A model generated the notes under the pieces. The model was not told the origin of the DNA and did no database searches. It worked only from the letters and a program-made list of their open reading frames with translations. Shown piece after piece: positions 1 through 64,000 of a DNA stretch of 64,000 nucleotides; the stretch's first letter is position 1, and the number at the start of each line of letters is the position of its first letter. Where the stretch lies: assembly GCF_019059575.1 (NCBI RefSeq), contig NW_024881574.1, forward strand, positions 124,001-188,000, read 5' to 3'. The DNA is from Amphibalanus amphitrite (lineage: Eukaryota > Arthropoda > Thecostraca > Balanomorpha > Balanidae). Made by a program: the position numbers and the translations under genes.

Positions 1-715
1 ACAATGCACTAGTGCAGCTTGAATCGCCACTAGCGAGTCACTGAACCAGCAACCGAAAGTAAGCCACATGAATGCATTCAGGAGAAATTGCAGGTTTCAT
101 GTTCTACCTACACGGCGAAAACATGCTAACTAGCAACGACGTCCAATTTTTAACAGGTAATCTGCATTGCGACTGACTTAGGTAGCCTGCCCACAAAACG
201 CTGGAACACGAGAAGGAAGTGCATGTCTTCCAGCTATTACATTCACGACGGGCAACATAAGCAGTGCATCTGATGCATAATAATGCTTTGCATATTCACC
301 TACATATAAAGGTGATACAGAAGTGACGGTATAAATACACTAAAAGGGTACTGTTCCAAATGGCCGCGACCAACCAGTCACAACACAAGTCGTCTGATCT
401 GTGACCACTCCTCGAATCTGTGACGTCATGCATGCCGTCATGTGACGTTATGCACGCACCAATTCTAAATAAAGCCGAGAGGCGGCCGGTACACAGTGGC
501 TAAGCCACTTGCAAACGTAGGCACTGGTTTGACGTCATCAGCACTGATTGAATGTCATGAGTGTTGACCGAGTGTGGGGTCGGGAGTGATGTGATCCCAC
601 CCAACGCAGATGGAGGTCAGGAAATATTAACGGGCTACACAGACCAGACATGCGCTTGGAACCACGGACAGTCATCAGACGTCGGACTATAGTCGATAGT
701 TGTCAGCCGTGCAGC
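1..715. other. Unannotated left flank (probably intron or downstream region of the COBL-like gene)
   Basis: AT-rich sequence with no open frame of coding quality on either strand. I see no recognisable repeat apart from a few TGACGTCA-like words near 420-440. It ends at the 10-bp word GCCGTGCAGC (706-715), which recurs on the other side of the adjacent mobile element. If the minus-strand COBL-like gene continues leftwards, this stretch is intronic. Confidence 0.4.
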
Positions 716-1460
716 ATGAGGGCGTATTTTAAGGGATTTTCACTGGGTCAGCAATCACAATTAGGGGCGGCATTTTGCACTCATAGGGGCGGCACTTGGC
801 ATCTGAGGGGGCGGCATACCTGCTGATATTTAATGACCAAAAAAGACACGTTCGACGGTTCTTTTATAACTCTTCCTAAGTAATGATTTCAGATTCAACC
901 TAAGCTCAGCGGTATTACGTTTATTTTTCCGGGATATAGTATTTCTCTCATCATAATGCGATAAATGAACTATAATTTGACCTAACAAAAAATAATTTTA
1001 AAATTTTACCTGAGGTAAACATGTTACATACCAGTCGATTCGTATCGTCAAGCTTAAAATATTCACGGCGTTTTATGGCTCTATCTAGAACAGTGGTCGG
1101 CAGGTCGCACGAGTGTGCCCACTTTATGGGCGCTGGACGGGGCCATTACCCCCACTTGTCATACCCCATTGCTTACACAGCAAGGGTCGCTGATATTCGG
1201 CCATATCCTTTGACGCCTCTATTTTTTTGCATAGGTATAAATAAAATGCAACACAATTAACTCTATTTTTTATGGAGAGGGAGAGCGTGTGGAGTAAGGA
1301 TTAACTCATACATTTTTTATTTATTAGTTACTCGCGTAATGAACAGCGTATTGCAACGATACGTTCATCCCTCCCCCCCCAGGTTAATGAATGTTATACC
1401 TACCTACTCAAACATTTTCGTGACCCCAGTGACATTGTCATTGAGTCAAGCGAAGACAAT

Positions 1461-1499
1461 GCGGGGAGTCCGGTGCTCTACCAACTGAGCCACGGAACA
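1461..1499 (-). other. tRNA-like 5' half (A box) inside element copy 1
   Basis: Read on the minus strand, this segment has a tRNA acceptor/D-arm layout, with an A box TGGCTCAGTTGGTAGAGC followed by CCGGACTCCCC. No anticodon-stem partner and no B box (GGTTCGA-type) follow in the next 60 bases, so it is not a functional tRNA. The copy in the sister element at 33223-33265 has TAGCTCAGTTGGTAGAGC. Its presence in both copies shows it is an ancestral part of the element family, perhaps a captured tRNA or SINE head. Confidence 0.6.
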
Positions 1500-1591
1500 G
1501 GCAAATGCTCACCATAGATATACCGACTGAACGATCCCTTTATAACTTCAGCGATTGATAAGACAAACAGTGTGTAACTGTATATATATAA

Positions 1592-2474
1592 CCCTCGCCG
1601 GCACAGGCCATTTTGAGTCCTTCGACGGCACAACGTTGGTTGGTACGACCCCCCCCCCTCGCGTTTGGCCCCTGATGGAGCTAGAGCTTCGCAGAAAAAA
1701 AAAACGAGCGTGTTGCCCGTCACGAGAGGAAGCCAATGATACCCAATTTCAAGGTCCTAGGTCATCGGTTGACCTTCCAGGTCAGGTCAATGACCCAAAA
1801 ATCGGGAATATCGGGACCTGTTTGAAAGTCGTAAATTGTGGCTGCTAAGGGGTTTTCCGGGGTGCTGATCACAAATATCGTGTTAGTTTTGATCACAGAT
1901 GATGTTAAGCGTTTAGACCAGGTCGGGTCAGGTCAGGTCAGGTCAGGTCAGGTCAGGTCAACCGGTGGGGGTCGTACCGGGTATTCGTAGTACCTGTCAT
2001 CCGCCTCTGACAGCTTCGTAACATGTTACGAAGGCACCAAAACTACTTCGGAAATATTTAAATGGTTGCTAAATTCGAATTCAGCTCCAAAAACTAGCCT
2101 AGAAACATGTAAAACTCGAAAAAGTGAACCGAGGTCACCAAAGGTCAATGACCTGACCTGACCTTCAGGTGACCTTGACACCCACCCTAATGCATGGGAG
2201 CAACATCAAATCACATGTTTGAACGTTTGAAACCACGAAAAGCTTGCAATCGCGCGGTTAATGCGAGCCGACATACGCCGAATCTTGATTTCGGCCAAAC
2301 ATGGTCACGGAAAAGAGGTCACAGGTGAAAGGTCATTGAAGTCAGGGTCATAAAATTTGCAGGGTAGATGTAAAATTGATCAATTCGAGGGTACTGAAAG
2401 TTTCGTTGCGATCGGCCGCTTTTTACGCGAGTTATTCGCGATAAACCTTAGGGGGTTGCATCAACCGGCGAGGG
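1592..2474. mobile_element. piggyBac-like MITE no. 1, nested in element copy 1
   Basis: Terminal inverted repeats CCCTCGCCGG and CCGGCGAGGG abut ATAA on the left (1588-1591) and TTAA on the right (2475-2478). The sister element around 33133-33150 continues uninterrupted at this place with an ATAA site, so it provides an empty site. No coding capacity is visible. The interior has a (GGTCA)n run at about 1924-1960 and further AGGTCA/TGACCT words near 2130-2170 and 2320-2350. The 4-bp TTAA-like target and CCC/GGG tips are the hallmarks of the piggyBac superfamily; assignment rests on those alone. Confidence 0.75.
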
Positions 2475-2620
2475 TTAAATGTAAGTCTCGAAATTGCGAT
2501 GTCTCTGACCAAATGTAAGGACAATTTTGCGACCCTTCCATTAGGTAAAAGGAAATGGGAGAAAATCAGGGCATGTGCCTCTTTTTATAGGTAGACAAAT
2601 GTCAAAGTTAACGAATTTAA

Positions 2621-3555
2621 CCCTAGAACGCCTAGGGGGGTTGTATCAACCCCCCCCCTGAGGTTTTTTCGAAGTGCACGCTAAACGGCTTGTCGTAGCG
2701 GGCTGAAATTTTCAATACCCTCTGGGGCAACCTTTGCGCATCTTTTGCCGAAAAAAATTGATCGGGTCATGTCAGGTCACGGAGTTATGACGTCATAAGA
2801 GGTACAGCCTCCGGCCGACAGTTACCAAACGTGTGCGCCGAATCCCTAGGTTTTCTGCCGGTGATACCCACATTGTTTGATGGATCATGATGAAACTTCC
2901 CATGCATGTTGGGGCAAGCATTGGCTATCGTGTGGTGCAAGAAAATTGACCGGGTCAGGTCAGGTCACGGAGCTATGACGTCACAAGAGGAACAGCGTCC
3001 GGTACTATTTTTGAAAAGCGCCCGAACCACTATTTTGCTAATTCTTGTCACCTCAATGGGAATATGCAGCAATATTAGCTTCTATAGGGAGCAAATGGAC
3101 CTCCCAAATCCAAAAATACAATCAGATTTTAAAAATTTAAATTTTGATTTTTCGAATTTCTGCCGCCGACTGTGACCTTGCCGACTTCCGGCGCTCCCAA
3201 CGCGCCATTTTTAGAGCTAGGGAAACGAAATACATACCAAACGATAGAGAATTGATCAAGGAACACGATAGTGAAGGTTTCAAGTCGATATCTTCCACCG
3301 TTTTGCCGCAATCGCCGCGGAAAGTTGAAAAAGTTTGATTTTTTCGGAAAATTTGACCTTTGACCGGTCATAAGTAGGTCAAATGTTGACCTAGGACCAA
3401 AAAATATACCACCAATCGCGAGATATCGTTGAGAGCAATCCGTTGGTTTTTTTCGCTAAGCTCTACGACCTTCCGTTTCGAAACGCCAGGGGGGGGGTCG
3501 TAACAACCCCCCCCTGGTCGTTCGTGTTATGAGAAATGGCCTGGTCGTGCGAGGG
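2621..3555. mobile_element. piggyBac-like MITE no. 2, nested in element copy 1
   Basis: The element starts CCCTAGAACGCC directly after TTAA (2617-2620) and ends CGTGCGAGGG before TTGA (3556-3559), a one-base decay of TTAA. The empty site is visible in the sister element around 32988, where flanking sequence runs through a single TTAA. Near each end sits a G-run/C-run hairpin: GGGGGG-TTGTATCAA-CCCCCCCC at 2635-2658 and a similar one at about 3489-3513. Two internal blocks (about 2676-2800 and 2850-2990) resemble each other, both with GGTCAGGTCA followed by a TGACGTCA-like word. No transposase is present. Confidence 0.78.
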
Positions 3556-4384
3556 TTGAACATCAGAAAACAATTAAAAATGACACACTTAATCAGAAAA
3601 TTGCCACCCACGACCCCTCGTTATGTCCTTGAGGTCATATCAGGTCATGGTAGGCCTCCAGCAGTTTTTTTTCCAATAACTTCTGATAGAGACATGCGAC
3701 ATGCCTGAGCGATGAAAACACCTTACATAGATGATTTCAGTTTGACGATACAAATCGACTGATATGCAACATGACCTTTACCAGCCAGGTCATGACCTGG
3801 ACCTGAGCTCAAATTTCCCAAATGACGTTTGAATGTCAAATTATAGTTCATTCGACGCATCTCGACGAGAGGAGCACAGTACTGAAAAAAAAACAATGTC
3901 ATAACTTTCGTGAGTCAATAATTATTACAGTAAAAAGGTTCTTCATTAAAACAGCTCAGTAGAGGGGCGCAGGGGGTCCACTGTCCCCTCCAACCCTCCC
4001 CGGCCCGGCACGGGTTAAACAAGTTGTGCTCTGTAGGTTAAGCCGTTGATTTTAGGTCAAGTCTGAGGACTTCATAGGAACGTTGAAGAGCTATCGAATG
4101 CGCTTTTTCGCGGTGCTGTAGTTCTATTCTTCCCCGAGTTATGCGCCAGTTTGTCAATAAATGTTGAAACAGACAACATTTCACCCACATTTTACCTTTG
4201 ATGACCTCTGGTCACCTGATATTTGACATTTGACTTGACCTAACCAAAGCACGGTTAACCAACTAACCCAAGCACGGTTTTTGACACTCTTTCGAATACC
4301 GCTTACCGCGTGTCGCTACGTGGCCTAAGTAGCCAAGTTATAGGGGTCGGGAGGGGGATTTAAACAAACTCAGCCCGGCGCCGG

Positions 4385-4766
4385 TCAAGGGAAGGCACTA
4401 TCATTTGGGGGCGCTGCAGATATGCTAAGGGACGACAGCATCATTTTGATTTTTGAGGCGCGCCACCAATTCTTTTTAGGGCCACCGACACTGTGAGGAG
4501 CGCAATTATGTCTTTGAGCGTTGCGGGGTGGCACCATTACATTGAAGGGCGCCATGTGAGCAGTGATGTGGGGCAAAATGACAATGAGGAGCGCCTCCGA
4601 TACTTTAAGAAGAAAGAGACGCCAACATTACTCGGGGGGGGGGGGGGCAACATCACTTTTATTTTGAGGACGCCACCCACATTGTAAGGGGCGGCACTGT
4701 AACTTTAAGGACCGCAATGGATACTTTAAGGGGCGGCTCCATCATATGGAGGGGTGCTACAGATCG
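4385..4766. repeat. 21-bp GGGGCGGC minisatellite, left block of element copy 1
   Basis: Degenerate 21-bp units built on GGGGCGCC or GGGGCGGC, then ACC, then a variable AT-richer half. The block is interrupted at 4770 by the TTAA-type insertion 4771-5945 and resumes at 5950. Because 21 is a multiple of three, all frames stay open for long distances without selection. A poly-G run at 4634-4646 has its counterpart in a poly-C run at about 31917-31930 of the sister element. Confidence 0.8.
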
Positions 4767-4770
4767 TTAA

Positions 4771-5945
4771 CCCGCGCCCCACTGGGGGGGGGCTATTTAT
4801 AGCCCCCCTCCCGTTTTTCTGCAATAACTTCCAAACCGCTTGACAGATCGACGCCAAACTTTCAGTACCTTCGGCTGCATCAATTTGACACCTTGTGTCA
4901 AAATTTGAACTTCGTAGCTACCATAGGTCGGCCGGAAATGACGTCAGAGTGACGTCATGTTCGTCCGATTTCGACGCAAAACATTGAACCACGGCAATCG
5001 CTCCCAAGAGCTCAGTTTTTAAGCTAGATCCAATTTTTTTGCATGAAAGGACTCAAGATTGACCGCGCTATCAAACTGCCATCTCGAATTTTCAAAATTT
5101 TGAAAATTTCGAAAAGTTTATATAATAATATTCAAAATTTATATTTTTATATTTTTTCAAAAAGTTTTTGACTTTTCGAAAAAACCGGAATATATGTGAC
5201 AGAACGCATGATTATGACTAACTCTAGCAAGTTTTAGCAAAATATCTTCAAAAATGGCCAAGTTATACGCATTATTGCAAAAAATTCACAATTATTAATT
5301 TTTTAAATCAATTTTTCAGTACGTATTTGGCATCGTACACCAATATAAATGGCACTATCGTGTTCCTGAGCTCAAACTGCATCCAATAGACACCTTTTTT
5401 GTTGAAAAATTTCAACTTCAAAATTTGACCTTTTTTGACCTGAAAGTGACCTGACCTAAGCTAAATTCGACTCAAAATGACCTCGAATGACACAGACGAC
5501 ATCAAATTCGAAATCTATGGCCTAAATGGACCATAAAACATGTGTCACGAGACCGATGCATGATATAATATTTTCGTGACCTGTGATGACCTGACCCTGA
5601 CCTGAAAATCAAAGTACAAGTTTGGTACCCTCAAGGTATCTAGAGCATCTGTTCACGAGTGTGGAAACCAAAAATGAGCCTGATCTGACTTGTTAGACGG
5701 CGGCCAGAGCCCAAAATGTGAACAAGCCAAAGTACTAATAATTTTTACTTTGACCTGACCTGTGACGTCATCGGTGACCTCGAGGTCAATGAAATTAGGT
5801 TTTGCTCGACAGTTTTCCGGGGCTATCAGACGCCGTTTGAATTTTGACGATCGGCCCAGTAGTTTCGGAGTTAGGAGGGGGGGCTATGAATAGCCCCCCC
5901 CCCCCCAGTAGGGCGTGTTATACACAGACCCCAGTGAGGCGCGGG
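4771..5945. mobile_element. piggyBac-like MITE no. 3, nested in element copy 1
   Basis: The termini are CCCGCGCCCCACTGGGG and the reverse complement of CCCGCGCCTCACTGGGG, flanked on both sides by TTAA (4767-4770 and 5946-5949). The sister element at about 31794-31800 has the uninterrupted site with one TTAA, so this is a clear insertion with a 4-bp duplication. Both ends carry the hairpin of a G run, a palindromic spacer (CTATTTATAG on the left, CTATGAATAG on the right) and a C run. The interior is AT-rich with TGACCT words at 5430-5470 and 5580-5600. No open frame of coding quality. It shares internal sequence with the element at 37749-38934. Confidence 0.88.
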
Positions 5946-5949
5946 TTAA

Positions 5950-7310
5950 TGGGCGGCAATAGGTATGATATTTAGGGACTCCGATACTTCGAAGGGCGCC
6001 ACCGTTTGTTTGAGGGTGACATCATCACTTTGAGGGCCACCACCGATACTGTTCGGGACGCCACCGACACTATAAGGGGCGCCACCGACACTGCCAGGAG
6101 CACTTTGACCGGCGTTTCTATCACATATGGGCGCCGTGAGCACATTGGGGGGCGGCACCATGACGTGGAGGGGCGTTACGGAAGGTTTGAGGGGCGGCAA
6201 CATGACATTGAGGAGCGCCTCCGACACTTCGAGGGACACCAGCATTTCTTTGAGAGGCGGCACCTTGACTTTTGAGGAGACACCACCGACACTGTAAGGG
6301 GCGGCACCATCACTTTGAGGGGCGCCACGGATGGTTTGAGAAGCGGCACCATTATGTATATGGAGGGGCGCTACAGAAAGTTAGAGGGCGGCAACATTGT
6401 ATTGATGAGTTCCTCCAAAACTTTGAAGGGCGCCACTGACACTGTAAGGGGCGGCACCAGCACTTTTAGGGGCGGCAGCATCATTTTGAGGGGTGCCACC
6501 GACTCGTTGACAGGAGACACCATCACATTTAGGGGCGCCACTGGCACTTTGAGGGAGGCACCATCACATTGAGGGGCGCCACCGATACTGAAAGGGGCGG
6601 CATCATCTTCTTGAGGGGCGGCATTATCTGCTTGAGGGGCAGCTCCATCACAATGAGGGGCTATGTGGATACCTAGAGGGGCGGCACCATTATATTGGTG
6701 GGTTCCTCTGACACTTCGAAGGGCGTCACTGACACTATAAGGGGCGGCACTAACACTTTAAGGGGCGGCAGCATCATTTTGAGGGGCGCCACCAACTCGT
6801 TGGCGGGCAGCACCATCACATTCAGGGGCGGCATCATCTGCTTGAGGGGCGGCTCCATCACAATGAGGGGCTATGTGGATATCTAGAGGGGCGGCACCAT
6901 TATATTGGTGGGTTCCTCCGACACTTCGAAGGGCGTCACTGACACTATAAGGGGCGGCGCCAACACTTTAGGGGGCGGCAGCATCATTTTGAGGGGCGCC
7001 ATCGACTCGTTGGCGGGCAGCACCATCACATTCAGGGGCGCCACCGGCACTTTGAGGGCGGCACCATCACATTGAGGGGCGCCACCGATACTGAAAGGGG
7101 CGGCATCATCTTCTTGAGGGGCGGTATCATCACATTGAGGGGCTCCACAGATGCTTAGAAGGGCGGCACCATTACATTGAGTGGGACTACTAACAGATTT
7201 AGGGGCGGCACTGTCACATTGAGTTGTGGGATCATCACTTTCTTTAGACGGCTGCTTCACTTTAAGAGGCGGCATTATCATTTCGGAGGGCAGCAGCCTC
7301 ACTATGAATG
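5950..7310 (+). repeat. 21-bp minisatellite array, main block of element copy 1
   Basis: About 1.3 kb of tandem 21-bp units with consensus close to GGGGCGGCACCATCACATTGA. Segments are duplicated at higher order: the stretch at 6673-6880 is closely repeated at 6890-7060. Read in frame, the unit gives a heptapeptide like RGGSITL on plus and PPLNVMV on minus, producing several open frames of 60-144 codons. Both strands and several frames are equally open, so I read this as a consequence of the period rather than as a protein. Confidence 0.85.
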
Positions 7311-7400
7311 ACGGCACCTAGCCTGCATGTGCGTGCTGCATCCTAGAGGGGGCGGCAACTGGGTCGGCCAACGGCTGTCACTGGGTCGGCATTCTCCGTG

Positions 7401-7426
7401 ACTGGGTCGGCAATTGCCGACCCAGT
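7401..7426. repeat. 26-bp perfect palindrome near the right end of element copy 1
   Basis: ACTGGGTCGGCAATT followed by its mirror forms a perfect 26-bp palindrome. The half ACTGGGTCGGC occurs two or three more times just upstream (about 7350-7400), giving a subterminal cluster. The identical palindrome sits at 29260-29285 in the sister element, at the equivalent distance from the terminus. Clustered subterminal palindromes are typical transposase-binding candidates. Confidence 0.7.
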
Positions 7427-7457
7427 TAACATGTTAAAATACGCCCTGCCGTGCAGC

Positions 7458-9516
7458 CGTAAGGAGTCAGCCGTTAAGAGCCAGCCGTACAGGGTCAGCC
7501 GTAAGTCGTCACTAGTTAGAAGTCACCCCTTCCGTCCATAGAAGCGCCAGTTCTAACTATAAGTCCCGGGGCAGCCGGCTCGGGCACTACCACACAGCGG
7601 AGGAGGCCGCCGCTCACCGCCGGTGTCCCGCGGAGCAACGGCACGCGCAGGTACAGACTTTTTCCGTGAGGCGGCGCGGGTGGACAGACGAATAGGTAGA
7701 GGTGACCGATCATGTAAACGTAGCACACCCAGCCACCCAGTGGGCAGTGTGTGAGTTGGGTATAGGTTTTATTTATAAAATATACGTAAAATCGTGCACG
7801 TTATTCATTAGTCACCTAACGGAGTCACAACTCGAGTAAAATACAGGGCTAGTATAAATAAAGGCAGGCTACGGAACAGACATACCAGCAGAAATGCTCA
7901 CTCGAAGGATCGTAGCGACACAGAGTTCTACATTAAACACAAGGACACGGCCAATTAAGTGGAAACTCGGCACAACCGGCGGATCCGCGGTTCAGTGGCA
8001 GGAGGCGGCGGCGAGAGTGAAAGTGGAGGGAGGAGTCCGACACAGGATGGGGGGACACACGCCTCCTCCCTCCCTCCCCTCGCAATGTCGCCTCGCTGCC
8101 GCACGCACGGTGGGACGCGCTGACGCCCTCCAGTTGTCTCCTCCGTGTAATGTGGGAGGAGTTCAAGGAAGAGGGATACGAACTGCCAGCATAAATACGG
8201 CATTCATTTGTCCGAAGCCATTGCAAGCGAAGCTATCGGCGAATTATATCGAGTGTCCCCCATTGTCGCTCTCAAAGTCCAGCATCCAAATCCTAAATCC
8301 AGCGAAACAAACTCAACCACGACAAGCGAAATCACGGACATTTAATTAAACTGTCCACTTATCTCAAGAGGGTCAACTTTATGCAATTGAGCTCCGTCGG
8401 TACTCGATCCTGCGTTGGTAACGCAAACATATGCAACATTCCTCGTCAAATACTACAGACAAGCGTTTGCATCCTTGTGCAAACATCACCTTGATAACCG
8501 TAAGGACAGTGTAGACACACCCTCACCCACCAGCTGTTGACTCAAAAAGGCCGACGCTCTCTAGTTGGGTTACTCTAGGTTAGCTCCCTCACCACTGCCG
8601 CATATAACGCTGACTTTAGAGCGTCCTTCAGACTATCCTTACGGAGTCACACGTCGGCTCGAGCTGTGCTATCTTATCGTTGTCCCACCCGGCCGGCGGG
8701 ACACGTCCTCACATCAGCACAGGAATGTGGCGCACATAGAGGTCAGATACGGTGACGGAGACCGTCCCCTCCCCCCTCAGAGGATAGCACTCACGTGCCT
8801 GCTGTCAGTGGCGGCTTGCTCACAGATTCAGGGAATATGGAGGAAATGCAGCCCACTATCATCAGCTATCAGAGTTACGTTATCACGGAGACCTATAATC
8901 GCATAATTGTTTGTGCGTATGAATATCACAGTCAGCATTGACTAAGCACTTGAAAGTGGGCAGCATTATCCTAAAAGTGATAGGGTGATTTCGACTTGCC
9001 TTTCAATCGCGATTTCACATTGTGATCAGCAGTGTGAGTGACCCAATAATCCGAGGTCGCGATTTGACGTCGAATCTTAGCATTCAGCTAACGATGTCCG
9101 AGACTCCGAGTAATAGGCACACGGATGGTAAAACACCAAAATGGGTGCGCAACTGACTCAGGAACTATAAGCGCTGGAGATATCTGTCTAGCAGAAGAGC
9201 TTAGATAAAAAATTGTTATCCTGCGTCCCAGTTAGCCAGTTTGCGTTCTCGTGCTTCCTTGTCTCTAACCATGGAATCTGGATGGCGACATCTAAGTCTG
9301 TTTTTAAATGTCACGAAATGGCAACATATCCCACCCGAAGGTGGCTGTATTCCATTCCGATGCGAAACATCCTGCCTTCTGGAAATATGGGAATCACTCA
9401 TCCACGCCAGCACCTTTCCAGAGCCGACAGTTACGCTCTTGTGCAGAGTCGGCGTCTCCAAGCTGTTACAAGTTACCCGCCGTCCCGATAGGTGGCAGCA
9501 CGGGCGCCTCACTCAC
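7458..9516. other. Intronic or 3' region of the COBL-like gene, no exon identified
   Basis: This lies downstream of COBL-like exon 4 on the minus strand, so the next exon could be here, but none fits. A donor-like GTGAGC at about 7614 (minus) follows a short open stretch, but its only possible acceptor is a poor AAAAAG and the phase product does not look like the family. A purine/pyrimidine-biased GC-rich stretch lies at 7990-8170. Nothing else stands out. Confidence 0.4.
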
Positions 9517-9643
9517 CGGGGTGGCGCAGCTCGTAGCGGGAGACGTCCAGGTTTTTGTCCTTGCAGATCTGATCCAGAATCTCAGCGAGCGGCGTTTTCG
9601 GTGAAACCCTCATCGCTGAGAGCTGGTTCCGCGGGAGGTATAC
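9517..9643 (-). CDS. cobl: Cordon-bleu-like protein, identified exon 4 (ubiquitin-like core)
   Basis: A 127-bp exon with acceptor TTTCTGCAG before 9643 and donor CCCCG|GTGAGT after 9517. It opens in phase 0 and ends after one base of a codon. It encodes VYLPRNQLSAMRVSPKT, then PLAEILDQICKDKNLDVSRY and ELRHP. In Cordon-bleu proteins this is the second half of the N-terminal ubiquitin-like COBL region: a beta strand, the conserved RVSP..PL, then a helix ending in an acidic or Cys-containing segment. COBL proteins regulate actin filament assembly and bind partners through this region. Joined to exon 3 it reads ADAKIRIKVYLPRNQ without a break. The acceptor is only about 18 bases from the 696-bp tandem repeat that fills the intron upstream. 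I recognise the family from memory of vertebrate COBL; no search was run. Confidence 0.82.
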
Positions 9644-9660
9644 CTGCAGAAACGTAAACC

Positions 9661-10356
9661 AGTATAGCGCCTTTTGGGGCGACCAACGGAGCGAGCGAGG
9701 GGGTGAGTCTAGCACGTGCGAAATTTCGAGGGGGTACCTCCAACTGACTTGTGCACGGCACCCTACTGACCGGTTTCTAGCGATGTGCCAAATTTGAGCA
9801 CAATCGGCCCAGCCGTTCTCGAGATCTGGGAGCGGCACCCTGCACGTGCGCACGTGCAAAACGGGTCCCAACTGACTTGTGCACGGCACCCTTCTAACTG
9901 GTCCCTAACCGTGTACCAAATTTGAGCGCCATCGGTCCAGCCGTTCTCGAGATCTGGAAACGACCCCTGCACGTGCGCACGTGCAGCAGCACCCCAACTC
10001 TGGAACATGGATATACAGTGCCTAGTGGGTGCCTACCTACATGCCAACTTTCAGCGCAATCGGCCAAGTAGTTACCGAGATATTGCAACAATTACAAAAC
10101 TGACACCTCTTCGTTTTGCACGTGGCACGTGCATAAGGGGTCACCCACATGCATCGGGAATAGTCCAATACTTGGTAGAAGGAATGAAGCTACCCTACAA
10201 AAATTACCGCGTGTAAATCGGTCAAGTGGTTGCTGAGATATAAGCCTCGCAAAAGCGTCCGCACGGCCGGCCGGCCGGCCGGCCGGCCGCTCATACTCAG
10301 AAATTTCCGTTAATCTAAGGAAAGACTACGCTCGCTTCGCTCGCTCCGTAATAACC
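9661..10356. repeat. 696-bp tandem repeat unit, copy 1 (TIR-bearing, CACGTG-rich)
   Basis: First of two head-to-tail copies, nearly identical at a period of 696. Inside each copy ACGGAGCGAGCGA near the start is mirrored by TCGCTCGCTCCGT at the end, so the unit looks like a small TIR element. It holds palindromes with CACGTG (9841-9858, 9967-9986), further CACGTG words near 10115-10130, and a (GGCC)n run at about 10262-10288. Four sub-blocks resemble one another, each carrying an ATCGG-x-GTT-x-GAGAT motif. Intronic in the COBL-like gene. No coding frame is supported. Confidence 0.85.
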
Positions 10357-11048
10357 AGTATAGCGCCTCTTGGGGCGACTAACGGAGCGAGCGAGGGGGT
10401 GAGTCTTGCACGTGCGAAATTTCGAGGGGGTACCTCCAACTGACTTGTGCACGGCAACCTACTGACCGGTTTCTAGCGATGTGCCAAATTTGAGCACAAT
10501 CGGCCCAGCCGTTCTCGAGATCTGGGAGCGGCACCCTGCACGTGCGCACGTGCAAAATGGGTCCCAACTGACTTGTGCACGGCACCCTACTAGCTGGTCC
10601 CTAACCGTGTACCAAATTTGACCGCCATCGGTCCAGCCGTTCTCGAGATCTGGAAACGACCCCTGCACGTGCGCACGTGCAGCAGCACGCCAATTCTGGC
10701 ACATGGATATGCAGTGCCTAGTGGGTGCCTACCTACATGCCAACTTTCAGCGCAATCGGCCAAGTAGTTACCGAGATATTGCAACAATTACAAAAGTGAC
10801 ACCTCTTCGTTTTGCACGTGGCACGTGCATAAGGGGTCACCCACATGCATCGGGAATAGTCCAATACTTGGTAGAAGGAATGAAGCTACCCTACAAAAAT
10901 TACCGCATGTAAATCGGTCAAGTGGTTGCTGAGATATAAGCCTCGCAAAAGCGTCCGCACGGCCGGCCGGCCGGCCGGCCGGCCGCTCATACTCAGAAAT
11001 TTCCGTTAATCTAAGGAAAGACTACGCTCGCTTCGCTCGCTCCGTAAT
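10357..11048. repeat. 696-bp tandem repeat unit, copy 2
   Basis: Second copy, matching the first almost base for base. It includes the palindromes at 10537-10554 and 10663-10682 and the (GGCC)n run at about 10958-10984. It ends in CTCGCTCCGTAAT like copy 1, then host sequence resumes with GACGTCAGACAC. The tandem arrangement may reflect unequal crossing-over or insertion of one element beside another; the short AACCAGTATAGCGCC spacer is duplicated too, which favours a segmental tandem duplication. Confidence 0.85.
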
Positions 11049-11482
11049 GACGTCAGACACTGGCACAAGCGCCAGTAACGTTTGGAAGTGTCTCATAAGA
11101 AATGCGTTAGCGAAGCGAGGACATAATTTGTTCCACCCAGCGCTGGACGTTTACGGGATTTTGATAAGATAGACAAGTTGTGCAGAAACGGCTGGAAGCT
11201 AGTTTCACATAATTATCGTGAATAACGTCAGCATTCATAGGACGAACCTTTTTCTCGTTAGGATTTCAGCATTTGACCAGCTTTCAGTTTTGAATGCTTT
11301 CAATATTTCAGCTCCGATTACTTAGATAAAAAGCGTTGAACAAAACCTTATTAGCCATTATGTAATCAGTCTCAGCAGCGTTTTCCAACTGAGCCGGGCC
11401 ATTTCTCTGATTGAGCCGCGGTCATCCCACAGGCTCGTCCGGCAGACGGCACCGCTCTGCCGTCATCCGTCCCCGTCCGTAC
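11049..11482 (-). other. Intron between COBL-like exons 3 and 4, unique part
   Basis: Unique AT-balanced sequence between the 696-bp repeats and the donor of exon 3. Together with the repeats it makes a 1,839-bp phase-0 intron (11482-9644). Nothing further recognised. Confidence 0.6.
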
Positions 11483-11601
11483 CTTGATGCGAATTTTGGC
11501 ATCGGCCATCGGGTTCTGGGGAGGCGGCTTAGTCCGTCGACTGGGAAGTTCGTTGATCTTGTTTTTCGGCACGATACGCAGAGCGGTGGTGTCCAAAGTC
11601 C
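11483..11601 (-). CDS. cobl: Cordon-bleu-like protein, identified exon 3
   Basis: A 119-bp exon with acceptor GTCATTGCAG before 11601 and donor AAG|GTACGG after 11483. It starts with two bases completing a Gly codon and ends on a codon boundary. It encodes TLDTTALRIVPKNKINELP, then a basic/proline linker (SRRTKPPPQNP) and MADAKIRIK. In COBL the same order occurs: after a KPxTPIG motif comes a strand ending in a K-rich segment, then a linker with prolines, then the strand that opens the second half of the ubiquitin-like region. The upstream splice gives PSTPIGTLDTTALRI. Phase agreement with both neighbours makes the call firm as an exon. Confidence 0.82.
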
Positions 11602-14600
11602 CTGCAATGACACGAAATTCACACGGTACCGCCAACGAAATGATACGGAGCGAGTAAATCACACCACGCCGTAGAAACAATCATACAGCGGTTATAACAA
11701 CACAGTGAACAATCTCAATTGCAGGTAACTAAACAAGTACGACAAGAGTCTGGAGTGTGCTGAAGTGTGCAAATAACCACCTAAATAACCAAAAATAGCT
11801 CAGCTGGGTCCACTCAAAGCCCACAAACCATGCCTTCTATCAGAGCCCGTGGTAACTCAGACGCGGAAACTGTTCAGCACATCACCGCATTCCCAGAGTC
11901 TCCAGTGGTCACGGTGGGGGATTAGTTCAGCTCCATGGCGTCCTCTTATCATCTAAATCCATCCAAGTAGCCCATCTGCCGGACATACGCCGCTGCATTG
12001 CCATTGTTGCAATGGGCAGTCTGCTGCAGCCGCTCAGCGCCGTCTATTCAATTAGATGCGGCTGTGAGACAGTGTAACCGCCAGTGGCGACGTTGGTAGT
12101 CCGGTTAGTGACCTCAGAAGTGCCCTGGAGTAGCCGGAGGGGTGGGGAGGGGGCGGGGGCGGTGCACGGTTCGCTGCGTCGTACTCTGAAGCTGCAGCAC
12201 TCACTGCACGGCCGGCACTCACATGACGTGGGAGCGTGTGAGGCGGCGCGTGGTGCCATCGGACATGGGAGGATGATAAGACTGATGCTCTCTAACTAGA
12301 ACTATGAGCCTCCAATGCCCATCGAGGTAATTTGGGCATAAAAAGTCCATGCAAGACGTCCCGGCCAGGATGTACGAACTATCGCACAGTTATGTAAGCA
12401 CGATCGAAATCTCCTCTCAGAACATATTCAAAAAGTATAGGAGCAGAGGCAAACTGCACCAAGACCAGATCCAAACCAAACGGAAGATACTGCGCCGTGC
12501 CCTCTGGCGGTCACAGCTCGCATGCCAGAATTGATCAGCATCCTTTCTGTCTCATCGCGCCACATTACCGCTAACCGCGCTTCAATTGGCGCAATGGCTA
12601 CCGAGGCGCCGCGGAGGGAGTCATAGGGTTCATGCAGATGACCCTGCAGTCGGACGGGGCTAGGATGATCAGTGATCAGCCCAAGGCTATAGAACTCCAG
12701 GTAAGGACACCAGCCGTTTGACCTTGAACGCCGCCGGCCGGCCGATGACGTCATTGGAGGCAAGCCGGCTCGGCGGACACATAAGGCGAATGCATAACGG
12801 AGGGGCGTTGGAACGCTGCGGGAGCGGGGGAGATATTTTAATGTGGATGCATACCACCATTGTTATGTTGATTGATTTACAGACTGCATTCTTTTAAACC
12901 TCGATGCATCCTAGGCCCATGGATGGTGCGCACAATGCACATTGTAGAAAGATCACCCCGTCCGAACACATGTTGTACTCATGGGCGTATAACCATCAGA
13001 GGTAATGCCTGAACTGAACGTAGGCAAGCATAATTGGTCTGTCATATTGTCTAGGACTATAAAATCTTAATGGAGATTATTGAGGATATGATCTCTACAT
13101 TACGGGAATTCACTAATTACTACGGCCCATAGGATAGGGGCACCCCGGAGCTGTTGTTTTACCGAATCTTGGTTTTACCATCGGTCCCAGGCAACTCCAG
13201 GGAGCTGCAGTACCCGGCGGCCAAAGCGGCCACCTCGTCGACTCGCAGGTCCTGTGGGATTCAGTGATGCTTCAGTGTTTCACCCACAGAAGCACGGGTA
13301 CCTATAGCAGTAGGATGTGGGGTTAGGTGTCTGTTCACCTCTTCCTTGTAGGTACAACGTAATACAGCGCCTGGTCCCGCCGAAGCTCGGTATCGACCGT
13401 GACTTATTCATAACTGGCGGATCCAGGAAGCGGTGTTGGACAAGCTGCGGAGGCTTACCCAAAAAAGGTTTCTCCGAATTAATTTAAAAATTCGGATTTC
13501 GATTCCTTGCGTACTGCTGTGCAGTGTGATTAACCATCATTTCCTAAGAAAAGTTGTGAAGTTTTCTTTTATCCTCCAAAAGCGATTTCGGGCGCTGCCC
13601 CGGTTGTGGGGGAAGACATTTGCCCCAAATGCCTTCCCCTGGATCCGCCAGTGGGTTGCCACACCCCGAGCTGAACTAAAAACGTCTTCAAACACCACCA
13701 GAAACCGATGGTAAGGTGAATTTATATCCAATAACTCATCTCTGTCTGCCCGCCTAAATATACTACACATGGTACGGCACCCGGCCCTGACGCAGCTTTG
13801 AGCCGATCGTGACATTTTCGGCTTTCCCGGCCTAAGCTCGATTAGAAACGTTCTCCTTCCCCACCCGATTGCTGATTTCAATTAAAATTCAATACCTCAT
13901 CTCTGTCTGCCCGCCCATAACTCATTCATTGCACACCGTTCAGCGCCCGGCCCCGCCAGAAGTATCCTAGCGCGCTGAGCAGTTGCCTCCAGCCGCGTCA
14001 TCCCGAGGCCCCGCGCGGCCCATAACTGAATACATTGCGCGAATAGCCGTGTCGCCCCCCTGGATCAGCCACTCAGACTTTCCGTCTCTCGATGGCATAA
14101 ACTTGTCTGATGGACTGACGGATGATATGACCGATGGCAAGGTTATGACACTTGCCTCGCCAATTGACCCTATACTCATAGCCCGAGGCTAGTGCAATGG
14201 AGTGGAGTGGCAGAGCGGTGGAGAGGAGTGTAAACTCCCAACAGGGGAGTTATGCGAGACACCCAGCGCACGTAGCTAGCGGCAATACCAGAGAAGGGCC
14301 TCTTGTGAGAAGGTCGAGGGCCCCTCAGAACAACGAACAAAGTCGCCAGACGCAGTCACCTCTCTACGACGGAGGCATCAATGGCCGGCGTCAGTCCGGG
14401 CATGATGGAGTGGTGTGACGTCACCACACTCACTGACATAACCCCAGGAATGACGTAATCCGACTCTGAATCCATTGGACGAAAACAGCGTCCAATCGAA
14501 GCCGGTCCCTCAAAACGCATCAGAACCGAAAAATGAACGGCTCAGCGCGAGTAAAAATCATAAGCTCCCCGTTCACTAAAATACAAGTGGCGACAGGTGT

Positions 14601-14794
14601 CCGATAAGCGACTTTTACACCCAAGACCAAACCGCTGTAGAGGTTTAAATCTAATCCAAGGTCGTCATCGTACCATCTAGGTCTACCCAACCGCACTTCT
14701 GTTTACCCAAATCGTATACAACACCATATCAGGTGTCCTACCGAGTAGCGCACGAACAGCAGTGGCTTTGGGTGGTGTATGCTTCATTACATAC
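11602..14794 (-). other. Intron between COBL-like exons 2 and 3 (3.2 kb)
   Basis: Phase-1 intron. It contains degenerate repeat-like blocks sharing a CTCATCTCTGTCTGCCCGCC word (about 13735-13755 and 13895-13915), followed in each case by a related segment; this looks like two decayed copies of one repeat. GC-rich stretches at 12100-12260 and 12700-12830 have no exon-like borders. The several open frames of 60-114 codons here lack splice context and family features. Confidence 0.5.
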
Positions 14795-14922
14795 CGATCG
14801 GTGTGCTGGGCTTGTAGCTGAGGCAGCTGTGGCTGCGGTCCGAGATGACCTGGATCACGTGACCGCCCGGACTGATCTTATTGGCTGTGGCCACCTGGAT
14901 CAGCAGGTCCATCATGGGCGTC
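14795..14922 (-). CDS. cobl: Cordon-bleu-like protein, identified exon 2
   Basis: A 128-bp exon with acceptor CTCTCCCGCAG before 14922 and donor ATCG|GTATGT after 14795. It starts with one base and ends with one base of a codon, matching both neighbours. It encodes TPMMDLLIQVATANKISPG, then GHVIQVISDRSHSCLSYKPS and TPI. The MMDLL helix start, the loop rich in Asn/Pro/Ser and the KP.TPIG end are the diagnostic path of the COBL ubiquitin-like domain. Immediately upstream in the intron lies an array of AGGTCA half-sites (14945-15110). Confidence 0.87.
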
Positions 14923-14944
14923 CTGCGGGAGAGGGGAAGACATA

Positions 14945-15110
14945 CAGGTCAACGAAAGGTCATAAGAGGTCAGTGGGAGATCACAGGTCAGTGGGAAGTC
15001 ACAGAGATCAGTACCACAGGTCGGTCAAAGAGGTCACAAAGGTTGGTACAACAGGTCAGAAACAGGTCACAGAGGTCAACGACACAGGTCAGCAGGAAGT
15101 CACAGAGAAC
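14945..15110 (+). promoter_or_regulatory. Cluster of AGGTCA half-sites in intron next to COBL-like exon 2
   Basis: Nine exact AGGTCA words plus variants (AGGTCG, AAGTCA, AGATCA) in about 165 bp, all on the plus strand. Spacings include direct repeats with 5, 4, 5, 3 and 7 intervening bases. By chance a given hexamer is expected about 0.04 times on one strand in this length. Direct repeats of AGGTCA with 3-5 bp spacing are the classic binding form for RXR-type nuclear receptor heterodimers. The array may equally be a decayed short tandem repeat; function is inference. Confidence 0.5.
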
Positions 15111-17341
15111 GTAAGCAACATATGTCTATTGGGCCTCAAATGCACCCCATACCAATGATGTATGTCATACAATATTCGGTGCGTGAAGTATCAGTGCAAA
15201 GGAACCACCACAAGCGTTCACTAATGCGGCCACAGTCCACACAGCCTTCCTCATTGGAGCAAACAGTCCCCTCCGCACACAACGCTGCGTTTTCCTCTAC
15301 AGCTTCACAACGGTTGTAGGTATTTGTAGAAATGAACAAGACCACTCCATTGATTTTCCCACAGTCTGTCGACAACTGGTAGCGGACGATACTATCGCAA
15401 CGTAATAGCCAGAGATTTGGGATTATTTGGATTGCTGGTTTTAGTCGCTTACAGAAAACTCACAGGTGGACAGCTTAAAAGCGTAAATCATTTTTACGCG
15501 ACGTATCCACCCCGTAAACGTCCAAAAGTAAACGTGAAATGTTGCACCACAGTTGGGTCACATTTACAGAAAGCGCGGCACAAAAAAATAGCATGACCCT
15601 TACTGGCGACAAGAAACCTTTTAACACCGTCTTAGAAAGACACAAATATCGATGTGATATTGACTAGGGTCACATGCATTGGGAGCATGAACTTTTCGTA
15701 TGCCACGGTTCGGTCCAACAGATTCTCCATGCCCCACCTGGAGTTCAGCACCCAGTTCTCGATTTTCCAATCTTGCGCCGTTTCAGTCCTCGGTACAGCA
15801 GTCCAGCTCCGGCGCCCAGTTGCACGTGTTCCAATACGCTCCGGCGGCCAGTCCTCGGTGCCTCAATCCCGCTCTGGCGCCCAGGCCTGTGTGTTCCATT
15901 CCGTCCCAGGCGCCCAGTCCTCGGTGCCCCAGTGACCGTGTGCCGCCAGCCCGCCCCGTCTCTTGGACGGAGGGCAGTGACCTCGGCCGGCGCCCCACGC
16001 GGTACCACGCCGTCCGACCGCCGTTCGGTCGGCCATCCATACTGAGCAGCCGGACCAGGGCCGGACCGGTCTATATAGCCCAACGCAGGAGCCGTAAAAC
16101 GCTATGGACCGATATACATACGGGAGATGACCTGGGTCGGCGTGGGACCAACAGAAGCGCGAAGGCAATACGGATTACTGATACATATTGTAGATGTACG
16201 AGACCAGCCACAAAGCCGAGAGCCGAGAGACAGTGTCGACAGACTAGAGTACGAACAAAGACGGGGCTAACGACATCAAGAAAGATAAAGACCAACAAGA
16301 GGTATCGCCGACGAACATTGAACAAGAGCATCGTATGGCCTGCGACAAGACCAGAGAGGCGACGGCGACCGGCACGGGCCTCAGTGGCAACACACATCGC
16401 CACCAGCCCCACTGACCCAGAAACGGTGCAGGTGCGGAGGCGACTCCGTTCTGATGCAGTCGGTAACGCGTCAGGCATGCCTCGTTAGCATACTTGGAAG
16501 GCAGGACTGGAGAATTCGGTTAGGGTCACATGCCTGCCAAAGTGACGACAGCCGGACCATAGATCAGGCGCGTATGTACAACGCCGCTCTTCAAGGCATC
16601 TGTCCAATGCGTAAGCCAAATACCTACATTACTTTCACAATCGCGCTCATTTTCAAGTTGCCGCACATATTCTGTCTCTATTGCAACGAATGAAAATTGC
16701 TCAGTTTGTGTAATCATAGCAGTTTTTCTTTCGGCACTCTCGGAATCTTGCACTCTGTCGATTCATCGTCCAAGTTCACCGAACATCGAGCTCCCCGTCC
16801 AGTCACCGAGCGGACATAGCGCTACTAACGCTCTGAGCACGACATTCAGCAGAGGGCCTGCCGGGCTCCCACGCTGTCGGCACTTCCCGCGACAAACGTC
16901 TCACACGCCGCACGGCTCGGCACTCACGACCGGCGCGCCGCACTGCACGACAATGACAATGACACTGACGCCGCAGCGCGTGGTATCCGCATCCTGATCA
17001 TAGCAACGAGTGGAGACAACCAACTACAGCCTGATAGGGTAGGTGCACACTGCACAGATCTTCAATTCATCGCTTTTGGTCAAATTGTCGAGGTTCATAT
17101 GACACAAAAGGATAACATCAGCTCTTCCACACTTTTGCAACACAGTACTTAAACAGTACTTACTGTAGATGCCGCAGGTAATCTTGAACTAGCTGTCGAA
17201 AACCCCACTGATTAGTCCATCGTCAGTAGTAGCTAGTCACTCGGTGCATGGGCGCATAGAACGACCCATATGTCGATGCACCTTGGAAACTTAACAGACA
17301 AACAATGATCACTCAAAACTCGCCCGTTACCCGGTACTCAC
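15111..17341 (-). other. Intron between COBL-like exons 1 and 2
   Basis: Phase-2 intron of 2,419 bp (17341-14923). At about 15780-15935 there is an imperfect minisatellite of roughly 60 bp (GCGCCCAGTCCTCGGTGCC-like units) that generates a long plus-strand frame of 262 codons (15700-16488). That frame is rich in Arg/Ser/Pro and lacks any domain, so it is not called. The rest is unremarkable. Confidence 0.5.
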
Positions 17342-17512
17342 CCTCTATCGACGTTCATCCGGCAGTGTCGCCCGTCGGGCAGCAGCACGCTGAGGCTCAT
17401 CTGTCCGGTCAGCATGTCAGCCGGCGTGTCCTCAGTGACGGCATGGGCCGGCACCTGGGGGGCGCCGGAACGCCGCAGCGGCGGCGGCGCCATCAGCCGA
17501 GAAAAGTCCGGT
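17342..17512 (-). CDS. cobl: Cordon-bleu-like protein, identified exon 1 (first visible exon)
   Basis: A 171-bp exon with acceptor CCGACAG before 17512 and donor AGAGG|GTGAGT after 17342. It encodes a proline/arginine-rich stretch (MAPPPLRRSGAPQVP), a linker with TEDTPADM, then the first strand pair of the ubiquitin-like region, MSLSVLLPDGRHCRMNVDRG. The splice to exon 2 reads NVDRGTPMMDLL. An ATG at 17493 could serve as the start if the exon is 5'-terminal, because the frame upstream in the exon is also open (PDFSRL); the acceptor suggests at least one upstream exon. Proline-rich N-termini before this domain are usual in COBL. A 130-base pyrimidine-rich tract (minus strand) lies upstream. 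Confidence 0.8.
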
Positions 17513-17619
17513 CTGTCGGCGGAGAGAGGGGAGAGGTCAGAGACAGGGGAAGAGAAGAGGGACAGTTATAGGCAAATAGGAGAATAGGGACAGGGACAGG
17601 TGGACACTGGACGTGGACA

Positions 17620-17775
17620 GTTACAGGGAGAGGCGAAGGGTAGCGAAGGAAGGAGACTAAAAAAGAAACAAGAAAAGGGATAAAAAGAAAAGGAGAGCGA
17701 GAGGGAGGAAGGGAGGGAAGGAGGGAGGAAGAGAGAAAGAGAGGGAGAGAAGGGAGAGTAGAAGAGGGACGAGAT
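17620..17775 (+). repeat. Polypurine tract (GGGA/GAAA-rich)
   Basis: About 150 bases almost free of pyrimidines on the plus strand, with GGGAGG, GGAAG and GAGAGAGA runs. On the minus, gene-sense strand it is a long pyrimidine tract about 110 bases upstream of the COBL-like exon 1 acceptor. Mirror-type purine tracts can form triplex DNA; here it may simply be low-complexity sequence. Confidence 0.6.
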
Positions 17776-20700
17776 GGAATGACACACAAACATGCACATA
17801 AAACAAGAGACATCAGACGACCAAAAACCCCGGGGCCGGCTGAGGGCCTTCGAGCTCGAACTGACGCATACACAGACTACTGGTGGTAGGGACACGTTGT
17901 TTTGTTTTGTCTGGTGGCCAAGTGATTTCGTTCTGGACTTCCCACTATTGGACACGCGATCGGTATACCTACTAGACTACTTCTATACCGACTGATGAAA
18001 TAACCCAGATGGGAGAAAACCGCCACGACGGAGAAAGACGGAGAAAAACGGTGAATGACAGAGAAAGTCCACTGCCGTCGAAAAACCAGCGACGTCTTTA
18101 ATGACCTTTCACCCTGCATGACGTAAACAAAACTACTTTATACGAGTTTCCGCAACAAACTTCCCCTAAACCCCGCATTCTTTGATCGCATGTGTTTCTA
18201 CTCCACTGGCTAACTCGACACGAAAAAGCGTGCTCAGCCGAGCGACCACAACATCATTCGAAGGAGGCCCTAATCCCCATCAAGGCCATCCAGCGATCAT
18301 GTGACGTCCGGAGAGCCCTCAGACAGCGACAGGTATCTGAGAGGCCCCGGCGTCACCCCCACACACCGCACGAGCTGAGGCGCCGCACACACGCCATCGT
18401 TCTCGTGCGATCGTGAGACGGCGCGAAGACTAGCATCACTTCAAGTGATGCTAGTCTTCGGCAGTCCAGTCATCTCAAACCACCTGCCAACTCCTTGCTA
18501 CTGATTCGCTTGATGCCACTGGAGTCTCGATGGCGATGCTCTTGACGACACTGTTGCCAGCTCAGCTACCAACCAACCTACGCTGAAGCCTGAACTCGTC
18601 TAATCAGCCAGCCCATACCGTTCACCTCCACAGCAGCACGTTCCAATTTGCACCCCGCGGTGTTCAAGGGGACGCATCCGTCTCCATGGCTCGCCCTGAA
18701 GCAAGGATCAATCAGCTACCAGCTGAGCTGGCCGCGGCGGTGGGGATCGGGCCATATAAAGCCTCACGACCGAAAGGATCGGGAGAGACGGTGGATACAG
18801 TCGTCAAACGATCGGGATGATAGGGGATCGAGGCAGACGGACGGACAAGACAGTCGGAGACGAGGCAGACGACGGGAGATGGCGTCCCCGGGCGGTGACG
18901 GGTGCTGACGGGTGGTGACGGGAGGACAATGTCCGCCTGTCTCCGGAGCCGCCCCGGCGACAGGTAAACAACCCAGCCACCGACAACAGTCGACTGGGAG
19001 TGGAGGAGAGCGAGAGGGAAAGAATATGGAACTGGAAAACATACGGTTAACTGTTAGGGAATGTATGTTAATGGGACCGTCGGAATTACCGGGCTAGAGG
19101 AAAAGGAAAATCTGAGCGGGAAAGTTCACCGACCTGCACTAACAGTAGCAATCTGTTAAAACCTACAATGAACAGCCCGAAAAGTGAAGTTACAGTCAGT
19201 CAGAAGAAAATAATCCTCCCACTCAAAGAAATCACAAAGCAGCTCTTCCATCTTTTCCGACTCGATCACTAGTAATCCTGAAGGGCATTTCCCATTTTCA
19301 GAATCCTCGCCTCGCACACCCACCCGGCGAGCGACTGCCAAGCCCGGGCCGATCGCTCACCCAACCTCCCTGTACGGACCTCAGAGAGGAATCGAGCCCG
19401 GGACGATGCCGGCGGGGGGCGGCGCCATCGCCGCCACGCGGCAATCATGGTGAGCCGGCGGCGATCCCGCCGCGCTAGTGAGAGAGTTGCGTCAGAGGCG
19501 GGCGTCGTCGCACGGTCGTATAGTTATGAGGCAGTGGACCGGTGGTGGCCGTCGCACAGCCGACCTGATCCCACTCACATCACGACAAAAACAGACCTAC
19601 CGCCGCTGGGCGCCGGTCACCGGCCAGGTCAAAAACAGGCGGCTTTCTCACTCGGTCATCGTATCTTACACCGGTCTCCGGCCTCAGCGACCGACTCAGC
19701 GCGGCTCAGAGAAGCCGACAACTCACACCACGACTCACACGCCTCACACCTGACCAGCGGCATTACCCACAACTCATGCACCCCGCGCGGCAGCTGAAAG
19801 GCAGCTAACTGGCCCCTGCAGAGACGCGATGTCGAGCCCTCGACCACACATTGGTCTCTGGCTCTTGACAAACCTAGGCAGTGCGCATTGGGAGCACTGG
19901 GCTACCCAGACCGTCGTCAGCCGGCGAGGGACTGAGACAGTGCCGATGCGGGCCAATGTTTCCGGTGCCAGCTGCGCCTGAGGGCGGCTCGAGGTCAGCC
20001 CCAAGGTCACAGAGAAGGGCCGTCCGACGGTAGAGCGACAGTGACACTGCAGTAGCAGACTGGTGAGCAGAAGTGACGACCATCTATAACCATCAGGGTG
20101 ACCGGGTGGATAATCCAGTCAGGGACATCTCGCTCCTCAGTCCTCACTCCTCAGTGACCCAGTTGGCAGCAGCCATGCAGAAGCGTGTGTCGAGACTGCT
20201 GATTTTATTCCAATACTCTCTCAACCATACAAAGACATGTCGTCCAACGACGCATCAGTCTGTTATTTCGCCATATGGATGCAGGTAGACATTGCACACG
20301 GCGCGGTCCGGCTGCCTGCCGTTTCGGGTCGCTGGGCAGACGTGTGGGTCCGGCCAATGCCATGCAAATGGGGCCCGGTCCGGTGCCGTTACTAGTTATG
20401 CAGAATGGCGGTCAGCGTCACGGCCGTCGATAGGAAAAAAAATCAGCCTAGCGGTCCCAAGTATCCCGTTTGCATTGACGTCTATCGACGAGACACACTA
20501 CACTTCATGACGAGACGTTCGGCAGCTAACAGAGAAAAGTGCCCGGAAAATCATCAACGACATGATCAAAGCCAGTTGATAGAAATCGGTCGGCACGAAT
20601 CAGTTCTGCACATCAAGCGGAAGCTCTCTGCTACAGGGTACCAGCCCCGGTATTTACTCTGATCAAAGCATCACAGAGAAACTCGATAGATACCAGCCGG

Positions 20701-23700
20701 TTCCAGCCTCGCGTGCACCAAGGAGACAGAGAGACCCGCAGCGCTGCACGGAGACCCGCAGCTCTGCACGGATGAGCTGTGGCCGGTCTGGCAGCTAATG
20801 AGGCGCCTGGAGCCCTCAGCCACGCCGAGAGGCAGTGCACGCCGTGCCTGAGCTGCCTCTCACTGAAAGGGACAGGCACCAGAGCACAACAAGCCTCTAC
20901 TCATAGAAGAAACAGGACCTAAGGTAGATGTAATTTAACACATGGCAACTACAATGGCACCTATGGCATAAGCATACTTCATAGGTTGTCAGGCTCAAAA
21001 CTTTCTCGTTATGTCCCAGCGTCCGATAGCAGCAGCTGCCAAATCCAATATGGCCGATCGAGCTGTTATGGTCGCGTGCGATCGTAAGAAAACAGTTGCT
21101 TCTTTAGCGGACAGCGGTATAACCGATCGCGGTGGCGGAGAGGCAAAACACCGTAGGTGCACGGATGCGTCGTGCGACTCCGGGAGGCCACACGTGGAGT
21201 CTCCGCCGGAGGATTAGACCCGATGGCTAAATAATATTCTGACACTGGGGGATGCTCACGCGTGTTGTGGGGAGTTCCCGGATGGTGGAGTCATCTTAGG
21301 TTGGCCAGTCAAAGGCCATACTTGCATACACACTGCCGTTTGCTGTTCATGATGTAAATTCTGGAACGAAGCGAATTAGAACGGAGAGGAGCAGGACGGG
21401 CAGAAAAGACGCGGGACGGGACGGAATGGGACAGCCGGACACAGATGGACCCAAAACCCCGAGGAACAGCGGGAATTCTCGACAGCGCCGGATAAGGGAC
21501 ATAAATTTACACGACAAAGACGACGTCTAATTTTCAGATGATTATAAGCGACAACGAGCTTTGCTAGACTAAAACGTTTCCATCCAGCGCCCCAAGCAGG
21601 CCGCGTTCTCAATCCCACAGATGTAATGGTCAGAGAGTGGACCCCAGACTGTGCTCGTGAAAACCTCACCGGGAGCTGAGAGCACTAAACGATACGACCA
21701 CTAATACACGTCTTCAGTGAATGATAGCGAAATGATTGGGCGAAGAGCGAACGAATGAATGGCCAGGATATTTACCCACCGGAAGACGAAATTAGAGGCT
21801 CTTCGCTTTCGTCGCATCCGCAAACCATTTATATTCCAGTGAGCGCAAACAGCACAGACGATTGAACAGAATCAGCGCCAAGCTCGGTCACAGTTCATTG
21901 AACCAGACGAAGACTCTAGGTCAAACACTGTCACATGAAGTCCATCCAACAATGTATGCCACCATCTAGTGTCGAAATTCGCACCTCACGTGAATTCTTT
22001 CACGCGAAATTAGAACAACACGTTGTCCTATTTGCAGCGTGAAGGTCGTTACTCGTTGCCTCATAACTCATAGTGTTGAGGCGTCAAGTCGTCAAGCCTC
22101 TCATCCAGGGTCGGTCTTTGGGATAAGCTCCAGAGGCCCTCAGCCAAGGGACAGTCGAGCCGAAACAAATCCGGTGAGGCCACGGTTCCCATCCCTCACC
22201 GCCGAGGCGGAACGGGACGGGACAGACCGGACACATTGCACCACCGAGCCGTCAGTCTCAGTCGGCCCAGCCGCGGAGCCAGGCAAGGTCGGCAGTGCGG
22301 ATTATCCGCCGCTCCTCCCGACCTGCAGAACTGAGAGCCGAGCTAAGAAACCAGCTGAGGAGATCTGCACTCCCGCCCACCAGCAGCGCACCAGCGCATA
22401 CCACCTGAGCTAAAAACACCACCCGGCCGCCGCTGCCGCGCCTGAAACTCACGCACACGCCCACAGCTCGCCCCAGACCGCACGACAACCCAGTGCGCTA
22501 GCCAGCTGAGGCTGAAGCAACGCCGGCAGCGCACTGAAGCTACGTTGAGCTCCGTGCACCGCGCGTGCACCGACCACCGTGCGCGTGATCGGGCCGGTCG
22601 TTGGCACAGCGGAGGTAGCCGGCGAGACAGCCGCACCGACCTGCCCCCGGCTGCGTGACGCTCATTTCCATTTGGAAATGGTCGCTCGTGATCGACGCCA
22701 TTGCGCCGAGCGCGCGCTGCCGGCCGCTGCTGGGTCACGACCTCACGCGCAGCCCGGCGGCAGCGGCAGTGGCGGCGGTAAAGAAGGGAACCTCAGCGGG
22801 CTATCGAGAGCTTACTACTTCACCGAAGCTATGAAGATCGAGCCCCACAGTGGGACCTTCGTGCCAGTGGAACGAAATGACGCTCTCGGGTTATGACATT
22901 CATGCGTGCTGGAGCGATTTGCATAAGTAGCGAGGTTCTTGGCTAAGATTGCAGCTTACCATAAATGGGTACATTAACTGTCTTAAATGTCCTTGACAAT
23001 GCTAAGCATAACGTTTGAACATGACATGCTTAAATCTGACGACATGCACCAAAACTCGACACGGTCTGCGATGCGCAGTCCGCAGAGGCAGTTGCACGGA
23101 AATCCCCAGACTACCTTCAAATAAATCTGTCGGAATCTCAAATGCGATCTTAGTGCATTACCCAGATAACCACATCGAGCTGGAAACTGCGCAGCTTCCT
23201 AACATAGACGGCAGCAGCACTAAAAGCTGCTCAAAAGATACCAGCAGAATCGAGCCCGATTCAGCCTAATAAGGACTAATTTCACTGGTTTCAAGCGTTC
23301 GCGTCATTATACCGCAACGATGGACGGGAGGCCCGCTAGTCTTTCTACTGTCGCTGGGTCACCCTCCTGGACCGCGATGTCACTGGCTGAGACGAGACGC
23401 CGCATGGCCCAGTTCCAGTGGGCAGTGACAAGCTATGAGGCCAAGACCTCTGCCGCCTCGCCTGCCCGACGGCTGAATTTCAAGCCGGCCTGTCATCAGC
23501 CAGCCGGCAATCTTAGGGTGCGTGTAAACAAAGTTATTATCGGCTGACCAAATTAACCTGCGGCGCTGTCCACCAGAACGGTTGCTATTAACGTGCGTGG
23601 CTAGTTATACAGGAGAGCTAAGAGCCCCGCCCCGCCACACCTTCTCTAGTTCAGTCCATCATTTCCAGTCACAGTTTCCCTCCCACTTCCATCCCAGTCT

Positions 23701-24200
23701 ATAGCGCTCCGCGCAGTTAACGCCACCGATATATAATTTACAGTCTCCGGAGACTAATCTTGCCATCACCGAGTTGTTTTCCAGTTTAGTCTAATGAACA
23801 CCTCCATGTCCTTCACTTCAACAACTCACTCAGTAGCGTGGCAGCATTTACCACGCACAGCGCATGCGTGATGACCCGGTATCCCGCTGCCGCCAGCGGC
23901 AATCGGTGACCTCAATAGCGGGCCGCGTCAGCACCGATCAAAACAGCGCAGCGCGTCCGCCGCTGCCGGCCACCGGACTGGACAGTGACGTCACTGATCA
24001 GGTGGCTCGGCGGAATCTGCGCCCACCGCGGCCGCCGGACGGTAGAATCCACCGGCAGACCCAGACGGAGGCCGCGCGGCCGGTCCGCGAGACTGCGACG
24101 CAGCACAACGGACCACCACCAGTGCGGGCGCGGGGTCGAAGGAGTGGCGGCGGCCGCAGCACGTGTCGATTCTGGGTCCGGATGGCGCAAGAGGTGGAAT
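17776..24200. other. Upstream region of the COBL-like gene, no gene called
   Basis: GC-rich blocks (18640-18980, 19380-19700, 22100-22800, 23860-24180) alternate with AT-richer sequence. A plus-strand donor-like ATG|GTGAGC at 19447-19455, preceded by a short open ATG frame from 19408, could be a first exon but has no support. A 20-bp unit is repeated twice at about 20730-20772. None of the open frames shows a known domain. Confidence 0.35.
18424..18460. repeat. 37-bp perfect palindrome with one central base
   Basis: CGAAGACTAGCATCACTT, a central C, then the exact reverse complement: an 18-bp stem with a single-base centre. It stands alone in otherwise unremarkable sequence. It could be a tiny foldback remnant, a footprint of template switching during repair, or a hairpin in a transcript. 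Confidence 0.9.
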
Positions 24201-24206
24201 CGTTGA

Positions 24207-24400
24207 ATAAGATCTAAATGAACTATCTTGGCTATCGATACTTGGAACCTTTGCCCAACATGTTCTGCAAAATTGGCGATAACGCAAAGTTTCGCCGTGG
24301 CCCGCTCTTCTATTGTAATTGGTAAAGGCATATTTTGTTTGTCACATTTGAGGTCAATTATAAGCCACCTGGGCATTGTATTTCCAGAAGACAAGCGCAT
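24207..24400 (-). pseudogene. Mobile-element ORF fragment of unknown family (copy A)
   Basis: A minus-strand open stretch with LIIDLKCDKQN and, further on, LCVIANFAEHVGQRFQ then VSIAKI. The end of it resembles, at the DNA level by eye, a stretch in 40060-40260 (both run through TCGATAGCCAA). I infer two diverged fragments of one repeat family with former coding capacity. Product unknown; flanks do not show ends. Confidence 0.3.
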
Positions 24401-26012
24401 CCAAGCGCCAAGGCATGACCAGAAGGAAAAAAAACAAGGGCGTCGGCCTCACATTCTGATACAGTCTGGCCACAGCGCGCATTCCTCTCTCGCGCACCCC
24501 AGGCTCGGTCAGGCCGGAATCCCAGTCACCTCCCTGGCCGCGCTGCGCCGGGGCAGTGGTCCCGTTAGCTCCCTGGAGCCGAGTCTGACGGCCGGAGGGC
24601 CGGCCTGAACCGAGGCGCGTCTCGGCCGACCTGCCCGCGTGCGTCCCCAGCCCAGCTGATCCCAGTGGGTGGGAGAGAGATCGGCTGTCATCTGGGGCAA
24701 GGACGGTCCCGAGCGGAGACAGGTCGGGACGGACGGACGAACGTCGCATGGGATAACAGACGGACAGACGAACTCGCTGACTCGCTGACCGGAGGTAGGC
24801 CGGGAGGCCGCTGAGAGCCGGACTTCTATCCAGATGGAGACCGGGGCGGCTGTCCGGAGCGATGGAGTCAGGTCAGGGTCAGGCGATAACAGGGCTGGGC
24901 CGCTCCGAACACGGCCTAGACACAGTCAGAGAGGACGCAGGTGGGGCACAGATGTGATAACAACGTGGTACACGAATTGAGCCTGAAGGTGAGGGATATA
25001 GCTAGGTGTTATTTGGAGCAAGGCAAAATCAGATGACGGTGCATATAAGTCCAAGAAAACGCTCACCGTCATCAAAATAGCTACGCTAGTTTAAAAACAC
25101 AGGAAGCCACAGCGGCGCCTGTAGGGCCGGGCCAGGGCAGTGTCTGGTAGACTGAAAAGACAGCCGTTGAAGCCAGTCCCCCGCGGAGAGAAACTATAAG
25201 TCAGACGAGACCGCAACAGTCCGTTACAAAACGGGGCGGTGACTTCAGAAGAGCTGAGATGAGAGGTAGCAGCCATGTGCTGAAGAATGAGCAAGTGTCT
25301 GCAAATTAGAATCTGAGAATGCATACACATACCATATGCATAATGTGCAGTGCATGACCATGCAACTATAGGACAAACAACTGGGTGCAATGCTGTTGTG
25401 TCGTGTCATATTCAAACCAATAGCGATTCAGCTTTGATACTTTCCAATCAACTTCAGTTCAACAAAAACAGACACAAGAACGACACTTTATCAAAGTTCA
25501 AACCCCATGCAGATCTCACAGAGACCTCACGACAGCCAGACCTCTCAAAATTCGCCAATGGAGAATCAGCCGCTCGCGCACTCTGCCCCAGTTCCAAAGC
25601 CAATGAATTTTAGCTCCACCGTCACCGCCTCCAGTCCCGTCTCTAACGACGACAAACGTCGGTGGCGACACCAGACACCGACCGGATGGGACCGGGGGCG
25701 GGGGCGGCGCGGGCGCTCCCGCTCATCACCGTCGTTGTCTCCGTCTGTTTTGTCTCTCAACACGCCGCCGGAACACAGGAGCCGGAGACACAAAAACGGG
25801 CTTACAGTCGACGGCACCAGGGTTTTTGTCGTACAAACTGCTACTTACTGACGACACTGGAAGGATATGACAAACTATGCCGCCCGTTTCAGAGGACCGT
25901 CCGCTCGTGTCGACCGAGATAAGGTCACGCCCTTTCAGACAGACCCACCAGAGACGTGAGAAATGACCTCTCGGAGCTGCATCACCATCGCTGCCTCCTG
26001 GTCGTCCGGGGT

Positions 26013-26117
26013 TCAATGACCAGCACTGTCGGCGCTGAGCTGGCCGACAGATTGGCTGGCAGTGAGGAGCAAAAGTAGTGTCACTGAGGCGCACACGAAG
26101 ACACGGCTTTGGATCAT
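26013..26117 (-). CDS. Candidate short secreted-peptide or first-exon frame with signal-peptide-like N-terminus
   Basis: An ATG at 26117 opens a 34-codon frame beginning MIQSRVFVCASV, then a run of five leucines, TASQSVGQLS, and a stop at 26013. The basic start, hydrophobic core and small-residue end match a signal peptide. No clear splice donor precedes the stop (GTGCTG at about 26024 is weak) and the frame stays open upstream of the ATG. It could be a first coding exon or chance. Confidence 0.18.
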   Translation of the reverse strand: MIQSRVFVCASVTLLLLLTASQSVGQLSADSAGH

Positions 26118-27070
26118 GATTCGGAGGCCGGGGTACAGGGAGAGGGACGAGGATCGTAGCAGGGTCTGGGCCTGGGGTGAAGGACGGAACAGGAGCAGGG
26201 ATCTGGACCGGGACAAAGACGGAGGCCGGGATCTGGGGACGACATGACTGGAGGACGTGGCTTTTGACGCGCTTGTCGCTGTCGTCGTCGTCGCCGCTAA
26301 CGCCACCGCAGCCAAGTGAGATGAATTTAGCCGTAACAAGATGAACGACCATGACGCCGCGCTGGGTCCGTCGCCAATGGATCGAGGGGGTGGCAGCCGC
26401 CGCCGGCACCGACACAGACTGGGGATGGAGGGATGGAGTCTGTCTGCCCTGCAGATGACCTTAACCCCCTCTCGGCGGGCGACAAACAGTGGCGGCCAGC
26501 AGTGCCCGGCGCCGCCGTCCCGGCCGGCAACAGGGAGTTGCAGCAGCTGCAGTCCCCGGCGCCTCTCCCCTCCCTCCTCACCAACTGTCCTGATGCGCAG
26601 TCTCATTGAACAGCCTCGCCCGGCAAACAGCCTCCTCCCTCCCCGTCCCGCTGATTTGCCGCCCCTGTCGCCGAATTGGAGTGGATTCGGGGCGCGCTGG
26701 GGCGCACACAGACCACCATTGTTGGTCGGTTGGTGGCGCCGCGCGCCGCCCGGCAATAGTTACATGGTCAGGGGCGACCGTCGCGCACAGAATGCGATGA
26801 TGGTCGGCTCAATGACAGCCAGGTCACCGCGGCCCGGCCGAAACGCACGCCATCGCATACAGTACAGAGAATATGAGGAGCGCGAAAATGGAAATACTGA
26901 AACAGTGGAGGTCACCGTACAACAGAAAACACACAGGCGCGGTGGGATTCGCATACAATGACTGGGAGATAAATTGAGTTGTCGATGCTGGAACATGTCT
27001 CAATTCTTGTTTGGGTCAGTGTGCTGAAGCATAAATGCGCAGCTCTTCCCTCCCTGACTTCCGTAGGAAC

Positions 27071-27099
27071 GGCTGAAGGGTCGTCACGACCCTTCAGCC
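27071..27099. repeat. 29-bp perfect palindrome with one central base
   Basis: GGCTGAAGGGTCGT, central C, then the exact reverse complement. It has the same architecture (perfect stem, single central C) as the palindrome at 18424-18460 but unrelated sequence. Confidence 0.9.
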
Positions 27100-29259
27100 T
27101 TTCCTATTAAACCAAGCGCTTCAGTCTATGCCTACACGCAAGCCAAAGCCATTCTAACCACTGCCCCTCAGATTTATAATCCTGCATCAAACCTCAAGTT
27201 GCGACGCTCTGCCCGCCGGTCACCGGTCGACTGTGCAGCAGTCACTGACCGGCCCACCGGCGCGGGGTGGGCTCACGAGCCAATCATCTGCCGACGTCAC
27301 GGTCACGGCGGCACAGCGTGACGTGACGTGACGCAGCGGGCCCGGTGACGTCACAGTCGTGACGCTGGCGTTCCCGTGTCGACGCGGAACGACGCGGGTC
27401 GTGTCATTTCACGGCGTCTGCCGTCTTAGGGCGAGTTTTGAAGGTCACGAAACACGGCGCATGCTTCCGTAATCGTTAGTATCTGCTAGTAGAGACTTCA
27501 CACGAAACAGTCAGCGGCAGAGTCCTTTCAGTCGTCATCTAAGACCCTGTGATGACCACACAGCGAGGATCACGAGGTGACACAACCCGGCTGACAAAAC
27601 CTGACCTTCGCCTGACCGCTCGGGTCAGCTCCTTGGCCGAAGATTGCCAAACATTGCCCAACGGGTCGCAGTCGTCGGGACGGCGACGGAGCTGCCGACT
27701 AGAGATCAGGACCGGGGTGACCTCGACCGTCTGATGAGACGATGGGACGCACCAGGGTCGCTCTCGGTCGTACCCGTGACAGCGCCACGCATACTCCGTG
27801 ACGGGGGCAGTGCCATTCCTCTGCAAAGTCTCACGTCACGTCACGGGTCACATGACGCGACCAACGACAGTGACCGGCGTCATCATCATAAAACTAAGCA
27901 AACAATGGCACTGAGAAAGCAGGAAACGGAAGCCGGCAGAGCCACCGGAACGACTGGAAGACGATCCATGCAAAGACGTGCAGAGCGGTACAATTGAACG
28001 CAGCCGGCGATGACACGGCGGAGGAAAAACGCAGCCCTTTCAGCTGCAGGTCAGTGACTGGCAAAGTCGGCACAAAACCGGCACCATGGAACCCGCAGCA
28101 GTCGGCGGACAAAACCAAAGGCACGGAGAAAAACATACACTCCGCCGTGACCGGGCGGTTTGTGCCACTCGGGGTCACCTCACGAGCATATGGAGATGTT
28201 TCTGCAGAGGTCACCGGCCGACCTCGCAAATACACATATGTTCAGTGGAGGTCAGAGGTCGACACAGGCGCGCTCAGAGCCACCGAGAGATGGACCGTAA
28301 CCGGGTGGTAACAGCCGCAGTCGGCCGCCAGACCGGGAGCGCTGAGTGCACTAGCCGCGGAGATATGCAAAATTATGCATGCAGTGCACGCTTAATTCCA
28401 GATAATTGTGCGGTATAAAAACATGAACATCTTCCACGAATCTCAATCCATCAGCATTTGACGGTAAATGCATAGTCTAGTAAAAACGTACCACCGCATA
28501 ACTGTACGATTCATCCGCAGGATACTGCCGTTACAGATCGATAAAAAGTCCCTGAAAGACGAGCACACCTAATTTCCCATTCACCATAATCCCTGACATC
28601 TCAGTGCTGCTGAAACCACAATCCGCAGCAGTTTTTTTTTTCTAGCGGCATCAATTCACGCTGGGCACAGGGCATCAATCACGAGAGGAAAACAGTCCCT
28701 AGTTGGCCGGTTGTTGCATGATTGAGCCGCATACCATCATCCGCCGGAACGGGTGGTACCGGCCCGGCCGGCCGGCCTGACACGCAGGGGGCGAGCGGGG
28801 CACGCAGCCGGCGCGGTCAGCGCGGTTCAGTCAGAATTGCTCGGTCAGCACGGCTCGGTTTACGGTCAGCTCTCGGCAGGCAACAAATTGCAGCCAGCAC
28901 TGCTGCACGAACAGATGCACGAGCAATCGAACCAGGCTGGCAGTCCTGTCTAGCATGAATAAATGCCAGCCAGTCGACAAGTCGCCTGGCCAGTGGCAGT
29001 GAAGTCATCACCAGCTCTCTCGATTCGTGACCGCCGCCAGCAGCAACTGACCCGACCGACCGACCGACTAGCGAGCGGGGGAAGGGAGGAGAGGCACCCT
29101 GACGGCAAGCCCACCCCGAGGGTGTGGACACGCCCACTGTTTGTCCGTCAGCTCCCACCAGGGGGCGGGGCTGGGACATCGGCGCTGGAAGCGACCCGCC
29201 CGGGCGCCGCCCGCCCCAGAGGGAAGGAGAGTCGACTCAGGGCGTATTTTAACATGTTA

Positions 29260-29285
29260 ACTGGGTCGGCAATTGCCGACCCAGT
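29260..29285. repeat. Subterminal 26-bp palindrome of element copy 2
   Basis: Identical to the palindrome at 7401-7426 and at the matching place beside the terminus, followed by two or three further GCCGACCCAGT half-copies up to about 29335. Confidence 0.7.
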
Positions 29286-29369
29286 CACGGAGAATGCCGA
29301 CCCAGTGACAGCCGTTTGCCGACCCAGTTGCCGCCCCTCTAGGATGCAGCACGCACATGCAGGCTAGGT

Positions 29370-29783
29370 GCCGTCATTCATAGTGAGGCTGCTGCCCTCC
29401 GAAATGATAATGCCGCCTCTTAAAGTGAAGCAGCCGTCTATAGAAAGTGATGATCCCGCAACTCAATGTGACAGTGCCGCCCTGAATCTGTTAGTAGCCC
29501 CACTCAATGTACCAAATGGTGCCGCCCTTCTAAGCATCTGTGGAGCCCCGCAATGTGATGATACCGCCCCTCAAGAAGATGATGCCGCCCCTTTCAGTAT
29601 CGGTGGCGCCCCTCAATGTGATGGTGCCGCCCTCAAAGTGCCGGTGGCGCCCCTGAATTGATGGTGCTGCCCGCCAACGAGTCGGTGGCGCCCCTCAAAA
29701 TGATGCTGCCGCCCCTTTAAGTGTTGGCGCCGCCCCTTATAGTGTCAGTGACGCCTTTCGAAGTGTCGGAGGAACCCACCAAT
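29370..29783 (-). repeat. 21-bp minisatellite block, left part of element copy 2
   Basis: Reverse-complement units (GCCGCCCCTCAATGTGATGGT-like, 21 bp) equivalent to 6700-7310 of copy 1. Interrupted at 29788 by a piggyBac-like insertion. Confidence 0.85.
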
Positions 29784-29787
29784 ATAA

Positions 29788-30818
29788 CCCTCGCCGGACC
29801 TATTGGTTTTCTACATACGCGCCGGCCGAGGGGGGGGGGGCGGGTACGACCCCCCCCCTCGCCGTTTCGCCCCTGGTGGAGCTAGCGCGTCGCGGAAAAA
29901 ACGAGCGTGTGCGCCGTTACGAGACGCAGAGATTGGTATCCGATTTTAAGGTCCTAGGTCAACCGGTGACCTCTGAGGTCAGGTCAAGTGCCCCAAGGTA
30001 CGGTTCAGTTTTTGGTGAATAACTTCGCAAAAAACGGCCGCAGCGCGCCGATTTTGGCAGCATCGTGTTCGTCTCGCTCAGGCGCGTCGAATGATATACT
30101 TTTTGTCCGGGTCAGGTCAACTTGGGGTGTTGACCTCAGGTCAAGGTCAGGTCAGCACCCCCAGGTCACGAAGTTGGTCGAAAGAGGTCATGTCGCATAT
30201 CATTCGATTCGGCCGGTCTTCCTGAGTCCATTGGTGGCTTTCCCGACTCGCTAGCTCAATTTGATCAAGAGTTATTGACGAAAAACTAATATGACCTTGA
30301 TGACGTCATAAATGACGTCACGCAAGGTCAACATTGCAAAAGTGACGCATCTAACCTTGCAAGGAGTGCATCAAATCACGATTCTGTGTGCTCGAGATAG
30401 TTGGAGATCGTTCCCGGCGCCAGAATAGCAGTTTGAATTTTTCCCCATTGACTTATAATGGTGAGGTCACGAAAATGACCTGACCTCATATGACCTTTAG
30501 GAAAAATCCGAGATATACAAGTTGTGGGACTCATAATGGATACTAGATCCTGCAAGTTTCATTTCCCTGTGACATCTCCTCTGGCAGTGAGGGCGTTGCG
30601 AAGTTGCGACATCTGAAGACCGTGCAGAGGTTCACTTATGACGTCATAGGTCAGTGACCTGACCTGACCCGAAAATGCGGTTGGTGTCAAAAGATCCGGC
30701 TTGGATCAAAGGTCAGGTATGCCAAGTTTCAGCTCTCTATCGCCAGCGTGTTCGGAGCTATCGCGAAAAAAACCCTATGGGGGGGCGGCATCCGCCCCCC
30801 CCCCTCGGCCGGCGAGGG
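29788..30818. mobile_element. piggyBac-like MITE no. 4, nested in element copy 2
   Basis: Ends CCCTCGCCGG and CCGGCGAGGG, flanked by ATAA at 29784-29787 and 30819-30822. The unoccupied site with one ATAA is seen in copy 1 (minus strand at 6690-6700 and again at 6900-6912). The G-run/C-run hairpins are at about 29831-29862 and 30779-30804. TGACCT/AGGTCA words are concentrated at 29950-30200 and 30470-30670. It is of the same subfamily as MITE no. 1 (same 10-bp tips and similar sequence inside the left end). Confidence 0.85.
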
Positions 30819-30822
30819 ATAA

Positions 30823-32190
30823 TGGTGCCGCCCCTCTAGGTATGCACATAGCCCCTCATTGTGATGGAGCCGCCCCTCAAGCAGACGATGCCGCCATATC
30901 AAGAAGATGATGCCGCCCCTGAATGTGATGGTGCTGCCCGCCAACGAGTCGGTGGCGCCCCTCAAAATGATGCTGCCGCCCCTTAAAGTGCTAGTGCCGC
31001 CCCTCATAGTGTCAGTGACGCTCTTCGGAGTGTCAGAGGAACCCACCAATATAATGATGCCGCCCCTCTAGGTATCCACATCGCCCCTCATTGTGATGGA
31101 GCTGCCCCTCAAGCAGATGATGCCGCCCCTCAAGAAGATGATGCCGCCCCTTTCAGCATCGGTGGCGCCCCTCAATGTGATGGTGCCTCCCTCAAAGTGC
31201 CAGTGACGCCCCTAAATGTGATGGTGTCTCCTGTCAACGAGTCGGTGGCGGCCTTCAAAATGATGCTGCCGCCCCTAAAAGTGCTGGTGCCGCCCCTTAC
31301 AGTGTCAGTGGCGCCCTTCAAAGTTTTGGAGGAACTCATCAATACAATGTTGCCGCCCTCTAACTTTCTGTAGCGTCCCTCCATATACATAATGGTGCCG
31401 CTTCTCAAACCATCCGTGGCGCCCCTCAAAGTGATGGTGCCGCCCCTTACAGTGTCGGTGGTGTCTCCTCAAAAGTCAAGGTGCCGCCTCTCAAAGAAAT
31501 GCTGGTGTCCCTCGAAGTGTCGGAGGCGCTCCTCAATGTCATGTTGCCGCCCCTCAAACCTTCCGTAACGCCCCTCAACGTCATGGTGCCGCCCCCCCCC
31601 CCCCCCAATGTGCTCACGGCGCCCTTAAATGTCATAGAAGCGCCGGTCAAAGTGATGACTGTGCTCCTGGCAGTGTCGGTGGCGTCCCGAACAGTATCGG
31701 TGGTGCCCCTCAAAGTGATGATGTCACCCTCAAACAAACGGTGGCGCCCTTCGAAGTATCGGAGTCCCTAAATATCATACCTATTACCGCCCATTAACGA
31801 TCTGTAGCGCCCCTCCATATGATGGAGCCGCCCCTTAAAGTATCCGCGGCGGTCCTTAAAGTTACAGTGCCGCCCCTTACAATGGGGTGGCGTCCTCAAA
31901 ATAAAAGTGATGTTGCCCCCCCCCCCCCCCGAGTAATGTTGGCGTCTCTTCTAAGCATCGGAGGCGCTCCTCATTGTCAGTTTGCCCCACATCACTGCGC
32001 ACATGGCGTCCTTCAATGTAATGGTGCCACCCCCAACGCTCAAAGAGATAATTGCGCTTCTCACAGTGTCGGTGGTGCCCCTCAAAGTGGTTTAAGTGCC
32101 CTAAAAAAGTTGGTGGCGCGCCTCAAAATGATGCTGTCGTCCCTTAGCATATCTGCAGCACCTCCAAAATGATAGTGCCTTCCCTTAACC
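30823..32190 (-). repeat. 21-bp minisatellite array, main block of element copy 2
   Basis: Counterpart of 4385-4766 plus 5950-6700 of copy 1, here contiguous because the insertion at 4771-5945 is absent; the empty TTAA lies at about 31794-31799. Minus-strand frames of up to 106 codons with RGG/RGA heptads arise from the 21-base period. Confidence 0.85.
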
Positions 32191-33222
32191 GGCGCCGGGC
32201 TGAGGTTTGAACCCCCTCCCGACCCCTATAACTTGGCTACTGGGCCACGTAGCGACACGCGGTAAGCGGCATTCGAAAGAGTGTTAAAAACTACTTGGGT
32301 TAGTTGGTTAACCGTACTTTGGTTAGGTCAAGTCAAATGTCAAATATCAGGTGACCAGAGGTCATCAAAGGTGAAATGTTGTCTGTTTCAACATTTATTG
32401 ACAAACTGGCGCATAAATCGGGGAAGAATAGAACTACAGCACCGCGAAAAAAGCGCATTCGATTGCTCTTCAACGTTCCTATAAAGTCCTCAGACTTGAC
32501 CTAACATCAACGGCTTAACCTCCAGAGCACAACTAGTTTAACCCGTGCCGGGCCGGGGAGGGTTGGAGTGGACAGTGGACCCCCCTCCGCCCCTCTACTG
32601 AGCTGTTTTAATGAAGAACCTTTTTACTGTAAAAATTATTGACTCACGAAAGTTATGACATTGTTTTTTCAGTACTGTGCTCCTCTCGTCGAGATGCGTC
32701 GAATGAACTATAATTTGACATTCAAATGTCATTTGGGAAATTTGAGCTCATGTCCAGGTCATGACCTGACTGGTAAAGGTCACGTTGCATATCAGTCGAT
32801 TTGTATCGTCAAACTGATATCATCTAAGGTGTTTTCATCGCTCAGGCATGTCGCATGTCTCTATCAGAAGTTATTGAAAAAAACTGATGGAGGCCTTCCA
32901 TGACCTGACATGACCTCAAGGACATAACGAGGGGTCGTGGGTGGCAATTTTCCGATTAAGTGTTTCATTTTTAATTGTTTTATGATGTTTAAATTCGTTA
33001 ACTTTGACATTTGTCTACCTAAAAAAAGAGGCATGCATGCCCTGATTTTCTCCCATTTCCTTATACCTAATGGAAGGGTCGCAAAATTGTCCTTACCTTT
33101 GGTCAAAGACATAGCAATTTCGAGACTTACATTTTATGTATACAGTTACACACTGTTTGTCTTATCAATCGCTGAAGTTATAAAGGGATCGTTCAGTCGG
33201 TGTATCTATGGTGAGCATTTGC

Positions 33223-33265
33223 CTGTTCCGTAGCTCAGTTGGTAGAGCACCGGACTCCCCGCATT
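33223..33265 (+). other. tRNA-like 5' half (A box) inside element copy 2
   Basis: TAGCTCAGTTGGTAGAGC preceded by TGTTCCG and followed by a CCGGACTCCCCG segment. It lacks a B box and a T arm. It corresponds to 1461-1499 of copy 1. Not a functional tRNA by layout. Confidence 0.6.
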
Positions 33266-34549
33266 GTCTTCACTTGCGTTTTGTCCGCCGGCCGATCCGG
33301 AGAGAAAGTTACCGAGTGAAGGTCATTCAAATTTCAAAAACTCAATGAAAATGTCACTGGGGTCACGAAAATATTTGAGTAGGTAGGTATACCATTCATT
33401 AACTTGGGGGGGGGGGGATGAACGTATCGTTACAAATCAATACGCTGTTCATTACGCGAGTAACTAATGAATAAAAAATGTATGACTTCATCCTTACTCC
33501 ACCCGCTCTCCTCCCTCTCCATAAAAAGAGAGTTAATTGTGTTGCATTTTATTTAGATGCAGAAAAATAGAGGCGTCAAAGGATATGGCCGAATATCAGC
33601 GACCCTTGCTGTGTAAGTAATGGGGCTTGCAATGGGGTATGACAAGTGGGGGTAATGGCCCCGTCCAGCGCCCATAAAGTGGGCACCAATCGTGCGACCT
33701 GCCGACCACTGTTCTAGAGCCATAAAACACCGTGAATGTTTTAAGCTTGACGATACGGATCGACTGGTATGCAACATGTTTTATTTATGGTGAGTTCATG
33801 AACTTGACCTCAGGTAAAATTTTTAAATTAATTTTTGTAAAGTCAAATTATAGTTCATTTGTCGCGTTATGACACGAGAAATACTAGTTATATCCCGGAA
33901 AAATCGACGTAATACCGCTGAGCTTAGGTAGGTTGAATCTGAAATCATTACTCAGAAAGAGTTATAAAAGAACCGTCGAACATGTCTTTTTTGTCATTAA
34001 ATATCAGTAGGTATGGCGCCCCCTCAGATGCCAAGTGCCGCCCCTATGAGTGCAAAATGCCGCCCCTAAATGTGATTGCCGACCCAGTGAAAATCCCTTA
34101 AAATACGCCCTGAGAGTCGTGGGAAGATAGATGCACGGCCTTCCAAGGGAAACCGCAGAGCGGAAAGCTGAGAACTCAATAACACTCCAGCCAGAAGAGA
34201 TACCCCTTTCAACATGCAGTCCCAACAATAAATGGTAGTGTCAAGCCGGAAGTCCGTTATCAGCAGCAGGTGGTACGGGAGAAATCATGCCCTTTTCGAG
34301 CCCAGTGCCGCTCCTATAGGAGCCAAACCAGTACCAGTCAGCCCAGTGCCGCGGTCTCAGTCGGCCGTGACAGCGGACTTCCGACCTCCCAAGCCACCTG
34401 GTCCGCCACTCGGTAGGGTCGGCTCCGGCCGTCTGGATCACCGGAAATGAAAGTGACCCATCGGCCGCGCCATTGACGGCGCTATTGGCGACGGTGTCGC
34501 CTGCCGCGGCCGGGCGGCCACTCTAGGTCACCGTCTGGGTCAGCGGCGG

Positions 34550-34824
34550 TCACTCCGGCCGCCAGAAGACGGCACCGCGCCGGCCCGAGTTACCCGGAGT
34601 CTGCGGCCACCAGCCTGCATACTGATGACCGTCACCGCCGGCGGCCAGCGTGCAGTGGGTGCGCACTTTTTGTCCGATCGCCAGGTCCGTTAGCACGACC
34701 GGCAGAGACTGGTACCGCGGAGCCGGCCACTGGGCCACCGGCGCCCCCGGGGTGGCGCAGAGCACGAGTCGGATCGGGACTGGGTCACGGGCGGACGAGC
34801 GGCGAAGGGAGAGGGGTGCGGTGG
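34550..34824 (-). CDS. Candidate terminal exon of an unidentified gene
   Basis: A strong acceptor (TTCCCTCTGCAG) precedes 34824. After two bases the frame runs 90 codons to a TGA at 34552-34550. It has strongly GC-biased third positions and a balanced composition: ARDPVPIRLVLCATPG, PRYQSLPVVLTDLAIGQKVR, HQYAGWWPQTPG, FWRPE. No family recognised. Alternatively it is an internal exon ending at a GTAACT donor (about 34586) or a GTGACC donor (34553). It begins about 430 bp beyond the end of element copy 2. It is on the same strand as the COBL-like gene and, if truly terminal, belongs to a separate upstream gene. Confidence 0.4.
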
Positions 34825-37744
34825 CTGCAGAGGGAAGGGCATGTGTGCAATGCCTCAAGTTTTGAGTTAAAAGGCGACTGCTCGACTTTACAATGACAAG
34901 TTGATTTGATGACTTCCTTTTGATTCAGCAGATCAATGCCTATGCTAAGACCGCGAATTGCCTGCGGAGTACAGTTTTATGAGGGCGTGGTCCAACCACA
35001 ATCCCACTTGTAATTACAGGTAACAACAAACATTGGCCATTTACGATTCCCTACGGACATCGTTCTGTTGGCTATAAATGCACCGCACACACTTGTCTCT
35101 TCAGTCAATATTGGGCGACCTTCCCGATGGGAAGAGCCGCAGCAATCGAGCATTGTGTTTGCCTGTTCCGTCCATCATCAAGCAGTGACCTTCGCAAACC
35201 AGTACCGCCCCATCACAACACCATACTCGAAAGGTCATTCCAACTGCGGACCCAGATCCCACGCGCAGCCACACATCAACTCCAACAGTACCCGTGACAC
35301 CGGGAGCCCGGTACAGCCCCACAAATCACGGACACCCATCTCCTGTTCCGCTGCCCACCACGAAGGTGTGACCCGACCTCCCCACTGCACCGCCGCGCCG
35401 GGTCAGCTCGGCCGTACCAGGCCGTGACACGCCGCCCGGACCCGGGGCCTCTCGTCTGACAGGTGACCTCATCGTCCGGCGACCGAACGGCGACCGGACG
35501 GTGACCGAACGGCGACCGGACGGCGACCGGACAGCTACCGAACGGCGACCGGACGGCGAATGGACGGCGAATGGACGGCGACCGGACGGCGACCGGACGG
35601 CGACCGGACGGCGACCGGACGGCGACCGGTCTATGGCACGACCTCACCGCGGACTCCGCCGGCCGAACGACCTCCCGAAGGAACAGGTTTCTCCTCAGCA
35701 CACACAGAGGCAGGGTCGACGCTCGACCGCGCACACAGCACGTAATCAGCGGACGTGAGATGGCGGTGGTGCGCCGCGCCGGTACGGGCTGGGGTGAGAC
35801 GGAACTGCCGGCGAGCCTGGGACGGCAGGGTCTGGGTCAGGGAACGACCAGACTAGGTCACAGGGATGCAAGTAGACCAAGACAAGGTGCCAGTACAGCC
35901 GTAACTAGAATCAAGATGGAAAGATCGAGAGAGGCCAACAAAGGGGATGCTACGCCCAACGCAAGTCATAACAACCAGCGGTCATTCACACCAGGGTGGG
36001 TTCCGCTGGACAGAGTGCGGCAGAGGAACAGCACGAGGAGAGAGTGGCGGGAGGAGGGGAGTGGCGAGGGGCAGGTGGCGGACGGAAGCCAGCAGACCGC
36101 CGCCGGGCATCACGTGCCTGGTCGGCAACACCTGCCGTGTCCGCCTCCGTCGACCGGGGCGTCTCAGCGGGTCCCCGCCGCCGGCGACACGGGCCGGCAC
36201 GCAGGGGGAGGGAGGGAGGGAGGCGCGAGGGAGGGAGGGAGGCGCAGAGGGGAGGCGGCCGAGTGTGGCCGCGAGGGGAGCCGCCGCCAGTACAGAGGGT
36301 CGGGCGCTGCCCAAGGACGCGGCACACTCGGGAAAAACACGTCAGCGGATTATACCGCAGGAATGAGGGCGCTGTTCCCGATGCCGCCTCCGCTGCTGCT
36401 GCCGCGATCAGCGCCGGGAATTCTCCGAAACCTGCGCGTCATACCTGTCCAGTGGAGACAGGGACAGGTGCCTGTACGATCTCCAGACCGACCCACGGCG
36501 GCGCAGACTATGGAAAATCCCACAGGAGCTCCGCCACTATATGGAAAGTGCTACTGCATTTGAATGAGAGAGGCATCGCAGGGGGAGTTAGCTTGACGGT
36601 GTAGATAGCTTATAGGGTCCACAGCACATGCAGAAATACAGCCGAGAGCCCACCACGTGCCAAGAGAGATGTGCTTTTCCGACGGGAAGAGCAGTGAGTG
36701 AGAGGGTCGGCTACCGGCCCAGTGCGGCCCAAAGGTGGCGGGAGCCAGCGGGACACCAAAAGTGAGCCTCAGCGGGGCGGTTATCCTGATGGAAGGCTGC
36801 GAGCCATTACAGGAGGGCGGCGGCTGACCTGACGGGTGCTCATTATTAGCCGCCGGGAAGTGATGGTATTCTCCAATCTCCCTCCCGGATATCGGCTCGG
36901 GTTGGGCCACCCACAAACTCCGTGCACCCGAGAAATGGGTTGTGTGATTAGTGATATGAGCACTCAACGAAGTCCCTGATATGTAAAGTGTAGTTAGGTA
37001 TAAATGCATATACAAATACATATACATTACATATAAATACATGTAGTAAGGCAGTGCTGAATAAATCGTCGAAGAATAGGGGCTCAACATAAGTAATGCT
37101 GTTTCACCATTCACGTTATCGTAGTTTATCAGAACACAAAAATAAACCTAATGAGATGGTCTTCCCAGTTATCACAGTTCCAGAGCTTTGCAAGATCTCA
37201 CTGGTTGAGACCATGTTGCGACATTTATCAACAACTTAACCTCTCAGCAACGACGATAATGAGTAATGGTATCTTAAACTGGTCTAGAAGTGGAGCAATG
37301 CACTACATTGACCGGGGCCCGATTAAAGAAGCATAACTTGTTTCTGTACCAAGTCTTAACCAGTGATAGCACGAAAGGGTGAGTTCGAACGTAATGAATT
37401 CAAAGCTGATGGATGAGAGCCACAGGTCCAAAAACGAGTCATTCTACCATGGTACCGATCGAGGGCAAATGGTCATCACAGAGGTGAAACGAAGGTCAAC
37501 GGTCACCTACTATGAACGTCAAACCGCTTGAGGCCCCACTTTTCTAAATGCCATCTACCAGCGCCCGCTACCGCTACCAGCTACCGACCACCATCAAGCC
37601 TGAATGGAGCGAGGGACGCGAGTGACCGGTCGCCGGGCAAGGAGCGCCGGAGGGGTAGGGCGGAGCTTAGCGCTGACGTCATTACGTGGCTCCGCCCCAT
37701 GAGCGCGTAGCCTCTACCCAAACAGCAGATTCGTTCCGTGAAAT
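34825..37744. other. Region without a supported gene
   Basis: Contains an 11-bp minisatellite (35478-35631), a GC- and purine-rich stretch at 36030-36300 with GGGAGGGAGG runs, and AT-rich sequence from 36950. The 330-codon plus frame at 35571-36563 begins in the minisatellite and continues through low-complexity sequence, with equally long frames on the other strand; not called. Confidence 0.35.
35478..35631. repeat. 11-bp minisatellite (CGACCGGACGG units)
   Basis: About 14 units of CGACCGGACGG with variants (GAATGGACGG, GACCGAACGG). The 3' units are the most uniform. Confidence 0.85.
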
Positions 37745-37748
37745 TTAA

Positions 37749-38934
37749 CCCGCGCGGGGCTGGGGGGGTAAATTTTACCCCCCTCGCGAATTTTTGCGAT
37801 ATCTCAAAAACGGCGGCGCGCAGCGCCGCCAAACTTTCAGTACCTTTTCTTACATCAATTTGACACGTTCCCTGAAAATTTGAGCGAAATCCGTCGGAAA
37901 ATTTTTGAGAAATTGACGTTTTAGTGACGTCATGTTCGCCATTTTCGCCTCAAAAACGGCAAAAGTTCAAACGCCGCTAACATCTTCATTTTTAAAGGAA
38001 TCAAGACGTAACAAAAAAGGTTATACGTAATTTTACTTTGTCTATCAAATGGCTATCTCGGTTTTTTAAAAATTTTGGATTTTGGCCTAAATTTTTTTTT
38101 TCAAAAAACTGACTTTTTTGGGAAAATCATTATAAAATCCAAAATTTTGAGTCTATCGAAAAAACCGGAATATATGTCAGAGAAGTGGTCTATGTGCACC
38201 TACATACCAAATTTTAGAAGAATCGGTTCAAAAATGTGGGAGTTATTAAAAATTTCATGACGTCACGACACACAAATTTTTTGAAAAATGACTTTTTTGG
38301 AAGTTCTAGACCTCGTACGGAAACAAAAATAGCACCATTCGATTCGCCGTGAAAAACTGCATCAGATAGACACCTTTTTGGGCCTTAACAACCAACTTCA
38401 AAATTTGACCTCACTTGACCTGACCTTGACCTGACCTCGACCTGAAATTCATCCAGAGGTGGTCCATACCACTTATTGAGTGTGCCTATTGAATTCTATG
38501 AGTAAAATGACCCATAAAACATGTGTCGCACATGCCCTTTTCTATATTTTGTTTTTTGGTGACCTGACCTGACCTGACCTGACCTGACCTTGACCTTGAC
38601 CTCTGAATGATATTGTATGCAACGAATATTGTCTTGGTAGCCTAAGAACACGTTTTGGGCGATCAGTCTCAGTCCATGACTCCATTCTTCGGCAACTACG
38701 GTGCAAGGCCGATACTGTAGAAACTTGCAATTTGTACCCTTGACCTGACCTTGACCTTGACCTCAAACTTTAAATTAAGTACATGTTTTTAGTAGTTCGT
38801 GCTGAGAGCTTTCGATTGGCGTTTGAATTTTCCAAATCGGACCATTAGTTCGGGAGATAACAGGGGGCGGTAAAATTTACCCCCCCCCCCCCCCAGCCCC
38901 GCGCGTTCGGCTGGAGACCCCAGCCCCGCGCGGG
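37749..38934. mobile_element. piggyBac-like MITE no. 5
   Basis: Terminal repeats CCCGCGCGGGGCTGGGG on the left, its reverse complement on the right, flanked by TTAA at 37745-37748 and 38935-38938. Subterminal hairpins: G7-TAAATTTTA-C6 on the left, G-run TAAAATTTA C-run on the right. It shares internal sequence with MITE no. 3 (for example CCAAACTTTCAGTACCTT near the left end). (TGACC)n runs lie at 38410-38440 and 38560-38605. The right end carries a second partial copy of the tip (about 38895-38915), giving a doubled terminus. No coding sequence. Confidence 0.88.
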
Positions 38935-38938
38935 TTAA

Positions 38939-39792
38939 CATTACGAGTGAATGAGAAGTACCTTTCATAATCGTTTGGCGTCAAAATACCTTTGTAATAA
39001 AAGTTTCGGCAGGCTCTGAAACACACATTGCCAGAATATTGTCAACGAGAGTTGACGCATTTTAAAATAATCGCAAAAAAAGTGGGGTCTCAAGCGGTTT
39101 GACGTCCATAGTACGTCCCGATCAGCCCAAAACAACGGGTTCAGTCAGGCGACTCCATATATCAAATCACACATAAAAATATAAGCCAAGAAAGTGGAAA
39201 TACGACAGACAGGACATGCGATGTTTGGATCAAGGGATGGTTAAAGAGGGTGACATCTCAGATATGGTAACATCACCTCTGTTTTGCTTATTGTAATGTC
39301 ACAGCAAGCCTCGTAACGAAAGCATGGTGTAGCTGTCACCGTGCAGCACGGCCCTCCGTGTTCTATCAAAGCATCGGTGGCACGCGCGACCGAGTTATGT
39401 AGTGTGTGCCAACGAGATTGGGTCACAGCGCGGGACCAACTACGACAGTCAGCTGATCACAAAATTGGTTCATAATACCCGCAAATACTAAAATAATTCA
39501 ACAGGCAGGCATATTAGTGTAATGTCGAGAAAATATGGGCGTAAAAGCGAGAAACTCATTCCTTCAGACAGACACTCACTATAAAGCCGGTACCTACCAC
39601 GGAGTTATCGTAAGCTGTGTGCATTGCGCAATGACAGTCGGGTCGTCTCCCTCCAAGAGTAGCAAAGGCCTTTGTTACACCACCATTCCAACAGACGGCA
39701 GCCAGCCCGCGGCGCAGCCCGAGGGCTCCATGGTAGCGTTTGAGGAGCCGGGGCTGATCGAGATGGAATGCGCCCGCGGCGGCCGGGACCGG
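38939..39792. other. Region without a supported gene
   Basis: AT-balanced sequence. At 39690-39830 a GC-rich stretch follows a fair plus-strand acceptor (ATTCCAACAG at about 39692) with an open frame (SMVAFEEPGLIEMECARGG). This frame runs into the terminal repeat of the next element, so an exon call is not justified. Confidence 0.3.
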
Positions 39793-40059
39793 CGCACTAT
39801 GGTTGGAAACGGCCTCACGGATGGCCGTGGGCAATTTCGGAATATATGTATATTTGGGGTGTCATTCTGTTGGAAATTGATGAAATGTTTTGAATTGGGC
39901 AGAAAAAATTATTTAGTTGCGCATTTAGTCTCCATTATTGTACGTGGAATCGGGAGTTTCTGAGAGTGGCTTTTTTGGTGCGCCGTCAAAGGTTTAAACA
40001 AACGCGCTGGTGATAGCATGTGGAGTACCTCCATGACGTTGTAAAACTGGATTATTATA

Positions 40060-40300
40060 TATCAAAATAATCCTTGTTATGTTGGCTATCGAGTGGAGCG
40101 ACTCTTTTTCCCATGCGTGTTCAAAATCAGGAACGGCATTGCATTCTGTTTGCAGTGTCACCACAGCAATATTTGCAAAATTACGTTTATGTTTCATTGG
40201 ACATACAAAAAGTTCTCCATCGACCTCCATTGAGCTTTTTGGCAGAATAAGTCTCTGTTCAATTCTGCGTAAGGGGAACGTAAAAGCAGACTGCGCACTT
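40060..40300 (-). pseudogene. Mobile-element ORF fragment of unknown family (copy B)
   Basis: Minus-strand frame including SSMEVDGELFVCPMKHKRN, then VTLQTECNAVPDFEHAWEKE and SIANIT. An acceptor-like CCCCTTACGCAG precedes it at about 40270. The C-terminal part aligns by eye with the fragment at 24207-24400. AT-richer than its surroundings. No recognised domain. Confidence 0.3.
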
Positions 40301-40439
40301 GTGCGCAAAATCGTCCGTGAAGCTTCATCTCCCGAGGCGTACCTACCCGTCGCTTCGTTAGCACCAGGTCGGCTCGTCAGTCTTGCAATCGCTTATCCTT
40401 ATAAATGATGGTAAGAAGCAGGGTTGCGGAGTCGTGGTG

Positions 40440-40700
40440 GCGCCAAATCCGACTCCGACTACGACTCCGACTCCTGACTCGTTGCCATGACTCCGGCCGA
40501 CTCTGTCTCCGACTCCGGACCCCTGCCAGTGTTTCGGAGTCGTGATGGAGCTGTTCCGATTCGGACCGACTCCGACTTCCACTGCGGGCTCCTGACCGAC
40601 CCCGACTCCGACTCCGACTCCTGGCTCGTTGCCACGACTCTGGGCGACTCTGGCTCCGACTCCGACTCTGACTCCGACTCTGACTTCGACTCCGCACCCC
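40440..40700. repeat. GACTCC hexanucleotide-based repeat
   Basis: Imperfect (GACTCC)n with interspersed longer units. The reverse strand reads GGAGTC repeats. A plus frame codes an Asp-Ser-rich peptide purely from the period. Confidence 0.85.
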
Positions 40701-40859
40701 TCGTAAGAAGTAACTGCTCGCCGCTGCACCTGGAGTATGGATATCGTGCAAAGGTGTATGGATATCCTGGAGTATGGATATGGATATCCACCGACAGAGC
40801 AGACATACAGACATGCTGTAAACGCCATTACACTGCCAATACCATGGCAAATCAAATGG

Positions 40860-41556
40860 CTATCTATGGTTTTTGATAATCGTTCTACATTTCCCAAAAT
40901 CTTGAACTGAATGTTGGCAATTTCTCGTGACTACTTCACGACCATGATGCATGCATTTCTGAAATTGATCTTTTTTCAACCAGCTACGTACTCGTATGAT
41001 AAAATGAATGTCACCATCGTGTTCTACGCCCAAAAGTACCCATAAAACATGTGTCATGCATGGGCTGCGAATAGGTACCAGTTTTAATTTTCGGGGTTAT
41101 GTGCTTACCTGATTGACCTGACTTTGACCCTGGCCAGTGGCCTATGTTTGACTGACCCCTACATTGATCTGACACTCTTTTAGCACTTATATGAAGGGTT
41201 GTGACAGTTGTGACAGTTGTAACAGATTGTTTAGGACCAACTGACTGAATTTATTTAGGACCAACTGATGACAATATAATCGAAACGCGAAACGCGAGGC
41301 ACCGATTGCGAGGTTCTAAAGTCCATGCTACTGAAAGCCCGATTTCAAGTGTTTGACCTGACCTTGACCCGACCTGTGACCTCGAAATTCAACTTTAAAG
41401 CATTCATGTGAATTGTCTCGTCGCGTTCTTCTTTCGTTTGCCGCGCCTCGTGCGTTTCGCTGCGCCTATTTGTTCGCGAGTCATCGGCTGGGGGCGTTGA
41501 ACGCCCCCCCCCCCCCGGCAAACGGCGGATGGGGAAATACCCCAGCAACTGCCGGG
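40860..41556. mobile_element. 5'-truncated piggyBac-like MITE no. 6
   Basis: The right end CAACTGCCGGG abuts TTAA (41557-41560), with a hairpin GGGGGCGTTGAACGCCCCC just inside (about 41491-41509). Shared internal words with MITEs 3 and 5 include CATAAAACATGTGTC at about 41042. No matching left terminus is seen; the sequence leads into the GACTCC repeat, so the left part is missing. Confidence 0.6.
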
Positions 41557-42376
41557 TTAATCTGACGCATGTTTTGTCATTTGATCGTCATTTTATTTCT
41601 TACTTTTTTGCACAATCTAAAAAAATCATAAATACTCTTTCTCCAAATTTTTGACCCTTTAAGACCAATAGTAAGACACTGTGCGTCACTACGTTGATAT
41701 TTCTTGCCCTAAAGCATAACAACAATATCCATTCAGTAATAGCAGTATTCAAAACATGTTCAAAATGCCTCGCGATATCGATAACATAACGAAAGACATA
41801 GGCGACTTATAACATACTTGCAATGATGACGTCACACACGCGTGACGTGACGTGACCTCGTCATTTCTGAGTTACTGTATGATGCACGAAAGACACTGGT
41901 ATACCTATGCAAAGTTTCATCGCAGTCGGTCTACGCATTAACAAGTTATGGGCAAAACATGTTTTCGCGTTGACCCCCGGCCATCCGTGAGGCCGTTTCC
42001 AACCATAGTGCGGCGGCTCTGAGGAACCCCTGCGCTCACCGGCCTCATAAACATGTGATGACAGGGCGGCGCAGCGGGAAAGGAAGGAGAAAAGGACGGT
42101 GACGGACCCAGAGCGTGTCGTCAGAGCGAGCCGTTTAGTTCAGAGATGAGGGTTTGAAACATACCTAAGCGGCTTGCCAAACATGCGCACAGCTTTTCAA
42201 ATTAAAAAGAGGAACTAATACTAGTAAATTTTGCTTGAAAATTATAGCGACAAATACCAGCGCAACCTAAGGAAATTCTAGTCACGCCCGTGCAGACCGA
42301 CGCCAAAAGCTCTCGTAATAGGGACCTTGATCCAATTGCCCGCCGCTTCGACTTTACAAGAAGTCGCGGCTCGATA

Positions 42377-43521
42377 CAGTCGGGGAAACTGTGGTCAAAT
42401 CTTCCATTTTTAGAAAGCCTTCCATTTTTGGAAGGATTTTCTATATATGGGTACGCACCTTCCAAAAATGGGTACGCTGACGACGTCATCGTACCCAAAT
42501 ATAGAAAATGTTGCGCATATGTTGGAACTTACCGATTTCCGCCGAACATGAGGCAAATGCGACTATCGCCCCTGGTCGCTTTCTATTCGCCATAGTGAAG
42601 TGTCCATAATCTAGCGTGGATGCCTAAATCCTAGCGTGGATGTATTTTAGGTAATTTTTCAAAGTAATGAGTCGTGGAAAATTGACAAAAATTTACCGAC
42701 AAACGATGGTTTTATAAGACTTTATCAAACATTTTGTAAGCAAAAAGCATCAAAAACGAAAAGTAAATATCCTTAAAAGTACTTTAGTGACGGGCCATGC
42801 TTGTTCGATACCGCCGACTTTATTTACAGTGCGGAATTGTCTGGACAGTGCGGCGGTTTCGGGAGTGTAGTGGCGAGTAAAACTTGTATTTGTTGCCGTT
42901 TTCTGCATTTATTAGCATATTGTGTGGTTGATTTCAATTTTTTAAGGCTTTTGCCAAACATTTGGGTGGAGGTCTCGTCATTTTTCAATGTTTTTTCCGG
43001 AATATGGGACGAATTAAATAGGCGTTGCTGCGCCGTTTTTCGTGTTACTTTCTATCGAAGGAGCATGAATCTTCAATTTATATGAGGAATAGTAAGTTTA
43101 ATTTAAACCATTTTTTGTCAGGGCTATAGCTGTGTTCCTCCTGGTTGGTTATTGACCAGCTGTTTTCTCTTCTGAATTTCTATGTGTCCTCTAGAAGTAG
43201 AAAAAGAGAGCAGTGCGCCAGGACACCATGCTATTATATCACTATGTACATTGACATAGCATGCCTGTATTACCAACACTAGCACTGCTGCTTCTCCTTA
43301 TATCAATGATCATAAATGGCAAAATCAACTATTAATGTTACACATTTAAAAAGGCCGTAACTTAAATCAAAGAATGTGAATCACAGTTGGGAACACTGAG
43401 ATTAGACCTTCCAATTTTGGAAGCCTTCCATTTTTGGAAAATGCATACCCATTTATGGAAGGTCCTTCCAAAAATGGAAGGCTTCCAAAAATAGAAGATT
43501 TGACCACAGTTTTCCCCACTG
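42377..43521. mobile_element. TIR element with stacked TTCCATTTTTGGAA palindromes
   Basis: The left end CAGTCGGGGAAACTGTGG and right end (reverse complement) CAGTGGGGAAAACTGTGG continue as an inverted repeat of about 60 bp. GATA flanks both sides (42373-42376, 43522-43525), a possible 4-bp duplication. Each end is built from several copies of TTCCATTTTTGGAA-like palindromes. Next to the left end lies a second inverted pair around GACGACGTC (about 42430-42510). The 1,145-bp element has no coding frame. CAGTG-type tips occur in several DNA transposon superfamilies; not assigned. Confidence 0.75.
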
Positions 43522-43599
43522 GATAAGACACATTTTAGCGTGAAGTCTCTGGTCATGTTCGCTGAAGCGGAACAATGACGGGGTCCACCAGCGGAGCAC

Positions 43600-43761
43600 C
43601 TTCCACGGTTGACCACAGTGAACAGCTGCGGTTGTCACTAGCTTCCACCGCTCAGCCCGCACTGGAAGCGCGAGCAGCCAGCGGCGACGGCCCAGCTGAC
43701 TGCTCACAGCTCTTCTGAGAGCCCGAGGGCAGGTGAATGTCAGTGACCGGTCACAGGCCAC
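43600..43761 (-). CDS. Candidate internal exon of an unidentified gene
   Basis: A 162-bp, exactly 54-codon open segment in phase 0 at both ends. Acceptor CTGGCTTTCAG precedes 43761 and a GTGCTC donor (weak) follows 43600. It encodes VACDRSLTFTCPRALRRAVS, then SQLGRRRWLLALPVRAERW and KLVTTAAVHCGQPWK, with three Cys. Upstream on the same strand (43860-43930) another Cys-rich frame reads VCEEGTCVLDLNRLCYLR before a GTGGTG donor-like site. The pair suggests a Cys-rich protein, but no family is recognised. The frame downstream runs into the TIR element ending at 43521. Confidence 0.35.
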
Positions 43762-46700
43762 CTGAAAGCCAGGGAGGCCAGAAGCTCCCGATGAGCCCGG
43801 GGCGGAGGTCTATGACCGGCACAGACGCCCACGCAGTCGTGCCAGGAGCACGGCCGACACCACCGCCCGCAGGTAGCAGAGGCGGTTAAGGTCCAGAACA
43901 CAGGTCCCCTCCTCGCAGACACCTGGTCGCTCGCCGACTGCTCGAGCAGAGACTTCTGGAACACCTGGCGCCCCTATGAGCCACCAGACGGTTGACGCGG
44001 CGCTGTGCTGAATAGGGCTCATCAGAGCAGCGTTCTCCGCACGAAATCCATCAAAACTCAAACCCACACAAACGTATCGCGACACACAAACAAGCGCGAG
44101 GCATATGCCGATCACGATACCCTCGAAACTACACCACTGCAGTACTCACCACTCAGATCAGCAATCAATCCTTCTCAGTTTGCAGTTCACCTCTCGACCA
44201 AACACCACTACCTCTCGATCGCGCCGACCGCGAGCCGGCCGCCACCGTCACCACTGGAAAAGCCACTGAGTACGCGCCGCGCCGCGCCGCGCCGAGCCGG
44301 GTCGGACCAGGCGGCGACGGGAGAGCCCTCTGCCGGGCGCCGGGAGGCAGGTCGACCTCCAGAGGTCAGAGAGCAGCGGTCGGTCGGCCTCCGTAGGCCG
44401 CCAGCCGGGCCGGTCTGCTCTCGCACCGAGCCAGCATTGACAGTGGAGCAGGGGATTACGCACGGGTGGTGGAGTGGAGGGGGAAGGGCTGCAACGGGGA
44501 GGGAGGAGGAAGAGGTGCGCGGTGCATGGACCACTGGGATAATCACGTAGTAAAGCGGCCTCCGTTAGAGGATGCACATGGGAGATGCATGGTGGATTCA
44601 GAGAGTTAGAAACGAATCAAGAAGAAACGACAAGTCAAGAAGACACTGAAAATATACAAAACATTTCATCACTCCGTCAAAACTAGCCTTCGTAAAATTC
44701 ACTAGCGCTAGTCATGAAAATGAATGCGTAAATAAGACCCACAGATAAAGTTTCATAGTCGTCCTTCACTCACGGCGAACGTTGCATGCAACGTATTCCA
44801 TACACTCCGTTGTTACCTCACCGTGGCTACCGTCGCCTGGCGACCGTCCTTACGCTGCTATCCTGCAGCTTAGCATACAATCGTGCGACGAGTGAAGGGC
44901 CACGCTACAGCACGGCCTAAAGCCAACAAACCGCTCTTTGTCACGGTGTATACTGACGATTATGAAATCGCCACTTGGGGGATTATCCATCCTTGCAAGG
45001 CTGACATGCTGATAAAAATCAGGATTGCTCCACGAGGGACGGTGTCCTTAAAAACACATCCGGAAGGAACACATCAGTGATTAAGTCATGAAGGTGATAT
45101 TATCGGCTACTTCAGGATGGGGCCGAAGAAATTAAGGAAAGAAGTTTCTTACGGGCGATGCCAAAAGAAAACTGGCCCAAGCTGCTTGTTATTAAGTTTG
45201 TAAGTTACCTAAGCCACGGCCGATCAGAAGCTGCACATTGACCGGGCCCCGCTCTCTGTCCTAAGTCATTATAACACGGGGATCGGCCGAATCCCTCAGT
45301 CACATGACAGAAGCCAGGGAGGAGTGGCTGTAGCTCTCCGTCAACTCTAACCTTCCCCCATCAGCTGAACACGAGCCCGGTTCGAGCCCAGACGCGTTCG
45401 GCCGCGCCCCGATAGGTCACAGAGGTGGGGCGAGGGTGCGCCGGAGGCCCACATTCGAGCAGACCGCGCGGCGCAGGGGAACTATGAAACTTCCTCGGTG
45501 CATGTCGGAAACAGAGAGGAAATAAATGATCTGTGGAATATAATGTTACAGACCTAAGATGGATGCGAATATAAAGGTCAAGTACGGAATATTTAGATAA
45601 TAAACACTGTGCCATTTACAGCAAATAACAATTGAAAGGGCTTCAGGCTTAGTTGATGCCTACCCCAGACTTGTGTTATGGACATCGCGAGGTAGCGGTG
45701 TAACCAGGTGGTCCGGCTACTGCAAAGCGTCCCACCAAATACACTAGTGTTCATGATATAGGAAAAAGGAATAAGGGCACAGGAGGAGGAAAGTAAAACC
45801 GCAGTAGGTGCTACAATTACCCGGAGCTGAGCAGCACCAAGGAAATCAGCCCTTTTTAACGCAAAGCAAGCCGTGCTCGTCCTAATGAATGCTCATGAAC
45901 GAGCACTATTGTTGCATTATGCATTTAGCTCTGATTTTTTAATCCAATACCCACGTCCCGTCCTTTCCGTCCGACGCAATGTCACTCGATCGGAAAGTAC
46001 AAACGCCATACGATTTAAAGTGAGGTACCGATGCGGGCCGGCAGACCCGCATCCCCAGCTCGTCGAGTGGTGTATGGCAGTGACTCACTCATTGCTAGAT
46101 ACACACAGAGCCGGATCTGGTGAAAATACCTCACCAATAGAGTAACTGAGCTGCACCGTGCAGAATAACAGCCCGAATGAACAAAGGAACGGAAGACACA
46201 CGCACACACAGAGCAGTGCCTACAACCGGGAGCTTTGCCCGGCTGCAGGAAAATGCGGCAGGCATTTGAACGAGTGCATGTCATAAAATATCCTATTGTC
46301 CGAGGATGTTCAACATTTACCCAAATCGAATAATCGATATATCATGAGATAAACTTCAATTACACCCTCTGCAAACGTATCCAATTGACATGTGTCAATC
46401 AAACTTTCCGCGGTTCCGGCCCGTGCCTGCTGCACTGATCGAAGACTGAACCGCTGCACTGAGATGTCCATCTCACAGGACTAAAGGTTACTATCGCTGA
46501 TTCTTCTCTACGTGTCAATATGCCAGCCTGACCGGTCAGGCAAATAAAGCGATGGAGCTTCATCAGACACAAATGACAGCTCAAGAGGCAGTCACGTTTG
46601 CCACTTAACGTTTTGTCAAAGCATTCGCTTAAAGGACAGTCGTGACGCTTCTGTATTTCAAGTTGCGCAGCTTGCTATGATGCAACAAGCCTCTTTGAAA

Positions 46701-47641
46701 AGGATAAGCTGTTTCACAGCTACTTATACCTGCTATATGCTAACAACAAACCATTACAATACGGCATGCAAGCGTCAGTTGGGGGTTGAACCGTGCGCTA
46801 CCGATTAAGGTCAAGGTTCATCAGTTACTGGTCGAGAATAACCCGACTTAATTAGACAACAATACGGTTAATGGCCTTGCAGCATCGGTTTTGTCGAGTT
46901 TCTTATATCACAGCGATTCTGGATTGAAACTAGGATCCATGCAAATTGAGCCTAATTGGCTAATGAAGGTGAATTATAAAGCTTGTGAGTGACCGGCACA
47001 GCTATAGTTCCGATAAAGCTTCATCAGGAAGGCTCATGTTTAATATGCGCCATTGACTGCGCACTGAGCCGTGAGCACATGCCTCATCACCGACGAAGGC
47101 GGTTACTACAGCTCCCAGAGCCTCTCACCGACGGGAGATGGTTACTACAGCTCTCAGAGGGGAGGAGGGAGGATGGCAGAGATTGGTCAAGCCTCTTAAC
47201 GCCAGCTTAGACACCGACCCACCCGCGAGAGGCACTACTGTACACACAGGAGCTGGCGTGGAGGCCTTTCTACTTCCCCTCCCAGTCACTTCGGTAGCGG
47301 CGGCACGCCATTTCCCAATGAACGGTGACGAAGCCTTTCAGAGACTGGGGGTTCGTTGGTGGCCAGACCCGAGGTCTGAAAGGAACAAGGTCGCGGTGCC
47401 CCGACCGGAGGCCGGCACAACTGCAGAGTAACTGACGCCCGTTGGCACAGCCCGCGTGCGGGTATAATACAGAGGACGCACAGGGGGCTTATTGTTCCCG
47501 CTACACCGAGCACGGCACCTATCCGTGCTTCTATCCTCAGGATACTGAAATCCTTCTCCTCCACGCCACAACCCCCTTCCGGGCTGGACAGGCAACTTTA
47601 TCTCATGCGGGCTGCTCCCTTGGAGCGGCACCGCTGCTCCC
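43762..47641. other. Region without a supported gene
   Basis: GC-rich at 44220-44520 (CpG-rich, with (GCGCC)n-like words), AT-rich from 44580. A 42-bp unit is duplicated in tandem at about 47085-47165. Long frames in the GC-rich block are open on both strands and not called. Confidence 0.35.
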
Positions 47642-47650
47642 GAGGGAGCT
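47642..47650 (+). other. 9-bp target site duplication, left copy
   Basis: GAGGGAGCT directly before the left terminus; identical to 52835-52843. Confidence 0.85.
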
Positions 47651-50057
47651 ATGTCCGTCAAGACAGCCCATATTCAGCCCAGATTCAGCCCGGATTCAGC
47701 CCAGATTCGGGACACCTCCGATCAAGCTGAAACTTGCACACAATGTACGCCATGACATGCCCAATCCACAGTCCAAGTCATTCGGTGGCACTCCCAGCCG
47801 TTTGACCTACAGAGGTCAGCAAAGGTCACGTGGCCCAAATTTGCACAGCAGATTGTGGCCCACCCAGTAGAGCTAGAGCGCTAAAAATGGCACCAATCGA
47901 CTCGCCAGCATCTAATCTTACTTTCCCAACACTCATTTGACCTCTCAAGGTCATGCGATGACCTAAGGTCATTTGTGGGCTATATCGAAAATACACTTGC
48001 ACAGCAGTTTTCGAGTAGATGAATTGACCGAATTCCAAATCAGAGAACATCATCGGGTAGCCCATGGGCCGTAATAACTTTCCTTGAAAACCGCTTTTCG
48101 ATATGTGACCCCGTTTGACCTCGGCAGGTCAAAATGTGCAAATAATCGACACTCAATACGTCGCAGCCCGGATTCAGCCCAGATTCGGGACACCTCCGAT
48201 CAAGCTGAAACTCGCACACAATGTAGGCCATGACATGCCCAATCCACAGTCCAAGTCATTCGGTGGCACTCCCAGCCGTTTGACCTAGAGAGGTCAGCAA
48301 AGGTCACGTGGCCCAAATTTGCACAGCAGATTGTGGCCCACCCAGTAGAGCTAGAGCGCTAAAAATGGCACCAATCGACTCGCCAGCATCTACTCCTACT
48401 TTCCCAACACTCATTTGACCTCTCAAGGTCATGCGATGACCTAAGGTCATTTGTGGGCTATATCGAAAATACACTTGCACAGCAGTTTTCGAGTAGATGG
48501 ATTGACCGAATTCCAAATCAAACCAATCGACTCGCCAGCATCTAATCTTACTTTCCCAACACTCATTTGACCTCTCAAGGTCATGCGATGACCTAAGGTC
48601 ATTTGTGGGCTATGTCGAAAATACACTTGCACAGCAGTTTTCGAGTAGATGGATTGACCGAATTTAAAAACAGAGCACATCATCGGGTAGCCCATAGGCC
48701 GTAGTAACTTTCCTTAAAAACCGCTTTTCGATATGTGACCCCGTTTGACCTCGGCAGGTCAAAATGTGCAAATAAACGACACTCAATACGTCGCAGCCCG
48801 GATTCAGCCCAGATTCGGGACACCTCCGATCAAGCTGAAACTCGCACACAATGTAGGCCATGACATGCCTAATCCACAGTCTAAGTCATTCGGTGGCACT
48901 CCCAGCCGTTTGACCTACAGAGGTCAGCAAAGGTCACGTGGCCCAAAATTGCACAGCAGATTGTGGCCCACCCAGTAGAGCTAGAGCGCTAAAAATGGCA
49001 CCAATCGACTCGCCAGCATCTAATCTTACTTTCCCAACACTCATTTGACCTCTCAAGGTCATGCGATGACCTTAGGTCATTTGTGGGCTATGTCGAAAAT
49101 ACACTTGCACAGCAGTTTTCGAGTAGATGGATTGACCGAATTCCAAATCAGAGCACATCATCGGGTAGCCCATAGGCCGTAATAACTTTCCTTAAAAACC
49201 GCTTTTCGATATGTGACCCCGTTTGACCTCGGCAGGTCAAAATGTGCAAATAAACGACACTCAATACGTCGCAGCCCGGATTCAGCCCAGATTCGGGACA
49301 CCTCTGATCAAGCTGAAACTCGCACACAATGTAGGCCATGACATGCCCAATCCACAGTCCAAGTCATTCGGTGGCACTCCCAGCCGTTTGACCTACAGAG
49401 GTCAGCAAAGGTCACGTGGCCCAAATTTGCACAGCAGATTGTGGCCCACCCAGTAGAGCTAGAGCGCTAAAAACGGCACCAATCGACTCGCCAGCATCTA
49501 ATCTTACTTTCCCAACACTCATTTGACCTCTCAAGGTCATGCGATGACCTAAGGTCATTTGTGGGCTATGTCGAAAATACACTTGCACAGCAGTTTTTGA
49601 GTAGATGGATTGACCGAATTCCAAATCAGAGCACATCATCGGGTAGCCCATAGGCCGTAGTAACTTTCCTTAAAAACCGCTTTTCGATATGTGACCCCGT
49701 TTGACCTCGGCAGGTCAAAATGTGCAAATAAACGACACTCAATACGTCGCAGCCCGGATTCAGCCCAGATTCGGGACACCTCCGATCAAGCTGAAACTCG
49801 CACACAATGTAGGCCATGACATGCTCAATCCACAGTCCAAGTCATTCGGTGGCACTCTCAGCCGTTTGACCTACAGAGGTCAGCAAAGGTCACGTGGCCA
49901 AAATTTGCACAGCAGATTGTGGCCCACCCAGTAGAGCTAGAGCGCTAAAAATGGTACCAATCGACTCGCCAGCATCTAATCTTACTTTCCCAACACTCAT
50001 TTGACCTCTCAAGGTCATGCGATGACCTAAGGTCATTTGTGGGCTATGTCGAAAATA
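47651..50057 (+). repeat. Left arm: forward 478-bp monomers
   Basis: The period is 478 bp except between 48182 and 48812 (630), where about 152 bp is duplicated at the junction near 48529. The tip carries four GATTCAGCCC-type decamers in a row (about 47671-47707). Each monomer contains nine AGGTCA/TGACCT half-sites and a CACGTG. Small frames of 63-79 codons recur in every monomer as by-products. Confidence 0.9.
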
Positions 50058-52834
50058 TGGAATTCGGTCAATTCATCTACTCGAAAACTGCTGTGCAAGT
50101 GTATTTTCGATATAGCCCACAAATGACCTTAGGTCATCGCATGACCTTGAGAGGTCAAATGAGTGTTGGGAAAGTAAGATTAGATGCTGGCGAGTCGATT
50201 GGTGCCATTTTTAGCGCTCTAGCTCTACTGGGTGGGCCACAATCTGCTGTGCAAATTTGGGCCACGTGACATTTGCTGACCTCTGTAGGTCAAACGGCTG
50301 GGAGTGCCACCGAATGACTTGGACTGTGGATTGGGCATGTCATGGCCTACATTGTGTGCGAGTTTCAGCTTGATCGGAGGTGTCCCGAATCTGGGCTGAA
50401 TCCGGGCTGCGACGTATTGAGAGTCGTTTATTTGCACATTTTGACCTGCCGAGGTCAAACGGGGTCACATATCGAAAAGCGGTTTTTAAGGAAAGTTACT
50501 ACGGCCTATGGGCTACCCGATGGTGTGCTCTGATTTGAAATTCGGTCAATCCATCTACTCGAAAACTGCTGTGCAAGTGTATTTTCGACATAGCCCACAA
50601 ATGACCTTAGGTCATCGCATGACCTTGAGAGGTCAAATGAGTGTTGGGAAAGTAAGATTAGATGCTGGCGAGTCGATTGGTGCCATTTTTAGCGCTCTAG
50701 CTCTACTGGGTGGGCCACAATCTGCTGTGCAAATTTGGGCCACGTGACCTTTGCTGACCTCTCTAGGTCAAACGGCTGGGAGTGCCACAGAATGACTTGG
50801 ACTGTGGATTGGGCATGTCATGGCCTACATTGTGTGCGAGTTTCAGCTTGATCGGAGGTGTCCCGAATCTGGGCTGAATCCGGGCTGCGACGTATTGAGT
50901 GTCGTTTATTTGCACATTTTGACCTGCCGAGGTCAAACGGGGTCACATATCGAAAAGCGGTTTTCAAGAAAAGTTACTACGGCCTATGGGCTACCCGATG
51001 ATGTGCTTTGATTTGGAATTCGGTCAATCCATCTACTCGAAAACTGCTGTGCAAGTGTATTTTCGATATAGCCCACAAATGACCTTAGGTCATCGCATGA
51101 CCTTGAGAGGTCAAATGAGTGTTGGGAAAGTAGGAGTAGATGCTGGCGAGTCGATTGGTGCCATTTTTAGCGCTCTAGCTCTACTGGGTGGGCCACAATC
51201 CGCTGTGCAAATTTGGGCCACGTGACCTTTGCTGACCTCTCTAGGTCAAACGGCTTGGAGTGCCACCGAATGACTTCGACTGTGGATTGGGCATGTCATG
51301 GCCTACATTGTGTGCGAGTTTCAGCTTGATCGGAGGTGTCCCGAATCTGGGCTGAATCCGGGCTGCGACGTATTGAGAGTCGTTTATTTGCACATTTTGA
51401 CCTGCCGAGGTCAAACGGGGTCACATATCGAAAAGCGGTTTTCAAGGAAAGTTACTACGGCCCATGGGCTACCCGATGATGTGCTTTGATTTGGAATTCG
51501 GTCAATTCATCTACTCGAAAACTGCTGTGCAAGTGTATTTTCGATATAGCCCACAAATGACCTTAGGTCATCGCATGACCTTGAGAGGTCAAATGACTGT
51601 TGGGAAAGTAAGATTAGATGCTGGCGAGTCGATTGGTGCCATTTTTAGCGCTCTAGCTCTACTGGGTGGGCCACAATCTGCTGTGCAAATTTGGGCCACG
51701 TGACCTTTGCTGACCTCTGTAGGTCAAACGGCTGGGAGTGCCACCGAATGACTTGGACTGTGGATTGGGCATGTCATGGCCTACATTGTGTGCGAGTTTC
51801 AGCTTGATCGGAGGTGTCCCGAATCTGGGCTGAATCCGGGCTGCGACGTATTGAGTGTCGATTATTTGCACATTTTGACCTGCCGAGGTCAAACGGGGTC
51901 ACATATCGAAAAGCGGTTTTGAAGGAAAGTTACTACGGCCTATGGGCTACCCGATGATGTGCTCTGATTTGGAATTCGGTCAATCCATCTACTCGAAAAC
52001 TGCTGTGCAAGTGTATTTTCGACATAGCCCACAAATGACCTTAGGTCATCGCATGACCTTGAGAGGTCAAATGACTGTTGGGAAAGTAAGATTAGATGCT
52101 GGTGAGTCGATTGGTGCCATTTTTAGCGCTCTAGCTCTACTGGGTGGGCCACAATCTGCTGTGCAAATTTGGGCCACGTGACCTTTGCTGACCTCTGTAG
52201 GTCAAACGGCTGGGAGTGCCACCGAATGACTTGGACTGTGGATTGGGCATGTCATGGCCTACATTGTGTGCGAGTTTCAGCTTGATCGGAGGTGTCCCGA
52301 ATCTGGGCTGAATCCGGGCTGCGACGTATTGAGTGTCGATTATTTGCACATTTTGACCTGCCGAGGTCAAACGGGGTCACATATCGAAAAGCGGTTTTCA
52401 AGGAAAGTTACTACGGCCTATGGGCTACCCGATGATGTGCTCTGATTTGGAATTCGGTCAATCCATCTACTCGAAAACTGCTGTGCAAGTGTATTTTCGA
52501 CATAGCCCACAAATGACCTTAGGTCATCGCATGACCTTGAGAGGTCAAATGACTGTTGGGAAAGTAAGATTAGATGCTGGTGAGTCGATTGGTGCCATTT
52601 TTAGCGCTCTAGCTCTACTGGGTGGGCCACAATCTGCTGTGCAAATTTGGGGCACGTGACCTTTGCTGACCTCTGTAGGTCAAACGGCTGGGAGTGCCAC
52701 CGAATGACTTAGACTGTGGATTGGGCATGTCATGGCCTACATTGTGTGCGAGTTTCAGCTTGATCGGAGGTGTCCCGAATCTGGGCTGAATCCGGGCTGA
52801 ATCTGGGCTGAATATGGGCTGTCTTGATCAACAT
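50058..52834 (-). repeat. Right arm: inverted 478-bp monomers
   Basis: Strict 478-bp spacing throughout, with only scattered substitutions between monomers. The orientation switch is abrupt at about 50058. Around it GTGGGCTATGTCGAAAATA and TATTTTCGATATAGCCCAC can pair, leaving a loop of about 44 bases. The tip decamers are the mirror image of those in the left arm. Confidence 0.9.
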
Positions 52835-52843
52835 GAGGGAGCT
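52835..52843 (+). other. 9-bp target site duplication, right copy
   Basis: GAGGGAGCT directly after the right terminus; identical to 47642-47650. Confidence 0.85.
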
Positions 52844-53040
52844 GCACCCCGTAGCCGGGTGCAGAGAGTGCTTGGGGGGCTGGTCGGCCTGTCCTATGGA
52901 CGGGCTCAGCCCCGGCGACTCTCTAGGGTGCCTGCCCAGACCAATGTCTCCCCCTAATTCCTATCATCCTTCCGGCTCTGCAATGGTCTTGTCGACCGAA
53001 AGGGCCTAACCCAACAAAACAAACAAACAAACCGAGCACG
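52844..53040 (+). mobile_element. Possible 3' end of a non-LTR retrotransposon
   Basis: A GC-rich stretch ends in GGGCCTAACCCAACAAAAC followed by a short (AAAC)n tail at about 53018-53032. Such simple-repeat tails are typical of non-LTR retroelement 3' ends. No reverse transcriptase frame is in view. The satellite element would have inserted into this sequence, with its upstream part before 47642. Confidence 0.3.
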
Positions 53041-53194
53041 GCTAATAATAACATGACTCAGCTCGACGGATACAACACTCCGGTCATCGCCACTGTATAA
53101 ATAATAACAGATGATGACAAGGTAAAGGATAAATAGCAACTGGGAACAAGGAGATGCTAATCACGAAAAGGCTGACTGTCGTTTTGTCTACAAA

Positions 53195-53517
53195 TTTAGC
53201 CATTAGTATCAAACATCGACTTTTATTTCATGGTGTATACCGTATGAACTGGTCAAATCTTTGTCAGATGGTTCGCCTTTTTTGTTCTGCGCTGATCGTA
53301 AAACAAGCTTGGAGTGCGTCGTTTGTGTTGCCGTCAAACCGAACATGAATTGTTTCTCAAGCATGCCTAGCGCGCGTTTTTCTTCGAACTTGGCGCAGTT
53401 CGGTAGTAATTCAATTTCGAAGCACCAGTCTCCATCTCCCTTCATCCAGGCCAGTTGACAACCGACCATACCTGGATGCCTCTCCCCAGAACCGACAAAC
53501 AAGTGAACATACCTACA
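53195..53517 (-). CDS. Candidate exon or ORF of unknown function
   Basis: A minus-strand acceptor-like GTGCTGTAG at about 53517 is followed by an open frame (LFVGSGERHPGMVGCQLAW, KGDGDWCFEIELLPNC, KFEEKRALGMLEKQF) that ends in a TGA at about 53206. An AATAAA lies just before the stop. Composition looks protein-like, but there is no recognised domain and no neighbouring exon. Confidence 0.25.
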
Positions 53518-53537
53518 GCACAGAATTTAAAGCTATT

Positions 53538-54086
53538 TTGTATTTCTTTCTATTTCGTACTGCCATTCCAGTTCAATACGCTGCTATATTTTTTTTTTAC
53601 CAAAAAGTTTTATCTGGTAGCTTATTCTCAATGAACGCAGCAAAGTTGGCCTCCGTTTCCCACCCTATAGTTTCCGGCCCCAATCTTCAAATATTCCCGT
53701 TTCCGAACGGTGAACCGTTAATCGGTGAACCACTTGAACTCGGAGCGTTCCAGATCGACAATCTGATCAGAAAGTTGCGCAACGCCGCATACCACATAGA
53801 TCAGAAGTGCATTAACCAGTCAATACCTGCACCGATCGCGCCGGAATCAGTGTTACTGCGTTCTTACACAGTGCGGCTGATAAGTGGGAATGAAGACCCA
53901 GTTTATGCACCGCATTGGATTAATTCCAGAGATTCGTTGATATTGCTCACAAAGAGGCGACCATTAGTGGGGATTGAGCGGAAGCAGCCAAGAGCTAAGA
54001 GGAAATATCAGCGAGTAAGAAACGTTATCAGTCAACGAAATACAAAGAGCAGCCAGCAAGCTAAATTTACTGAGAATCTTGATTAA
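53538..54086 (+). CDS. Hypothetical 182-codon open frame
   Basis: Plus-strand frame beginning with a hydrophobic, Phe-rich stretch. It continues GEPLIGEPLELGAFQIDNLI, RKLRNAAYHIDQKC and a basic C-terminus (RKQPRAKRKYQRVRN). An internal ATG at 53631 lies just inside an acceptor-like GAACGCAG. It is the longest frame in an AT-balanced stretch and not periodic. No family recognised; could be an exon, a decayed element gene or chance. Confidence 0.25.
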   Translation: MYFFLFRTAIPVQYAAIFFFYQKVLSGSLFSMNAAKLASVSHPIVSGPNLQIFPFPNGEPLIGEPLELGAFQIDNLIRKLRNAAYHIDQKCINQSIPAPIAPESVLLRSYTVRLISGNEDPVYAPHWINSRDSLILLTKRRPLVGIERKQPRAKRKYQRVRNVISQRNTKSSQQAKFTENLD

Positions 54087-55846
54087 TCAGCACGGGCATG
54101 ATGCTTTCAGATGGCAGTCCCTAATCATGATCGCAGACTGGATTTCGTGGAACGCCAGTTGTAGCCATGATTACGAACCACGAATCCAGCTTCGTCCTCA
54201 ACTGGTTGTTGCCATCAAGGAGAATCTCTCTGTGTCGGAAGTGAGGTCATTGACCAACCCAGTTTAACGAACCAATCAAAACACGACGTCGGCTACGGTT
54301 GCAATTTGCACGGCAGTCGGCAGTCGTGCAGGTTGCTCGGGAAAGCGGCCGTTGGCGGTCCGTCGGCGGTCCGATCATCGTGGTCCGTTCGTGGTCCGGC
54401 CGTGGTCACTAATGGTCCCGTCGGCGAGACCGAGGGATCAGAGACCGTGATCGGGGGTAACGGGAGCGGCCAACTTTCGTTGAAACTTGAACGCCGTAAA
54501 ATCCCGGGCCACGCCGGAAAGCCAGTCTCTGAACGGAAACAGATAAGATGGATCACAACAAACATCGGCGATGAAATGTTACCCTACCAATAAAAGAGTG
54601 AAGTCAACGGAAAGCTCGCCCGATTCACACATGAAAAAAATAGCTTCACTGTATGCAATAAGGAACGAATTGAGACCGCCAGTTGCACGGCATAATATAT
54701 CAATGACTGATACTCATGCTGTCTCTGGGAGTTTGATCATAATAACTCCAGATTTTCTCACTGACCACTCACCGTTACAGAAGCCATTAATGAAAACGCT
54801 CCGTGATCTGATACGCTGGCCAAATGGCGCGCCTCATGTTTCCGATATGTGCCTCACGCTGCTGTCATTACGCCTTCCCACACGACAGCCATCAATATCG
54901 TGACACTCCCGTGAGAGTTTTCAGAAGCTCGTCGTGACACAAAGCGCGATTGTCACACGACAGCATGTCTAGCTCGGATACTGTTGACTCGATGTCTCCG
55001 CACATGATTGCGCTTTCAGCGGCTTGTGTATAACCAAACGAAGCGTCCTAAGGAGTTCTTTGAGAATCACGGAGACAGACCGTGATGCATCATTCACTGA
55101 GGAGAGCGAGACAGGCGGATATGGCGTACCACTGCGACTCGAGCGGAGAACCCATGTTCAGCACGCTGCACTGGATGTAATGCACGTTCATGCATATGCA
55201 TGTGGACCCGGCGCCGTTCTCTGGATGGTCTGAGCTGTAGGGTGACCTTGAGCAGTCGGACCGGGCTGAGTACTGAGTAGGTAAGCTCGTTCAGAGCGGG
55301 TCCGTGTGTCGGACAGCTGCCCAGCATGGGAGTTGGTGGCTGACAGCTGCCCCGGTGGCTGCTGCCAGCCGCTCGCTGCCAATTCTGCTTTGTTACGGGG
55401 ACGAAGTCCAGCCGACCGGCACGCGACCGCACCAGGCCGTCAGCAAACAGCTGCTTCCGCAAAAACGACGAGCCGTGCACATGGCATGAATTCATGGCGA
55501 GTGGCAATAAAATGTCAGTACCGCACCGCCATTTTATTTCCGGTTAATTGGAGTCATGTGCACAATGCACATCACATGCATTAAATAATTCAGTGAAAAT
55601 CAAAACAAAATGCAAAACGAAATCTCACCCAACACTTGAACTCACAAAAAGATGCAGATTTAACGTGGGTAACATGAGCCTCTGAGTCAGGTTTTGATAT
55701 CACCCCGTAACGACGCCTGCTGCAAAAACAGGCCGACAATCGTCGTCAAGCTCTGTTGAACAAGCTCGTGTACCGGCTGAGACGGCTCGTCTTTCAACGG
55801 AGGCGGACTCGTCTTACGCGAGTAACTCGACCCGTGAGCTGTTGGA
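54087..55846. other. Region without a supported gene
   Basis: A GTGGTCCG-rich degenerate repeat lies at 54340-54420. Otherwise unique sequence without exon-like structure. Confidence 0.4.
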
Positions 55847-57414
55847 CGCACTCAGAGAAAAATTCACACCCCTTTTGGGTGTAAGGGGTGTAAATTCAAA
55901 AGTACAAATTTGAGCAACAAAATGAGTGTAACAAAACAACCCAATTCGCTACTTTGCTTACACTTCCTTAAGGTGTTCCAGTACACCCAAGAGTTCAGTT
56001 GAGCACCTTATGGTTCAACTCGGGTTTATTCTTACACCTCTACCATTACACTCTTCACCCACATTCCGCTCCTCTTACACCCAGGTATCGCTCAACATAC
56101 CCATTAACACCCATTATGCTGCTGGCACTACCCACCGGATTCCTTTGAGTGCATTCGTACTCCTGTGTTGGGTGTATGTTTAGTACAGTTATACACCATT
56201 GCAGCAAACGCAACGAATTTATGGAAATCCGATCTTTCTTAAATATGAGAGGGAATGAAAAGATATCGTCTAATGTAGCAAAGGTGGGTTTGTTGTTTGC
56301 GTTGTATATGCTCAGGTGGCATATGTTTGTTTGTCGAAATAAAGAAATGCGCCATAACTTGTTGCGCACCCTGTACAGCTTGGCCCCAGACCCATATCAG
56401 CACAGAACAAACGTATATGTAGGTCCGATCAAGTACAATAAACGCGACATCCGGTAACTATATGCTTTTATTCACAATGACTGAACATGTTCTTCTGAAC
56501 TTACGCACCAGCACAATACTTACTTTGCAACATATCATAACATGAACATACCTATCAACATTGCAGGGCCGCCTACACCGATATCGAACAACATGACGCC
56601 GATGGAGGTCACATATTGCAAATATTGAAAAATATCAAAACATTCCACTTGCTTTATAATAACACGGAACAAAAATGATAGACGAACGCGTTTCGGCTAA
56701 ATCACCGTCATCAGCGTCTAAAAGGAGAACAAGGGGCACACATCGAGCAAATATTTGCTCGATGTGTGCCTCTTGTTCTCCTTTTAGACGCTGATGACGG
56801 TGATTTAGCCGAAACGCGTTCGTCTATCATTTTTGTTCCGTGTTATTATACTAGTCTCAACTGAAATAAAATTCCACTTACTCTTTCGCGGCTTCAATAA
56901 AACACGGTGTCACGTCACAACTCACAACACCACTTGGTTCAACGCGCAGGAGAAACGATGGAGGACGTGCGGGCGCCGCGGGCTGCGTGCATGCAAAGTG
57001 CAAACCCCGATGTGCGCATGCGCACAATCGTCCAATCAGCGACGTCGACAGAGAGATCTGGCTGCTTCTACCACCAAAAAGAAGGCTTCCCTGCACCATT
57101 CACAGGGAAATGCTTCGCTTTGGGGGGTAAGGTGAACGCACCGCTATGAACTCGCTCATGAAGCCGCTCAAATGGGGTATTACTGACCCGATAGCGTTAA
57201 TGCTACGCGCCAACGGTTTTTAACATGGACTAAATACGCCCATTAAGGTAGTCACAATAGCAGCGAGGCTTGCGCTACACCATTTGTAGTGAAAAAAACG
57301 CCCAAAAAGGATAAAAATTGAACAAACGTGCTCGATCAACAGCTAAAACATTACTTTTTAAACACCTTTCAGCTCACGTAAACTCAAAGGGTGTAATTTT
57401 TTTCTCTGAGTGCG
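55847..57414. mobile_element. Putative TIR element with ACACCC-rich left end and central palindrome
   Basis: CGCACTCAGAGAAAAA at 55847 is mirrored by TTTCTCTGAGTGCG ending at 57414, followed inward on each side by an ACACCC/GGGTGT word next to AAAGG. The left 260 bp is packed with TTACACC/GGTGTAA words in both directions. A 196-bp palindrome lies near the middle. No target duplication is defined and no transposase found. Confidence 0.55.
56655..56850. repeat. 196-bp spacerless palindrome
   Basis: Arms of 98 bp meet exactly at 56752/56753 (GCAAATATTTGC centre) with one mismatch (GGGGCAC against GAGGCAC). Each arm contains CTGATGA and CCGAAACGCG separated by 13 bases, an arrangement reminiscent of a hammerhead ribozyme core but lacking one expected base. 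Confidence 0.93.
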
Positions 57415-58319
57415 GGGTCGGGAGGGGGTGGAAGGCGCGCCACCACCACTTTGCGCGCCTTTCCTTACGCGTAAGGAGTGCAGAGCACCGGTAAGAGTAA
57501 CTAAATGTGCATTGTGCAAATGTGCAATGTGCATTGCATGGACCATCAGGCACAAGTAAATGCGTACTAACCAAACTACTCGCATCAAATAATCCAGCAC
57601 GTCGTGCAAGACAGGCCAACGAATAAAAGGTAATAGGGGGACGTCAATTATAATTGGACATCAACTAAGAATTATACAGCGAGGCAAAATCATTCAGGAG
57701 CAGGCCTTGTAAGTTGTAGCTGCACCTCGATACAGCAGTTAGCAGCTTTGGAATCGAGGGAAGAGCCACCTTGGGGCCATGACAGAATGTGACGTTTGGC
57801 CACAAAATCTAAGGTAAAGCATCCATCGTTATCGTGCACACTTTACTAGTTACCTGTTAATGAACGCTTTGAAACATCCTTGACGGGTCAGTTCCAAGTA
57901 AACAGAGCAGGGAGAAAACGTTAAATTGCAAATCATGTAATTGATTGGCTTAGAAAGTAAAAACATGCAGCCAACAGCATGTAAGCAAGGAGACCGGACA
58001 GCCAACACGAAAAACATTATTCGAACACGCTTTCGCGCGAAAGGTATTGTGTTCACAACCCAATCGTGATAAGGCGATAATGCGCTAAAACGTTTCCCGA
58101 CAATTTAGCCACAGCATGACATAGGAAAAACCACACCTGGCAGGTAATCTCTTATTTCTTTCTCACCTTGCCACTATTCGCACAGTCATAATTGCGTCAT
58201 ATTTGTCCCTGTCCGACTGAGCGGGGCGGGGCCCCGTTTCCGAAGGTCACATCGGGACAGACCGACTGCCGCCGCCTTCGATGGTGTGGCGATGACGGTC
58301 CTTCTACCATACTATCCAG
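57415..58319. other. Region without a supported gene
   Basis: AT-rich, with a run of TGTGCAATGTGCATTG-like words at 57508-57540. Nothing else recognised. Confidence 0.4.
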
Positions 58320-58530
58320 GTGCACGGGCACCTGGTGTGCTCCATCGCCTTGCCGCCCGCGCCGGGTGGCCCTCTGAACGGCCACCCTCCAACACAGCCG
58401 TCCGCACGTGCTGTGCCCGGAGGCGGCTGGAGCGGGCGGCCAACACCTGTTGTTCATACCCTCCCCACCAGCCGCGGGCCGGCGCAGACCGGAAACCATC
58501 AGCCTCCGGCCGCCGGCACAGCCGCGGTGA
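58320..58530 (+). CDS. Weak candidate exon, proline/glycine-rich
   Basis: A TACTATCCAG acceptor is followed by an open frame VHGHLVCSIALPPAPGGPLN, then GHPPTQPSARAVPGGGWSG, up to a GTGACG donor-like site at about 58529. The block is GC-rich and other frames are also open, including 149 codons on the minus strand. No family recognised. Confidence 0.2.
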
Positions 58531-61500
58531 CGGACCACTGTCACGGCCGCAAATGGATCGATAATCGACCAACACCAATCTACAGAGCGCCGCGCACAGA
58601 GCAGCGAAATGTGACGCAGCGCGGCGGCTTGGTCGCCAGGTTGCAAAACGCAGCCGGCCCCTCGCTAGAGTTGTCAGCCTTTGTGAGTGAACAAAACCGC
58701 CGCGTAATCATCCAGCCGGCTTAGTATGCACAACAGCACGGGACGAGCGTCATCGTCCCAGCCTGGTGATAAAGGTTAGGTGACGCCAGCGCAGAGTCGT
58801 CCGCAGGCTGGCGCAGGCGGTGACGGTGCTACTTCGGCAGTGAATGCGGTGAGCGCCCGAGACGCCCGATTCAAAGAGGCGGATGTGTGAATTTGACGGT
58901 AGAGAGCTCTGATGACACCCACCCAGCGGCAAAAATGGTGGTCTTACGACGTAAAGAGAGGGCACGGAGCGCACCTGGGGAGTCGAGTTGTTTGGATGCT
59001 GGCTTGCAGGGACGGTGCAACTGAATAGGTGCTGCATCGGAGAACATAGGAATGATACGGAAGCTGATCTCTTTACATCAATATCCCTTTGTTTTAGCTA
59101 TTTTTCATGAATGTTCAACTCTTGAATAGCAAGAAATACAACGTCAGTTTTCATGAGAAAGTGCACCGAGGAACAGTTAGTCCCCTGACAAAAGAGAAAA
59201 GAAAACAAAATACGGGAGACAAAAAATGAGGACGAGACGAATCGATAAAACTGCTAACACGGACAAAACGGCGTATAATCAAGGACTTCAAGAGTTTTTA
59301 TTTGGACGGTCAGACAAAAGCTCGAACCAAACACACGATGGGTATACAAAAGCTCGGCTTCCCACAACCACCGAAAACTTTCGAATCTGATTGTTGAACT
59401 ACCTGAAGGGCTTTGAAGCGCACGGGAACAACTTATGAATCGCACTTCTCCACCCACGCTTGTGTTGTTCCAACAAAGAACCTGTCACTCGCCGTTCTTA
59501 TCGCCGTGTCTTGTTTACTCTCGGAGAAGAGCTAAGAGCTCAACCCTGGCCGGTTATTCATCGAGAGACACGGCGCGGAGAATGACCTCTCGAGTGCTGC
59601 TGCTGTGGCACGGTGCAGCTGCGTCATCATGCTGCATGTCTTCGAATCTCCCTTCATCGCTACGGGACGACCGATAGAGGTGCAAATTCTCATGAATAAC
59701 ACATTGCTGGATCCAGACCAGCGCCAGCGGAACTGATAGTAGTATTTCCGGTGTTTATCGCACCCCAGGATACGGTATCGACAGCATCGGCATTTTACCG
59801 ACATCCGTATTAATTGTCCCTTTATTTGGCCGACCTTTCCATCAACGGAATAATATAAAACCGGTATGCCAGCCTATCAGACCATAAATATTGTACGGCG
59901 CGGTCAAATTTAGAAACAAGCCGTTGCTGCGGTCAAATCAAATCCTTCCTAGCCCTCTTATCAAAAGACCCGCAGCATCAAGTGTCACATGACAAAAAGT
60001 GACCGCACCTTAACCTTTCCGTAACACCAACTCTGCTCGCCTGTCACCTCCGTCCACAATCTCCAACCGAGCCCATCCTGGCTTAGCACCTCACTTGCCT
60101 ACAATTGCAGCACCTATAGGAACTCTTGCCTAAAGGTGACCTTGCGAATTGCGATCCTTGCCCTCGTCACTGTCCATCATGCAGAGCCCCTCGACCACCG
60201 AGAAGGCAGCTCGCCCACACCAGTTCCCCGCAGACAAACTGACTCACCCACCGGATCGGCTCACCCGAGTGCTCACCGATTGACTCACCGAGCCGCAGGG
60301 CACGCGGTGAGCAGCCACGCAGGGCTTAACGAGCCGCAGCCCCACGTGAGGGGCCGAGCCGGGAAGAGCGGGTACTTACCTGGAACGAGACAAATAGGGA
60401 CGTTAGCGCACGGGTCAGTCACACACGCACACGCGAGCCGGCATACCGTTCTGGCAGACAACGGAACGGTACGCACATCGCACACGGCGGCGTCGAGTGG
60501 AACATTGCGACACGGAAAGTGGAAGTTTTGAGGAAAGGGATCGAGGCGGGGATGGTAGCTGCGACAAGCAGCACACAACAATAGCACAGTACACAGTATA
60601 AATATTATACAAAACGGAATTTTGCTGTGGAACACAAACAGACTAAAAAAGCAAGGAACCACATCTAAAAAAAATAATCAATAACTTTTATTTTACAAAT
60701 AAATCTCCTATTTTAATCGCACCAGCCCGGGCAGGTGGCTGGTGACGACGCGGCAACGTCATCAATCACTGCCCACTCGTTCACCTGTCAATCACAACCA
60801 CACTTCCGTGAGCTCCGATACCACGGGTGATGTCAATTCAGACCGGCTCAGTCGAGAGAGCTTTGCATGATGTGGTCCCGCTCGGGTTGCGCCAGTATGG
60901 TGTAGGGGAGGGTGGTAGAACACGTGGAAACGGCACTGTTTGATACTCAACCAGAAGACGTGTTGAATGGATGAAGAATTGCTTGCCATTCACCAGCAAG
61001 ATGTGTATGTAGACTGTAGTATCGTGACGGGAACCATCCCAAGCACAAGGGACCGAACAGAAGCACATAAGTTACCAAAGACAAGCCTCGACCAAACTGC
61101 GAATGCGGTCGAGCCATTCCTTAGCCAGGGTGGGTGGGAGGACCGGGGAGTGAAATCTGCGCGGGACCTTACCGCAGACGAGGCGCAGATCTACTGGTGT
61201 CGGTCGACTGAGCACGCTTCGCAAAGGAAAGGAGAGAGTGAGGGTGGAGTGGAAGATAGTAAGGACAGAGAGCCGAGGCCCGAGAGTATGAAGGAGAGAG
61301 TAGCACCGAGAGGCCGAGAAGCGATTAACACAGTTTTCAGCGACGATGGGTTACGGTCACAGAGAAATGTGAACTACTTTGAACTTGAGCCTTAAAACTT
61401 TTCTTTAACAAGATGCAAACTACCAGAGACTTATCCTGAAAAACAGGTGTAAAAAGCAAAAAAAAGAAACCATTTTTGCTTACACAAATATCGGATATAA

Positions 61501-64000
61501 ACAATTGCACCAGCCACCTTTACAATTCCAAATAATGTTTTCGAGCCCCTCCAAAAAAAATCGATGTTTCCGTTCATTCCGCATGTCAATCTTCCGAGCT
61601 TCTTTTTTTTGACACGTGTCATCGCAATGGAAAGCCGACATTTCGATCTCGACTCGGTTGTGCGCGACACGTTAATAATGCCAGCAGTGTCTAACAAAGC
61701 CGTCTTCAGTTGAACTGGACTTCGAAACGAAATTTTACGGCAGGGATGTTTAGGATGCCACTATTCCATCCCGGTCCCGGAGCGTCTCTGGCTTTTGAAG
61801 TATGTGGGTTACTCGTACACGACAATTAAGAACAGGTCTGGTCTCAACTGGAAAAGCAGCGGCATCCACTTATTTAATTAGCGGAACTATTACAGCTCTG
61901 TGGTGCTAGACCCCTCCGACCCGGTTCCTGACACAAAAAGACACACAACAACTCCCATTCAGACAAGAAAAGATCGGTGTCAAACGGTTCCATTAAGACA
62001 TAACCAGTGACCCTTGAACTTTGAAAACAACGGGACTAGGAGGAGGCGGCGGTGGTCAGGGGAAGAGGGCGAATGGAGAGACTCGGCTCCAGAACAAATT
62101 ACCCGAGAGGCGGCCGTTACTTTCCCCAGGTGAATGTTCGTTTTAAGGGTTCTACGGTAGCAAGGGTGCCTCTGATGAGCCTGAATGGCGCCGGGAGATA
62201 GCTGTAATTACGGCCCGTTCACAGGAACGCCGGGCAGCCGATGGCGGTTGGCTACCGCGCGAGTAACAAAACTTTCGAACGTAATCGTGATCTGAACGGG
62301 TGGCGAGACACGCTGAAGATGAAGCATATCTTATAGACTCACGTTGATGCGATAAAACATCATGAGTCTGGTATGAAACTACGGCTTTCGTGCTGGCCTT
62401 CACTGAGGTCGGGATAACATTTTTGTTTCATGACAGGATGCACTCTGAGAAGTTGCATGATAACATCTGGAGTCACGAAAAGTTTAGACTAGTGAAATTC
62501 AGATGCTCTTCATATTGAGTGCCGCGCATTCAGCGAGAGTACTTACAATTGCATTGTTTGAACGTATACGTGGAGTTGCAATCCGTAAGCATCAAACCAA
62601 GCTTCTGATATATGCAACGCATCACTGCAACTTCAGATATTTGGAGATTAAAGTCGTGCTGCACGTGGGGCCTTCAATCGCTTCTCAGAAAAAAAAAAAC
62701 GCCAAGAGAATGATAAACGTATCATGGAACAGGCTGTCAGTCCGTTCAGGGCGTCCAAAACGAGATTTTGTTGCCAGCCGGTGCGAAAACCCAAAGTCCC
62801 ACGCAGCATCACTCACCATGCTGCACGTTGTATGTCACGATGCAGTCCAGCCAAAACAATAAAAACGAAACCACCGTCAGTCAGCGTACCGAGGAATACG
62901 ACCGGGGCATGACTGCGCCTGCGCGTCACCAGTAACGCTGCTATAAACCGGCGCCTTCGACGTTGTCACGCTTGTGCTCTTCTCGTCCAACCCTTACTCG
63001 CTACCCAACCGGCTCAATTCGTTAGTTCCAGCAGGCTACCCAGCGTTCCATGCCTTCCTTTACTGACCTCAGAGCCGCTTGATGTTAAAACCCCGCATTC
63101 CAGCACGGCAGTCGGAGTGGCGAGCGGTCAAAAAGGCTAAGAACGGGCAAGTAAGAACGGGCCAAGCAAGAGGGAGTGTGTGGGTTGGATCTCCATATAG
63201 GATAGAACCTGTCTACGTCAGTGACTCATACGAGAGAGGGTGTCCGTTTGCAAATTCACAGTGGAGGGCCCCCAAAAAAGTGCTGTAAGAAGTCCGCTGA
63301 ATGCAAGGTAATGATTACTTCAAAGGTCAGACCAGTCTGCAAGAGGAAAGCTTTAGGCAAAACATTCGGACAGACAATGGGTTGGCGAAGATATAGACTT
63401 CAGGAATCAGGGCTCGTAGTGGTAGGGGCTTCCCATGGATTTCTCAACCCGTATAGGAGCCCCGTGGGCGACATGCACAAATCTATCGTCCCAGCATCAG
63501 TCCAGCAAGCCTTATAGGTCTACCTCATGCAGGCCCGAGGCATCGTCAGGACGCTGCCCGGCCATTCCTCTGCAAGGCCGACCTGGGCCCGCGGCGGTGC
63601 TGGTCCGGCACGTTCCATTGCTACACCGCCGACCGTCGCTCAGGAGAAGCGGCCATAACGAGCCTGCCAACACCGGCCGACGTCCCGGCCGGCCCCGATC
63701 ACGTCCAACGTACAGCCGACTTCACATCGCGAATAATAACGAGCAACGAGAACAGAGCCGCGAACAGGCCAAGGTCGGGAACAGGTGGAGCAAGACGATA
63801 CAATGCCCACCCACACAGGCAGACCTGCCACTCCCTGCCGCACAGCCATCCCATTGAACAAGCCCTTCTGCTTCTACTGTGTTCAAAATCGCCCAGCGTT
63901 GTGGGCGACTTGGTCTCATTCTCAGCTCTCGAGGCTTGGCGCCGTGGCGGCGGAAGACGGCCATTGGTGACCGCAGACCGCAGCACGCCGCTGCCGGCCG
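58531..64000. other. Right end of window, no gene called
   Basis: Unique sequence with alternating GC- and AT-rich blocks. A plus frame is open without a stop from about 63537 to the window end after an acceptor-like CTCATGCAG (about 63531). It contains KADLGPRRCWSGTFHCYTA but is otherwise low in recognisable features, and other frames are open too. An AATAAA-rich AT stretch lies at 60660-60715. Confidence 0.35.

Follow-up and report, generated by a model that had tools for sequence, protein, structure and literature searches.

An inverted array of 478-bp tandem monomers enclosed by a 9-bp target-site duplication: a probable non-autonomous foldback transposon

We identified, in a window of 64 kb (the whole stretch of DNA analysed), a 5184-bp element at positions 47651-52834 that is most probably a non-autonomous foldback-type DNA transposon, its two inverted arms being formed of 478-bp tandem monomers. 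The element offers a clean example of a tandem array whose ends are defined and which carries an insertion footprint, near the limit at which a foldback element consists of its arms alone. The principle has already been described in beetles, flies and nematodes, and the gain is an additional, unusually pure example. One copy of the element was found in the window by blastn, and all the structural evidence comes from this single copy; no second insertion, empty allele or autonomous partner was seen, which we counted against the foldback reading.

Boundaries of the element

The element is enclosed by perfect 9-bp direct repeats GAGGGAGCT located on the plus strand at 47642-47650 (left) and 52835-52843 (right). 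Each is the longest word common to both 25-nt flanks and lies at a gap of 0 from the tip, a target-site duplication abutting the tips being a hallmark of foldback elements. In the whole window GAGGGAGCT starts on the plus strand at 47642 and 52835 only, and its reverse complement occurs once, at 8582. As a control, random pairs of positions were drawn from this window: identical 9-mers were abutted by 33 of 2,000,000 pairs, and by 19 of 2,000,000 when both positions lay outside the main arrays. A looser control, accepting a shared word of at least 9 nt within the 25-nt flanks at any gap, retained 3 of 4000 pairs, compared with a gap of 0 on both sides of the element.

The left tip (47651-47687, plus strand) is composed of ATGTCCG, TCAAGACAGCCCAT and the start of 11-bp ATTCAGCCCAG repeats, and the right tip (52798-52834, minus strand) of ATGTTGA, TCAAGACAGCCCAT and the start of the 11-bp repeats; the tip sequence includes TCAAGACAGCCCATATTCAGCCC. 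Compared in inverted orientation, the 37-nt tips are identical at 34 of 37 bases, and all three mismatches are adjacent (tip positions 5-7, CCG versus TGA). Because of these three adjacent differences the exact end of the inverted repeat is ambiguous, which we counted against the foldback reading. The monomer phase following each 37-nt tip is the same in both arms. This common phase and the 34/37 identity of the tips indicate that the two ends are copies of one terminus and not two chance cuts through an array. Together, the abutting 9-bp duplication, the inverted tips and the monomers in phase at both ends give good support to insertion of the inverted array as one unit. The initial annotation had made the same claim from a perfect 9-bp duplication and matching inverted tips, both of which hold, and its coordinates were exact.

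Elsewhere in the window, a single giant element with inverted termini spanning 719-34111 was considered and rejected: the two copies there are bounded separately, each by its own pair of ends with its own word shared by the flanks, and a likely host exon separates them.

Organisation of the arms

The left arm (47651-50057, plus strand, 2407 nt) contains approximately 4.96 monomers of 478 bp. Monomers L1 (47688-48165), L3 (48796-49273, used as the reference monomer) and L4 (49274-49751) are 478 nt each. L2 (48166-48795) is made of 355+275 nt and carries an internal 152-bp tandem duplication of monomer positions ~204-355, and L5 (49752-50057) is a partial monomer of 306 nt corresponding to monomer positions 1-306; all five are on the plus strand. 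The right arm, inverted (50058-52834, minus strand, 2777 nt), consists of 5 full monomers plus 350 nt, or 5.73 monomers. TRF reports a period of 478 both at 48522-50057 (3.2 copies) and at 50058-52799 (5.7 copies). Long inverted termini built from tandem repeats in unequal copy number, here 2407 and 2777 nt, are another characteristic of foldback elements.

The arms are joined directly, head to head, between 50057 and 50058, and the element has no middle domain. Only a loop of 44 nt (50058-50101), corresponding to monomer positions 350-307 and present in the right arm only, is left unpaired. The join is a plain breakpoint between monomer position 306 on the left and 350 on the right, without clear microhomology.

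A blastn search (E up to 1e-2) recovered no further copy of the monomer from the window outside the element. There were 0 exact matches to a tip 22-mer in viral_contigs, and 0 to a monomer 31-mer in either viral_contigs or genome_contigs; these sets comprise viruses and prokaryotes and are uninformative on the host. The initial annotation had described about four and a half forward and six inverted monomers and nothing else. Arrays in both orientations are indeed present, the counts being corrected to approximately 4.96 and 5.73, and the description as solely monomers is correct except for the two 37-nt tips. Its picture of extremely long terminal inverted repeats that vary in copy number is apt, with variation seen within one copy only.

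Divergence and copy-number change

The monomers are 97-99% identical. Divergence amounts to 297/13703 (2.17%) from arm to arm, 112/4803 (2.33%) within the left arm and 128/6530 (1.96%) within the right arm. The monomers of both arms form one pool, between-arm divergence equalling within-arm divergence. Counted outward from the loop, the initial 306 nt of the arms contain 6 mismatches; the number rises to 20 over 1000 nt and to 38 over 1500 nt. Changes in copy number can be seen within the element itself, in the 152-bp duplication of L2 and in the near-twin monomers R1 and R2, which differ at 3 of 478 positions. Variants at 123, 228, 231 and 297 are common to L2a and R4, and L1-L2 resemble R3-R4. 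An ordered history common to both arms was rejected as not significant, 122 of the 720 monomer orders being as good in a permutation test; the lack of a significant common order was counted against the foldback reading.

Coding content

No ORF of at least 150 aa was detected in the element. Six-frame translations, in which stops were written as X, were searched against Pfam over 1-47.6 and 52.8-62.8 kb, the two stretches flanking the element that make up about 90% of the window, and no transposase was recovered. Weak hits, all below the curated cut-off, were obtained for RBD (E 0.00042), PSK_trans_fac (0.004), Mucin-like (0.0076), Pet191_N (0.029), TUG-UBL1 (0.055) and LbR_Ice_bind (0.096). 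Absence of a transposase would be expected of a non-autonomous copy. No RNA family at the gathering threshold and no tRNA was detected in the window.

Alternative explanations

The element might be a foldback-type transposon of a superfamily other than Mutator (P/Galileo-like, hAT or Merlin), an assignment that we consider unlikely and whose odds overlap with those of the best explanation. The foldback form is reported to arise in different superfamilies, Galileo belonging to P (PMC4079207, PMC3169594). No transposase that would decide the superfamily was recovered in the scanned 90% of the window, and the element has no ORF of at least 150 aa. Galileo generates 7-bp and hAT 8-bp duplications. 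Against these superfamilies, 9 bp is the commonest length given for Tm1 (45/53 elements with 8-10 bp; PMC3169594) and is also listed for Rehavkus (PMC6446971), although one insertion can deviate.

An ordinary satellite array that contains an inversion is a very improbable reading, in which the tips and the 9-bp match would be coincidental or would result from the end joining of a hairpin or extrachromosomal fragment. The 97-99% identity of the monomers is satellite-like and the head-to-head join, a plain breakpoint without clear microhomology, would suit such an origin, but a randomly cut array would be expected to show no shared monomer phase, no extra 37-nt tip on both sides and no abutting perfect 9-bp duplication. 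Long inverted repeats are a known cause of misassembly, and the structure might in principle stem from a chimeric read formed by fold-back or from the collapse of an array. Such an assembly or library artefact is nevertheless very improbable, as the arms are not mirror copies: they show the 38 mismatches per 1500 nt given above, differ in length (2407 versus 2777 nt) and have the internal duplication in one arm only. As arm-to-arm divergence equals within-arm divergence, a mirror-copy read artefact is excluded. The copy number within the arms could still be wrong in the assembly.

Comparison with known elements and proposed mechanism

The initial annotation implied that such an element is rare. 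This is not supported, transposons with tandem arrays inside inverted termini having already been published (PMC4079207, PMC10218199, PMC3169594). Its label of a transposable satellite is mostly right, without designating a new kind, the plan being common to Tetris, Rehavkus-1_TC and Tm1. The word satellite, which would call for long monomer arrays elsewhere, free of transposon tips, is not supported either. Tetris, a foldback element of Drosophila virilis, is described as non-autonomous, with ~220-bp tandem repeats in its inverted termini, a repeat number that varies between alleles, and duplications of 8-10 bp (PMC4079207). Our element resembles it in being non-autonomous, in its inverted termini of tandem repeats and in its duplication length. 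Each terminus of Tetris has two domains, an outer flanking one that reaches up to 866 bp and an inner one, and a middle domain separates the termini (PMC4079207), whereas in our element a tip of 37 nt precedes the array and the arms are directly joined.

The Tm1 Mutator/Foldback family of Meloidogyne has arms of variable tandem-repeat number, 8-10 bp, mostly 9-bp duplications, and terminal motifs of 7 bp that are asymmetric and lie outside the inverted repeat (PMC3169594). Similarly, the first 7 nt of our element differ between its ends (ATGTCCG/ATGTTGA), 4 of these 7 bases being common to both, and the inverted repeat is perfect thereafter. Tm1 differs by its repeat unit of ~14 bp and by some copies encoding a Phantom-type transposase (PMC3169594). 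Rehavkus elements are listed with 9-bp duplications, TIRs of 26-400 bp and a minisatellite that precedes the 3' TIR (PMC6446971); our element has a 9-bp duplication and tandem arrays, but these arrays are of 478-bp monomers that fill both arms. Membership of Rehavkus also involves a transposase with a PHD finger. In Tribolium castaneum, Rehavkus-1_TC is a 9.5-kb element whose arms are filled in part by 164-bp monomers of the satellite TCsat23 (PMC10218199), compared with 478-bp monomers in a 5.2-kb element without middle part or gene. TCAST4, TCAST7 and TCAST8 of the same beetle form inverted unit pairs resembling terminal-inverted-repeat transposons; these are units, single or dimeric, that enclose unrelated sequence (PMC5844308), whereas our element has many monomers per arm.

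If the foldback reading is correct, a Mutator-like transposase likely moves the element, a step that the initial annotation too had offered as inference. The 9-bp duplication lies within the 8-11 bp given for MULEs (PMC6446971). The listed inverted termini are 14-500 bp for MULEs (PMC6446971) and 13-1193 bp for arthropod MULEs (PMC13359780); our arms of 2.4 and 2.8 kb exceed these and the Rehavkus values, which we counted against this assignment, the surveys covering mainly transposase-bearing elements. In the mechanism that we propose, a MULE transposase encoded elsewhere, most likely by a Rehavkus or Phantom relative, would act on the tips in trans and insert the whole block with a 9-bp stagger. 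The monomers would have been born by tandem duplication within an ancestral inverted terminus, and once the gene or middle domain was lost the arms would have come to meet head to head. The monomers would be kept alike, and their number changed, by unequal exchange and conversion acting inside each arm as well as from one arm to the other. Foldback elements with tandem-repeat arms have been proposed as sources of satellite DNA (PMC4079207, PMC10218199), and, given the host genome, the present element would give a handle on whether monomer arrays outside it derive from such insertions.

Palindromic motifs

Each monomer contains four palindromes TGACCT-n-AGGTCA, with spacers of 4, 4, 1 and 4. 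It carries 9 half-sites for 0.25 expected, a number reached in 0 of 2000 simulations. None of the 37 variable columns falls in the 48 half-site columns (P 0.017, post hoc; P 0.060 when the ninth half-site is counted). The palindromes are compatible with repeated, putative protein-binding sites. In the rest of the window, 154 half-sites were counted for 27 expected (~5.7-fold), together with 4 whole palindromes for a mean of 0 in 30 simulations. As half-sites are also enriched there, we toned down any special meaning of the AGGTCA palindromes; their enrichment may be a habit of this genome. It is conceivable, if quite unlikely, that the functional part of the transposon is its array: a mobile, length-variable, putative binding platform with four invariant palindromic sites per monomer, which would need no middle domain, move whole and seed satellite arrays on landing.

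As a separate observation, when the two sides of the insertion target are joined, the sequence folds somewhat better than controls obtained by first-order resampling (z -2.1 and -1.5 for the two strands, 100 samples each, at one site).

Target-site duplication and tips

The putative non-autonomous foldback-type transposon occupies positions 47651-52834 (5184 bp). By direct reading of 47400-53100, a 9-bp duplication on the + strand, GAGGGAGCT, was located at 47642-47650 and 52835-52843. As the initial annotation had claimed, it abuts both tips, the 37-nt sequences at the outer ends of the element, with a gap of 0. It is the longest word common to both 25-nt flanks and occurs on the + strand at only those two places in the whole window, its reverse complement occurring once, at 8582. 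Identical abutting 9-mers were obtained at random position pairs of this window in 33 of 2,000,000 draws, and in 19 of 2,000,000 when both positions lay outside the main repeat arrays. A looser control, requiring a shared word of at least 9 anywhere in 25-nt flanks, gave 3/4000 draws.

Read inward, the left and right tips are ATGTCCGTCAAGACAGCCCATATTCAGCCC and ATGTTGATCAAGACAGCCCATATTCAGCCC, respectively; the inverted match announced initially was recovered save at positions 5-7. These adjacent positions make up 3 of the 14 arm-to-arm differences in the first 515 nt (tip and first monomer). The end heptamers are thus unlike, ATGTCCG and ATGTTGA, and the perfect inverted repeat starts at nucleotide 8. 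Insertion of the array as one unit, as first proposed, is well supported on the one copy examined.

Anatomy of the element

Both arms follow the same plan, a 37-nt tip leading in the same phase to a tandem array of 478-bp monomers, which may represent a satellite. The tip enters the array via 11-bp repeat units of the ATTCAGCCCAG type (4.1 copies spanning tip and first monomer). The left arm (2407 nt) comprises monomers L1 (478), L2 (355+275), L3 (478), L4 (478) and L5 (306), L2 carrying a 152-bp internal duplication; the right arm (2777 nt) comprises R1 to R5 of 478 each and R6 of 350. The inverted array itself was correctly recognised at the outset, and the counts of four and a half forward and six inverted monomers become 4.96 and 5 full plus 350 nt, respectively. 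At the arm junction (50057|50058), the left arm breaks off at monomer position 306 and the right arm at position 350; the resulting surplus of 44 nt in the right arm (50058-50101) forms the foldback loop. The element has no middle sequence beyond this loop, and no stop-to-stop ORF of at least 150 aa was found inside it.

Divergence and history of the array

Pairwise monomer divergence was 2.33% (112/4803) within the left arm, 1.96% (128/6530) within the right arm and 2.17% (297/13703) between arms; thus neither arm has its own monomer lineage. Variants are common to R4 and part of L2, that is, across arms. R1 and R2, which differ at 3/478 positions, represent a recent local duplication. We infer that the monomers were homogenised via unequal exchange and conversion. 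A fold-back chimera of a single template would lack the differences between arms that accumulate outward from the loop (6/306, 20/1000 and 38/1500). A common monomer order in both arms was not significant, 122 of 720 right-arm orders fitting equally well.

Half-sites and palindromes

Each monomer contains 9 TGACCT/AGGTCA half-sites for 0.25 expected, a number reached in 0/2000 simulations. Eight of the nine sit in 4 palindromes TGACCT-n-AGGTCA with spacers of 4, 4, 1 and 4. None of the 37 variable columns falls in the 48 palindrome half-site columns (P 0.017, for a test picked after the motif was seen); adding the ninth half-site gave P = 0.060 in this post hoc test. Outside the element, the rest of the window holds 154 half-sites for 27 expected under a first-order Markov model (about 5.7-fold excess), and 4 palindromes with spacers 0-6, where 30 simulations averaged 0. 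Because the rest of the window is enriched too, the excess in the monomer may be a trait of this genome. TGACC/GGTCA clusters were observed near 1500-3000, 14940-15130, 30000 and 38400-38640. One might guess that the monomer half-sites are binding sites for a transposase or a host protein; in Galileo, repeats within the termini are stated to hold extra transposase sites (PMC4079207).

Comparison with known elements

The element works like a foldback element and shares the plan of that class: long inverted termini that consist of tandem repeats, together with a target duplication of around 9 bp. Tetris of Drosophila virilis is described as non-autonomous, with terminal repeats of about 220 bp, 8-10 bp duplications and a copy number changing between alleles (PMC4079207). 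Tm1 of root-knot nematodes has mostly 9-bp duplications, arms of 14-bp units in variable number and, beyond its inverted repeat, terminal 7-bp motifs that are asymmetric (PMC3169594); the two unlike heptamers found here are a notable parallel to these motifs. Judged solely by duplication length and form, the element may be Mutator-like. However, both arms exceed the tabulated inverted termini of Mutator-like elements (MULEs), 14-500 bp (PMC6446971) and, for arthropods, 13-1193 bp (PMC13359780), which argues against easy filing. Unusual features are the monomer size, the start of each array 37 nt in from the end of the element, and the total lack of a middle domain. Since the kind of element is already known, the finding adds a good further member rather than a new kind.

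Surroundings in the window

About 90% of the window (1-47.6 kb and 52.8-62.8 kb) was scanned against Pfam in six frames, stops being replaced by X; these regions yielded no transposase and no match above curated cut-off. Stop-to-stop ORFs in the window reach at most 352 aa. Neither a tRNA nor an Rfam family passing the gathering threshold was detected in the window, and CpG is not depleted (observed/expected 0.96). A probable exon on the - strand at about 9517-9643, reading VYLPRNQLSAMRVSPKTPLAEILDQICKDKNLDVSRYELRHP with splice-like borders, matched a Raf-like Ras-binding family below its cut-off (E 0.00042); we presume a likeness to cordon-bleu proteins. Taken with the ORF, Rfam and tRNA results, this probable exon points to an animal genome. 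A tandem 699-bp duplication (9657-10355/10353-11051) adjoins it.

The empty target site (47560-47641 joined to 52835-52920) is hairpin-rich; for example, GCTCCC-GA-GGGAGC spans the 9-bp duplication and CTGCACCC-n7-GGGTGCAG lies beside it. A CAAACAAACAAAC stretch downstream might be a retroelement tail.

A second terminal-inverted-repeat element, with ends AGGGCGTATTTTAA, is present in two mutually inverted copies (719-7447 and 29239-34111) and carries a 21-bp minisatellite of the GGGGCGGCACCATCA type toward one end. The words shared by the flanks of its copies are GCCGTGCAGC (10 bp) and GAGAGTCG (8 bp); both lie directly against the right tip but 3 or 4 nt off the left tip. Random flank pairs shared a word of at least 8 in 23/4000 and of at least 10 in 0/4000. 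In plan these copies are like Rehavkus, a MULE relative known with terminal satellite or minisatellite repeats. A near-perfect palindrome (98.98%) of 196 bp at 56655-56850, with ends TATAATAACACGGAAC, is possibly a TA-target miniature element, no duplication longer than TA being found around it. At 43384-43521, units of the CCTTCCAATTTTGGAAG type form a further palindrome, which is imperfect (75.7%).
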